A DNA stretch of 64,000 nucleotides from positions 1,612,001 through 1,676,000 of the forward strand of contig CP137319.1 in assembly GCA_033182465.1 (NCBI GenBank), in the 5' to 3' direction. This document shows positions 1-64,000 of this stretch, piece after piece. Position 1 is the first letter of the stretch. Every line of letters starts with the position of its first letter. The notes beneath the pieces are model-generated. The model saw only the letters and a program-made list of their open reading frames with translations, did not search any database and was not told where the DNA came from. This DNA is from Sanghuangporus weigelae (lineage: Eukaryota; Basidiomycota; Agaricomycetes; Hymenochaetales; Hymenochaetaceae). Position numbers and translations under genes: made by a program.

Positions 1-1639
<1,639 letters not shown>

Positions 1640-2011
1640 CATACCTATACCAATCGCTTCTTTTACATTCCTTCCTGGGTCTATTTTTTGCCTCTACGTG
1701 TCCACAATCGTCTGTCGTATGGATATGCACTTTTTCTTTATTTCCCCCCTAATATCAGTCCTTTGTGCGCAAACAGTTCCTTGGCCAATAAGTCTGTATG
1801 TTTCATTTGTTAAAGAATTGACCAAGTCTCCGTTCGCATCGAATTCGTGGTGTGAGGAGAATCCACAGCTCAACATAATGCAAGGAAGGGTACTCGACAT
1901 GACATGACAGTGCAAGATTGGTATAGAAACTACATGCACAGTGTAAATGATCGATTAACCTATCGGCTGGAATATAAAGACTGTCTGTGGAGCAGAGTGC
2001 TCCAAGTATTC

Positions 2012-3724
2012 CTATTCATCTTCGTTCTTGTCCACCGCACGGATGAGACTTCTTAGCCGGAGTAATTCGTTGGAGATTTGTCTAATAAACAAAATCAGAT
2101 AAATCATGCGTTGACTTCCACAGTGCGACCACTTACTGTGCAGTCTTTGCGGCAGATGAAGAATCTTGCTCTGAACGCTGGAGACTGCCGCGCAATTCGT
2201 CCAACTGCAATCTAAAGATGTCTTCGAACTCTCCCTGCAATCTTCGTTCCTCGGTAAGGATCTGTTGTGCTGACGAAAACGCTTCGCGTTCCTTTTCGGA
2301 CTGCTCTAGGAGCTTCCTGTACTTTCTCCCAACATCTTCTGCCTCTTTTCGCAACCTTGTCTCTCTTTCCCACATTTCTTTCTTTAATCGATCCATATCA
2401 CGCTTCCAACCTTCTGAGAGATGTGTGATGGAGTCGCGAAGTGTGACATATTCACGTTCACATTTCTGTGAAATGGCTGTGGAATGGTGCACTTGGGCTT
2501 CCATCTCTCGAAGTGCCCGCTTTGAAGTGCTAGTCTCACTCTTCAGTTGAGTCTTCAACGCGGCGGACTCAGTTTCTGCCTTGCGCGCACGGTCTAATAC
2601 CTACCGGAAAAGTAATGAAAGCTATTGGAAAGAAGCGATGGCGAATTAGCACTTGCCTCCTGTAACAACCGCTCTTTCCTTGCCACGACATTATTAAGTC
2701 CCTCGTTCTCTAGTCGCAATCGCTCTCTGCCATCTTTCAGATCCTCAATCTGCCGGGTAAGCTGAGCAACCGTACGCTGGCTGAGCCTTAGTTGTGCCTT
2801 TGTGTTCTCAAGCGCGTTCTTCGCATTGATTACTCCAGCCTGCAAGTCTGCCAGTACTTTAGTTGTGTTTCCTCCGCTTGATCCGAAAGACATGCGCTTC
2901 CCAGGAGAAGGGGGGAGATTAAGCGAAGTAGTCGAGGTCGTAATTGTATCCGACATCTGAATAGAGTTAATCGAGGTGCCAACATTGAAAGCTTGCTGGT
3001 GTCGTAGGGATTGCCCGTCTTCGGCCAGAGTTCGAGCATGGCCTTTAGTTCAAGTGAGCATTTCAAATTGGATCGCAGCAAGACGAGTTTCATTTACCGA
3101 CAGAGGCGACTGGGATACCTTGAATCATGCTGTCAACAGTGATTCGAATAAAGCAAGGACCAATGTAGGATGTAAGGGTACGTACGACTCAATGAGCGAG
3201 TAGGACTAGCAGAACGTTTGAAATGGTCCGGACTCAGCGTGTTCGCCGTGAAATCCGTCGGGACACCTTCACGAATAGCACTTCTCTCCTGTTTGGGCAG
3301 GGGCAGCAGAGAATCGGGCCCCGCCATACTTTGCAAAATTTCGAAGCTCGAGGACCGCCGTTGTAATTTTAAAGCAGAAGGCGACGAATAGTTTGAGCAT
3401 TGAGGGGAAGGCAGGTCTGTGGATGATATTGGAGGTGAACTCCGTTTGCTATGATTCACAGACACAGGATAGGATGACCGATGTAGGATATTCTCTAAGG
3501 ATTGCAATTGTGCCTGTTGGTGTCTGATGGTATGTTTCAAAGACGATATATGGCTACGAATCGAGACTGTAGGTCGATGAACCATCAGTTTATAGATGCT
3601 ATGGGATATAGTCAGCGTACACACCTGGATCCTCCAGACTTAGAGACGGGCTAGCTGCACGGACGGAAGCTCTGGATGACGGTCTCGACTGCGGACGCGA
3701 CACATATTGAATCGAATCGGACAT
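2012..3724 (-). CDS. Coiled-coil protein, possibly She3-like (SWI5-dependent HO expression protein 3-type)
   Basis: Six exons read on the minus strand: 3724-3625, 3566-3186, 3118-3098 (a 21-nt microexon), 3042-2657, 2600-2137, 2081-2012. They join in frame to 473 codons plus stop. The intron 2656-2601 starts GC (AG|GCAAGT) and ends TAG; the others are GT-AG. The N-terminus (MSDSIQYVSRPQSRPSSRAS) is Ser/Arg-rich. Next come a short helix SIRSHISSLKHTIRHQQ, a Ser/Pro-rich linker, and from about residue 200 a long heptad-type coiled coil (ENTKAQLRLSQRTVAQLTRQ, RLRLENEGLNNVVARKERLL). The last exon adds QISNELLRLRSLIRA. The general plan matches a conserved basidiomycete protein usually annotated as She3-like (mRNA/myosin adaptor in yeast). 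That name is from memory and rests on weak homology. The gene is convergent with the kinase and tandem with the nucleoporin gene. Confidence 0.72.
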
Positions 3725-3929
3725 GAGAGGGATCCCAAACGAATCCTACCAGGAGCACCAGTACCGGTCGCGTTCACCAGTACCGGTCGCGTTGAACCAC
3801 CGATACTGCACGCGACGGCACGCTCGCCAAAATCAGCTTACGTACACAAAAACATCTGTTGTAAATAAAACATCTCTAAAACTCATGGAACTACATATAC
3901 ATGATCATACGGAGCACCCGAGATGCAAG

Positions 3930-5292
3930 CTACCATCCAAAGATAAGATCGGAGACTTGTCCAAACATCCCTCTTGCCTTGACTGGTGATCCGTCAGCCC
4001 CGGTAGGCACCTGAAAGGGACTCTCCTTTCTGTTTAGCCCAGGTGCGGCTTTTCGAAAAGCCGAGGACGATGGTACCAGCTTGATCGGTGTTCCCACTGA
4101 ACGCGTGGTGGTTTGCTGAGGGACTTCTACTTGAGAATTTTGATCATATATCATGTCCGTACGCTCCTGAGTTGAGGACACAGGGGTTTCTGCTCCTAGA
4201 CCGGGCGAAGACAATGACGAAATTCTAGCCCCCGCACCCAAAATTTGTTCCGCAGCTACAGGATCCTGAAACAAGAATTGGAGCCAAATCATTCGTGAAG
4301 CTTTCCGACACGCACCAACCACTTCACCCCGATCATCCATCTTCCACCTTCTCCGCTGAGGATCTCACCGTTCCACTTGCAGGCTCTGGCAGCCTCCCAA
4401 GGTAGTTTGTAGCCTATTTTGAATGCATTCTCAACATCGCCATGTCGATCCGGTTCGGTGCTTCCTCCTTCCGCAATACCTTGGAAATGGGCGACGGTGG
4501 TCGAGTATTTCGTCGGCGGATACCCGAACACAACGACAAAAAGAGTCTGATACTGTACTGTGGGAGGTGAATTCGGTCTGTTGTTGGTCTTGCTGGTGGA
4601 TACAGGATGCCTTGTCGACTAAAATGTGCTGGCTTCAACACATGTCACGATCAATACGCAGCATAAATACCTGTCTTTGTTGGTGAATTTCAGTCACCAG
4701 GTCGACAACAGAGGAGGTTGGAGGTCCGTCTCCATCAGAAGTTTCTCTGTGACGATGCCTGAATGATCCAACCAGAAGTTAGTGACGCTAAAAACACCAC
4801 ACGAGGCATGTTTATACTTCGAGGATGTCGTTTCAAACATCGAGTCAGAGCCGAAGTCGGAGGGAACGTTACGCAAATATGTTGAGCTCGTCTTTGCTCG
4901 CGTTGGTATAAGCAGAGGCTCCTCGTGACGCTGACCGGCCACAGGCAACACCTATAAAGCAAGGATACACAGGTGTGATCTTCAAAGGACATGGCCACTC
5001 ACCTGACTCTGGGCGAGAGACTGCCAAAGAGAGCGGGAAGGGAGACAGGGTAGTCAGAAATCGGGCCCAGCCAATATACATTGTCTCATACTAAAAGATA
5101 TCCAGGTTGGTATTGTGGCCTTGATTGGGCAAGAGCGTCGTTGAGCCCCTGTCCAGGAGCCACGCTGAATCCGCTGGACATATTATTGCTAGTATTCTGA
5201 CCATATGCATGAACAGATGCAGAAGGATGGCCGTGCAAGTGCGGGGAACCCAAGGAAGTCCGTTGTCTGTCCTGAGAAATGCTCGACGCCAT
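3930..5292 (-). CDS. Nucleoporin Nup53/Nup35 (MPPN/RRM-domain nuclear pore protein)
   Basis: Structural nucleoporin of the inner ring of the nuclear pore, linking the Nup93/Nup155 scaffold to the pore membrane. Exons on minus: 5292-5092, 5020-5003 (18 nt, six residues SLAQSQ), 4951-4818, 4758-4671, 4618-4316, 4265-3930; 359 codons plus stop, all GT-AG. The RRM-like MPPN domain (about residues 165-245) reads VVVFGYPPTKYSTTV, then HGDVENAFKIGYKLPWEAARA and GGRWMIGVKW. The extreme C-terminus GMFGQVSDLIFGW is the amphipathic membrane-binding helix typical of this family. The N-terminal part is low-complexity with a PPTSSV segment. The start is chosen at ATG 5292; an in-frame ATG at 5346 would add 18 hydrophobic residues and is less likely. 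Confidence 0.88.
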
Positions 5293-5346
5293 AAGGTTAA
5301 GATACATCATCATGAACGCAGTCGCAGTCAGTACTTGCAACGACAT

Positions 5347-5908
5347 CACATGACCGTAACATTTCGTGACATATCACATGATCTACAGTCATTAACTGAT
5401 CCCTTTAAACAGTACGTACAGTACTTCCTTTAAACACCTTACATTTTCTCACTCAATTCTTCATCCCTTACCACAGGAAAAATGCTGCTGCAGATGCAAA
5501 TGTATATCAGAACTGAGATTCAAATTTTAAAGTAAATCAGGCAAGTTGTTGCATCAGAAAAAATTAGACACTGGTCAAATTATATGAAACTAGTAAACCT
5601 CACGCTGATCAAATTGGTCCTGTGCATTTTTCTGTCAACCAATGTGGATTCTAAGCTTATAAGCTAATATCACTCTATTATAAGCATCTTATTCTATAGT
5701 TTCATGGAGGAATATGCTTTCAGTAAATTAATGTAAGCCAAACAAGCCAAAAATGTGACAGATGCACAAGCAGTTTTATTATATAATGTGATTGAAGTTG
5801 GTAAATTAGCGCGAATTAGCCAATATTAGATGTTTTGTAATGTCACTTGGTGTAAAAGAGCCATTTATGTGACAATCATCTATGTTTTTTTCTGTTGGTC
5901 TAAACCTA
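5347..5908. other. AT-rich intergenic stretch with no gene recognised
   Basis: Between the nucleoporin start and the Tc1-like element the sequence is AT-rich with frequent stops in all frames. It holds the presumed promoter region of the nucleoporin gene near 5350-5450. I see no ORF, repeat or RNA gene I can support. Confidence 0.5.
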
Positions 5909-6526
5909 CAGCTAATTGCAAAACTGTTGGCAATTTGGAAAATCACGTATATTTTTGATGCAAAGTGCATCCTGGATGAGCAAAAAAAAACAAAATAGCG
6001 AATACCTCAGTCAATACAGCACATAAAAATCTGATATAACCATGTAAAAAACCTGCTCGAAAATGCGCTCCAGTACATATAAAGATGTCTGGATTTTGTT
6101 GAGTATATACTTCGCTACTAAAAAGACAGCATCATAATGCTAAATCCTCGTCATGCTCTCCATTCAGTGTAAAAATCGTAGCTTGCCCAACATCATCCAG
6201 AAAAATCTGATTCAAGTTTGATAAATCAGGCCAGCCCAGTGGGCACCTGTACGCAACTCCTCGAGGCTCCCTGACATGATTGTGGTAGTGAAACTGGGTG
6301 GTTTGTTGTCACTCCTGCTCACAGAACTCTCCCCTACTTCATTGCATCTGTCATAACTCACGCATTCGGACACCAAAAAATCTGATTGTTTCTGCTAAAA
6401 AGACAGCAGCATAGGCGCTTTCAGCCAAGACAGTAGCTGAGCTGACTTAGGCTTGGGTGTGGCTACATTACATGTACTATCTACCAATCAGACTTAAAAC
6501 CACCTTGGTGACCATCCTCTGCTGAA

Positions 6527-9456
6527 ATGTCACCCAAAATCATATCTGGGCGAGGGCGAACAAGGTCGGCTCAGCCATCATGCACTCCTGCTGCAACCAA
6601 ACTGAGTGTGCCCGCCAGGGCCACAGAAACATCTCTCAGAGAAACACAAGTGTACGCACATGATGGTAGTCTTTTGTACGCAGCATCTCCCTGCACAGCA
6701 GCTCTCATCACTTGTCCACAGTTCCCTTCTCACCCTCACCAATCCCTCATCACCTACAGGCATGAGGGAGCCCCCAGTTGTTAGGGACAGACCATCACGA
6801 GAGACGAGGCACCACAGCAAAGAGATAGAACACGGCGACGCATGTGAGGATGAAGGGTTAACTCACGTGTCGAGTCATCACTGATCTCGAGCCATCACCA
6901 TCCATCTTCACAGCCACCATCTCTACAGCTTATGTTGAGCATTCGTTCATGCAACCTCGGCGATGCGGCAGAAGGCTGTCCAACAATTTACGGGAATGCA
7001 TCATCACTATGAACAAGAAACTCAGCGCCTCTCAGATCGCAGCCTTGACCAACATATCCAAGACAATAGTTTTCTGGATAATACGAGAGTTCAAGTGCAA
7101 CAGGACTGTTGCTGCACATGAACTTGGTTTTCGTGGAAGGCCTCGAGTGCTTAATTATATATATCCACATCGAGGTATGCACATGTTGAAACCTGTCCTG
7201 GTAGCTGTTGGTTCACACCACATAGTTCCTTTTCGGGTCACTAAGTAATCTCAATGACTGTTACATCAACGAGTTGAGGCTACTGCTCCAGGAAAGATGG
7301 GAGAAGGAGGTCTTGGATGTGACTATATGCAGGTCCTTGCTGTGCTGTATGATCAATAGGATGGGTGGACAATCGGACTAGGTCTGTAGGTGCGATCCTA
7401 GCAGGCTAGGGCATTCGATCCTATAGGGAGCGAGTGAGAACGAATTGGGGAAACCAAACAAAGAAGGGTGATCTGGAAGACTCCCCTGAGATAGACCGAG
7501 ACTCCGGCCTACTCTGTGGGAACCAAGGATAGTCAGAATACCTCCAGCTGGAACAGTCGGTGTGAACTATCTAAAAAGGGAAGAAAAGGGGGAGCGAATA
7601 CACGTAAGCAAGATGTGATACTCAATGGTCGTCTAGGGAGACCAATCCAGACGTGCTGCGGTGAACCAAGTGAATACTTCGGCGACTTGATCACCTCGGA
7701 GATGAGTTGACAAAGAAAGAAGACAAGCTGAGAGTATCCAAGTCACCCCCGGGACATCCGGACTAGTCTAGGCAAGGAAGACGAGACACCCAAGGCAGGT
7801 ACTACGGCTTTCTATGACTGACAGAGTCAGTTGGGACGATCTGAGAGGCTTCGGAACAGAAGATGTGTGCGCTGAACAGATCTCTGGTATTCACTATCTG
7901 AAAACTACGACATCTGGGCGGGTTTTATAGACTATGGGGGTCCAAAACATGTACAAAACGACTGATCTGGGACTGGGGTAGGATCGTGACAAGACGTGAG
8001 GTGAAACGTAATAAAACCACAACAAGGAGCGTGAAACCGACAAGACAGAAGTCTAGTGGACTACAGGAAACTGTGAAACAGGATGAAATCATAGCAAGAA
8101 GTGTGAAACTGATGCGATAAGGGTCAGACGGACTGCAAGGAACTGTGAAACAACATGAAAACTGTCCAGGAAGGGTCCTCCGAACTGCGCAACCAAGTCG
8201 GTGAACAAACCGGACAGAGAGATTGAATGGATGTACCAATCGGCGAACTCCGATCGGAAGTCCGAACCTCGGAGGCCACTTCGGCAAAGTCTGAACAATG
8301 GAGCGCACCTCGTGGAACGTCTAGAATGAAGGTACGCGACCGTTGGGTACCTCGAAACAGGTCAGAATGGTCCCTGGCAGTGTGAAATGCTGATAAAAAG
8401 GCCTAGAGTCCCTTCAGGAGTCTGGGTCCAGGCTTCAGAGTGCCAATATCCGCTTGGATGACTGAGGCGGAGGTCGGTGAGTGGTAGTGTGACAAAGTAT
8501 GGACAACGAAATATGGCGCAGTATTAGCGAGTCTTCGGGGTCTCGGAATGTGACATATGTGCAATGGAAGGTGAAATGGGGTGAGCCAAGATATGTACGA
8601 AGTCTCGGGCGTGTCCTAAGGTATGGCGGAGCGCTCGGAAGGATCGAATCGAGACGTATACACCCTTTGTGACTGTTGGAGTCACTCGGACAGCTGATAC
8701 ACCAGTGTGTTGGACACTGGTGAAGTATGTACAATACTCGACCGCTGAGGCCCAGAATAGCAGTGTGCGCTATAGTGCGCTAGTTTCACACTTAAGAAGG
8801 TGGCTGTCTCTGTCGCTTTGCTTCCCTACGCAGTCCACGCGAACTGAAATTGTCGTTGTCTAGTTATCAAAAAGGGCTCTCGAGCAGAATGAGACTCTGT
8901 GTGCACAGTACATTGCACACCTCACCTCTCAGTACACAGCAGAACAGCTGGTGTTTGTTGATGAGAGTGCTTGCGATCAGCAGGCTTTTCTTCGCAACAC
9001 TGCTTGGGCCCTTGAGGGTCGCTGTGCGTGTCACAAGCAGTTTTTCAATAGGGGGAAATGGTGATTCTGCCTCTTGTAGCGTGTCGCAAGCTTCTGATTC
9101 ACTCCATTAGCTTCTCCATCTTGCCAGTTATCAGCCTTGATGGGACAATCGACTGCACTATTGTACAGGGTGCATTCAATACCAAATTGTTCGTGGAATT
9201 CATTGCCGGCCTGTTGGACAAAATGCATCCCTTTTCTGGCACCCAATCAGTCATCGTGATGGACAACTGCCCAATACACAAGGCTCCCGAGATCCGGGAG
9301 CTCATCGAATCTCGGTCTGTCTCATTAGCAATGCAAGTTGCAGCTTGTACTGACCCCTTTGCTTAGGGGTGTCAGGCTTGAATTTCTTCCTCCTTACTCA
9401 CCAGACTACAATCCTATTGAACTTGCATTCTCCGTAATCAAGTCCAGGCTTTGGAG
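6527..9456 (+). pseudogene. Tc1/mariner-like transposase (DDE), copy A, interrupted and truncated
   Basis: A cut-and-paste transposase in several exons. The first candidate exon starts MSPKIISGRGRTRSAQPS at 6527. A helix-turn-helix DNA-binding segment lies at about 6949-7140 (LSASQIAALTNIS...). The catalytic core follows in later exons: first Asp in VFVDESACD (codon 8960-8962), second Asp in VIVMDNCPIHK (9262-9264), and the Glu of YSPDYNPIELAF (9419-9421). Introns are implied around 9052-9110 and 9315-9367, where frames change at GT...AG pairs. The gene is broken by the insert at 7346-8774. It lacks the final ~45 codons seen in copy B and should be inactive. Confidence 0.78.
7346..8774. repeat. 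Solo-LTR-like element 'D', copy D1 (1,429 bp)
   Basis: Starts TGTATGATCAAT and ends GTGTGCGCTATA, flanked by direct repeats GTGC (7342-7345 and 8775-8778). Removing it restores the Tc1-like sequence as seen in copy B. A second copy (D2) lies at 24548-25994 with mostly transition differences. The TG...(C/T)A ends and short target duplication suggest a solo LTR of an unrecognised retrotransposon. No PBS, PPT or pol sequence is present. Two diverged tandem units of about 72 bp lie at roughly 8022-8165. ORFs inside are short and not conserved. Confidence 0.7.
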
Positions 9457-9707
9457 AATCTGACGCATTTATTTTATTTCTTCTTGCAGGCAGGGAACCA
9501 TGCCTAGTTCCATAAAGTACTCAATATTTGTCGTCATCTTTGTCATGAGAACATACCGCTTTGCCCGAACAACTAATGAAGATGCTGGCCGAAAGCTGAT
9601 TTTGACGAAGTCGACACTGAGCACATTTGGAATCACTTTTGGCCTTAAATGCTGGTGCGTTGACCATCATAGTAGTATGGCAATCTGACAATTTGATAGC
9701 CATTGCA
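9457..9707 (+). pseudogene. 5' fragment of a degenerate gene related to the AT-hook gene at 27.5-29.7 kb
   Basis: This stretch and the segment after the gypsy-1 element (22019-22490) are two halves of one gene. Nucleotides 9655-9707 align with the minus strand near 29170-29120 (shared GCGT.GACCAT.ATAG). Across the insertion point the joined reading SDNLIAIA / FDVQPDNG aligns without gaps to SNDLIDYADNSDQEY in the other copy. Both read on to D-S-V-SYM. The first exon with the AT-hook is not seen here, and frames conflict upstream, so I call it broken. Function unknown. Confidence 0.55.
9703..9707 (+). repeat. Target-site duplication TTGCA (left) of gypsy-1
   Basis: TTGCA directly precedes the 5' LTR and recurs at 22019-22023 directly after the 3' LTR, the 5-bp duplication expected of Ty3/gypsy integration. 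Confidence 0.93.
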
Positions 9708-10057
9708 TGAAAGGATCCGCTCAAAAACTCGCATCAGGATCGACACGATCAACAGATCTACACGATCAGCTTTCCAAACGCGACCGGTAACCAAGCCAGC
9801 TATCAAAGGCCCAAGCAATCGAGCGGCCTAGGCAACAGTAACCCGTTACCACCCGAGCGCTAGAAGCACCGAAGCGGATACGTAATCCCGTTAACAGCTA
9901 ACACCGCCGACCGCCTATTACCGCGGACTACCACTCTAACGCCGCCGACCAAGCAACCAGAGCGACCTCGATCAAAAGAAGCGATCAAACTTCTTAGAAG
10001 TCCAGAAGCACAACTACTAAAGCCTAAACGCTAAAAGGCTAAAGGCTAATAAGGTTT

Positions 10058-10699
10058 ATGGAGACCTCACTGGCATTTCAGCACTGTCAAGTCTGTGCAC
10101 GAGTTTACATGGTCCTTTATGAAGTATACTACTTAGTATGCACGGCAACGGTTGGTACGCGTGACTGTCACATCGAAACCGAGCGACACCTTCAGGATAC
10201 AATGCATTCCAATCCACCAAGCCCAATAGTACCCAAGAAACGAGAGGAACTCACGATCACAACTCGGACCCCTCGAACTGCGAACCCGATAACTTGGAGA
10301 ATGATTGGATGGTATAGACCGGAGTTGCACACACCATGTCCAGCATCTACGATACAGGCAAACCTTTATTTACCGAGAGATGCGAACCTGGAAACCAAGC
10401 AATTACAACTCCTTATACAACGAAGGATATGGCGCTACATTCGAGATATACGATACGAAGGCAAAGCATGGCTAGTCACCAGAACCCAGCAGAACCCACC
10501 AGCAGAGCTTATGCAGTTCATGATATGCCTTGGACCATACTCTACACCGACCCGACACCTTAACACTGACGTGCGAGTTATGCTTACCCTCGCTGGACCT
10601 CGAGATGAATTCCGAAGAATCACATACCGAGCAGCCTACATCGCTCCAAGAGCAAAGATGCCACTCAATGACGGCAATGACATCGTTATGGAGTACTGA
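10058..10699 (+). CDS. U3-encoded ORF of gypsy-1, 213 aa, function unknown (5' LTR copy)
   Basis: ATG 10058 to TGA 10699. The product starts METSLAFQHCQ. It has a Cys/Tyr-rich N-terminal third with a short hydrophobic run (VYMVLYEVYYLVC), then a basic region (LLIQRRIWRYIRDIRYEGK). No family recognised. Identical in the 3' LTR (20847-21488). In the older solo LTR (minus, 51657-51001) the frame is retained but has two CGA-to-TGA stops. In genomic RNA the translated copy would be the 3' one, beyond pol. The length and protein-like composition argue for real coding, but expression is unproven. Confidence 0.5.
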   Translation: METSLAFQHCQVCARVYMVLYEVYYLVCTATVGTRDCHIETERHLQDTMHSNPPSPIVPKKREELTITTRTPRTANPITWRMIGWYRPELHTPCPASTIQANLYLPRDANLETKQLQLLIQRRIWRYIRDIRYEGKAWLVTRTQQNPPAELMQFMICLGPYSTPTRHLNTDVRVMLTLAGPRDEFRRITYRAAYIAPRAKMPLNDGNDIVMEY

Positions 10700-10796
10700 C
10701 AGTAGAGCATTCCATATCGAAGCACCACCTCTATTGTCTCAGTCAGCAACTCCAAAGAATTCTGTCATAGTGGAGACGACCTTACAAAGATTGGAG

Positions 10797-10882
10797 CAAA
10801 GTGGAGCGAAGCGCAGCAGGATGACAAAGGAACAGATGTAATGGTGGAGAAAGGTGGAGAAAAGTGGAGTAAAGTGGAGACA
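10797..10882 (+). promoter_or_regulatory. Purine-rich GTGGAG(A/T)AA repeat array in U3
   Basis: Repeated GTGGAG motifs (10799-10805, then four in tandem in 10844-10881) about 80-160 bp upstream of the predicted RNA start. Their position suggests upstream activator sites; no factor can be named from sequence alone. Confidence 0.4.
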
Positions 10883-10923
10883 GGATGAGTAAGAAATAGG
10901 ACGGAAAATGGAATATCTGGGAG

Positions 10924-10932
10924 CATAAATAG
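10924..10932 (+). promoter_or_regulatory. TATA-like box of gypsy-1 (CATAAATAG)
   Basis: CATAAATAG lies 35 bp upstream of 10959, the 5' end predicted independently from the PBS complement. The same sequence is at 21713-21721 in the 3' LTR. Confidence 0.6.
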
Positions 10933-10958
10933 TTGTAGGATTAGGCCCTCATTTCCCC

Positions 10959-10970
10959 ATCTTTCGATCC
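10959..10970 (+). promoter_or_regulatory. Predicted RNA 5' end / self-primer of gypsy-1
   Basis: ATCTTTCGATCC is the exact reverse complement of GGATCGAAAGAT at 11232-11243, two bases after the LTR. In Tf1-type elements the first ~11 nt of the RNA fold back onto the PBS and are cleaved to prime minus-strand synthesis. The geometry here matches and marks the likely transcription start. Confidence 0.7.
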
Positions 10971-11231
10971 TCTTAACACACTGGTGTAAAGCTTGCCCTA
11001 CAGCGAGCTATTACTGTGTGCTTTGTACTATCACGCCTCTTGGAAATCCCAATCTGCTTTACTATTACCTCGTATCTGAAAGCATCCATAACTCGGACAG
11101 TGACTAAGAAGGCTAGTAAGGGACCGCGTGGTACAGCCAGACGTGGGTAGATAAGATCACCTCTGCACAACACACCGCTGCTTAGGCAAAAGGATTGAAC
11201 CGGTGTAACCCCGGGCCTACTCCCTAACATT

Positions 11232-11243
11232 GGATCGAAAGAT
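11232..11243 (+). other. Primer-binding site of gypsy-1 (self-priming type)
   Basis: GGATCGAAAGAT begins 2 nt after the 5' LTR. It pairs over 12 nt with LTR position 10959-10970. No match to a tRNA 3' end (TGG...) was recognised at this position. Confidence 0.7.
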
Positions 11244-11290
11244 CACTCGCTAGTGTTACCACCACCTCTCACGGGCAAGGTTCTTGGCTA

Positions 11291-11632
11291 GTGTTTTATC
11301 GAGGCGAGGACCGTCGACCTCAAGTCCCTATCGACGCCACTAGTTTCGAGACTAGTACCCATATCGAATCCTCAGGACAAGTGCACATCCTGGAGAACGA
11401 CAAACCCGATTCACTTAAATCACATATCTACTATCATAACCCCTACAACGACGAAGTGTACCTAATAGCAAAGGCATCTGGTAGCCCTGCAGTTGGGAGC
11501 ACGCAAACAACAACCACGAAAGTAGCAGCAGTCCCTTCCACTATTGCTACATTCGACGAGAAAGGAACTACTTGGTTAACAGCACCAAGGAACAATAACC
11601 CTGAAGCATCAGGCGAGAAACGAAGTTCATGA
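11291..11632 (+). other. ATG-less open frame upstream of the coiled-coil ORF (113 codons)
   Basis: An open frame from a GTG at 11291 to TGA 11632, with no in-frame ATG. Its stop overlaps the next start as ATGA (11629-11632). The composition is Ser/Thr-rich and no family is recognised. Since no AUG occurs anywhere between the predicted RNA start and 11629, this frame may simply be leader. Otherwise it would need non-AUG initiation or splicing. Confidence 0.3.
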
Positions 11633-12663
11633 ACCGATCAGGAAACGCCAACAACAGAAGTAACGGTCATCGAACGAACGAACGGGCGAACGATAATCAA
11701 ACAAGGTTCACACCTAGATCCCTCGACGAACGAGTTCAACATATCACCAACAGGCTACGTAGTCTGGAAAGCGATCACGACATACTATACGCGACAACGA
11801 ACCACAGCATATTGTATCCACCAGTGATCAGAAGGCTACAAGAAAGGGTTGAAAGACTGGAAGAACGAACTGCAAACACGGGGCAGTCAAACAGTCTACC
11901 AACCGGAGCATACGCGACAGCAGTAGGAGATCGATTCGAAGCACTAGAAGCAACTACTCAAAGAATTGGAGCACAAGTAGCAGCTCTAGAGAGATATACT
12001 CTGGAATTGGATCGAGCAGCAGGAGCACTCAATCATCGGGTCATAGACGGAAACGGAGTACTTGACCGAGAGCTCAACGCTATCCGGAACAGGATTACTG
12101 CTCAGGAACAACAACTACAAACGATCGAGACGAGAGTCGGAGAGCTTAACAGGACAGCTCTAGATCAACCAAGGATTGTTCAAGACATCCATAACCTGCG
12201 AGAAGCCCTACTCCAACTAGGACAAACAATCGAGTCGAGTCAACGCACCTACGCAGCTATACTCACATCGGTACAGACAACCGAAACCACCTCGAGGAAC
12301 ATACTCGAACACGCTCAACGAATTCGAGAAGTAGCTCAGGCAGCACAACGCTGGGAATACTTTCTACCAAGAGAGAGAGCCCAACAGGAACAGAGTTCTG
12401 ACGAATCAGTGTCCTCAGACGAAGAAGCATCACGAAGGCCATTCTTACTCAGAACCCCACCTCGAACGGTTATCATCCAAGTACCAACAGTACCTGCAGT
12501 ACCAGCAAGTGGTTCAGTAGCAACCCAAGCGCCAGAGAATCCACCACCACCATCCTATTCACCACCAGCAGTGCCCATAAGCACTTACGATCATGTCGAC
12601 AACCGACCAGAAGGTGCAAGCACTGGAGCAGCAACTACAGACTCTTCAGACACAACTCTCTAA
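11629..12663 (+). CDS. Gypsy-1 ORF2: coiled-coil protein with PPxY motif upstream of gag, 344 aa
   Basis: ATG 11629 is the first AUG of the predicted transcript. Residues 1-30 are Asn/Arg-rich. About residues 35-235 are predicted heptad coiled coil (for example VIRRLQERVERLEERT and LDRELNAIRNRITAQEQQLQ). The tail is acidic (SSDESVSSDEEAS) and then proline-rich, with PPPPSYSPP (PPSY at about 307-310), matching the PPxY late-domain consensus. It overlaps the gag start by 71 nt in another frame. A structural protein (matrix-like or assembly scaffold) placed before gag is the simplest idea, but this is inference; no homolog is recognised. Confidence 0.7.
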   Translation: MNRSGNANNRSNGHRTNERANDNQTRFTPRSLDERVQHITNRLRSLESDHDILYATTNHSILYPPVIRRLQERVERLEERTANTGQSNSLPTGAYATAVGDRFEALEATTQRIGAQVAALERYTLELDRAAGALNHRVIDGNGVLDRELNAIRNRITAQEQQLQTIETRVGELNRTALDQPRIVQDIHNLREALLQLGQTIESSQRTYAAILTSVQTTETTSRNILEHAQRIREVAQAAQRWEYFLPRERAQQEQSSDESVSSDEEASRRPFLLRTPPRTVIIQVPTVPAVPASGSVATQAPENPPPPSYSPPAVPISTYDHVDNRPEGASTGAATTDSSDTTL

Positions 12664-13681
12664 ACACAGCATCAAGCTTCCGAAGTACTATGGCAAGCGA
12701 AGCGAAGATATTGATCTGTGGATTAGTCGATGTATCTCGAAGCTGGCACAGCATGGAGTCAAGGATGAGGAGGAGATCGCAAAGAGCCTATTTGCGGCAC
12801 TAGAAGGCGACAGCTACGATTGGTTTGCAGAGAAGAATACCCTAACATCATTCGATGCCAATGGGAAACTGAAACCAGTACCTGCGATTATCGCTGCAAC
12901 AAATGGAATGTTCGCATCACTCAAGGACATGCTGAACTGGATGAGGATCCGAGCAGGACATCCGATCATTGGAGAACAGGAAGCCCTATTCCAACTACTA
13001 TGCATCCAGCAGAAAGGAGCAAGCATTAGGGCGTACAACGACGAGTTCCGACGACTCAAAGCACGAGCACCAGACACGATGGATAAGCAGATGCTCAAGT
13101 ACATCTATGTCAAAGGACTAGACATGTGGGTCAAACGACGAGTCGAATCTGTACAACCCGACGCTTTCGAGAAGAACGACCTCGATGCATGGATGGAATG
13201 GACAAGCAACCTAGCAAACTCTGATGCCAGGCAAAGGCTCATGGGTAGTCAAACATACACCCCGAGATTCAAATCGAACGGACAGTCATCTTTCCGACCA
13301 CCAGTACAAACAACGAAACGAGATCCAGACGCCATGGATGTAGATGCACTCCGAGGCTTGCCGAAGAAGGGAGGCAAATGCTACAACTGTGAAAAGTCAG
13401 GACATTACGCAAAGGATTGCAAGGCACCAAGGAAGCAAAAGGGTTCTTCCTCTAAGCGGCCGAAGAAGACTAATGGTGTAAAACGGAGGACGATGACAAC
13501 ACGAACAATCGATTTCAAGGAAACATGTCCCGATCCACACTGCCGAAGGCCAGTCCACTACGATCATGTAGCATGGGCTAAAGGCGACGAATCAGCAGGA
13601 TGGACTTGCAAGCATGACGAAGAATACCGAAACAACATTCGCAAATCCCTAGCAAGTAAAGAGCAACAGGGAAAAGATTAA
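12593..13681 (+). CDS. Gypsy-1 Gag (capsid/nucleocapsid), 362 aa
   Basis: Capsid-type Gag of a Ty3/gypsy element. An N-terminal leucine-rich coiled segment is followed by a retrotransposon-gag core (LWISRCISKLAQHG, GDSYDWFAEK, GASIRAYNDEFRRLK; about residues 35-215). A basic linker and a CCHC zinc knuckle CYNCEKSGHYAKDC (C-X2-C-X4-H-X4-C, about residues 263-276) come next. A further Cys/His cluster (CPDPHCRRPVHYDH...CKHD) follows near the C-terminus. ATG 12593 lies inside ORF2, so translation requires reinitiation, leaky scanning or a shift. It ends TAA 13679-13681, two codons after a slippery heptamer. Confidence 0.9.
   Translation: MSTTDQKVQALEQQLQTLQTQLSKHSIKLPKYYGKRSEDIDLWISRCISKLAQHGVKDEEEIAKSLFAALEGDSYDWFAEKNTLTSFDANGKLKPVPAIIAATNGMFASLKDMLNWMRIRAGHPIIGEQEALFQLLCIQQKGASIRAYNDEFRRLKARAPDTMDKQMLKYIYVKGLDMWVKRRVESVQPDAFEKNDLDAWMEWTSNLANSDARQRLMGSQTYTPRFKSNGQSSFRPPVQTTKRDPDAMDVDALRGLPKKGGKCYNCEKSGHYAKDCKAPRKQKGSSSKRPKKTNGVKRRTMTTRTIDFKETCPDPHCRRPVHYDHVAWAKGDESAGWTCKHDEEYRNNIRKSLASKEQQGKD
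13669..13675 (+). promoter_or_regulatory. Predicted -1 ribosomal frameshift site G GGA AAA between gag and pol
   Basis: GGGAAAA is in phase with gag codons (CAG GGA AAA GAT TAA), matching X XXY YYZ. A -1 slip enters the pol frame, which has no stop from here to ATG 13786 and onward. A possible stem CATCG/CGATG (13688-13692 with 13705-13709) begins 12 nt downstream. Confidence 0.65.
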
Positions 13682-13785
13682 GACCTCCATCGAACGAGAC
13701 TGCGCGATGTGAGTGTGACAAGGGTGACGAGAAAGGTTTCAACAACCAGTGTTTCAAACCTCCTGGGTTCAACCCCAGTGAAGCG

Positions 13786-16700
13786 ATGTACAATAAGCGA
13801 TTGCCAATACAAGCATTGCATCCCCGATTACCTATTCGAGTGAAGGTTGGAACAAAGACCCTAGCAGTCAAAGCGTTAATCGATTCCGGAGCTACATGCA
13901 GCACGATACACCCCAACTTGGTACGACACTACAGCCTATTCAAAAAGAGGCTTGATCACCCTCGACCTTTGAATAATGCGGATGGAAGTCCCAACCAAGG
14001 AGGAGCAATCACGCACGAGGTCTACACATTAATTTTTGATGGACCTAAACCGCAGCCACAAACGTTGGCAGTAGCAACCACAGGACAGGATCAAGTGATC
14101 CTAGGAATTGACTATTTGGCCAAAGTCAATCCCGAAATTGATTGGAAGAATCAAGTATGGAATCGGAATGGTAATTCGATACCATTTGAGCTCAACGTCA
14201 TACGAGCTACCAAGAAGCGAAGGCACAGGAAGCGCAAACGGAAACGGCAAACGAAAGGCAAACCTGACAAGACAAGACCTAGGCATAACACGAAGCAACA
14301 GGCTCAGGACAGAGACAACTATCGACACTCTGGAGCACCAGGAATAATATTTGCGCCAAGGAGAGACAACAACGGACACTCTCACGAAACGAAGCCACAA
14401 GCGAAGCCGGAAACCAGACCAGCAACACCAAGACTGGAACAGGCAAAACAGACGCCAGAAGTGAAGAGTCCGAGCACGGAAAATATACCAGACTCTGCAA
14501 CGAAACAGCCACAACAGGAAACGGCAAACAAGCATCATCGAGATGAGGAGGAAATAAACTACACTCCCAAGCGATGGAAGAAACAGGCACCACAAGGAAC
14601 GAGTATAGTGCAACGACGACCAAGGCACATACCGAGACGGATGATCCCAGCACGGCAACTGTACCAGACATCCGAAGGTGAAACACAAGATGTAACAGGC
14701 AAGCATAGCCTAGATGAACAGGAGGAAATAAACGACTCTCCGAAACGTTGGAAGAAACAACCACCACAGAAGATACACCCACTGAGGCAAAACATGCCGG
14801 AAGATGAAGAACTCTGGCCATCACCAGAAGAAAACCCGGGCATGAAGTATAGGATACGACCACGAAAGACACGGTATCCAGAGAAGCCAGTGGCAGGCAT
14901 TATACGACCGAGAACGGCATCGTTAATGCGAGGAGCTAGTCCCACACCGAAGCGTACAAGATGGGCAGACAACGAAAGCGATATCGAGATGCAAGACGAG
15001 CAGGAGGCAACAGAAGACACTCCTATGCACGATATAGAGCCAGAAGACATTGAAAGTCTTAGGACGACCAACCAACCAGCTACCCTTACCAGAAAGGAAG
15101 AGCTCGCTGCAAAGCTAGAGCTAGACATCAATCGAAATTGGTCACCAAGGCAGCAGAACCAAGTCTCACAGCCTCTGAACAAAGCGAGTTCAGTATCCCA
15201 GCAGTATTCTCAACAAAAGGCAGCTGCAGAAGGACTACTTGGAACACAGAAACGAGATTGGCGAAAACTCCTACCAAAGGAAATAGAAGACTACGCAGAT
15301 GTCTTTGATCCTGACAAGTCAAGAAGGTTACCCAAGCATACGAAATGGGATATGGCGATTAATCTCAAAGAAGGAGTACCATTACCGAAACCAAGGCCTA
15401 TTATCAAGCTCACACGAGAAGAGCAGGCAGCACTCGATGCTTATGTCAAAGAGTTACTTGACAAAGGATGGATTGAAAAGGTTCAACCACATGAACCATG
15501 TCCGGTAGCAGCACCAGTCTTCTTTGTAGGAAAGAAAGACGGAGGAGCACGAGCAGTAACCGATTACCGAGACATCAACGACACGACAGTATCAGATCCA
15601 TACCCGATACCGATCATGAGTGTTCTCCCAGAGAAACTGGAGAAAGGAAAATTCTTCTTTACACTCGACATGCGATCAGGTTACAACAACCTGCGAATCC
15701 GAGAAGGAGACGAGTGGAAGGCAGCATTCCGAGTTGGCAATGCAGTCTACAAGCCAAAGGTCATGATGTTTGGAATGAAGAACTCACCTGCAGTATTCCA
15801 ACGATTCATGAATGACAACTTCGAATATTGGCTCAGGACAGAAGAAGCACTCAACTATTTGGACGACCTTATTGGTCAAGCACAAACTGAAGAGGAACAT
15901 TGGAAACTCCTCAGGGCAATTCTACAGAAATGCCGAGAGCTCGACATTTACCTCAAAATCGAGAAATGTCACTTCCTCCAAACCCAGCTCGACTACTTGG
16001 GATTTGTAGTAGGAACGAAAGGCATCCAGATGGATCCTTATAAGCTCAAAGCTATTCACGAATGGCCAGTGCCAAAGACGAAACGACAAGTTCGAAAGTT
16101 CCAAGGATTTTGTAACTTCTACCGAAGATTCATCAGGAACTATGCCGATACATTCGCACCTATTGGCGACCTTATCAAAAAGGATCGCAAGTTCATATGG
16201 GCAGAGGCACAAGATAAGGCATTCGAAAGTATCAAGAAGGCATTCGAAACGGAAGTCGCATTGGCAATGCCAAAGCCAGACAAACCATATACATTGGAAA
16301 CCGATGCATCCGATGTAGCGATTGGTGCAGTCTTACAACAAGAAGACAACCAAGGAGAACTGAGACCTTTAGGTTTCATGTCGAAAACTCTAACGAACAC
16401 CCAACGAAACTATCCGACGCATGACAAAGAGATGCTAGCAATCATGGAAGCACTCAAGCATTGGAGACACCTATTGGAGGGAACCAAAGAACCAGTAACA
16501 ATCCGAAGCGATCATGCAAATCTCCGATACTTCATGACAGCTCAGAATCTATCGAGACGTCAAGCGAGATGGGCATTAGAGTTATCACGATATAACTTCA
16601 AGATTCTCCATTGGCCAGGCAAGAAGAACCAAGCTGACGAGCTATCACGACGATCCGACTATATGCCAGAGGACAAGGACAACTTAGGAGTTACCTTATT

Positions 16701-18264
16701 ACCTCCTGATACGATCAAGCAACAAACATTGCGACGCACAGAGATCAACGGTCTATACAAGCTAGAAACTGAAATGGTCACTATCTCTGATCCTATTATC
16801 CGAACGATCAAGAGGAACTACAATACCGAGGAGGCTAAGAAGGAAATTCAGGCGATCAAGCAGAGCAACGGCTACAGTTACAGGAACGGCTTGCACTACG
16901 TAACCAATGCATTATATATCCCGCCGTCCGCCAACCTACGAGCGTTGCTAATCCGAAGGCGCCATGATCACAAACTTGCAGGCCACCCAGGAGCAGAAAA
17001 GACCATAGAGCTTGTAAAGCGATCATACTATTGGCCGAAGATGGAAGAAATGATCCGAGCATATACCGCAACCTGCGACATATGTCAGCGTGCAAAACCG
17101 ATTCGACAGTTTCGAAATCCGCCGCTCCAACCGTTGGAGGCACCACATCAACCATGGGAAACCATAACCTGTGACCTGATTACCGACTTACCAGTCAGCA
17201 ATGAAGGCTACAGCGCGATACTCGTTATAGTGGACAAACTCACTAAAATGGGGAAGTTCATTCCTTGCCAAGGGATACCCAATGCTAAGCAGTTGGCACG
17301 TTTGTTCCGCCAACATGTCTTCAAATACTACGGGGCCCCTAAACGAGTAATCTCCGACCGAGGTAGCAACTTCACCGCGCAATTCCTCAAGGAGTTCTGC
17401 AGACTCATCGATGTCGATTGGAAAACTAGTACAGCGTATCATCCACAAACCGATGGTCAAACCGAGCGACTAAATCAAGAGCTTGAACAGTACTTACGCT
17501 GCTATGTGTCCTACCGACAAACAGATTGGGCAGAGTACATCGATATAGCAGAATTCGCCTACAACAACAGGAAGCACAGTACTACACATCAGTCACCATT
17601 CTATACACTGTATGGATGGCATCCTCACCTGGACGTTGCGGAGACCGGTGATTCAAACGTCCCAGAAGCAATAAATCACCTAGAGGAGCTTCGACAAGTA
17701 CAGCAAGAAGCCTATAATTCGATTAGGCAAGCGAATGAGGCAATGAAGCTTTATGCAGACCTGCATCGAGGCAAACTGCCAGAGTACAAGCCAGGAGACG
17801 AAGTGTTACTAGACATGAGGAATCTCAGTCGATTGGAACCAACGAAGAAACTTGCAATGAAATGGGCAGGGCCTTATAAAGTCGAGAAGGCAGTCGGACA
17901 AGTGTCATTCAGATTACGCTTACCCGAAACCCTTCCGATCCACCCAGTGTTTCATGCGAGTCTTCTCAGGCCTTACAAACGAAAGGAATACCCTGGAAGA
18001 CCCACTTTGGATGAACCACCACCTATTGAAGTAGAGGGAGAAGCAGAGTACGAAGTGGAGACAATTCATAACACAAGACGTCATCGGAGCAAGGTCCAAT
18101 ACCTTATCCAATGGAAAGGATACCAGGAGCGAACATGGGAGCCACTTGACAACCTCAAGAACTCCTATCAAATGATCGAAGCATTCCATAAAAAGTATCC
18201 TCAGGCAATCCAGCCACCGAACCTTAACCAATGGATCGCCGCACGAAAACGAATGAGGCAATAG
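13786..18264 (+). CDS. Gypsy-1 Pol: protease, reverse transcriptase, RNase H, integrase, chromodomain (1,492 aa from first ATG)
   Basis: The replication polyprotein. Aspartic protease ALIDSGATCSTI (about 31-42). A long charged linker (about 150-490) contains two copies of EEIN.(T/S)PKRWKKQ. RT (about 540-760) has LDMRSGYNNLRI and the catalytic NYLDDLIG (about 689-696). RNase H begins TLETDASDVAIGAVL (about 835). Integrase has an HHCC zinc finger (H-X5-H ... CDICQ), then D in TCDLITDLP, D in VISDRGSNFT and E in TDGQTERLNQ. The C-terminal chromodomain is about 1420-1475 (VQYLIQWKGYQERTWEPLDNL). It is open throughout. The frame extends upstream to the gag end without stops, so a Gag-Pol fusion by -1 frameshift is likely. 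Confidence 0.96.
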   Translation: MYNKRLPIQALHPRLPIRVKVGTKTLAVKALIDSGATCSTIHPNLVRHYSLFKKRLDHPRPLNNADGSPNQGGAITHEVYTLIFDGPKPQPQTLAVATTGQDQVILGIDYLAKVNPEIDWKNQVWNRNGNSIPFELNVIRATKKRRHRKRKRKRQTKGKPDKTRPRHNTKQQAQDRDNYRHSGAPGIIFAPRRDNNGHSHETKPQAKPETRPATPRLEQAKQTPEVKSPSTENIPDSATKQPQQETANKHHRDEEEINYTPKRWKKQAPQGTSIVQRRPRHIPRRMIPARQLYQTSEGETQDVTGKHSLDEQEEINDSPKRWKKQPPQKIHPLRQNMPEDEELWPSPEENPGMKYRIRPRKTRYPEKPVAGIIRPRTASLMRGASPTPKRTRWADNESDIEMQDEQEATEDTPMHDIEPEDIESLRTTNQPATLTRKEELAAKLELDINRNWSPRQQNQVSQPLNKASSVSQQYSQQKAAAEGLLGTQKRDWRKLLPKEIEDYADVFDPDKSRRLPKHTKWDMAINLKEGVPLPKPRPIIKLTREEQAALDAYVKELLDKGWIEKVQPHEPCPVAAPVFFVGKKDGGARAVTDYRDINDTTVSDPYPIPIMSVLPEKLEKGKFFFTLDMRSGYNNLRIREGDEWKAAFRVGNAVYKPKVMMFGMKNSPAVFQRFMNDNFEYWLRTEEALNYLDDLIGQAQTEEEHWKLLRAILQKCRELDIYLKIEKCHFLQTQLDYLGFVVGTKGIQMDPYKLKAIHEWPVPKTKRQVRKFQGFCNFYRRFIRNYADTFAPIGDLIKKDRKFIWAEAQDKAFESIKKAFETEVALAMPKPDKPYTLETDASDVAIGAVLQQEDNQGELRPLGFMSKTLTNTQRNYPTHDKEMLAIMEALKHWRHLLEGTKEPVTIRSDHANLRYFMTAQNLSRRQARWALELSRYNFKILHWPGKKNQADELSRRSDYMPEDKDNLGVTLLPPDTIKQQTLRRTEINGLYKLETEMVTISDPIIRTIKRNYNTEEAKKEIQAIKQSNGYSYRNGLHYVTNALYIPPSANLRALLIRRRHDHKLAGHPGAEKTIELVKRSYYWPKMEEMIRAYTATCDICQRAKPIRQFRNPPLQPLEAPHQPWETITCDLITDLPVSNEGYSAILVIVDKLTKMGKFIPCQGIPNAKQLARLFRQHVFKYYGAPKRVISDRGSNFTAQFLKEFCRLIDVDWKTSTAYHPQTDGQTERLNQELEQYLRCYVSYRQTDWAEYIDIAEFAYNNRKHSTTHQSPFYTLYGWHPHLDVAETGDSNVPEAINHLEELRQVQQEAYNSIRQANEAMKLYADLHRGKLPEYKPGDEVLLDMRNLSRLEPTKKLAMKWAGPYKVEKAVGQVSFRLRLPETLPIHPVFHASLLRPYKRKEYPGRPTLDEPPPIEVEGEAEYEVETIHNTRRHRSKVQYLIQWKGYQERTWEPLDNLKNSYQMIEAFHKKYPQAIQPPNLNQWIAARKRMRQ

Positions 18265-18518
18265 TTGCATCACATGCACTCCACCCGATGGAGCCGCTTA
18301 TGGATCCACAATAGAGACGATGAGTAAGGTCCCCAATGACCTTACCAAGCGATGACATCAATGTGGCACACCAAAGCGAGAGCAGAGATAGAAGAATTAG
18401 GCAAGACATCGCCGACATACCAACAAGATGGTATAAAACATGGGGAACTTCGAGCTGAACGAACAACAACTCGAATCTCAACAGCTCTACTTCACTGCAG
18501 ACGAACCACTACTCAGCT

Positions 18519-19517
18519 ATGCCTATCTTCGACGAGCTACATGCATTCTGTCAACCAGAAGATGCACCAGAATGGACATTTACACTCAGACCACCGACCG
18601 AACGTTATCAATGGCCACAGCTGTGCAACCGATTCAACGAAGAGAACTACGAAGATGAGATTGTACCCCTATGCCCAGGGAAGTACTTTGATGATCTATT
18701 CGACAAGTGGAACGCAGTCCACCACAACCGAGACGAAATACCCCATCTTATGATGGCGAATCACTCAGACGAGTGGTTATTCAAACTCAGTAACCCTCGA
18801 GACGCAGCATTACGCCGACTCAATGATGATGCATTTCTAACCTACGCGATCGAACTCGAAACACAAGCATTACATCGAGGCAAGATCGACTTTAGGCACG
18901 AAACGACATACAAGAACATCATGGGCATCTATCATTCGGCAATTCAAATTTGCGCCTACCGACGAGACATGACTACCGCAATTCTTAACCGAATGATGCG
19001 ATGGAGTCACTATCATCCGATGAGCGTCGATGCGATGAAGTACATTATATACATAGCCGACCAGACGGGCTTCTATGCATCCCACACCATGCAGTTCATG
19101 ACGGTACTCAACATGACGAAGTATTACGAAGGAACGAGATACCGAACGGTTATTGAAGCGAGGAACTCTACTACGGACGAGGTACCACTCGACAACATCG
19201 AGCACCACGTAGTCGAAGGCAAAGAGGTTAACTACGACCCTCATTACCTTATGGAACTCAACAACCGAGAGGAAGAAGCCAGAGAAAAACTACAGGCTAC
19301 ACGACACCCCTTGCTGGAAGATCTGATGATCTCAGTCTACCAGTACCCGAACGAACTCTACCAGCCGGACGAGATGCTTACTATGTCGGAACAGGAGGAC
19401 ATGTACATACACTCCGACGATACAGAGTCAAGTGAAGAAGGTGAAAGCAGGGAACTATATACCCCAGCGAACTCGGCCCAGACTACACCTGAGGCTGAAG
19501 AATCCGAAGATTTGTAA
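18519..19517 (+). CDS. Gypsy-1 accessory ORF after pol, 332 aa, function unknown
   Basis: ATG 18519 (MPIFDELHAFCQPEDAPEW) to TAA 19517, 254 nt after the pol stop. It has a globular-looking N-terminal two thirds rich in Tyr, Met and Trp (FDDLFDKWNAVHHNRDEIPH, IIYIADQTGFYASHTMQF), then an acidic Ser/Glu/Thr-rich tail (DDTESSEEGESRE). No signal peptide, membrane segment or catalytic motif is recognised. It occupies the env position of errantiviruses but lacks envelope features. Expression would need a subgenomic or spliced RNA or reinitiation. The open frame in a young element argues that it is real. Confidence 0.65.
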   Translation: MPIFDELHAFCQPEDAPEWTFTLRPPTERYQWPQLCNRFNEENYEDEIVPLCPGKYFDDLFDKWNAVHHNRDEIPHLMMANHSDEWLFKLSNPRDAALRRLNDDAFLTYAIELETQALHRGKIDFRHETTYKNIMGIYHSAIQICAYRRDMTTAILNRMMRWSHYHPMSVDAMKYIIYIADQTGFYASHTMQFMTVLNMTKYYEGTRYRTVIEARNSTTDEVPLDNIEHHVVEGKEVNYDPHYLMELNNREEEAREKLQATRHPLLEDLMISVYQYPNELYQPDEMLTMSEQEDMYIHSDDTESSEEGESRELYTPANSAQTTPEAEESEDL

Positions 19518-20056
19518 ACAACTCTTCTTTTATGCAACCCCTTTCCCATATCGTGACCCGACATGGTCAATTATGCATTTCATTCTTACCTTATGATATT
19601 TATGGTCACATCCGACCAAATTATGCTTTATGCACCTCTTTATTTCACGCTTATTCGGCCAACCAGCACAAATGAAGCACTATGCAGAAGTGTCAAAGAA
19701 CCTACAAGGGCCTAGACATTTTGTATATTGTTTTATTGTGCCGGCTCCGAATTAGCAGATTATGCCTACCTTTTATTATCCTCTATGCAACGGAGAAGCC
19801 AAAAGTTTACGTGAAGTCACTCCCTTGCATCATGCTAGGATGTGCCTTCACGCTGAAAGGCACTCCAATTACACTCTTTCTTCGAAAAACTCCATTTGGG
19901 GGTTGAAGAGCCGTAGGTAAACACCTGGAACTTCACTCCCAAATTGGTATAAAACTTATTCATTAACGACTTTATGATTTCTTTCTTATCACTTTCAATT
20001 GCGTCATATTCTTTACATGATGCACATTTCATATTCATATCCCTTCCCACCACCCT
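19518..20056. other. Noncoding stretch of gypsy-1 between ORF 332 and the antisense gene
   Basis: AT-rich, pyrimidine-rich on plus. It could serve as 3' UTR for both converging transcripts. A 72-codon minus-strand frame (20053-19835) is present but has no protein-like features I would support. Confidence 0.4.
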
Positions 20057-20372
20057 TTACAAGTCAATGTCTTCCCAGACACCCTTTTCACGACGTTCCT
20101 GCGAAGCAATACCTGCATTTTCGATGACTGGATCGATATCCTCAACGTCATAACCGAGCGCGAGGTGAACTCGAAGCGCGACAGTAGTAACATCGCGCTG
20201 GAACGATTGCATTTCGAAGTCAGCCTCCTAGAGGATGATTAACAACTCGAAACGGCACAGAGCATGCATCACTTACCTGAGCACGCCTCTTACGCTCCAA
20301 AATCCAATGATTTATGCCGAAAATTGCGACAATAACGACAAAAACAGTAACAGCAGCGGCGACTTTCGACAT
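20057..20372 (-). CDS. Antisense spliced gene in gypsy-1: small single-pass membrane protein, 88 aa
   Basis: Read on the minus strand, opposite to all other gypsy-1 genes. Exon 1 is 20372-20277, exon 2 is 20227-20057, joined in frame by a 49-nt intron (GTAAGT...CTCTAG with a TTAAT branch-like site). The product has a hydrophobic N-terminal segment (VAAAVTVFVVIVAIFGIN, residues ~4-21), a basic stop-transfer stretch (ERKRRAQ), and a mostly acidic soluble tail ending GVWEDIDL. One membrane pass with a cytosolic tail is the likely topology. The start is 125 bp from the 3' LTR, so a promoter in or next to U3 would drive it. Function unknown; not a known gypsy component. Confidence 0.6.
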
Positions 20373-20455
20373 TTTGGAGCAGAGATGATGATGGTTTGAT
20401 AGCAAAAATCAACCATCACTAGGCGACCCTTTATCCGAGCTTTCACACGGATTAG

Positions 20456-20481
20456 GATGAACATTTCTCCGAAAGTTCATC
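20456..20481 (+). repeat. Hairpin directly upstream of the gypsy-1 polypurine tract
   Basis: GATGAAC and GTTCATC pair, with inner TTTC/GAAA around a TCC loop and one bulged A: an 11-bp stem directly 5' of the PPT. Confidence 0.6.
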
Positions 20482-20496
20482 TTAGGGGGGGTGTAG
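20482..20496 (+). other. Polypurine tract of gypsy-1
   Basis: TTAGGGGGGGTGTAG immediately precedes the 3' LTR; the G run is the likely plus-strand primer. Confidence 0.75.
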
Positions 20497-22018
20497 TGAA
20501 AGGATCCGCTCAAAAACTCGCATCAGGATCGACACGATCAACAGATCTACACGATCAGCTTTCCAAACGCGACCGGTAACCAAGCCAGCTATCAAAGGCC
20601 CAAGCAATCGAGCGGCCTAGGCAACAGTAACCCGTTACCACCCGAGCGCTAGAAGCACCGAAGCGGATACGTAATCCCGTTAACAGCTAACACCGCCGAC
20701 CGCCTATTACCGCGGACTACCACTCTAACGCCGCCGACCAAGCAACCAGAGCGACCTCGATCAAAAGAAGCGATCAAACTTCTTAGAAGTCCAGAAGCAC
20801 AACTACTAAAGCCTAAACGCTAAAAGGCTAAAGGCTAATAAGGTTTATGGAGACCTCACTGGCATTTCAGCACTGTCAAGTCTGTGCACGAGTTTACATG
20901 GTCCTTTATGAAGTATACTACTTAGTATGCACGGCAACGGTTGGTACGCGTGACTGTCACATCGAAACCGAGCGACACCTTCAGGATACAATGCATTCCA
21001 ATCCACCAAGCCCAATAGTACCCAAGAAACGAGAGGAACTCACGATCACAACTCGGACCCCTCGAACTGCGAACCCGATAACTTGGAGAATGATTGGATG
21101 GTATAGACCGGAGTTGCACACACCATGTCCAGCATCTACGATACAGGCAAACCTTTATTTACCGAGAGATGCGAACCTGGAAACCAAGCAATTACAACTC
21201 CTTATACAACGAAGGATATGGCGCTACATTCGAGATATACGATACGAAGGCAAAGCATGGCTAGTCACCAGAACCCAGCAGAACCCACCAGCAGAGCTTA
21301 TGCAGTTCATGATATGCCTTGGACCATACTCTACACCGACCCGACACCTTAACACTGACGTGCGAGTTATGCTTACCCTCGCTGGACCTCGAGATGAATT
21401 CCGAAGAATCACATACCGAGCAGCCTACATCGCTCCAAGAGCAAAGATGCCACTCAATGACGGCAATGACATCGTTATGGAGTACTGACAGTAGAGCATT
21501 CCATATCGAAGCACCACCTCTATTGTCTCAGTCAGCAACTCCAAAGAATTCTGTCATAGTGGAGACGACCTTACAAAGATTGGAGCAAAGTGGAGCGAAG
21601 CGCAGCAGGATGACAAAGGAACAGATGTAATGGTGGAGAAAGGTGGAGAAAAGTGGAGTAAAGTGGAGACAGGATGAGTAAGAAATAGGACGGAAAATGG
21701 AATATCTGGGAGCATAAATAGTTGTAGGATTAGGCCCTCATTTCCCCATCTTTCGATCCTCTTAACACACTGGTGTAAAGCTTGCCCTACAGCGAGCTAT
21801 TACTGTGTGCTTTGTACTATCACGCCTCTTGGAAATCCCAATCTGCTTTACTATTACCTCGTATCTGAAAGCATCCATAACTCGGACAGTGACTAAGAAG
21901 GCTAGTAAGGGACCGCGTGGTACAGCCAGACGTGGGTAGATAAGATCACCTCTGCACAACACACCGCTGCTTAGGCAAAAGGATTGAACCGGTGTAACCC
22001 CGGGCCTACTCCCTAACA
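20497..22018 (+). repeat. Gypsy-1 3' LTR
   Basis: 1,522 bp. I find no difference from the 5' LTR by eye. It is followed by the TTGCA duplication at 22019-22023. Confidence 0.95.
20847..21488 (+). CDS. U3-encoded ORF of gypsy-1, 213 aa (3' LTR copy)
   Basis: Identical to the frame at 10058-10699. This copy is the one carried at the 3' end of genomic RNA, downstream of pol. A protein coded in U3 has a precedent in MMTV Sag. No sequence similarity to Sag is claimed. Confidence 0.5.
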   Translation: METSLAFQHCQVCARVYMVLYEVYYLVCTATVGTRDCHIETERHLQDTMHSNPPSPIVPKKREELTITTRTPRTANPITWRMIGWYRPELHTPCPASTIQANLYLPRDANLETKQLQLLIQRRIWRYIRDIRYEGKAWLVTRTQQNPPAELMQFMICLGPYSTPTRHLNTDVRVMLTLAGPRDEFRRITYRAAYIAPRAKMPLNDGNDIVMEY

Positions 22019-22490
22019 TTGCATTTGATGTACAACCGGATAATGGACGCGACCTGTCGGTTCTATCTTACATGCGCCTCGTGAGAAATCTCAAACGTAA
22101 AATTAAGGTCCAGTATGCTCCCAATGAAAGACGATTGATACTCATTGTTCTAGATTACGAGGGGGGCGCTTTGCGCAAAATGAACATCAAATCACAACAC
22201 AACATAATGATGTGTGTCAGAACGCCACCTCGCCGCAGTTCAAGAAGATTACCACAAATGTTCTAGCATGGTACCTCGACTCCAATGAAGGCATTGACAA
22301 ACTCGTTAAAGGATATAGCACTGATGAACACGATCAATGAACGGTAGGTGCGATTGTTTACCTTGCCCCTTTCCTTGCATTGTGCGCTTATTTGTTTCAA
22401 TTAGAAGTGTTCCAAACACTCAGGAAACGCTTTCACCAGTGCAGCCCAAGCAACTTCAATGCAATGCTCGCATTTCATATGTGTAACTGT
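22019..22490 (+). pseudogene. 3' fragment of the gene split by gypsy-1 (related to the gene at 27.5-29.7 kb)
   Basis: The frame from 22021 reads DLSVLSYMRLVRNLKRK ... GGALRKMNIKSQH. It aligns with DSSVVSYMHFIENLERE ... GWALRKMNVEPQH of the minus-strand gene. After a shift it reads KITTNVLAWYLDSNEGIDKL, matching KIQSWYLKSDVDLDELVQVF. An intron-like GTAGGT...TTAG (22342-22404) leads to KCSKHSGNAFTSAAQATS, matching KGSKRSG...TSAAEATK. Order and orientation are conserved, but frames are disrupted and the coding end is lost, so it is a relic. Function unknown. Confidence 0.6.
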
Positions 22491-22856
22491 AACTATAAAT
22501 AGAGATCGTTACCGGCAGAGCCAGAAATAATCAAAGAAGCTCTAATTCTTGCTTATGAAGCAGCAGTCGCTTTTGGTGAGTTTTTTTGAAGAGTATGCTT
22601 CCTTTTGATGAAGCATCCATAAGTATCTATCTGGTCTCATGGCATGACTTTGCTTTCCCATGCCCATGAGATCGAGTCAATTGATCGATATAGATATCAA
22701 TATCTGTTCCCCTCTAACCACGACCAACATGTCATTTGAGGGCACCACCGAAAACCAGAGCACCACCGAAAACCAGAGCACCACCGAAAACCAGAGTTTA
22801 TGTGGGTCCTCATCCTCCATTCTCCTTGACTTGTTCTGAGATTGTCTTAGATATCC
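22491..22856. other. Intergenic/leader region with an 18-bp triplicate repeat
   Basis: It contains three perfect copies of an 18-bp unit (22742-22795) within a short ATG frame (22729-22839; repeating STTENQ). A possible coding remnant (LPAEPEIIKEALILAYEAAV) lies near 22513-22575. Neither is clearly a gene. Confidence 0.4.
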
Positions 22857-24176
22857 ATGTTCCTCAGGATGGAGGTAAGTATTTTCTCTTATGTAGAGTT
22901 CATTCTCGTTGTACTTATAATCGGGTATAAGGCATTCTCTTGGAATTGCGGGTGCCTATGTCTACATGGAATTTGTCTATGGCCAGAGCTCTGAATGAGC
23001 AGGCCATCGGCAGCTCTGATTTCTACTAGGGGTACTTGGCTGCCATTCGGCAGGTGGCACCCTGCATCCACGAGTTATTCTCTGCAAACGTGGAGCTGGC
23101 CGTCCACGCCGATACGCTAATTACCCTGCATAACCAAACTACAAATGACGATCTGCAATGGAGGATGGCAGAAGTGAGTTTTAGCACTTTCTTTCAAGGG
23201 TTTATAATTGCTTATAATCTCTTAGAAACAATCGTCGACTCACGGTATCGGAGGAAGGAGTGGTTTGGATATCGGTCTGAAGCTCCTCACCAAAGCGGGA
23301 TGTATTATGGCGGAAATCGGTAGCCAGGACGGTGTCCTTCAGGTCGGAAATGAACTGAGGCTGCAGGCTTTTATAACCTGCATCGACAAGTATAAAAAAC
23401 CCATCCCAAATGTCTTTCTCTCCAATATGTGCAGTTTGATGATCAGCTTCAAGGAACTAGTGGTGAAGGAGGAGGAGGAGGATCCAAATGCGGTCGATGT
23501 AGTGATGGCATTTCTGGCGGCAGTTCAATGGCAAATTCTGCTCTTAAAGAACACAATCGAAACCGTGTCAAGTAGCCTACCGTCATGGTGGAGAAATCAG
23601 TTTCCCACTCTTGAGTTCTGCGTGCAGTTTTTCCCTCCGGAAGAAGATTATGCTCAAGCAGCGGTCGACTTCTTCGTCAATAAGTGCAATCCTATTCGGC
23701 AACTCGGCAACAATGCTGCTCACCCGATAGACATTAGGATGTCATTCGCCTTGATCAATTTTTTGGTCGAGCAGGTTCAGATAAGCGTGAAGAATAAAAC
23801 AGTCCTACATCAAATTGCCTCCAAAATGGAGAAGATTCATGATTCCTACCAAGATATAGAGCTCAGATATATCAGGCGGGAAGAAGAGGAGGAGCTGAAG
23901 AAGGAGAAGAAAGGGAAAGGGAAGGGGAAGAAAGGGAAGGAGAAGGGCGATATCATTGCTGTTTTACTCAGTGATACCCAAAAATGCACGCCAAATGTCA
24001 AGCCGTGGGCTAAGGAAATGTTCGTGCCAAAGAGGACGGTTCTCCGAGAACCTCAATCAGAGGAGTATGATTCAATGCCGATTGAATCGAGCGCAGGAGG
24101 GAGAGGCGAAGTTGTAGTAGAGGGAAAAGGAAAAGGGAAAGAGAAAGAGAAGGCGAGACCGAGTAAGAGGTGTTGA
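22857..24176 (+). CDS. Lineage-specific protein with Lys/Glu/Gly-rich C-terminus, function unknown (~370 aa)
   Basis: Probable exons 22857-22874, 23030-23173 and 23226-24176, with GTAAGT and GTGAGT donors and TAG acceptors, joining in frame to 370 codons plus stop. The second intron (23174-23225) is well supported; the first exon, and so the start, is less certain. The body is mainly helical (CIHELFSANVELAVHADTL, VVMAFLAAVQWQILLLKNTI). It is followed by a highly charged KKEKKGKGKGKKGKEKG segment and a second GKGKGKEKEKARPSKRC tail, suggesting nucleic-acid or nuclear association. No domain recognised. It lies between the relic split by gypsy-1 and the gene at 24.5 kb, all on plus. Confidence 0.6.
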
Positions 24177-24377
24177 GTGTAAATGAAGGGAGGAAAGAGA
24201 AGAAGAGGAGATGATTGCTCCCACTGTGTACTTTAGTCCAAGCTCTGTGTCCTTTGCTCCTCGAAAGATTCAAAGAAAGAAAGCGCACACTACTTGACCA
24301 CACTAGATTAGAGATCTGGTCAGACGACCCTAGATGTTAGTCAGCCGAGCCTGGGGTAAGATTCGGCTTGTTGTCTG

Positions 24378-24386
24378 TATATAAGG
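24378..24386 (+). promoter_or_regulatory. TATA box of the gene starting at 24502
   Basis: TATATAAGG lies about 120 bp before the ATG and is followed by a strongly CT-rich stretch (24415-24480), a common basidiomycete core promoter layout. Confidence 0.55.
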
Positions 24387-24501
24387 AAGCCAGGGATGAA
24401 TGATCCCCAGTACCCACTTTGCCTCCTCCTACCATCATTGTTACCTCCCTCTCCCTCCCCTACACCGATCTTCCCTACTCAAACTCTGTCTGAGTAGTGT
24501 C

Positions 24502-26953
24502 ATGTACTCCTCGCAAGCTACCCTTAGGGGCTGTGAGTATCAGCCGCTGTATGATCAATATTGTGGGTGGACGATCGGACTAGGTCTGTAGGTGCAATCC
24601 TAGCAGGCTAGGGTGTTCGATCCTATAGGGAGCAAGCGAGAACGAATCGGGGAAACCAAACAAGGAAGATTGATCTGGAAGACTCCCTTGAGATAGACTG
24701 AGGTTCCAGCCTACTCTGTGAGAACTGTGGTTAGTCAGAATGGCTCCGGCCAGAACGGTCGGGGTGAACTATCTGAAAGGGCGGAAAAAGGGCAGGTGAG
24801 CAAATACACGTAGGCAAGATGTGATACTCAATGGTCGTCTAGGGAGACTAATCCGGATGTGCTGCGGTGAACTGAGTGAATACTTCGGTAACTTGATCAC
24901 CTCGGAGATGAGTCGACAGAGAAAGAAGACAAGCTGAGTGTATCCGAGTCACTCCCGGGACGTCCGGACTAGTCTAGGCAAGGAAGGTGAGATACCCAAA
25001 ATGGGTACTTTGACTTTCTATGAATGACAGAGTCGGTCGGGATGGGCTGAGAGGCTTCGGAACAGAAGATGTGTGCGCTGAACAGATCTCTGGTATTCGC
25101 TATCTGAAAACTACGACATCTGAGCAGGTTTTATAGACTATAGGGGTCCAAAACATGTACAAAACAACTGATCTGGGACTGGGGTAGGATCGTGACAAGA
25201 CGTGAGGTGAAATGTAATGAAACCACAACAAGGAGCATGAAACCGACAAGACAGAAGTCTAGTGGACTATAGGAAACTGTGAAACAAGATGAAATCATAG
25301 CAAGGAGTGTGAAACTGACACGATAAGGGTCAGACAGACTGCAAGGAACTGTGAAACAACATGAAAACTGTCCAGGAAGGGTCCTCCAAACCACATACTC
25401 AAGTCAGTGAACAAATCGGACGGAGTGACCAAATGGATGTACCAATCGGCGAACTCCGATCGGAAGTCCGAACCTTGGAGACCACTTCGGCAAGGTCCGA
25501 ACAATGGAGCACACCTCGTGGAACGTCTAGGATGTAGGTACACGACCATTGGGTACCTCAAAACAGGTCAGAATGGTCTCTGGCAGTGTGAAACGCTGAT
25601 AAAAAGGCCTAGGGTCTCTTTAGAAGTCTGGGTCCAGACCTCGGAGTGTCAATATCTGCTTGGATGACTGAGGCGGAGGTCGGCCAGTGGTAGTGTGATG
25701 AAGTATGGACAATGAAATATGGCGTGACGCCTATGGCGCAGTATTAGCAGGTCTTCGGGGTCTCGGAATGTGACATATGTGCAAAAGAAGGTGAAATGGG
25801 GTGAGCCAAGATATGTATGAAGTCTCGGGCATGTCCTAAGGTATGGCGGAGTGCCCGGAAGAATCGAATCAAGCCGTATATACCCTTTGTGACTGTTGGA
25901 GTCGCTCAGGAAGCTGATACACCAGTGTGTTGGACACTGGTGAAGTATGTACAATACTCGACCGCTGACGCCCAGAATAGCGGTGTGCGCTACACCGCTA
26001 TTGTTCAAAGCACTGAAAATAACTGACCGCCACAACCTAGCCCTGAGTTCCAGAAATGTTCCTATTCTTGAGAAAGTCAGCCCAGGTACGTTTCCTCAGG
26101 TTGAATGCTGTAGCATGCACACTTTTGAACTCTTTTGATCAGTATCCAAGACGGTAACTTCTGCGAAGTCCATATCTCCAGATACAGAAGCAGTGAATGC
26201 TGCAAAGACTGCAAAGGAGAAGGAGGATGTGTTTGTAGACAACATGAACCAACACTTTACGGCTATGTGCGAGCAAATTGGACTCAGAATTAAGAGCACC
26301 CAAGAAAAACTTGCCATTATACATAGGGAATTGTACAAATGGAGAGAGCATTTGAATAAAAACGAGATTGCTTTCAATATCGTAGGAATCTTTCTCCTTT
26401 CTTTTTTTTGGCATAATGGGAAGTTTGATTTGTCATGTTTTAATAGGCAACCCGGACCCAAGCAAACGAGACAAATCCAGAAGTTCTCCAGAGAGCGTTG
26501 ACCATTGTGTACGATGCAGTAGCCGCTTACATGGATAGTCTACAATCTGCAGACCAGCAGATTCCTGGGGGCGCCACCTGGAGACTGGAGGACACAAAGA
26601 CTTCCGACAGACGTATTAATGCCGAGATTTTCACGCAGAAGCTCTGGGAATTCCTCAAACTCCAGCGCAATTCCATTGTGGGAACAGAATTGGCATTTTT
26701 AGTGGAGCATTTCTGCCAAAAGCTGGTTGAGTGGACTAAATTTACAGAAGATCAGTGCAAAAGTACCAAGGAGATGGATATAGATAAGGCAGAGGATCGA
26801 TTTCGTTGCCTAAAGCGGGCATCTGAATGCTTCCCGAAGGACGATGTCTTGATTAAGATCCTATCCTTTGTGGTTTTCGCGCTGAAAGCCTCCGGTACTG
26901 AGAATAATTATAAAGCGGAGATAAAAGATCGATATGATTTGCATCAGTACTGA
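24502..26953 (+). pseudogene. Unknown helical protein gene interrupted in exon 1 by solo-LTR-like element D2
   Basis: Exon 1 starts at ATG 24502 (MYSSQATLRGCEYQP). The D2 element follows at 24548-25994, and the same frame resumes at 25999 (LLFKALKITDRHNLAL). Skipping the insert and one CCGC copy gives an open exon to 26085, then introns 26086-26142 and 26382-26446, and exon 3 to TGA 26953: 292 codons. The protein is predominantly helical (EKEDVFVDNMNQHFTAMCEQ, RALTIVYDAVAAYMDSLQ, WEFLKLQRNSIVGTELAFLV) with no recognised domain. A transcript through the 1.45 kb insert would meet many stops, so this allele is probably null unless the insert is spliced out or provides a new start. Confidence 0.6.
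24548..25994. repeat. Solo-LTR-like element 'D', copy D2 (1,447 bp)
   Basis: TGTATGATCAAT...GTGTGCGCTACA with flanking CCGC repeats (24544-24547, 25995-25998). Co-linear with D1 along its length; differences are mostly C/T and G/A. It has no internal retroelement genes. Confidence 0.72.
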
Positions 26954-26974
26954 AGTGTTGCATACAGTTCCAAG

Positions 26975-27244
26975 GTGAGGTGCGACTATGAGCAAGGCAG
27001 CGAACCGCTTGAAGAGAAGAAGTGTATTTGGTATCATGGTCATTTATCAGTGCTCGCACTTCTGCTGGAAAGGGTCAGGCAGGCCAAATCCAACAACTCG
27101 AATCGTGGTTTTCCTGTTTTCACTCAAGCGGACACATATGGTGATTCAGATGGTGATTCATTTGGGACAGACGACATGGATACAGGCGACAAAAGTGAAT
27201 CCTCAGTGTCAAACGGTTGTCCGCCGGTGGTGAGCCCTGCATAA
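26975..27244 (+). other. Short open frame, possible extra exon with acidic tail
   Basis: An 89-codon open frame beginning at a GTG. The C-terminal half is Asp/Gly/Ser-rich (TYGDSDGDSFGTDDMDTGDK), the kind of composition seen in real tails. It may be an alternative last exon of the preceding gene. I could not find a convincing splice that joins it in frame. Confidence 0.25.
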
Positions 27245-27544
27245 ATTCGTAAGGTATTTGGGTCTCCACACCATTTTTTATGGTTGTAACTAACATGATC
27301 TGAGTTTGCTCCTTGTGTTTGGGCCTTAAGTTGGTGGAATTTTTCGAAATCGCCTTATTCTCATTTCGTTATGGCAGTTTGTTTGATATGCATACCAGTT
27401 TTTCGATAGAAGTTTCTGAGAACATTATTGATTTCGGATCGTCTCCAGAAATTTGTTCCCACTTCCTTTCGTACCCTTATTTATTGTGTGCATGAATATA
27501 TGTAATGTAACACATCATGTTTATTATTGAACGTTATTGTCTGT
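27245..27544. other. Intergenic region between convergent genes
   Basis: AT-rich with no ORF or repeat of note; presumably 3' UTRs of the convergent flanking genes. Confidence 0.5.
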
Positions 27545-29683
27545 TCAGCCAATGTCCTCCCGGGCATAGAAAAGCACGGCAGATGCAAGCCCATGCGTGA
27601 TGTGAACACCTGACTGTGATGCCATTGAAATCAATTTGTCGGTTGTCAACCTGAGTAGAATTGGGTTAATGCGCGAATATCCATTACATTTCAGAACATC
27701 GGCCAGCACTGAGTAGTTCATGTTGTTGTGCCCTCGTTCCATGTGATCATCACATATCTTCAACCAAACCTCTACCAAAGGATAATCACGAATTTTATTC
27801 TTTGCGGACGGGGAGCCTTGAGTTCTGTTGTGGTGACCTTTGTGATGATATCCGTTACTACGCAATACAGAATGCCTGTTCCGATATCTGTGACGCCTGT
27901 AGTCATCCTCAGATAACAAACTGTGATTGTGATAATCCTTTTCTGTGGAGCTTTCGGAGTCCACCTACCCCGATGATGATGAGGATCGAAAGCGACGTGT
28001 ATGACCTCTCTTTCTGATGGATCAGCTCCTGCCACGATGACGCTTCCTGCCACGCGATGATCTATGGTACTTTCTATTGTCCCTTGGCCTGTCTCGTGCA
28101 GGCCGTGAGGCGGGCGATGGCAATGCATGGCGAGTCCTTCCAGCACTGGAATTTTCTACACCTGGTTTGATCTGCAGATCCCCATCCGCTTGTGCTTGAC
28201 CAGCGCCAGCTTGGTTTGTAAGCCCCTGCTGCATGCCTATGGCGGTTGAACCTAAGGTGGTCTGCACAGTTCGCTTTGATTTGTGGTAGTCGAGCAAGTT
28301 CAGCTGCCTAGGAACCTCCAAAGCTGTCACGCCCGGAGCTTTACTTAGCTACAAAAGCTCAGAAGCCTCCAGAATCACATAGATAATAGTAAGACATGTA
28401 CTAGGAGCCTTGCATGATCAAAATAATTCTTCATTGTATAATATATATGAGTGCCATCAGCACGAACATAACAAACTTCCTCCAAATGCACGCTACACCA
28501 TAGGTTCTGCTTGATCTCCTTATTATGAGGCGCGAGCATTGCATTCAGGTCACCTTTTGTTGCTTCCGCCGCACTGGTTGGTTTGGTCGCATTCTGAAGT
28601 ACGCTTCCTGAGCGTTTAGAACCCTTCTAAATGGAACAGAATTCATGCATCAACATGTGAAAGAGAGAAAGGCAAACGATCACATTTACCTGTTCATCGT
28701 TCATGTTCATAAGCACAATTTTGCCTGCACTATTGACCTTGTGCTTTTTCTTCAGCTCCTCAAGATACTTCTTGAACACTTGTACAAGCTCATCAAGATC
28801 TACATCAGATTTGAGATACCATGATTGAATCTTCATTTCAATCTTCTAAAACCACGGACCGGTGTAGCCTAGTGTAACTGAGGTGGGATAGCACTGAAGA
28901 ATACTTGCCACGTTCTGACGCACATCGATTACGCTATGTTGAGGTTCGACGTTCATTTTGCGCAAAGCCCACCCATTGTTAACCAGAACGACAAGTGTTG
29001 ATCGCGTTTCTTTAGGAGCTTGCTGCTCCTCTTTTTCACGTTCGAGATTTTCTATGAAATGCATGTAAGATACAACCGAAGAGTCGCATCTATACTCTTG
29101 GTCCGAATTGTCAGCGTAGTCTATTAAATCATTAGAGACTGACAAACTCCTATAATGGTCTACGCACTGGCTGCAAGCAACAGATTATCAAAGTCCCAAG
29201 GATTGCTAGTACTGACTCTGTTGGTATCTGACTCTTGACCCAGATTGTCATTAGCCATTCAGGCAATATCAAGTTGTGATGGTTCTTCATCACAGGGCTC
29301 TTCATATTGATATGTCAGGTCCTCGTCAGCAGCTCTCTGGCCCCTTGCTTTTGTCGTGGTAGGCTCTGCTTCCATGTTATTCTGTTACAAAGTATAAGTG
29401 CAATACCAGAAGACAAGACTATCAGTACTACCATCTCTTCAACACCATTCTTGTTGACAGCAGGCCGCTCTGCCTTCCTTGGCCGGCCTCGTTTCCGTGG
29501 TCCTTCAGCAATGACATCTGCATTTTGAGAGTTCGAATGAGGGCCATTTGCTTGCTGGGGCTCCAGGGCTATTGCTGCTTTTTTGGGAGAGGAGTTTCTT
29601 GTAACGGCGGATGCCTGCTTCATCCTGGCAGTCTTACAAGCCGCAGTCTTGCGAACTGCAAGTTTTCTAGAAGTGGGACTCAT
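27545..29683 (-). pseudogene. Multi-exon AT-hook / Arg-Ser-rich gene with in-frame stops, function unknown
   Basis: The start is ATG 29683 (MSPTSRKLAVRKTAA). Exon 1 (29683-29432) holds an AT-hook RKRGRPRKAERP, a minor-groove DNA-binding motif. An intron ends at 29382. Further exon-like pieces are SVSNDLIDYAD...GWALRKMNVEPQH (29145-28850) and KIQSWYLKSDVDLDELVQVF (28836-28690), which splices in frame to KGSKRSGSVLQ. Then come YVRADGTHIYYTMKNYFDHA and an intron to LSKAPGVTALEVPRQ. The last frame runs 28330-27545, with an Arg-rich region and two in-frame stops (TGA 28024-28022, and a TAG near 27969). Another TGA near 29259 and a shift near 29170 support decay. It resembles TE-associated basidiomycete gene families, but I cannot name one. 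Confidence 0.55.
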
Positions 29684-29827
29684 GATGGTAAGAGATAAAA
29701 AAAAAAAAAAGTGATGTGGCAATGAAGAAGGTAGCTGCTTATAAACGTATTCCCAGCTCGCTTACTAGCCCTCTGGAGATTGATGATCCAAAGTCCGCGA
29801 ACATACACTATCTTCAGATTCAATAGC

Positions 29828-31430
29828 CTATACAAGCACATTATAGCGACAGTGGCGAAAGAAGGAATAACTATCCAAAGAATTAATGGAATACACCTGC
29901 CTACAGAGTTGCTCAACAACTGAAGCATCATCCTGAGGACCGGGACCCTGCTGTTTTAACCTGGACTTGATTACGGAGAATGCAAGTTCAATAGGATTGT
30001 AGTCTGGTGAGTAAGGAGGAAGAAATTCAAGCCTGACACCCCTAAGCAAAGGGGTCAGTACAAGCTGCAACTTGCATTGCTAGTGAGACAGACCAAGATT
30101 CGATGAGCTCCCGGATCTCGGGAGCCTTGTGTATCAGGCAGTTGTCCATTACGATGACTAATTGGGTGCCAGGAAAGGGATGCATTTTGTCCAACAGGCC
30201 GGCAATGAATTCCATGAACAATTTGGTATTGAATGCACCCTGTACAATAGTGCAGTCGATTGTCCCATCGAGGCTGATAGCTGGCAAGATGGAGAAGCTA
30301 ACAGAGTGAATCAGAAGCTTGCGACATGCCACAAGAGGCAGAATCACCATTTCCCCCTATTGAAAAACTGCTTGCGATACGCACGGCAACCCTCAAGGGC
30401 CCAAGTAGTGTTGCGAAGAAAAGCCTGCCAATCACAAGCACTCTCATCAACAAATACCAGCTGTTCTGCTGTGTACTGAGAGGCGAGGTGTGCGATGTAC
30501 TGTGCATGCAGAGTCTCATTCCACTCAAGAGCCCTTTTTGATAACTAGACAACAATGATTTCAGTTCACGTGGACTGTGTAGGGAAGCAGAGTGACAGAG
30601 ACAGCCACCTTCTTAAGTGTGAAACCAGTGCGCAGCAAGGACCTGCATACAGTCACATCCGAGACCTCCTTCTCCCATCTTTCCTGGAGCAGTAGCCTCA
30701 ACTCATCGATGTAACGGTCATTGAGATTGCTTAGTGACCTGAAAAGGAACTATGTGGTGTGAACCAACAGCTACCAGGACAGGTTTCAACATGTGCATAC
30801 CTCGGTGTGGATATAATCAAGCACTCAAGGCCTTCCATGAAAACCAAGTTCATGCGCAGCAACAGTCCCATTGCACTTGAACTCTCGTATTATCCGGAAA
30901 ACTGTTGTCTTGGATATGTCGGTCAAGGCTGCGATCTGAGAGGCGCTGAGTTTCTTGTTCATAGTGATGATGCATTCCCGTAAATTGTTGGACAGCCTTC
31001 TGCCGCATCGCCGGGGTTGCATGAACGAATGCTCAACATAAGCTGTAGAGATGGTGGCTGTGAAGATGGTGATGGCTCGAGATCAAGTGGCGACTCGACA
31101 CGTAAGTCCTCAAATACGTCGCTGCCTCCTATCTCTTTGCCGTAGTGCCTCGTCTCTCGTGATAGTCCGTCCCCAACAACTGGGGGTTCCCTCATGCCTG
31201 TGGGTGATGAGGGATTGGTGAGAGTGAGGAGAGAACTGTGGACAAGTGATGAGAGCTGCTGTGCGGGGAGATGCTGCGTACGAAAGACTACCGTCGTGTG
31301 CGTACACTCGTGTTTCCCTGAGAGATGTTTCTGCGGCCCTGGTGGGCACGCTCAGTTTGGTTGCAGCAGGAGTGCATGATGGCTGAGCCGACCTTGTTCG
31401 CCCTCGCCCAGATATGATTTTGGGTGACAT
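29828..31430 (-). CDS. Tc1/mariner-like transposase (DDE), copy B
   Basis: Multi-exon gene read on minus from MSPKIISGRGRTRS (31430). HTH region LSASQIAALTDISKTTVFRI (near 31010-30825). Then FTLKKVAVSVTLLPY, the catalytic VFVDESACDWQ, VIVMDNCLIHK (Pro-to-Leu relative to copy A), and a last exon GVRLEFLPPYSPDYNPIEL...CRYNVLV ending at 29828. Introns are inferred where frames change at GT...AG (for example near 30348-30305). The DDE residues are all present and the C-terminus is complete. It may be intact, but exact exon joins were not proven. Distinct from copy A, which lacks the C-terminus. Confidence 0.75.
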
Positions 31431-32048
31431 TTCAGCAGAGGATGGTCACCGGGGTGGTTTCAAGTCTGATTGGTAGATAGTACAAGTAATGTAGCCACAC
31501 CCAAGCCTAAGTCAGCTCAGCTACTGTCTTGGCTGAAAGCGCCTATGCTGCTGTCTTTTTAGCAGAAACAATCAGATTTTTTGGTGTCCAAATGCGTGAG
31601 TTATGACAGATGCAATGAAGTAGGGGAGAGTTCTGTGAGCAGGAGTGACAACAAACCACCCAGTTTCACTACCACAATCATGTCAGGGAGCCTCAAGGAG
31701 TTGCGTACAGGTGCCCACTGGGCTGGCCTGATTTATCAAACTTGAATCAGATTTTTCCGGATGATGTTGGGCAAGCTACAATTTTTACACTGAACGGAGG
31801 GCATGACAAGGATTTAGCATTATGATGCTATCTTTTTAGTAGCGAAGTACATACTCAACAAAACCCAGACATTTTTATATGTACTGGAGCGCATTTTTGA
31901 GCAGGTTTTTTACATGGTTATATCAGATTTTTATGTGCTGTATTGACTGAGATATTTGCTATTTTGTTTTTTTTTGCTCATCCAGGATGCACTTTGCATC
32001 AAAAATACATGTGATTTTCCAAATTGCCAACAATTTTGCAATTAGCTG
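29828..32048 (-). mobile_element. Tc1/mariner-like DNA transposon, copy B
   Basis: Inverted relative to copy A and closely similar over the leader and transposase. The outer end at 32048 reads CAGCTAATTGCAAAA on minus, preceded by TA (32050-32049). It has no D insertion at the matching site (near 30646). The inner end past the transposase stop (29828) has no recognisable inverted repeat, so the boundary there is uncertain and may extend toward the AT-hook gene. Confidence 0.8.
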
Positions 32049-32351
32049 TAAAATAAATTTACATGCATGAATCTGGCCTGTAAGAATTTTTCCTGGAGCC
32101 TAGGAGGCTAGGAGGAAATGATGAGTTTTAAGTAATTCAGGCATGCCTCAAAGCAGCACATTCTGGTACACAATTCAACTCAAACTCAGTCTGTAAATTC
32201 ATTTTATAATCATATTATCATTCTGGATAGCTTTGGGGAGGTGCTGGACCACCAGGGATCACAGAAAAAAATACACATGCAAGGAAGAGGCAAAAAATGA
32301 TATTTTTGCCATTTTGGGGTCCTTTTTTGCTCTATTTTCTCGATTGTTTTT

Positions 32352-32664
32352 CCTTAACGAAAGCCCTTTCGAAAATATGAATTTAGCAACTTAGATGATG
32401 TGAAACCGTTGAGATTTGTGTGAGATATGATTTTATCTGTGTTTTGAGGTTCTCATGGCGAGAAAAGTGGTGAAATCACGTGATTGCCAACAATTTTGCA
32501 ACTAGCTGTAAACAAAAGCCCTTTTGAAAAGATGAATTTAGCAACTTAGATGATGTAAAACTATTGAAATTTGGGTGAGATATGATTTTATCTGTGTTTT
32601 GAGGCTCCCATGTTGAGAAAAGTGGTAAAATCACGTGATTGCCAACAATTTTGCAACTAGCTAT
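32352..32664. repeat. Two diverged tandem ~155-bp units ending in the Tc1-like terminal motif
   Basis: Units at about 32352-32508 and 32510-32664 share GAATTTAGCAACTTAGATGA and GATATGATTTTATCTGTGTT. Each ends with ATTGCCAACAATTTTGCAAC followed by TAGCT(G/A)TAAA, the same motif as the end of copy B (32019-32050). They are probably ends of related or deleted transposons accumulated side by side. Confidence 0.65.
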
Positions 32665-33339
32665 AAAGCATCAGTCAGATAGTCTGAGTCGGAAGAAGCA
32701 TGTAAGTCCTAACTCTGAGGAAGAAAAGCTGTGGAACGAACTAGAAGGAACTAGTAGAACTCAGTATCAAAGACTTACCAGCAAAATTGCTAAGGATAGA
32801 AAGTATGCACCAGAATGTGCTAGTAACAATTAAACTATAGTAGTAGAGCTCAGGCATTGTAGCACACAGCATTGTGGAGCTGTAAAGTTGGTAGAATGAA
32901 CCAGAACATGAAGTACAATTGGAATTGACAAAGAGCTCTAGGAATTGACTTGGAACGCAAGGAATTGACAAGGAAAGGATTGTGAACAGCACAAAGACAG
33001 AGGTAGATAGTTATAGTAGTAGTCATAGCATAGCCACACCTGTAGAGTATAAAAGGAGGCCAAACGAGCTATCCAAGTGTCAGTTTAATTCATCTTTCAA
33101 ACGCCTTACAAAGCGAGTTGGAATCTTCTCTCATATAAACACTAGCTTGATAGCCACCTCTGTCTGATTCATTGATATTGCTCTTCCTCTCAAGCAGTGG
33201 GAGACACTTGCTTCAGTAGTAAGTTACTTACATTATTCATCTTACTCTGATTCTAACAACATTGATAGAGACTGCTCTAAGTACTCTATCAGCCTGTCTC
33301 AGAGATAGTACATTATTAATATGCTAGAGCGTTTCAGTA
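32665..33339. other. Region without a recognised gene; TATA-containing, LTR-like
   Basis: No long ORF. A TATA box (GTATAAAAGGAGG, near 33048-33060) is followed by pyrimidine-rich sequence. This could be a degraded LTR or a lost promoter. No partner copy was found in the window. Confidence 0.35.
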
Positions 33340-33592
33340 TGTTAGAAGTGTGATTCTGACACTATTAGTATTTTGTTATTTCTTATTCTGTTTATATTAT
33401 TTGTTATGTCCGCTTTCTTGATCATGTGATACTTATATAATCTTCTGTAAAAGCGGCACAGTCTATTGGTGAGAACTTCTACGTCAAGTGTACTCACCAC
33501 TGGACTCAGGTATGTAGTTAGACTGTTAATATACATCAAGTGTACTTACCACTGGACTCAGTGGTCCATTGCTGGACTTGTGTAATCTAACA
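33340..33592 (+). repeat. Copia LTR (C1 5' LTR), 253 bp
   Basis: TGTTAGAAGTGTG...TAATCTAACA. It contains two tandem copies of a ~45-bp unit (CAAGTGTACTCACCACTGGA). Confidence 0.88.
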
Positions 33593-33611
33593 GGTTATGA
33601 GCCTTGAGCTC
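33593..33611 (+). other. Copia primer-binding site complementary to a tRNA-Met anticodon arm
   Basis: GGTTATGAGCCTTGAGCTC directly follows the LTR in C1, C2 (53069) and C3 (minus, 63698). Its complement contains GGCTCATAACC, the CAU anticodon loop of tRNA-Met, which fits half-tRNA priming known from copia. Confidence 0.6.
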
Positions 33612-34778
33612 TAGCTGTCTGCACTGCCGCATTTTTGAGTTTTTAGGTTTAAAGAGGTGCTGCTGTTGTCAGAGAAGCTTTTGGTGTTCTAGACTGGCCT
33701 TTTAGTGTGTTCCCAGTGTTCCCATCACCTTCTGCACCCTTCTGTGCAGTTTCCACAGTCCCAGAGCCCTCTGCTGCTTTCTTTGCCTGCTATTAGTGCT
33801 AAATATCCCCAAAACTTTGCCACTTGATTGCTCCACAACTGTTTAGCCGTTTTCAACGCCCTTTGGCACGCTTACTCGGTCCATTTACGCCTACTGTCCT
33901 ATCGAGTTTCATCCTGATCTGTCGTGATTTGACACCGCTATAGCCCTATCACTTTTGGCTATTTTCGAAGTTGCATTGCCTATCCCGGGTGAACCGCTGA
34001 TCCGTTTCTCACGAAATCTGGCACGTCTATTTTGCCTATTTCCACGTCCTTTGTCGCGAAGTTTCAGCCAAATCGGTCAAGAACGCGCCGACTTATTGAA
34101 GGATCTTTGTTTTGCACCCTATTTTGGCAACTTCCAATTTTCTCGGCAACCACTGATCCGATCCGGACACCCTTTGGTGTACATACGGCTCCCATACCTG
34201 CACATATCTCCACCAAGTTTCAGCTTGAGCGGCCGTGGTTTAACTGTGCTGTGGGCTGTTCTTGTTCTGTCGGAAATCGTTGATTGCTGCCGATCCGCTG
34301 ATCCGATCCGCGTGATCTTTGCACCGTTCGATTCGGCTTGTTGTCCTCTATTTGCATGCCAATTTGCGCACCAATCCGCCTATCCGTTCCCTCTCTGCGC
34401 TGCACTTTGTGTCTAGCAGCTCTGGTGTTAATTGGTGTGTGGCTCCATCACTGTTGTTGGATCAGCCTAGCCTACAGACTGTGAAGCTTGCCTGCCTGGC
34501 CTTAGTTCGCTAGTTGTAGTTGCTCTTTGAGTGTCTACTTAAGCCTAGAGCCTCTCTCAGTTAGCAGTGCCTATAGGGTCTTAGTAGATCAACAGACCAG
34601 CACTGTCTTGCGACAAATCTGTGTATACTTCAGTGACTGTAGTAGACTGCACTGGTTGGCATTGATCTATCACCTCCAGGCATAAATTTGTTAGCGCTCT
34701 CTCCCTCATTACTCTCTCACTGCTTATTTCTTCTGAGCATCACCTGTCCACTCTCATCCACACCTCATTTCAACAATC

Positions 34779-36390
34779 ATGTTTGATCCTGTCACCTCTG
34801 AGATGCTATCCACTATCATCAAGCTCAATAACAGCAATTACTCTGTCTGAAAGCATGATATGCATGCTACACTTCAAGTCAAGAAGTTGTGGCACCTGAC
34901 CTCTGGTCAGAAAGCTAAGCCTAGTGCTCCAGATGATGCTGTTCAACTCTAGAAAGAGAAGGCTGAGCAAGCTGCTGGCCTGATCTATTAGAGAATTGAG
35001 TATAGCATGCAGGTTATGGTGCAGGACTACATGGATGATTCAGTTAAAATGTGGACTAAGTTTCAGAAGATCAATGAGTAGGACAATCCAGCTGCGCACT
35101 TTAATGCCTATGATGAGTTCTTCAATATCACCAAAAAAGAGGATGAGTCCCTCACCAACCTGGTGAGCAGGGTTGAGCTGGCATTGCACAAGATCAGAAG
35201 CACTCGTTCTACCACCCTCAAGCTTGAGGAGTTTGAGAATGAGCTTGCATGTGCATGCCTGATACGTGCTCTTCCTGAGGACTATGCCTCCTTTCGCTCT
35301 GCAGTGCTCCTTATGAAGGAATTCAAGTGGAATAACCTCAAGGAAGCATTTGCTCAAGAGCAGCAGAACCGTCAAGAGCGTGTCCAGCTTCAGCCCCAGG
35401 CCATGTTCACATCCACCAGTAGTGCTGCTAAGCCTATCTCCTCTCAAAATGTCACTTGCACATTCTGTGGCATTCCTAAGCACACTGAGGAGAACTGCCA
35501 TATGAAGCAGGCAGCCTCTAAGGATGCACATGCCAGGGCTAAGAGAAACAGGGAAGAGAAGAGGAGGAGAGGCTGGAAGGGCCAGAAGGCTCATATTGCT
35601 CAAGATGAATCTGCTGAATCTGCTGAATTTGCTGGCAATACAAGTGCTCTTAACTTCACCAATCTTTATTCACCTCTTATCCCAGATGCAGGAACTGACT
35701 GGATTGCTGACACAGGTGCCACTTGCCACATGTTCCCACATCGTCATTGGTTCCCTAAATACTCAACAAATCATACCCCTATTTGTTTAGCCAACAACCA
35801 AGTTATTTATTCAGTTGGCATTGGCACAGTGCACTTTCAGCCTGTAGTTGGTAGCAACCCTGGACAGTTATTTGAATTTGAGCATGTACTGCATGTTTCT
35901 GATCTTAGAAACAATCTCCTCTCAGTCCTGTGTTTGACTCGCTCCAAATTATATGTTGTCACCATTCATCATAACAAAATGCTTTTTCATTGTCATAGAT
36001 CAGTCCTGTTCACTGCAAATATCACTCCCAACAATGCAGCAACTTTCAATGGCCACATTATCCCCACTATTGCTTATGCTGCATTTATAAGCACCTGTAC
36101 ACTTGACACTACACTTTGGCATAGGCACTTTGCACACTTTAATTATGGTGATGTGAACAGGTTGATGACTGAGGAGTTAGTCAAGGGAATGGTTATCAAG
36201 TCTAAGAGCACTCCAGATCCTATCTGTAAACCTTGCATTGCTGGCAAGCAGCACAGGTCTAATGTCTCCAAACTTGCTTCACTCTGACGTTCATAGTCCA
36301 TTGCCTGTCCAGTCTAGATATGGCTTCAAGTATTGGATCACCTTTATTGATAATTACAGTCACTACTGGGCTGTTCTCCCTTTGAAGAAG
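34779..36390 (+). pseudogene. Copia C1 gag-pol fragment (Gag, protease, start of integrase)
   Basis: Homologous to the C3 polyprotein. Gag of the UBN2 type, CCHC knuckle CTFCGIPKHTEENC, protease DTGAT (35707-35721), GAG-pre-integrase region LDTTLWHRHFAHFNYG, and the beginning of integrase. It has at least four nonsense codons in gag. A deletion near 36274-36289 removes the segment between KLASL and HSDVHGP. Not functional. Confidence 0.85.
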
Positions 36391-36527
36391 TGTTAGAAGT
36401 GTGATCCTGACACTGTTACTATTCTTTATTTATTGTTCTGTTTATATTCTTTGTTATGTCCGCTTTCTTGATTATGTGATGCTTATGTAATCTTCTGTAA
36501 AAGTGATACAGTCCATTGGTGAGTACT
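36391..36527 (+). repeat. Copia middle LTR, left part (continues at 53007-53068)
   Basis: Starts TGTTAGAAGTGTGATCC and is broken by gypsy-2 at a GTACT site. The two parts together give ~199 bp, one 45-bp internal unit short of the 253-bp LTR. It serves as the right LTR of C1 and the left LTR of C2. Confidence 0.82.
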
Positions 36528-36838
36528 TGTGACGAATGGTAGAGTTCAGTCACACGAAAGATTCCTCTTGCACTCAGATCACTCCGTTACTGACTGGATT
36601 AACCATAGTATTAGAGTGGTAGTCGAGAGGGAAGAATCCCTCTTATATTCGCTATCTACCAGCTATATAAACTAAACTACGCATGGGGGAAACGTGAAAA
36701 CAAAAGCTAACTAAATGCATAGGATCATGATCACATAAGCTATTAGTAAGATACTTAGTAATAGGGTTCCATGCGTAACGTCTGCGTTACGCTGCGGAAT
36801 CCTACTTAGAAAAGTAGAGTGATGGTTACTTCGTCACA
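36528..36838 (-). repeat. Gypsy-2 3' LTR (311 bp)
   Basis: Matches 52691-53001 with a handful of differences (for example TATATTCGC versus TACATTCAC). It abuts the GTACT duplication. Confidence 0.9.
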
Positions 36839-37091
36839 TACACCCTCCAGAACTTGTTTACAAGTTCTCATAGTAAAGTAGTATAATGGAATAAACATAA
36901 TCTATACATAGAGCATATATTTCCAGTGTGAATCCATAAAAACAGCATAAAACATATGTAAAACAAGTTGATTGAGCAAATGATCGACTTCGCCGATTGT
37001 TTCCATAAAAAGAGTTTACATAAGCAGCATAGAGGAAAGTAGCACACATATCACATCTCACACAGCAGTGTACTATTAACGTTACTTGTCC

Positions 37092-40000
37092 TTAATCTTT
37101 CATGTTGTCGTCACCAAAGAGGGGCTCTTCTGGTATCGGAGTAAAACTACGTGCAGGGACATTAGGAAACGACGAGCCGGTCATTGGTAAATTGACGGAC
37201 TTCGGGGTCATGGAGGTCATTGAAGTACTTGGTGTAGTATCGACGACCTGTGCTGCGGATTGCGAGTGAGTGAGTACTTTTGGGGCCTGTATGGAGGGTT
37301 GACTCAGCCCATCAAACTTGGACGAGCTCGTGAGATTTGGAAGAACGGCAGGGCGAATCAACAAAAGTATGATATCATCCCCCACTCTCGGTTCGTCAGG
37401 CTACTTTTCGATTCCCGGGGTGAGTTTACGTTGGGCTGCCCGGTTTTGATGACTATATGGGGTACTACCTTCTCGGAAACGAGCCTCACAGACTTTCGAA
37501 CCTTGATTTGAGGCAAGATTCTTGTGTCTCGAATAATTGAAATAGTTCTGGATCGCTTCAGCGAGGTGCCTTGGGTCTGCAAACGGTGGCAGGGCTGCTA
37601 ATGCATAAAAATCCGGTACATGTCCATTATACAACCTGCGTATGATTAAATAACGCTCCGGTTGATTGACACCAGGTGGAATCGAGTTCGTCTCGATGTA
37701 TCGATGAAATTCGAATACCTTCTTCAATTCGGCGGCCAGGAATACGTATGATGTGGACGTGGCCGTGTCAAACGTTGCCCAGGACTGGGTGATTGGGCCT
37801 GCATCAGGTTCAGTGAACCTTTCTGGAGGTGCACTCAGGACGTTCGAGTTTGGAGCGAAGAAGTTGATGGGAAGACCGTTAGAGTCCATAGTAAGCATTT
37901 TGACTATTCTTCTGAACTTCTTCCAGTGCTTCTTATGTGAGTCCTTCAGTTGGTACACATTGTTTACGTGCTGAGAGACTAAAGTTGCCTCGTGCTCTAC
38001 CTGAATGGTATGTACAGTTATCTGTGGATCATCTGTGTCCAGCTCATCATTCCCTATAGGTAGGTTCTCTATAGAATCGACACCCCAAACCTCAAGGTAC
38101 ATATTAAGTGCCTCGAGATGCTTTACTTTCTCGTATGGAAGCCATGTGTGGTCTCCGGCTTTCCATATTACTTTGAACAATGAATCTGTACCTTTCCCAT
38201 AATGGGTATCTATCGACAACCCATTCGTTAGTACTGTCCTCCAGATTGATTACTTGACTAACATCCTTTCTAGGAAACAATCTGTCGTCATTCAGCATGT
38301 GTATTCTCAGCAAAGATGTGTGAAAAATGGGGTGTATACCTCGATTTTTCAAACTTCTAGGTAAGTCGATCTCATATGAATCGTTTTCAGCGACCCTAAG
38401 TACCTTGTAGGGTCCTATGAACTTTGGCACTAGTTTTTGTGCACGTTGCTTCAGTAAGTTCATGTTCTTTATTGATAGATACACCAAATCTCTAATTTCG
38501 AATGATGACATCCGCCGATGTCTGTTAGCTTGCCTCGTTTGTTTCACTCTAGCTTGTAAGATGGAGTCGTGTGCTGACATGATTGCTTCTTTCAACTTCA
38601 AGGCAAAAGTTCTTACCCCTGGGTACTCGTCTTGGCTCAGATTGTTCTATATCATAGAATGAGGCATTCTTCTGTAGTTCAGGAAGAACGGTGCATAACC
38701 AGTTGTTTCCATTCGTGCAGAATTGACTGCAAACTCAATCATAGGTAATTTCATTACCCAATCCTTCTGGTTTGGTGAAACGCACTGTCTCAGCATCTGA
38801 GCGATCGTTTTATTCATTCGCTCAGTTGCTCCATCAGTTTGTGGATGGTAAGCACTTGATAGTTTCAATCTTACATTCAACAACTTATTCAAGTGTTTCC
38901 ACAGTGTACTTGTGAATAACGATCCTTGATCGCTTATAATCGATTCAGGTAAGCCATGCAATTTGTATACATTTTTGAAGATTAACTCAGCAAATTCTTT
39001 TGCTCTATTTGTTTGCTTACAGGGTATCAAGTGAACCCTTCCAGTAAGTAAATATACAATCGTGCATATCATATCAAACGAACTAAGTCGATTCTTGAAT
39101 TCAGGAAACGGTCCTACGAAATCCATACCAATAGTTTGCCAAGGCCGTGTTGGTGCATTCAATGGATTCAACAATCCATATGGTCTTTGGTGATTGGGCT
39201 TAGAAGTCTTACAGGTATGACATGAATCACAATATGAGCTAATATCTGATACCATTTCTTTCCACCAGACTTGGTCTCTCAGATATTGCAATGTTTTCCA
39301 TGCACCCAAGTGTGCAAGAATTGAATGTGTGTGTTCAATTACAACTTCTCGTGCACTTCTGTTGTTGATCAGAATTTTTGGTATACATAGCAGGTATCTC
39401 TTGCCCTCCCGTCGAAATATTAATCCATTTTCGATGTGAAAATTTTTGTAGTGAGCAGGGTTCTTAAGGATCAGTTTGAAAAACTGATCTTCGTAAAACC
39501 GGTTCTTCAAACAGTTTAGAAACTGCATTTGCGGTTGGGCTTGTGCAATTACATCAGTAAGTGTCAGTTCTACTGATTGTTGCAAATTTTGAGTGTCTGA
39601 TTGTATTGTAGGAAATTGTGGATCAATGGTATCCATTTCCTTTGCCTGTATACGTTGAAGTCACGACTTGCAAAGGTTCAGAGTGGATCAGCGTATGAGG
39701 ACAATCCTAGATTGTCTTACCGTTCTAAGTAATCATCTGTGATGGTGAACCAGTACGTCGATCATTTTGCTGAGACGCGTTTGGATTCCGAATTCTCAAA
39801 GTTACTTTCTTAATTTGCGATGTTTGCCTTTCGCCCTCCAGTTCTCTGGGCATGTTATCTTGCTGTTCGCCTCTCTTGAAAGTAATTCTAAGCTTTCTGG
39901 GTACGCTGGCAACTGTGTTTATGGTTTGATCCTCAGTTTTCTGAAGTGGTATGGAGTACACTTCAAGTACATTCATGGGATTGATCAGTATCGGACTTGC

Positions 40001-42394
40001 ACCTTTGTTTTTAAGGCAGCGCAATATTGATACATCATCGTCATCAATCTGGTTCGTGTATTCTGATCGTGTTCACACTGTACCAGGTAAGTCTTCTGCA
40101 TAGATTCAAGATAACGCATCTGCTAAGATGTTTTAGGTTCCTGCTACATAGATTACTTTGAAATTGAAGTCCGAAAATTTCTCTATCCATCTAGCCTGCC
40201 TACCACTTAGATTCAGCTGTTCGAATAAGTGTTGCAGTGGTTTGTGGTCCGTAAACCATCAAAAATGTGCACCTTGCAGTAAGTTTTTGTGTCTGAGCAT
40301 AGTTTCGACTCCTGCTAACAGTTCTTTGTCATGTACAGGATAATTCTACTGTGCAGAATTCAACTTAGCGGAATAAAATGCAGCAACCTTTGCATCTCGC
40401 CAGTCATCTCCTTGACTGATTATTCCTCTAATTCCAGTGTGAGAAGTGTCTGTAGTTACATTGATTAGAGGTGAGTTCTTGCCATACTGTAAAACTACAG
40501 GATGATGATTTTGAAAATCATGTACTAATTTGACGATTTGGTCAAACGCTCGCTGTTCAGTATAAGACCATCGGAATCGAGAAGTCTTGCCCGAAATATT
40601 GATGAGTACTCCCATTGGTATTCTCAATTGTGGAATGTTTGGTGCTAAGTATCCTACTGCGCCCAGGAATCGTTTCAACGAATCCTTACTGCTCAGTACC
40701 TTCCATTTCTGAATAGAATCTATTTTATGTGGGTCCATCCTGATACTGTTATCATCGACTATATGTCCTAATATGCGTAATTCTGATTGGAACAGTTGCA
40801 TCTTGTGTTCGCTAAGGTAAAACTGTTCTTTACGCAAAATGTCGATAACAATTTTCAGATGTCAAATATGATCCTCAACCGTATCAGAATATATCACCAG
40901 GTCATCAAGATAGATATCCATCCAATCTCCCAGATATGGTTGAAAGATGTGATTCATTAGAGCTTAGTACGTCGCTCCACTATTGCAATCTCCCAATTGC
41001 ATTACTTAACTAACCATTGTACCATCCGGTGTATTGAATATAGTTCTTGATACATGCTCTGGGACAAACCGAATTTGCTTGTAAGCATCCTTTCCATCTA
41101 TTAGTGACCTGTATTTCTTAGATGCGACTCTACGAAGTACAGATTTGATGTCAGGTAATGGTGAAGATAATTTTCAAGTGTTCGCGTTCTGATCTCGTAA
41201 GTCTACAACCGTTCTCAATCGAATTGGCTTGTCTTTATTCTTACGAGGTTTTTGCAGCAATAACATTGGCATTGTGTTTGAACCGGTAACTACTTTCCAT
41301 CTTTCACTCTGAATGTAATCCTTACGTTTTTCTTTCCATTGGTCTCTCAAGGGATCTGGACATGTCGAACGTCGAAATTTATATTTCTTATCCTCGTCTA
41401 TTAAAGGAATAGAATGGTTTATGGCCCGAAGTGGTGGTAAGGAAGTTTGCGAAGCATCCTTGAACAGATCTCGTGTATATTCCTTAATTTCTAGCCTGCA
41501 TTTCTCAAGTTTACGTTCGTAAGTATCGATTACCATTGAAGAAAGGTTTGTGACTTGCTCACCTTCCAATGGTAATGGATCCGAACTTTCAATCCAAATT
41601 CTCGATTGGTTGAATCTAATCGAAACTTTGTGTTGGTACAAAAATGGTGTTCCTAGGATGATATTGTAGTTGTCCAGGTTCATTATGTCAAAATGTCTTT
41701 TACATTTCACACTTCCAAACTTGAGTTCTGCCAAGGTACAGTAATTTATTTTTGTTCTTGAACCTTAGGCTGCCAATTGCACTGCTAATGGTTTTGCTAG
41801 TGGGATTCGCCTCAAACCTATCTGATCTGCAAATTTTGTTGATACGAAATCTGCAAGTGATCCTAAATTGATCAGAGCTCTTGCTGGCTGTCCTTCAAGA
41901 TGTACTATTACGACTATAGGGTTTGGAACACTTCTCTTGAAGTCTTTTGTGTACGCAGATGTCCTTTCGAGCAGGGGTACAGATTGTAAGTTCTTCATAG
42001 TCTGTACAGCGTTTATAGAGTGACTACTGACAATAGATTTGTCCATAATCTTTGTCACAGCAGTTTCGTTCACTCGCTCCAAGATACTATGTACTAGGTA
42101 AGCTATTGTGCCATGTACAAAGTACTTGCATTCATCTTCCGAGTAACCTCGCAACAAGTTGATAACTTGTTGGCTATTCCAAGGTACATTCAAATCAAAC
42201 AACTCTGGTTCGAAGTATTGCTCAATCTCTGGTTCTTCTATGCAATTGAATAGTTTGGGGTTAAAGATATCTTCAATTTCTTCTCTTACCTCATTCACGT
42301 TCACAACATCTGGTGAATATCTTGCTTGTCTTCCTAAAGCATACCATGTTCTTATATCGAAACCAGGCATAGATGCTAGTTCAATTGGTAACAT
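37092..42394 (-). pseudogene. Gypsy-2 pol: protease, RT, RNase H, integrase, chromodomain (decayed)
   Basis: From right to left on minus. The protease-like ARALINLGSLADFVSTK has Asn where the catalytic Asp should be (a G-to-A change). Then RT (TVVDLRDQNA, IYLDDLVIYSD near 40900), RNase H (NVTTDTSHTGIRG, near 40460), and integrase 39636-38647 with an HHCC finger (HTHSILAHLG...CDSCHTC) and DDE residues in GMDFVGPFP, ISDQGSLFTS and TDGATERMN. A chromodomain-like segment VIWKAGDHTWLPYEKV lies near 38170-38120. A C-terminal extension of about 200 codons follows (37401-38100). Stops occur at about ten sites, and a frameshift lies near 38200. A Ser/Pro-rich frame ends at 37092. Confidence 0.85.
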
Positions 42395-43238
42395 AAATTT
42401 GTCCTTGTCCTACCAATCTTCAATACAGAAATACTCATCATTCACTCTCATAACTCGGAAATGCTTCGAAGTGCCATACTGACGTTTCCATTTCTTGACA
42501 CACTTGTGGTCATATGAATAAGGTATCCCATTTTTCAAGCATTTGACCGCACCGTAACTGAATGTATCATTGTATTCCTATGGCTTCTTTCCATTACAAC
42601 GTATTATTCTGGGCTTGGTGCATCGTGTTATATGATGTTTTAATGGTTTGACATGCAATTCGCGCTCTGGTACGTTCGATTCATAGGTTTCGAAATGGTT
42701 GGTGTTGAGCAAATCCATTCAAGACAAGCGGAACATGTCTTGTATGAGTGCATAACTCATCGGATCACTCTTCAACTCATTATCAGGTTCGTCATATTCA
42801 GTCTCATCAACATATATCATTGAGGCGTTGATTGTATGTTGTCCAGCTGATGATGAAGCTCCTTGCGTAACCACTTGAAGATCTAGGTACTGTTCATCTC
42901 GATTCATCGAACGGAGTTTGTCCAATGCTGCATAATTGACAGTTACTGCATTGGAAGTATTAGGTGGCGTCGGTTTCATTTTAACAGTACTCTTGGTTGG
43001 ACAATCTTTCATCATATGTCCAATTTGCTCACATATGAAACATTGATTTTTAGCTTGCATTTCATCCAATTTCTCCTTACTCCATTTCTTTATATATGGA
43101 TTCTTGGTCTTTGGATGTTTGTCTCTTTTAGGTGAGTCTTTCTTTTTGTTTTTCTTATCTTTGTTCCTATTCTTTGCATTATTAGGATGAATGTTTGTAC
43201 TATTTGCACTGACATTCCGATGAGATGATCTTGCACGT

Positions 43239-46200
43239 TGTCGGTCGGCGGTGTCGTATCTGAAGGTGCTACAGATGTCCGTCCTACTAAGGGTGCTGAA
43301 TGTATGAAGGGACCTCCAAAAATGGGATGCCGACGCTATCAGACTCTCAAAGACCTACTACCCGGCAGGTGCCAGGAACCGTCGGAGACGTAATGGATGG
43401 GTCTAGGGATGCCGCTGGATAAAGGGAATAGGATAACAGGACCGCCGCTTGAGAGGGGGGATCACAGGGGGCTGCCGATGTAGCGTAAACACAATAGATG
43501 GAGAGAAAGGACCGTATAAGATGAATATATGGACTAAGCTGGAGTGAAAGGCTGGAAAGGGCGCTGCAGGGGTGTATGATAGGAAGGCTGGGTCGCCAGG
43601 TGGCCGCCGACGTCGAATAGAGGGGTGCCGGATTGAGGGGGAGGCTGCACAAATCTGCTGAAGTAACGTAAACGCGATAGATGAAAGGAAAAGACCGTAT
43701 AAGATCAATATATGGGATAAACTGGAGTGAAAGGCTGGAAAGGACGCCGAAGGGGAGTCTGATGAGATGCCTGGGTCGTCGGATGGCCGCCGACATCGAA
43801 TAGAGGGGCGCCGGATCACTGAACGTCAGAGCGGCAGAGGCGTACCGGAGGCGGCGAAGGCAAGTAGAATGTGGAGTCAAACAAGAGGAGATGTCAAGGA
43901 TAGTATATAGTCAAGGGGGAGGCTCAGTACATGAGGGGAGACTCAGAGTGAGGGATATCTCGAACTCTGGCGCTCGGTCTGGTACATGCTCTTGGAATCC
44001 TTGCTAGGCTTGGAATCCTTTCGTCTACAAGCTAGTATAAGCTCTATATATACTCTACTGCTGTCGCCGACACATCCTACTGTCTGACAACACCTCCTGA
44101 GTCATCTGGGTTGCCAAGGGCCGCTGCCGGAGCGCCCAGGTGAAATCTGAGAGCAGCAACGTGAGGGGGGCGTCCAATAGCATAGAATATCAAGTATCTG
44201 CAATAATACGGGCGCCAGCGGAGTTGGGCTTGGCAGCGCGAGTCGGTGGCTTGGCACGCCGATGTACCACATGCCTACCTTCCATACATGGTCTAATGGG
44301 GGCCGCCGCTGAAACTCCTGTGGGCGTTCTGAAACTGGACAGGGAATATAAAGTTCGAGGGGCTGCCCTAGAATACCTTTGAATAGTCAGCAGAGAGATA
44401 CACCTAGACCAAAGGCAAGTGGACATGAAGGGATGGTGGAATGCACGAGAGAAGGGTAGTATGAGGGCTGAGGAACGCGTGGGAAGCGCTCGAGGAAGGA
44501 TTCCGAGGATGGGCTTCTCCCGAGATTGATGGTGGCGGTGCGAAGGCTAAATCGACTCTCCGGCTCAACTGCGAGCTCTGGACTAAAGCCGACTAACACG
44601 AGGAACAAGAACTGATCTAACTAAAGCTACGCTAGTCGAACCACCAACTCGAACGTGACTAATCGACCGTGCTAACACACTGGGAAGCGACGGCAGCCGA
44701 TCTCACTCGGAGTCTAAAGTGTCGGAACGCGGCGTAACGATTCGAATGCGGTACGATGGACGGGGACGGTAACTGGGTGACCTAAATGTGATACAAGAGA
44801 TGGAGGGACTTTATGGCGATGGAAAGGGGTAATATGGTGCCCTTTTCCGACGACAGTGGAGAGGGGAAGATGTTACGAGACCGAAAGCACGCGGCACACT
44901 AAGTAACTGGGTTACGAGCGAAACCAGCGAAACCAATCGGAACACGCAATGCGGTTTCGATCCGGGTGACAGAGACAGGAGGAGTCCTTTATACGAACCA
45001 GGCGAACTATACGAACGTACGAATGGCTCTGCTGCAAAGAGATGTCACCGATTGACTGTACAGAACACGAAATATCGTATATTAGGCTTTAGAGACGAGA
45101 GAGTTTTCTACGAACAAGAAGAACTCGAAGCTGGGGGACTTGAGACGATCTAAGAGCTCCTTAGCTCCTACTAAGCTGTCCCTCCCACTACGAGAGTCGT
45201 GCTAAATTTATACTAAACGTCCAAACTGAGCCTCCCATCGGTCAGAAAACATAAGTCATAAGAAAAGGGGAACGCATATCACTTATCTACAAAGGAATGG
45301 GGCGCATATGAATGGTTAAGGGACACATAAAACAGAAAGAAACAATACCAAGCATGGTCGGAACGAGAGCATAAAGAAATAAAAGGGACGCATATAGAAA
45401 GTGAGATCATAAGCAAAGCTTTCGGAACCGGGTGTCTTTGAGCAGAACAAGTTGGAACTAGGGGAAAAGACTTGGAAAGACTTCGGCTAGCCTTACAGGG
45501 CAAATCTGCGACGTTTTGAATGGGAGAGGGACTGTGGACGACGCTGCAGGGTCAAATCTCTTTGTCAGGAGTACGGATCCGGGATCCGGAGGCTTGTGAT
45601 TGACGCGTGTAGGATCGTCGCGTGATTCTTCCGTCGTGTCTGATATGATGGCCGATCATGGAACGGTGCACGTGCCATTTGAACTATGGCGTTCTTGCTA
45701 AGTCCACTCGCTCCAGCGAAACCAGTCGGAACTGGGCGAAACCAGTCGGAACACCGCGGAACTGGTCGTAACAACTTCGTACGCTCCCAAGCTTTAGTCT
45801 TACTCTTCACCGCGTCGGGGGGAAGTTGGGAAACATTGGAACTGATAATTGGAGGCTGATATCGCGTATATGAGACAAAGGGCGCATCAGCCGATGTCCC
45901 TGAGGTGTCCGATGCATCGGCGGCACTCAATACAGAGTATGGGCGATCCCTAGTGACTAATATGAGTGGCCGGAGCGGCAGTGCTGTGGGGGACTGCCGG
46001 ACTGGTGGCAGATACATCATAATGAGGCATGTAAGCACATATGACAATATATAGCTCCCTAGACAATGGGGGACTGCTTGGTAAGCTGTAGGAGGCGTCG
46101 GCGAGGGTACCTGAGGATGTCTGAGTGTCCGCCGCATTGATCGGCGCCAAGGGGGGCCGACTCGGAGGCATCCAGAGTCGCCGCATGGCTGTACGTATGG

Positions 46201-46507
46201 TAAATCATAAGATCGGCGGCACGTAGTCACTGAGGGATGTGTCCTATAGTGCCTGGTGCTGGGTAGGAGCTGTCGGCGGACCTGTCTGAGTGTCGGGGAG
46301 CCATCGGCGGATCGATTTGGGTCATAGGAGGGCGCCGCAGTACAGTACGTGTGCTGGAATCAATGGATACGTGCTCAAATGATGTCCCGAGTGCAATAGG
46401 AGTGTGCCCTCACACTCTCAGGTGTCAGCAGTGCTGGGATATGGTATCTGCAGTAAGAGGGAGCCATAGTATGAGTGTACTGGCACAGGAGGAGCCAGTG
46501 CGCTACA
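43239..46507. repeat. Solo-LTR-like element 'E', copy E1, containing element F
   Basis: TGTCGGTCGGCGG...CCAGTGCGCTACA with ACGT direct repeats (43235-43238, 46508-46511). It is 1,765 bp once F and its duplication are removed. It interrupts the gypsy-2 gag frame between Arg and Ala codons (CGA TCA CGT / GCA AGA). It shares the GTGCGCTACA terminus and 4-bp duplication with element D. Confidence 0.78.
44310..45809. repeat. Solo-LTR-like element 'F' (1,500 bp) nested in E1
   Basis: Found as the segment of E1 absent from E2. It has TGAAACTCCTG...CTTACTCTTCA ends and CCGC repeats (44306-44309, 45810-45813). There is no long ORF. Ends and size fit a solo LTR. Confidence 0.72.
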
Positions 46508-46728
46508 ACGTGATCGTTCTGTTTCCTTAAATCGACGTCTATTCTTCCAAGGCTGCTTGCCTTTGGCATTTGGTGAGTTCCTACGTTCTTCTGTACGTTC
46601 AGAACGTGAGTTTTGCTGACTATAACTCTTGGTGTAAATTCCTTCATGCCATTTTACACCAATAGCTTTGTTTGCTTGTTCTATGCTGTCCAGTCGATCA
46701 TGCAGATCTTCGTAAGATACGGTGTCGG

Positions 46729-48511
46729 TGTCGGTCGGCGGTGTCGTATCTGAAGGTGCTACAGATGTCCGTCCTACTAAGGGTGCTGAATGTATGAAGG
46801 AACCTCCAAAAATGGGATGCCGACGCTATCAGACTCTCAAAGACCTACTACCCGGCAGGTGCCAGGAACCGTCGGAGACGTAATGGATGGGTCTAGGGAT
46901 GCCGCTGGATAAAGGGAATAGGATAACAGGACCGCCGCTTGAGAGGGGGGATCACAAGAGGCTGCCGACGTGGTATAAACTCGGCCACAGGAAGGTATGA
47001 AGTGTATAAGATGAATATAAAGGATAAAATGGAGTGAGTGGCTGGAGAAGGCGCCGCTGGGTCGTCTGATAGGATGCCTGGGTCGTCGGATGGCCGCCGA
47101 CGTCGAATAGAGGGGTGCCGGACTGAGGGGGAGGCCGCAGGAATCCGCCGCAGTAGCGTAAACGCGATAGATGAAAGGAAAAGACCGTATAAGATCAATA
47201 TATGGGATAAACTGGAGTGAAAGGCTGGAAAGGACGCCGAAGGGGAGTCTGATGAGATGCCTGGGTCGTCGGATGGCCGCCGACGTCGAATAGAGGGGCG
47301 CCGGATCACTGAACGTCAGAGCGGCAGAGGCGTACCGGAGGCGGCGAAGGCAAGTAGAATGTGGAGTCAAACAAGAGGAGATGTCAAGGATAGTATATAG
47401 TCAAGGGGGAGGCTCAGTACATGAGGGGAGACTCAGAGTGAGGGATATCTCGAACTCTGGCGCTCGGTCTGGTACATGCTCTTGGAATCCTTGCTAGGCT
47501 TGGAATCCTTGCTAGGCTTGGAATCCTGTCGTCTACAAGCTAGTATAAGCTCTATATATACTCTACTGCTGTCGCCGACACATCCTACTGTCTGACAACA
47601 TCTCCTGAGTCATCTGGGTCGCCAAGGGCCGCTGCCGGAGCGCCCAGGTGAAATCTGAGAGCGGCAACATGAGGGGGGCGTCTAATAGCATGGAATATCG
47701 AGTATCTGCAATAATACGGCGCCAGTGGAGTTGGGCTTGGCGGCGCGAGTCGGTGGCTTGGCACGCCGATGTACCACATGCCTACCTTCCATACATGGTC
47801 TAATGGGGGCCGCCGCATCAGGGGGAAGTCGGGAAACATCGGAACCGATGATCGGAGGCTGATATCGCGTATATGAGACAAAGGGCGCATCAGCCGATGT
47901 CCCTGAGGTGTCCGATGCATCGGCGGCACTCAATACAGAGTGTGGGCGATCCCTAGTGACTAATATGAGTGGCCAGAGCGGCAGTGCTGTGGGGGACTGC
48001 CGGACTGGTGGCAGATATGTCGTAATGAGGCATGTAAGCACATATGACAATATATAGCTCCCTAGACAATGGGGGACTGCTTGATAAGCTGTAGGAGGTG
48101 TCGGCGAGGGTACCTGAGGATGTCTGAGTGTCCGCCGCATCGATCGGCGCCATGGGGGGCCGACTCAGAGGTGTCCAGAGTCGCCGCAAGGCTGTACGTA
48201 TAGTAAATCGTAAGATCGGCGGCATGTAATCATTGGAGGGTCTGTCCTATAGTGCCTGGTGCTGGGTAGGAGCTGTCGGCGGACCTTTCTGAGTGTCGGA
48301 GAGCCATCGGCGGATTGATCTGGGTCATAGGAGGGCGCCGCAGTACAGTACGTGTACTGGAATCAGTGGAAACGTGCTCAAATGGTGTCTCGAGTGCAGT
48401 AGGAGTATGCCCTCACACTCTGAGGTGTCGGCGGCGCTGGGATATGGTATCTGCAGTATAGAGGGAGCCATAGTATGAGTGTACTGGCACAGGAGGGGCC
48501 AGTGCGCTACA
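46729..48511. repeat. Solo-LTR-like element 'E', copy E2 (1,783 bp)
   Basis: Same ends as E1, with TCGG repeats (46725-46728, 48512-48515). It interrupts gypsy-2 gag within the Asp codon after NLSP; removal restores the frame. A TATATATACT stretch near 47554 could be its promoter. Confidence 0.78.
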
Positions 48512-50480
48512 TCGGGACTCAGGTTATCAAGACGCAACTGTCTTTGGTATTTTGGATGTAAGCCTTCCCATACTCTGCGAATCAATTCTCTAGCTGGAAT
48601 ATTACCTAGGTTCTCGGCCATGACCTCCATTTCATACAAATACTTTTGTATGTCTTTACATCCTTGTCTCATACGTTGAAATTGTCTTCGTAAGTCCTCT
48701 GAATAATTCGTTGGGAAACAATAATTCATTAATTTGGTATAGAACTTTGACAAAGTCCATTTCCTATCTTCGATACCCACTTTCTGGTGATAAAACTCTA
48801 TAGCTTTACCCTTCAAGAAACTAGGTAAGACTCCTACTTGTTCTTTGGGAAGTCTTTCTAATCCTGTTTGACGCATATATAGGTTTGTTTCGACCATAAA
48901 CTTATTAAATTTAGTCAAATTGGCTTCTCCATCATATGGGGTAGGTGGAATCGCTTTTACTCCTTGCGATTGAATTTTGAGGAGTAGCATATTCTTCTTT
49001 CACTTATGTTTAGCTTGTTTCTTCTTGGATTTGATACGTTCTGAATCACTCAAATGGATACTTGAAGGTTTCATTAACGTATCATTACTAGAATCATCTG
49101 AATCATCTGATGAAGGGCTAGACGAACTACTCGAATTACTCGAAGGTGGACTGGTAGGTTTACGAGACGATCGACGGATTGCTTGCTTTAGAAAACTTTG
49201 CTGACCTAAGTTCTCAGAAGGCTTGATTGACGCGAAACGACCTGTATGTCGTTCTTTCTTCTCTTTCTCATGTCTCTTGTCTCGCTTTTCCTTGTTCTTA
49301 GCTTTCTTGGTCTCTTGTACACGGGACTGATGTCTTCCAGTAAGAACGGCTATTTTCCGTACCAAACGTCTGGGTCCATCGGGCTCACTATCAGATGAAC
49401 CATCTGATAGTTTGCTTTCGTTACTTGTGTCCGAGTTCTTGGGTACCTTGTCTCGTCTCTCTTCATCCGAGCTCTCATCGGAACTGTGATCTGGACTTCC
49501 TGGAGGTCCTCTGCAAGATTGACACAAGTGATACTTGTGTCTTGCTTTGTGTCTGCTTGGATCTTGCTTGATATTCTTCTCCTTCTTTCGGTCATGCTCT
49601 CTATTGTCCTCCTTACTGGGTGATTGGGATCTGGACTTGTACCGACGATGAGTTCTCATCCTTTCTTTCTTTTCCTTTTCTGCCAGCTTGCCAAGCAATG
49701 CAGCGTCCCAGGCAGATGGTCCTGCATATCCTGAGTGAAGGGTCTGCATGCGTGCCACTTCAGCATGCATTCTTTCCTCTTCTTCCTCTTGTATACGTCT
49801 GACTTTAACTGCTTGGAGATACTCCATTTGCTGATCTATATCGGAGACAGACGTAAAGGCCAGTCCCACGTTTCTGTAATTGCCAGAGTCTGGCAATTTA
49901 CTCTTGAATTTTGCTGATGTCTTTGTGTCTTGACTCGTAGATTCACGGTCATATCCTGAAACTCAAAGAGATCCACTGGAGATGGGCAGCCCTATTGCAC
50001 TAGCGGAAGCCCACTCCTGTATCTCTTCTGCGCGATGCTGAAACCGCTTTTCTTCTTTCCAGGCTTTCCTTTCTGCTTTACACTCTGCCTTACTCCTTAG
50101 GTTGGTTTGAATCGAGAAAACTGAGGATTGTTTATCTTCGTAATCTTCTTCGACTTCATCAGACTTGCGGCTCCCATCCCAAGGTGAGTTATTCAGTTCT
50201 TCGTTGAGTTTCTTTACCACCTCTTTCAGGGATGGATTTGGTCCACCTCGAGGCGATACCACAAATCGATTAGACACATCTAGTCCAAGTTCATGCCTCA
50301 TGTTAGTAAACATGTGTTACACTTTCTGTGCAGCTGATTCAAGTTCTTTTGGAGATAATTCCTTACTGGTACGTTTACTTTTGGAATTTCGCCTTTTCCT
50401 GCTTACTGGAATGAAACCTTCGTTATCAGCTGTAGTATGGCTCGGTAAATTGCTTGGTACCGTGCTATACTGACTCATAG

Positions 50481-51992
50481 TGTTAGGGAGTAGGCCCGGG
50501 GTTACACCAGTTTGATCCTTTTGCCTAAGCAGCGGTGTGTTGTGCAGAGGTAATCTTATCTACCCACGTCTGGCTGTACCACGCAGTCCCTTACTAGCCT
50601 TCCTAGTCGCGGTCCGAGTTATGGATGCTTTCAGATATGAGGTGATAGTAAAGCAGATTGGGATTTCCAAGAGGCGTGATAGTACAAAGCACACAGTAAT
50701 AGCTCGCTGTAGGGCAAGCTTTACACCAGTGTGTTAAGAGGATCGAAAGATGAGGAAATGAGGGCCTAATCCTACAACTATTTATGCTCCCAGATATTCC
50801 ATTTTCCGTCCTATTTTTTACTCATCCTGTCTCCACTTTACTCCACTTTTCTCCACCATTACATCTGTCCTTTTGTCATCCTGCTGCGCTTCGCTCCACT
50901 TTGCTCCAATCTTTGTAAGGTCATCTCCATTATGACAGGATTCTGTGGGGTTGCTGACTGAGACAATAGAGGTGGTGCTCCGATGTGGAATGCTCCACTG
51001 TCAGTACTCCATAACGATGTCATTGCTGTCATTGAGTGGCATCTTTGCTCTTGGAGCGATGTAGGCTGCTCGGTATGTGATTCTTCGGAATTCATCTCGA
51101 GGTCCAGCGAGGGTAAGCATAACTCGCACGTCAGTGTTAAGGTGTTGGGTTGGTGTAGAGTATAGTCCAAGGCATATCATGAACTGCATAAGCTCTGCTG
51201 GCGGGTTCTGCTGGGTTCTGGTGACTAGCCATACTTTGCCTTCGTATCGTATATCTCGAATGTAGCGCCATATCCTTCGTTGTATAAGGAGTTGTAATTG
51301 CTTGGTCTCTAGGTTCGCATCTCTCGGTAAATAAAGGTTTGCCTGTATCGTAGATGCTGGACATGGTGTGTGCAACTCTGGTCTATACCATCCAATCATT
51401 CTCCAAGTTATCAGGTTCGCAGTTCGAGGGGTTCGAGTTGTAATCGTGAGTTCCTCTCATTTCTTGGGTACTACTGGGCTTGGTGGATTGGAATGCATCG
51501 TATCTTGAAGGTGTCGCTCGGTTTCGATGTGACAGTCGCGTGTACCAACTGTTGCCGTGCATACTAAGTAGTATACTTCATAAAGGACCATGTAAACTCA
51601 TGCACAGACTTGACAGTGCTGAAATGCCAGTGAGGTCTCCATAAACCTTATTAGCCTTTAGCCTTTTAGCGTTTAGGCTTTAGTAGTTGTGCTTCTGGAC
51701 TTCTAAGAAGTTTGATCGCTTCTTTTGATCGAGGTCGCTCTGGTTGCTTGGTCGGCGGCATTAGAGTGGTAGTCCGCAGTAATAGGCAGTCGGCGGTGTT
51801 AGCTGTTAGTGGGATTATGTATCCGCTTCAGTGCTTCTAGCGCTCGGGTGGTAACGGGTTACTGTTGCCTAGGCCGCTCGATCGCTTGGGCCCGTGATAG
51901 CTGGCTTGGTTACTGGTCGCGTTTGGAAAGCTGATCGTGTGGATCTGCTGATCGCGTCGATCCTGATGCGAGATTTTGAGTGGATCCTTTCA
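50481..51992 (-). repeat. Solo LTR of gypsy-1 family (1,512 bp) inside gypsy-2 gag
   Basis: Reverse-oriented and co-linear with the gypsy-1 LTR; flanked by CATAG (50476-50480, 51993-51997). It retains the self-primer sequence (near 50739-50750, minus). The U3 ORF is broken by two CGA-to-TGA stops. It marks an older gypsy-1 insertion lost by LTR-LTR recombination. Confidence 0.93.
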
Positions 51993-52690
51993 CATAGGGG
52001 TTTGTTCCCCAGTTCTGGTGTGTGTTTCCAGTTTTCTTTCTGATTCTACTGGTTCTAATGTAATTACAGTAGCTGGGCTGGTCGAAGGGTAATACCCTGC
52101 TGGTCTCCAGTTAGATATAGATGGATTGTTGTCTACGTCCATCTGGTAAGTACCTTGTACTTCCGGAGCTTTCGCAGGATTGACACGCAGTTCTTCATGA
52201 GGTCTTTTGATTCTCTCGCAGAAAATTTGAGCTACATCCCTGATGTGCCCCCTCGCAGGCAGTACTACTGCCGCGGTATCCTGGTGAGCGTCCCCACCAG
52301 TCAGAGTATCTTCCTCTGACTCCTTTCATTTTGTTCCTTCAGTACAAATTGAGTTTGGGGAGAGCTGTTTCTCCACAGCTCCTACAGACAGCCGTCTGCC
52401 CCGGTATTGACGTTTTACAATCAGTATATCTCTGTTGACTTCCCAAACACGTACTTCCTTGTTGCGCAACGTGATAATATTCTTTAATAGATCCATAGAT
52501 ACGGTGAGCACTTGAAAACAACACAGAACAAATGAAAATCAGTGAAACTCAGCTATTTTTGTGTTTTTACAGATAATAAGTCAACTGTTGCAGGTACCAG
52601 TAGGTTGATCAGACCTGTAGGCTCCTCAACAACATCGACTATGACGATAGCGATTAAATACGAAGCAGTTTGGTTGAACAGTCAAAAATA

Positions 52691-53001
52691 TGTGACGAAT
52701 GGTAGAGTTCAGTCACACGAAAGATTCCTCTTGCACTCAGATCACTCCGTTACTGACTGGATTAACCGTAGTATTAGAGTGGTAGTCGAGAGGGAAGAAT
52801 CCCTCTTACATTCACTATCTACCAGCTATATAAACTAAACTACGCATGGGGGAAACGTGAAAACAAAAGCTAACTAAATGTATAGGATCATGATCACATA
52901 AGCTATTGGTAAGATACTTAGTAATAGGGTTCCGTGCGTAACGTCTGCGTTACGCTGCGGAATCCTACTTAGAAAAGTAGAGTGACAATTACTTCGTCAC
53001 A
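52691..53001 (-). repeat. Gypsy-2 5' LTR (311 bp)
   Basis: Minus-oriented. A TATA-like TTTATATAGC lies in its middle (near 52820). The PBS after it (TATTTTTGACTGTTC on minus) was not matched to a tRNA or to the LTR. Confidence 0.88.
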
Positions 53002-53006
53002 GTACT

Positions 53007-53068
53007 TTATATCAAGTGTACTCACCACTGGACTCAGTGGTCCCTTGCTAGATTTGTGTGCTCTAACA
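53007..53068 (+). repeat. Copia middle LTR, right part
   Basis: Continuation of 36391-36527 after gypsy-2; ends TGCTCTAACA directly before the C2 PBS. Confidence 0.82.
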
Positions 53069-56000
53069 GGTTATGAGCCTTGAGCTCTAGCTGTCTGCAC
53101 TGCCGCATTTTTGAGTTTTTGGGTCTAGAGAGCTGCTGCTATTGTCAGAGAAGCTTTTGGTGTTCTGGACTGGCCTTCTGGTGTGTTCCCAGTGTTCCCA
53201 TCACCTTCTGCACCCTTCTGTGCAGTTTCCACAGTCCCAGAGCCCTCTGCTGCTTTGTTTGGCTTCTATCAGTGCCAAATCTCTCCAAAACTTCGCCGCT
53301 TAATTGCTCCACACTCGTCCAGCCGTTTTTGACGCCCTTTGGCACGTTTACTCGGCCCATACAGAACTACTGTCCTGCTGAGTTTCAGCCCGATCCGACA
53401 CGATTTGACGGCGCTATAGCCTTATCACTCTGGGCTATTTCTGACCTCTCTCAGACTTGTGTCGCCTATTCCGGACGAACCGCTGATCCGTTTCTCACGG
53501 TTTTTGGTCCATCTATTTGGCCCATTTCCATGTCCTCTGTCGCGAAGTTTCAGCCCGATCGGACAAGAACTCGCTGAGCTATACGAGGTTCTTTATTTTA
53601 CACCTCTTATTGGCGATTTTCGATTTTCTCGGCAACCGCTGATCCGATCCGGACGCCCTTTCGTGTGCACACGGCTCCCATACCTGTGCATCCGTCCACC
53701 GATTTTCAGCTTCATCGGCCGCGGTTTAACTGCGCTGTGAGCTGTTCTTGTGCCATTGGAAATCGTCGATCGCCGCCGATCCGCTTGCCCGATCCGCGCG
53801 ATCTCTTCGCCGTTATCCTCGGTTCGTTTCCCTCTATTGGCGTGCCGATTTGCGCATCGTTCCGCCTATCGGATCCCTCTCTGCGCTACATTTTGTTTCT
53901 GGCAGCTCTGGTGTTAATTGGTGTGTGGCTCCATCACTGTTGTTGGATCAGCCTAGCCTACAGACTGTGAAGCTTGCCTGCCTGGCCTTAGTTCGCTGGT
54001 TGTAGTCGCTCTTTGAGTGTCTACTTAAGCCTAGAGCCTCTCTCAGTTAGCGGTGCCTGCGGGGTCTTAGCAGACCAACAGATCAGCACTGTCTTGCGGC
54101 AAATCTGTGTATACTTCAGTGACTGTAGAAGACTGCACTGGTTGGCATTGATCTGTCACCTCCAGACATAAATTTGTTAGCGCTCTCTCCCTCATTACTC
54201 CCTCACTGCTTATTTCTTCTGAGCATCACTTGTCCACTCTCATCCACACCTCATTCCAACCATTATGTCTGATACTGTCACTTCTGAGATGCTATCTACC
54301 ATCACCAAGCTCAATAACAGCAACTACTCTGTCTGGAAGCATGATATGCGTGCTACACATCAAGTTAAGAAGTTGTGGTGCCTGACCTCTGGTCAGGAAG
54401 CTAAGCCTAGTGCTCCAGATGATGCTGTTCAGCTCTGGGAAGAGAAGGCTGAGCAAGCTGCTGGCCTGATCTATCAGAGAATTGAGCATAGCATGCAGGT
54501 TATGGTGCAGGACAACATAGATGATCCAGTCAAGATGTGGACTGAGCTTCAGAAGATCAATGAGCAGGACAACCCAGCTGCACGCTTTAATGCCTATGAT
54601 GAGTTCTTCAACATCACCAAGAAGGAAGATGAGTCCCTCACCAATCTGGTGAGCAGGGTTGAACTGGCATTGCACAAGATTAGAAGCACTCGTTCTAGCA
54701 CTCTCAAACTTGAGAAGTTTGAGAATGAGCTTGCATGTGCATGCCTGATTCATTCTCTTCCTGAGGACTATGCCTCCTTCCACTCTGCAGTGCTCCTTAT
54801 GAAGGAATTCAAGTGAAATAACCTCAAGGAAGCATTTGCCCAAGAGCAGCAGAACCGTCAAGAGCGCATCCAGCTTCAGCCCCAGGCCATGTTCACATCC
54901 ACCAGTAGTGCTGCTAAGCCCATCTCCTCTCAAGGTGTCACTTGCACCTTCTGTGGCATTCCTAAGCACACAGAGGAGAACTGCTATATGAAGCAGGCAG
55001 CCTCCAAGGATGCACATGTCAGAGCTATGAGAAACAGGGAAGAGAAGAGGAGGAAGGGCAGAAAGGGCCAGAAGGCCCATATTGCTCAACAGGAACAATC
55101 TGCTGAATCTGCTGAATTTGCTGGCAATGCAAGTGCTCTTGACTACACCAATCCCCATTCACCTCTTATCCCAGATGCAGGAACTGACTGGATTGCTGAC
55201 ACAGGTGCCACTTGCCACATGACTCCACATCGTCATTGGTTCACTAAATACTCAACAAATCACACCCCTATTCGTTTGGCCAACAATCAAGTTATTTATT
55301 CAGTTGGCATTGGCACAGTGCGCTTTCAGCCTGTAGTTGGTAGCAAACCTGGACAGTTACTTGAATTTGAGCGTGTACTCCATGTTCCTGATCTTAGAAA
55401 CAATCTCCTCTCAGTCCTGTATTTGACGCATTCCAAATCATATGTTGTCACCATTCATCATGACAAGATGCTTTTCCATCGTCATGGAACAGTCCTGTTC
55501 ACTGCAAACATCACATCCAACAATACAGCAACTCTCAATGGCCACATTGTCCCCACTATTGCTTATGCTGCATTTACAAGCACCTGTCCACTTGATACTA
55601 CACTTTGGCACAGGCGCTTTGCACACCTCAATCATGGTGATGTGAACAGGTTGATGACTGAGGAATTGGTCAAAGGAATGGTTGTCAAGTCCAAGAGCAC
55701 TCCAGATCCTATCTGTGAACCTTGCATTGCTGGCAAGCAGCACAGGTCTAATGTCTCTAAACTTGCATCTCACAGAGCTTCTGGTCTCCTCCAACTGGTC
55801 CACTCTGACGTTCATGGTCCATTGCCTGTCCAATCTAGACATGGCTTCAAATACTGGATCACCTTCATTGATGATTACAGTCGCTACTGGGCTGTTCTTC
55901 CATTGAAGAAGAAGAGTGATGCATTTGCTGTCTTTAAGCAATTTAAGGCCTATGCAGAGAACCAGTTAGGAGTGAAGATCAAGGCCACTCGTGATGATAA

Positions 56001-57690
56001 AGGTGGAGAGTATGTGTCTAAGGAATGGGATCAGTTCTGCATCACTGCAGGCATCCACAGGCAGCACACTATTAGAGATGAACCTCATCAGAATGGTGTT
56101 GCAGAGCGTGCCAACAGGACACTTGCAGAGGGCATCACTACTATGCTTAATGAAGTGCATTTGCCCTCTACCTTCTGGTGGGATGCAGTTGCAGCATTTG
56201 TGCATGTGCACAACCGCTCTCCCACCTCTGCTGTGTCTGCTAGTACACCCTATGAGCTCTGGTATCAGTCAAAGCCAGATGTCTCTCACCTGCGTGTATT
56301 TAGATGCACCTCCTATGTGCTTGTGAAGAAAGATCAACACAAGCAGCTGCAGTCCCACACACAGAAATGTGTGTTCCTAGGCTATCCCTCTAACTATAAA
56401 GGCTGGCTGTTCTGGAATCCTCTTACCAGGAAGGAAGTTATTAGTGACTCTGCTCAGTTTGATGAGAGAGTGTTCCCTGGTACATCCAGAAACCCAGTTG
56501 ACCTGAGGGTGAATATGCCTGCACAGACAGAAGACCTGCCAGAACAGAGGGGAGTAGAGGATGCTATTGATGTTCTGCCAGCTCCTCCTCCTCCACCTGC
56601 TCCTGGACATCCAGCAGATCCTCCTATGCCTACACCTACACCTACACCCAGTCCTCCACCCAATCCATCACCTAGTCCTCCACCACATGGTCCTTTACAT
56701 TATCCTCCTTCACCACCAGCTACTCATCCTCCAAAGCATGAACATACTACTTCACCTCTGCCATCTGAGCAGGCCTCAAAGAAACAAAGGCTTGCTTCTC
56801 CCTGGTGGCCAGATCCAATGTGGAGGCCTATTAGACGTCATACCACTGGCTGGTGGGATGTGGACTATGTTGGAAAGCGCCTTCCCAGACGTGTGCCAGG
56901 CTCTCCTATTCCACCACAGCGCTTCAACTTCAACTCAGCAGAGCCAACTGCATCTGACACTGCACCTGACACTGCTTCTGAAACTGACTCTGCAGCACAG
57001 CCAGATGTTGTAGAGCAGCCAGAGCAGGATGTTGAGATGGACAGTGATTCACCTGATGAACTGGACATCATATCAGAAGAGGAGTTGCAAGCTGAAGCAC
57101 TGATGTTTGCTGGCCTGATGGATTTTGGTGCTAATGCAGGACTAGAGGACATCTATCTGTCTTATGAAGATGCTCTGGAATATGCATTTCAGACATCTCA
57201 TTGTGCTGAGCATGTGTTCTCTGCACAAGGTGTGCAACACATCAGTCCTGAACCCTATCAGTAGAAGGACATCAAAGGACATCCTGATGCAGACCTCTGG
57301 GAGAAAGCAGCTATGGAGGAATTTATCAGTCTGATTGAGAATGGCACATTTGAACCAGTCAGACTACCTCCTGGCAGAAAGCCCATTGGATGCAGATGGG
57401 TGTTCAAGTTCAAGCGCAAGGCAGATGGCTTGTAGACAGGTACAAGGCAAGGCTGGTGGCCAAGGGCTTCTCACAGCAGCCAGGACTTGAGTTCTCTCAA
57501 GTGTTTGCTCCTACAGCTAAATGGGCTGCACTTAGAGCCATCCTGGCATTGGCTGCATCTGAAGACCTTGAGCTGTACATCTCTACTGCTTTCCTCAATG
57601 GTGAGATGGAGCATGACGCCTACATGAACCAGCCTGAAGGATTTGAGGACTACTTTGGCTCTGGATTTGTTCTCAAACTGATCAAGTCTA
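53069..57690 (+). mobile_element. Ty1/copia element, copy C2 (resumes at 63957 beyond C3)
   Basis: PBS at 53069, a 1.2 kb leader, gag-pol from 54265. It is interrupted within RT by C3 at a GTCTA site and continues at 63957-64000 (reading YGLKQAGHQWHKK) past the window end. Confidence 0.9.
54265..57690 (+). pseudogene. Copia C2 gag-pol (decayed)
   Basis: Gag (54265-), CCHC knuckle, protease DTGATCHMTP, integrase (FIDDYSRYWAVLPL, ATRDDKGGEY, HQNGVAERANRT), a Pro/Ser-rich linker, and the start of RT (STAFLNGEMEHDAYMNQPEG). Defects relative to C3: TGG to TGA at 54814-54816, TGG to TAG at 57262-57264, a small deletion with frameshift near 57430, and a 9-bp deletion near 57578. Not functional, even before the C3 insertion. 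Confidence 0.9.
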
Positions 57691-57943
57691 TGTTAGATCA
57701 CACAAGTCCAGCAATGGACCACTGAGTCCAGTGGTGAGTACACTTGATGTTATATTAACAGTCTAACTACATACCTGAGTCCAGTGGTGAGTACACTTGA
57801 TGTAGGGTACTCACCAATGGACTGTGCCGCTTTTACAGAAGATTACATAAGCATCACATGATCAAGAAAGCGGACATAACAAACAATATAAACAGAATAA
57901 GAAACAACAAAATACTAACAGTGTCAGAATCACACTTCTAACA
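57691..57943 (-). repeat. Copia C3 3' LTR (253 bp)
   Basis: TGTTAGATCACAC...CACTTCTAACA on plus. It includes the two 45-bp internal units. Confidence 0.95.
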
Positions 57944-57970
57944 CTCCCCCCTGATCTGACACTTCTTCCT

Positions 57971-60900
57971 TCAACATAATCCCAGCATCCTACACATCTC
58001 CTGCACCTTCACTCTGCTTAGTGCTTTGGTCATGATGTCAGCTGGCATGGTCTGAGTAGGCAAGTAATGCACATTGATATGACCAGCCTCTACAACATCT
58101 CTCAACCAGTAGAAGCGCAGATCTAGGTGTTTCATGCGTCCATGATACTCAGAATTGTTTGCCACAGACAGAGCAGACTGGTTATCAATGTACAGGGAAG
58201 AAGGTGCATCAAACTTGTAGCCAAACTCTGTAAACAGATTTCTAAGCCACATAATCTCTTGTCCTGCACTGACAGCAGCAATGTATTCTGCTTCAGTGGT
58301 GGACAGAGTCACAAAGGGCTGTAGCTTGCTAGCCCAGCTGATAGCACCAGTTCCCATCTTGACAACCATCCCACTTGTGGAGCGCCTGTTATCCTCATTT
58401 CCTCCATGGTCAGCATCACAGAAGGTAGTGAACAGCTCAGAGGACTTAGGATCAGGTGCATAGGTTAGCCTGAAATCCTTGGTGCCCTGCAGATAGCGAC
58501 ATAAATGCTTTGCTGCCTTCCAATGAGTTGGACCAGGATTAGAACTAAAGCGTCCTAAGACACCAACTGCATATGCAATGTCTGGCCTTGTAGCTATAGC
58601 CAGATACATGAGTGCACCAACCAATTGCTTGTAGGGCACTTGCTTCATGTATTCAATCTCTGCAGGGGTCTTGGGAGCCATGTTCTTGCTGAGCTTCTGC
58701 TCAGGGAGAGGAGTAGTAACAGTGCCACAGTTGCTCATGCTGAAGCGCTCTAGCACATCAATAATGTACTGTCTCTGTGACAGACTGATAGAGTGCTTAG
58801 AGCGGTCTCTCTCAATGTGAACTCCTAGTAGGAATGAGGTTGGGCCCAGTTCATGCAGTTTGAAGTGCTTGGCCAGCTCATCTCTGACAGATTCATACTG
58901 CTGCTTGGACTTTGCAGCAATAGTCATGTCATCAACATAGACTGGAATAATGATGCGCACTTCATCCCTGCTGTACACCCAAATGCTGTAATCACAGCGC
59001 ACTAACTTGAAGCCCATGCTCTTCATCACTGAATCAAGCTTCTTGTGCCATTGGTGGCCAGCCTGCTTAAGGCCATAAATTGACTTGATCAGCTTGAGAA
59101 CAAATCCAGGGCCAAAGTAGTCCTCAAATCCTTCAGGCTGGTTCATGTAGACATCATGCTCCATCTCACCATTGAGGAAAGCAGTAGAGATGTCAACACT
59201 GTACAGCTCAAGGTCCTCAAATGCAGCCAATGCCAGGATAGCTCTAAGTGCAGCCCATTTGGCTGTAGGAGCAAACACCTGAGAGAATTCAAGTCCTGGT
59301 TGCTGTGAGAATCCCTTGGCTACCAGCCTTGCCTTGTACCTGTCCACAGATCCATCTGCCTTGCGCTTGAGCTTGAACACCCATCTGCATCCAATGGGCT
59401 TTCTGCCAGGAGGCAGTCTGACTGGCTCAAATGTGCCATTCTCAATCAGACTGATAAATTCCTCCATGGCTGCCTTCTCCCAGAGGTCTGCATCAGGGCG
59501 TCCTTTGATGTCCTTCCACTGATAGGGTTCAGGACTGATGTGTTGCACACCTTGTGCAGAGAACACATGCTCAGCGCAATGAGATGTCTGAAGTGCATAT
59601 TCCAGAGCATCCTCATAAGACAGATAGATGTCCTCCAGTCCTGCATTAGCACCAAAATCCATCAGGCCAGCAAACATCAGTGCTTCAGCTTGCAACTCCT
59701 CTTCTGACATGATGTCCAGTTCATCAGGTGAATCACTGTCCATCTCAACATCCTGCTCTGGCTGCTCTACAACATCTGGCTGTGCTGCAGAGTCAGTTTC
59801 AGAAGCAGTGTCAGGTGCAGTGTCAGATGCAGTTGGCTCTGCTGAGTTGAAGTTGAAGCGCTGTGGTGGAATAGGAGAGCCTGGCACACGTCTGGGAAGG
59901 CGCTTTCCAACATAGTCCACATCCCACCAGCCAGTGGTATGACGTCTAATAGGCCTCCACATTGGATCTGGCCACCAGGGAGAAGCAGGCCTTTGTTTCT
60001 TTGAGGCCTGCTCAGATGGCAGAGGTGAAGTAGTATGTTCATGCTTTGGAGGATGAGTAGCTGGTGGTGAAGGAGGATGATGTAAAGGACCATGTGGTGG
60101 AGGACTAGGTGATGGATTGGGTGGAGGACTGGGTGTAGGTGTAGGTGTAGGCATAGGAGGATCTGCTGGATGTCCAGGAGCAGGTGGAGGAGGAGGAGCT
60201 GGCAGAACATCAATAGCATCCTCTACTCCCCTCTGTTCTGGCAGGTCTTCTGTCTGTGCAGGCATATTCACCCTCAGGTCAACTGGGTTTCTGGATGTAC
60301 CAGGGAACACTCTCTCATCAAACTGAGCAGAGTCACTAATAACTTCCTTCCTGGTAAGAGGATTCCAGAACAGCCAGCCTTTATAGTTAGAGGGATAGCC
60401 TAGGAACACACATTTCTGTGTGTGGGACTGCAGCTGCTTGTGTTGATCTTTCTTCACAAGCACATAGGAGGTGCATCTAAATACACGCAGGTGAGAGACA
60501 TCTGGCTTTGACTGATACCAGAGCTCATAGGGTGTACTAGCAGACACAGCAGAGGTGGGAGAGCGGTTGTGCACATGCACAAATGCTGCAACTGCATCCC
60601 ACCAGAAGGTAGAGGGCAAATGCACTTCATTAAGCATAGTAGTGATGCCCTCTGCAAGTGTCCTGTTGGCACGCTCTGCAACACCATTCTGATGAGGTTC
60701 ATCTCTAATAGTGTGCTGCCTGTGGATGCCTGCAGTGATGCAGAACTGATCCCATTCCTTAGACACATACTCTCCACCTTTATCATCACGAGTGGCCTTA
60801 ATCTTCACTCCCAATTGATTCTCTGCATAGGCCTTAAATTGTTTGAAGGCAGCAAATGCATCACTCTTCTTCTTCAAAGGGAGAACAGCCCAGTAGCGAC

Positions 60901-62512
60901 TGTAATCATCAATGAAGGTGATCCAATACTTGAAGCCATGTCTAGACTGGACAGGCAATGGACCATGAACGTCAGAGTGGACCAATTGAAGGAGATCAGA
61001 AGCTCTGTGAGATGCAAGTTTGGAGACATTAGACCTGTGCTGCTTGCCAGCAATGCAAGGTTCACAGATAGGATCTGGAGTGCTCTTGGACTTGATAACC
61101 ATTCCCTTGACCAACTCCTCAGTCATCAACCTGTTCACATCACCATGATTAAGGTGTGCAAAGCGCCTGTGCCAAAGTGTAGTGTCAAGTGGACAGGTGC
61201 TTGTAAATGCAGCATAAGCAATAGTGGGGACAATGTGGCCATTGAGACTTGCTGCATTGTTGGGAGTGATGTTTGCAGTGAACAGGACTGATCCATGACG
61301 ATGGAAAAGCATTTTGTTATGATGAATGGTGACAACATATGATTTGGAGCGAGTCAAATACAGGACTGAGAGGAGATTGTTTCTAAGATCAGGAACATGT
61401 AATACACGCTCAAATTCAAGTAACTGTCCAGGTTTGCCACCAACTACAGGCTGAAAGCGCACTGTGCCAATGCCAACTGAATAAATAACTTGATTGTTGG
61501 CCAAACGAATTGGGGTGTGATTTGTTGAGTATTTGGTGAACCAATGACGATGTGGAGTCATGTGGCAAGTGGCACCTGTGTCAGCAATCCAGTCAGTTCC
61601 TGCATCTGGGATAAGAGGTGAATGGGGATTGGTGAAGTCAAGAGCACTTGCATTGCCAGCAAATTCAGTAGATTCAGCAGATTCATCTTGAGCAATATGG
61701 GCCTTCTGGCCCTTCCAGCCTCTCCTCCTCTTCTCTTCCCTGTTTCTCTTAGCCCTGGCATGTGCATCCTTAGAGGCTGCCTGCTTCATATGGCAGTTCT
61801 CCTCAGTGTGCTTAGGAATGCCACAGAATGTGCAAGTGACATTTTGAGAGGAGATAGGCTTAGCAGCACTACTGGTGGATGTGAACATGGCCTGGGGCTG
61901 AAGCTGGACACGCTCTTGACGGTTCTGCTGCTCTTGAGCAAATGCTTCCTTGAGGTTATTCCACTTGAATTCCTTCATAAGGAGCACTGCAGAGCGAAAG
62001 GAGGCATAGTCCTCAGGAAGAGCACGTATCAGGCATGCACATGCAAGCTCATTCTCAAACTCCTCAAGCTTGAGGGTGGTAGAACGAGTGCTTCTGATCT
62101 TGTGCAATGCCAGCTCAACCCTGCTCACCAGGTTGGTGAGGGACTCATCTTCCTTCTTGGTGATGTTGAAGAACTCATCATAAGCATTAAAGCACGCAGC
62201 TGGGTTGTCCTGCTCATTGATCTTCTAAAGCTCAGTCCACATCTTGACTGGATCATCCATGTAGTCCTGCACCATGACCTGCATGCTATGCTCAATTCTC
62301 TGATAGATCAGGCCAGCAGCTTGCTCAGCCTTCTCTTCCCAGAGCTGAACAGCATCATCTGGAGCACTAGGCTTAGCTTCCTGACCAGAGGTCAAGCGCC
62401 ACAACTTCTTGACTTGAAGTGTAGCACGCATATCATGCTTCCAGACAGAGTAGTTGCTGTTATTGAGCTTGGTGATGGTAGATAGCATCTCAGAAGTGAC
62501 AGTATCAGACAT
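57971..62512 (-). pseudogene. Copia C3 Gag-Pol polyprotein, one frame with a single nonsense codon (1,513 residues)
   Basis: One continuous frame from ATG 62512 to TAG 57971, broken only by TAG 62227-62225 (CAG in C2) at about codon 96. Gag of the UBN2 type; CCHC CTFCGIPKHTEENC; protease WIADTGATCHMTP; GAG-pre-integrase LDTTLWHRRFAHLNHG; integrase with D in HSDVHGP/FIDDYSR, D in ATRDDKGGEY and E in QNGVAERANR; a proline-rich linker. RT has the catalytic VYVDDMTI; RNase H has FCDADHGGN, STTEAEYIAA and YIDNQSALSVANN; ends MCRMLGLC. No other lesion seen. A downstream GTG/ATG could still start a protein lacking the first Gag segment. Confidence 0.93.
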
Positions 62513-63698
62513 AATGGTTGGAATGAGGTGTGGATGAGAGTGGACAAGTGATGCTCAGAAGAAATAAGCAGTGAGGGAGTAATGAGGGAGAGAGCGCTAA
62601 CAAATTTATGTCTGGAGGTGACAGATCAATGCCAACCAGTGCAGTCTTCTACAGTCACTGAAGTATACACAGATTTGCCGCAAGACAGTGCTGATCTGTT
62701 GGTCTGCTAAGACCCCGCAGGCACCGCTAACTGAGAGAGGCTCTAGGCTTAAGTAGACACTCAAAGAGCGACTACAACCAGCGAACTAAGGCCGGGCAGG
62801 CAAGCTTCACAGTCTGTAGGCTAGGCTGATCCAACAACAGTGATGGAGCCACACACCAATTAACACCAGAGCTGCCAGACACAAAATGCAGCGCAGAGAG
62901 GGAACGGATAGGCGGATTGGTGCGCAAATTGGCACGCAGATAGAGGACGACGAGCCGAGTCGAACGGTGTAAAGATCACGCGGATCGGATCGGCAGATCG
63001 GCGGCAATCAACGATTTCCGACAGAACAAGAACAGCTAGCAGTGTAGTTAAACCGCAGCCGATTAAGCTGAAACTTGGTGGAAGGGTGCAGAGGTATGGG
63101 AGCCGTATGCACACCAAAGGGCGTCTGGATCGGATCAACGGATGCCGAGAAAATCGGAAATTGGCAAAATGAGGTTCAAAACAGAGAACCTGCAATAAGT
63201 CGGCGAGTTCTTGACCGATTTGGCTGAAACTTCGCGACAAAGGACGTTGCAATAGGCCAAATAGACGTGCCAAGTTTCGTGAGAAACGGATCAGCGGTTC
63301 CTCCGGAATGGGCAATAGAAGTTCGAAGATAGCCCAAATTGATAGGGCTGCAGCAGCGTCAAATTGCGACGGATCGGGCTGAAACTCGGCAGGACAGTAG
63401 GCCTATATGGGCCGAGTAAACGTGCCAAAGGGCGTCGAACACGGCTGGACGGTTGTGGAGCAATCAAGCGGCGAAGTTTTGGGGAGATTTGGCACTGATA
63501 ACAGCCAAAGAAAGCAGCAGAGGGCTCTGGGACTGTGGAAACTGCACAGAAGGGTGCAGAAGGTGATGGGAACACTGGGAACACACCAAAAGGCCAGTCC
63601 AGAACACCAAAAGCTTCTCTGACAACAACAGCAGCTCTCCAAACTCAAAAACTCAAAAATGCGGCAGTGCAGACAGCTAGAGCTCAAGGCTCATAACC
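62513..63698 (-). other. Copia C3 long leader (PBS to gag), 1.19 kb
   Basis: Noncoding or weakly coding. It contains repeated GATCCG/GCCGATC motifs and an open frame (63315-62860, minus) conserved in position in C1 (33955-34416) and partly in C2 (53459-53740). No domain recognised. Confidence 0.5.
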
Positions 63699-63951
63699 TG
63701 TTAGATCACACAAGTCCAGCAATGGACCACTGAGTCCAGTGGTGAGTACACTTGATGTTATATTAACAGTCTAACTACATACCTGAGTCCAGTGGTGAGT
63801 ACACTTGATGTAGGGTACTCACCAATGGACTGTGCCGCTTTTACAGAAGATTACATAAGCATCACATGATCAAGAAAGCGGACATAACAAACAATATAAA
63901 CAGAATAAGAAACAACAAAATACTAACAGTGTCAGAATCACACTTCTAACA
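63699..63951 (-). repeat. Copia C3 5' LTR (253 bp)
   Basis: No difference seen from 57691-57943. The PBS follows on minus from 63698. Confidence 0.95.
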
Positions 63952-64000
63952 GTCTATCTATGGCCTTAAGCAGGCTGGCCATCAATGGCACAAGAAGCTT

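Follow-up and report, generated by a model that had tools for sequence, protein, structure and literature searches.

A chromodomain Ty3/gypsy retrotransposon (chromovirus) of the basidiomycete Sanghuangporus weigelae carries, antisense to gag-pol, a predicted two-exon accessory gene, and the codon changes among its copies indicate that this gene is real and under selection, neutrality being rejected. The element lies within a window of 64,000 nt (assembly GCA_033182465.1, contig CP137319.1, positions 1,612,001 to 1,676,000), and all coordinates given here count from the first letter of that window (Table 1). As an explanation of the whole, we consider it very probable that the gene is element-borne and has a private promoter, and that its transcript would be spliced once to yield an 88-residue, single-pass membrane protein that binds a partner.

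Table 1. Features of the element and of its antisense gene
Feature	Position	Strand	Basis and remarks
5' LTR, 1522 nt, TG...CA	9708..11229	+	0 mismatches vs 3' LTR
gag	12593..13681	+	zinc knuckle above Pfam cut-off; Retrotrans_gag and Ty3_capsid matches below
pol	13786..18264	+	RT, RNase H, integrase, SH3 and chromodomain above cut-off; aspartyl protease match below
332-aa acidic sense ORF, function unassigned	18519..19517	+	between pol and antisense gene
Exon 2: 56 codons + stop; acidic tail, conserved C-terminal motif AGI..QE.REKG.WE	20057..20227	-	translation, alignments
Intron, 49 nt, GTAAGT...TAG	20228..20276	-	GT...AG in 69/69 copies; lengths 48, 49 or 50 nt
Branch-point-like TTAAT, putative role	20238..20242	-	TTAAT in 67/69, CTAAT in 2/69 (the two most diverged copies)
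Exon 1: 32 codons; start codon in CAAAATGTC context, putative transmembrane segment, ERKRR	20277..20372	-	CAAAATGTC in 66/69 distinct copies
Strongly conserved block, antisense ATG to 3' LTR	20373..20496		identity over ten pairs
GATAAA box, candidate TATA-like promoter element	20430..20435	-	~60 nt upstream of antisense ATG
Inverted repeat GATGAAC...GTTCATC	20456..20481		adjoins polypurine tract; arms kept in 6/6 aligned copies
Polypurine tract region (TTAGGGGGGGTGTAG)	20482..20496	+	sequence reading
3' LTR, 1522 nt	20497..22018	+	target duplication TTGCA (5 bp) at 9703-9707 and 22019-22023

Structure of the gene and its predicted product

An earlier note, made from the letters of the window, had described a minus-strand gene of two exons with a 49-nt GTAAGT...TAG intron and a product of 88 residues, and translation together with a splice check reproduced this structure. 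The exons join in frame across an intron (GTAAGT...CTAG) whose length is not divisible by three, and the product reads MSKVAAAVTVFVVIVAIFGINHWILERKRRAQ from exon 1 and EADFEMQSFQRDVTTVALRVHLALGYDVEDIDPVIENAGIASQERREKGVWEDIDL from exon 2. Three acceptor AGs lie in the scanned stretch 3' of the donor: the TAG at 20228 yields 88 residues, an AG 3 nt beyond it yields 87 with the frame unchanged, and an AG closer to the donor yields 37. The marks of a spliceosomal intron are present in all 69 distinct copies described below, with GT...AG ends and a branch-like site in 69/69 and exons that stay in frame at intron lengths of 48-50 nt.

The sole hydrophobic segment of the product comprises residues 2-20 (Kyte-Doolittle 2.41, 19-residue window); ERKRR forms the basic run, and the net charge of the 56-residue tail is -9, so that the transmembrane segment, basic run and acidic tail named in the earlier note were all recovered. 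Against Pfam the product gave one match, which is below the cut-off and is not bZIP. Against the PDB there was no significant match; the best (E 0.58) is a transmembrane piece of a receptor and was judged to be chance. A structure model of a homologue from S. baumii (P0002) has a mean pLDDT of 69.7 and a pTM of 0.32, and is shallow and weak beyond the N-terminal helix. Its sequence features support the reading of this locus as an accessory gene that is antisense, spliced and protein-coding, with one putative transmembrane segment.

Protein searches returned eight clusters comprising 29 sequences, all of them hypothetical proteins of Sanghuangporus with 88 or 91 residues; neither a homologue from outside Sanghuangporus nor any Botrytis protein was among the results. 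The S. weigelae entry P0001 is 95% identical to the product, the S. baumii entries P0002-P0006 (88 aa) are 57-63% identical, and P0007 and P0008, also of S. baumii, have 91 residues, P0007 at 45% identity. All eight clusters match end to end and are uninterrupted at the splice junction. This continuity fits placement of the same intron by other annotators, and a deposited gene may also be intron-less. Identity peaks at the N-terminal start, in the basic run and in the C-terminal motif, while the middle of the tail varies and holds the sole indels among the deposited relatives.

The host element

Identical LTRs with TG...CA ends and the TTGCA target duplication mark the element as a very recent insertion. 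Five Pfam domains of pol are above the cut-off, in the order RVT_1 (582-741), RT_RNaseH (831-936), rve (1121-1220), SH3 (1337-1398) and Chromo (1422-1470), and the chromodomain at the integrase end identifies the element as a chromovirus. The antisense gene occupies the interval between the end of pol and the 3' LTR, the position of the genes known as aORF-3R, with the 332-aa sense ORF on one side and the polypurine tract on the other. The 332-aa ORF has neither a Pfam match nor a transmembrane segment. Its dN/dS is 0.08-0.16 in five comparisons, two of them with stops, and its identity to L062, one of the two most diverged copies, is 47% across 222 residues, with dS saturated.

Two further sense ORFs were observed in the element. 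One of 344 aa (11629-12663, +) precedes gag and overlaps it in a different frame; its Pfam matches are all weak and below the cut-off, several of them to coiled-coil families. The other, of 213 aa, is present in each LTR (10058-10699 and 20847-21488, +) and probably belongs to U3, since it lies upstream of the TATA-like CATAAATAG. It has no Pfam match. In ten LTR copies, aligned as 11 pieces of which 6 have stops, its dN/dS is 0-0.26 and its dS reaches 0.74, values by which it is a predicted LTR-encoded protein under purifying selection.

Copies in the genome

Copies were sought with an S. baumii homologue, which located at least 109 exon-2 places in the genome. The 74 loci that were read represent 69 distinct copies, among which the gene has 30 different sequences and its coding part 29. 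This collection was made through exon 2, and elements without the gene fall outside the count. A search of the genome with P0007 gave known copies only, among the matches listed. Forty of the 109 candidates were scored and are 99-100% identical, and at that identity their agreement alone proves nothing. In the diverged copies the exons are free of indels at an exon identity of 64-79%.

In every one of the 69 distinct copies both exons are in frame and the intron is retained with GT...AG ends. The intron is GTAAGT...TAG with 49 nt in 63 copies, begins with GTGAGT in four and has a CAG acceptor in one; in the remaining type, a 1-nt deletion (L061) gives GTAGTG and a length of 48 nt. The most diverged copies, L031 and L062, have 50-nt introns, the CTAAT branch-like site and exons without an indel. 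Within the gene, the indels seen among these copies all lie in the intron. The earlier note had named related elements with both exons interrupted by stops, or with the splice sites gone, as the pattern that would speak against the gene; what we found was an intact frame and intact splice ends throughout, with a premature stop in 1/69 copies (L062), close to the end of the frame. An LTR match in element orientation accompanies the gene at 69/69 loci (position given for 11). For the end of the 332-aa ORF, four copies (L031, L062, L064 and L069) lack a DNA match of more than 100 nt.

The element around L062 is a mosaic: identity to the window is 86-89% for its pol pieces (79% for one that spans the end of pol), 76-79% for its LTR and 65% for its antisense exons. 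L076, L062 and L077 lie in a decayed element in which pol is mostly near that of the window, with the LTR and accessory genes far more diverged, a pattern that suggests recombination between families. Elsewhere, three copies of the antisense gene (G000:C6:1191500, 1202279 and 1213058) are spaced by exactly 10,779 bases. This is near the LTR-to-LTR period of the element (10,789), and the trio would be a tandem array whose members probably share LTRs.

Selection on the protein

The comparison of dN and dS across copies that the earlier note had proposed gave ratios of 0.14-0.43 in the ten pairs examined. For the window and L031, dS is 1.46 and dN 0.27, with 30, 14 and 39 changes at the three codon positions. 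A codon model (GY+F3X4) fitted to the 29 distinct coding sequences returned an omega of 0.388 (2dlnL 29.7 vs omega 1), and for 27 young sequences an omega of 0.390 (2dlnL 15.6); kappa was fixed at its free estimate in these fits, which slightly favours the free model. The young copies hold 63 distinct variants, of which 33 are silent, 30 replacing and none a stop, where 18.2, 44.8 and 3.5 were expected (p 8e-5, a value that assumes independent variants).

When the observed changes were redistributed at random, as few replaced residues as observed arose in 2/2000 trials for window-L031 and in 0/2000 for window-L062. The weakest of the 11 pairs were L031-L062 (193/2000, not significant) and L001-L047 (70/2000, marginal), and the remaining seven gave 11-46/2000. 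A six-frame control on exon 2 of window-L031 found the gene frame to be the least changed, with 23/56 codons altered vs 25-34 of 55-56 in the other frames, and the closest competing frame has stops in both copies. In exon 1 of the same pair, however, two stop-bearing frames rank ahead of it (15/31 vs 16/32 for the gene frame), and in the young pairs that include L063 and L065 the gene frame of exon 2 is tied with a stop-bearing opposite frame. Coding on the sense strand was considered as the source of the pattern and rejected: two of the three opposite frames have stops in exons 1 and 2 of the window itself, and the third changes more in every compared pair and exon.

Measured against the other ORFs of the element, the antisense gene (omega 0.39, pairs 0.14-0.43) is conserved like the element's other proteins (0-0.26 for the U3 ORF, 0.08-0.16 for the 332-aa ORF). 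Purifying selection on the 88-residue protein means that the copies that spread tended to hold the gene intact, and hence that the protein benefits the element or the host's tolerance of it. Judged from these sequence comparisons, the element probably needs the membrane protein.

That the locus is a chance open frame, two short ORFs joined across a chance GT...AG in a T-rich strand and alike only through the youth of the copies, is hardly credible, for although small ORFs are common and the 40 scored copies are near-identical, the diverged copies and the proteins of other species keep the frame, the splice ends and the motif, the codon models and variant counts reject neutrality, and the gene frame is the least replaced in exon 2 of window-L031; the selection tests refute it unless the alignment set misleads.

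The conserved upstream block

The 120 nt upstream of the antisense ATG are 86-98% identical over ten pairs, and 86-94% in deep pairs whose exons are 64-79% identical. Because this flank exceeds the exons in DNA conservation, other constraints act on part of the region, and DNA conservation alone was dropped as evidence for the gene. Both a promoter and plus-strand priming could impose the constraint on the block. A GATAAA box occurs within 75 nt upstream of the ATG in 68/69 copies; together with the upstream block, this conserved box is a candidate for a promoter of the gene's own. The arms of the inverted repeat next to the polypurine tract are kept even in two copies whose LTRs are ~75-79% identical to those of the window.

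Proposed expression and possible roles

Transcription would start from a separate promoter just inside or adjoining the 3' LTR and run opposite to gag-pol, and the transcript would be spliced once and translated into the 88-residue single-pass membrane protein. Its N-terminus would act as a signal anchor, and ERKRR, by the positive-inside rule, would place the acidic tail in the cytosol. The strongly conserved motif at the end of the tail would most likely bind a partner, either Gag or a host factor at an intracellular membrane. Since the RNA that is copied in retrotransposition is the sense one, with both splice sites in reverse, the intron can persist. This had been the reasoning of the earlier note, and retention of the intron in all copies read agrees with it, as expected if the genomic RNA is the reverse complement. 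Since only the antisense transcript can lose the intron, it doubles as a built-in strand marker.

As to role, the earlier note had tentatively named particle assembly or release. Membrane docking of Gag or of particles is a plausible suggestion that we would advance tentatively; countering of host control is possible but doubtful, and the same may be said of self-limitation or some other function. More speculatively, this would be a complex-retrovirus-like fungal element that adds three proteins to gag and pol, namely the membrane protein from the spliced antisense gene, the one of 332 aa on the sense strand and one encoded in the LTR (probably in U3), with the membrane protein anchoring Gag or particles to an internal membrane in a replication cycle that uses membranes. 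We think this unlikely as a complete picture; if true, it would introduce a membrane step unexpected for an element without an envelope.

Among the alternatives to an accessory gene that serves the element, a host gene may have been captured as genomic DNA, reversed and with its intron, and then kept as a useful transduced gene. A complete gene with an intron, a Kozak-like start and a candidate promoter is what such an event would be expected to leave. However, the LTR match in element orientation holds at every locus, no copy outside the element is found among the 69 read (40 of the 109 exon-2 places being unread), and no donor is visible, given the lack of significant Pfam or PDB matches and of relatives outside Sanghuangporus in our searches. 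Nor was a host gene copy seen beside the copies read. Host capture is improbable as an explanation, though it may account for the origin of the gene.

Alternatively, the element could limit itself through this product, a small membrane factor that would act as a control on copy number. There is precedent in antisense proteins of animal retroviruses, as described in the available portions of one source: APH-3 and APH-4 suppress transcription driven by the 5' LTR, and HBZ opposes effects of Tax (PMC10186651). The same portions place HBZ and APH-2 in the nucleus and APH-3 in nucleus and cytoplasm (PMC10186651), to which a membrane anchor fits poorly, and more than 100 copies speak against strong restraint. 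We rate such a restraining product as unlikely. Far less probable still is a role for the antisense transcript as RNA, through dsRNA or siRNA control of the element, with the protein incidental. Antisense RNAs of other retroelements may act in this way, according to excerpts of a review (PMC7264820), and such RNA from the present gene would overlap with that of the sense strand; but an RNA-only role would give neither the excess of silent over replacing changes nor the confinement of indels to the intron in 69 copies. A dual form, in which RNA and protein are both functional, is possible.

Comparison with known antisense genes

An accessory gene of the kind proposed here has relatives in plan. 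HIV-1 Vpu, a sense-strand lentiviral protein of ~80 residues, has an N-terminal anchor, a basic run and an acidic cytosolic tail; this likeness is one of plan only. HIV-1 ASP overlaps env and is not known to have the two-exon layout seen here. ASP is like the present product an antisense-encoded transmembrane protein, but one with two transmembrane domains, as given in part of a review (PMC10186651). In the same portion, hbz of HTLV-1 and its relatives are spliced antisense genes transcribed from the 3' LTR side (PMC10186651), as is predicted for the gene here. They differ in encoding bZIP or regulatory proteins of animal retroviruses, whereas our product has a single putative transmembrane segment and, by Pfam, no bZIP domain.

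An antisense gene between pol and the 3' LTR (aORF-3R) is an established category, with Botrytis cinerea given as a non-plant case in the available parts of PMC7264820. Excerpts of three sources cite Zhao et al. 2011 for brtn, an antisense gene in the Boty-like element of B. cinerea (PMC7264820, PMC8365987, PMC4227169); it is an additional gene at this position (PMC7264820), and Boty-like elements are said to combine a chromodomain gag-pol with brtn (PMC4227169). Given this category and its fungal precedent, the find is less singular than the earlier note implied. Boty resembles the present element in being fungal, in its chromodomain gag-pol and in the placement of the antisense gene between pol and the 3' LTR; its host is an ascomycete rather than a basidiomycete, and the two were compared by description.

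The plant aORF-3R genes Grande gene23, RIRE2, Retand ORF4/TRP28 and PvRetro13 are like ours in position, orientation and conservation; they are present in most copies, to set beside the 69/69 loci read here, and gene23 has its own upstream promoter, as far as the excerpted text of two sources describes them (PMC7264820, PMC11963269). Their products are unlike ours: that of Grande is nuclear, those of PvRetro13 and Retand have SMC or putative DNA-binding domains (the latter encoded by the Retand antisense ORFs; PMC11963269), and the surveyed Retand ORFs are mostly >600 bp (PMC11963269), unlike the 88-residue gene here. In the excerpted text none of the plant genes is described as spliced, the word 'intron' having 0 occurrences (PMC7264820, PMC11963269), and the review urges a search for antisense and spliced transcripts (PMC7264820). 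The portions of the literature searched, which did not include the primary brtn paper, contain no spliced antisense membrane gene of a fungal LTR retrotransposon; the novelty of this gene would lie in the combination of splicing with a membrane product, in a basidiomycete element.

That LTR retrotransposons can have antisense genes is known, but what these genes do is unexplained, and several of the plant products look nuclear or DNA-binding. The present gene offers an unusually tractable case: it is small, apparently spliced and membrane-anchored, its codons show clear selection, and the element around it is young, fungal and high in copy number, with relatives deposited from a second species. 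It poses the question of why an element without a recognisable envelope gene needs a membrane protein.

Other observations in the window

The sense strand of the element is A-rich, with an AT skew of 0.19-0.40 in its six 2-kb bins (10001-22000); of the remaining 26 bins, only 62001-64000 (0.20) is as high. A second LTR in reverse orientation (50481-51993, -) is 96-97% identical to that of the element. At 57691-63954, two identical 256-nt direct repeats ~6 kb apart probably bound another element.
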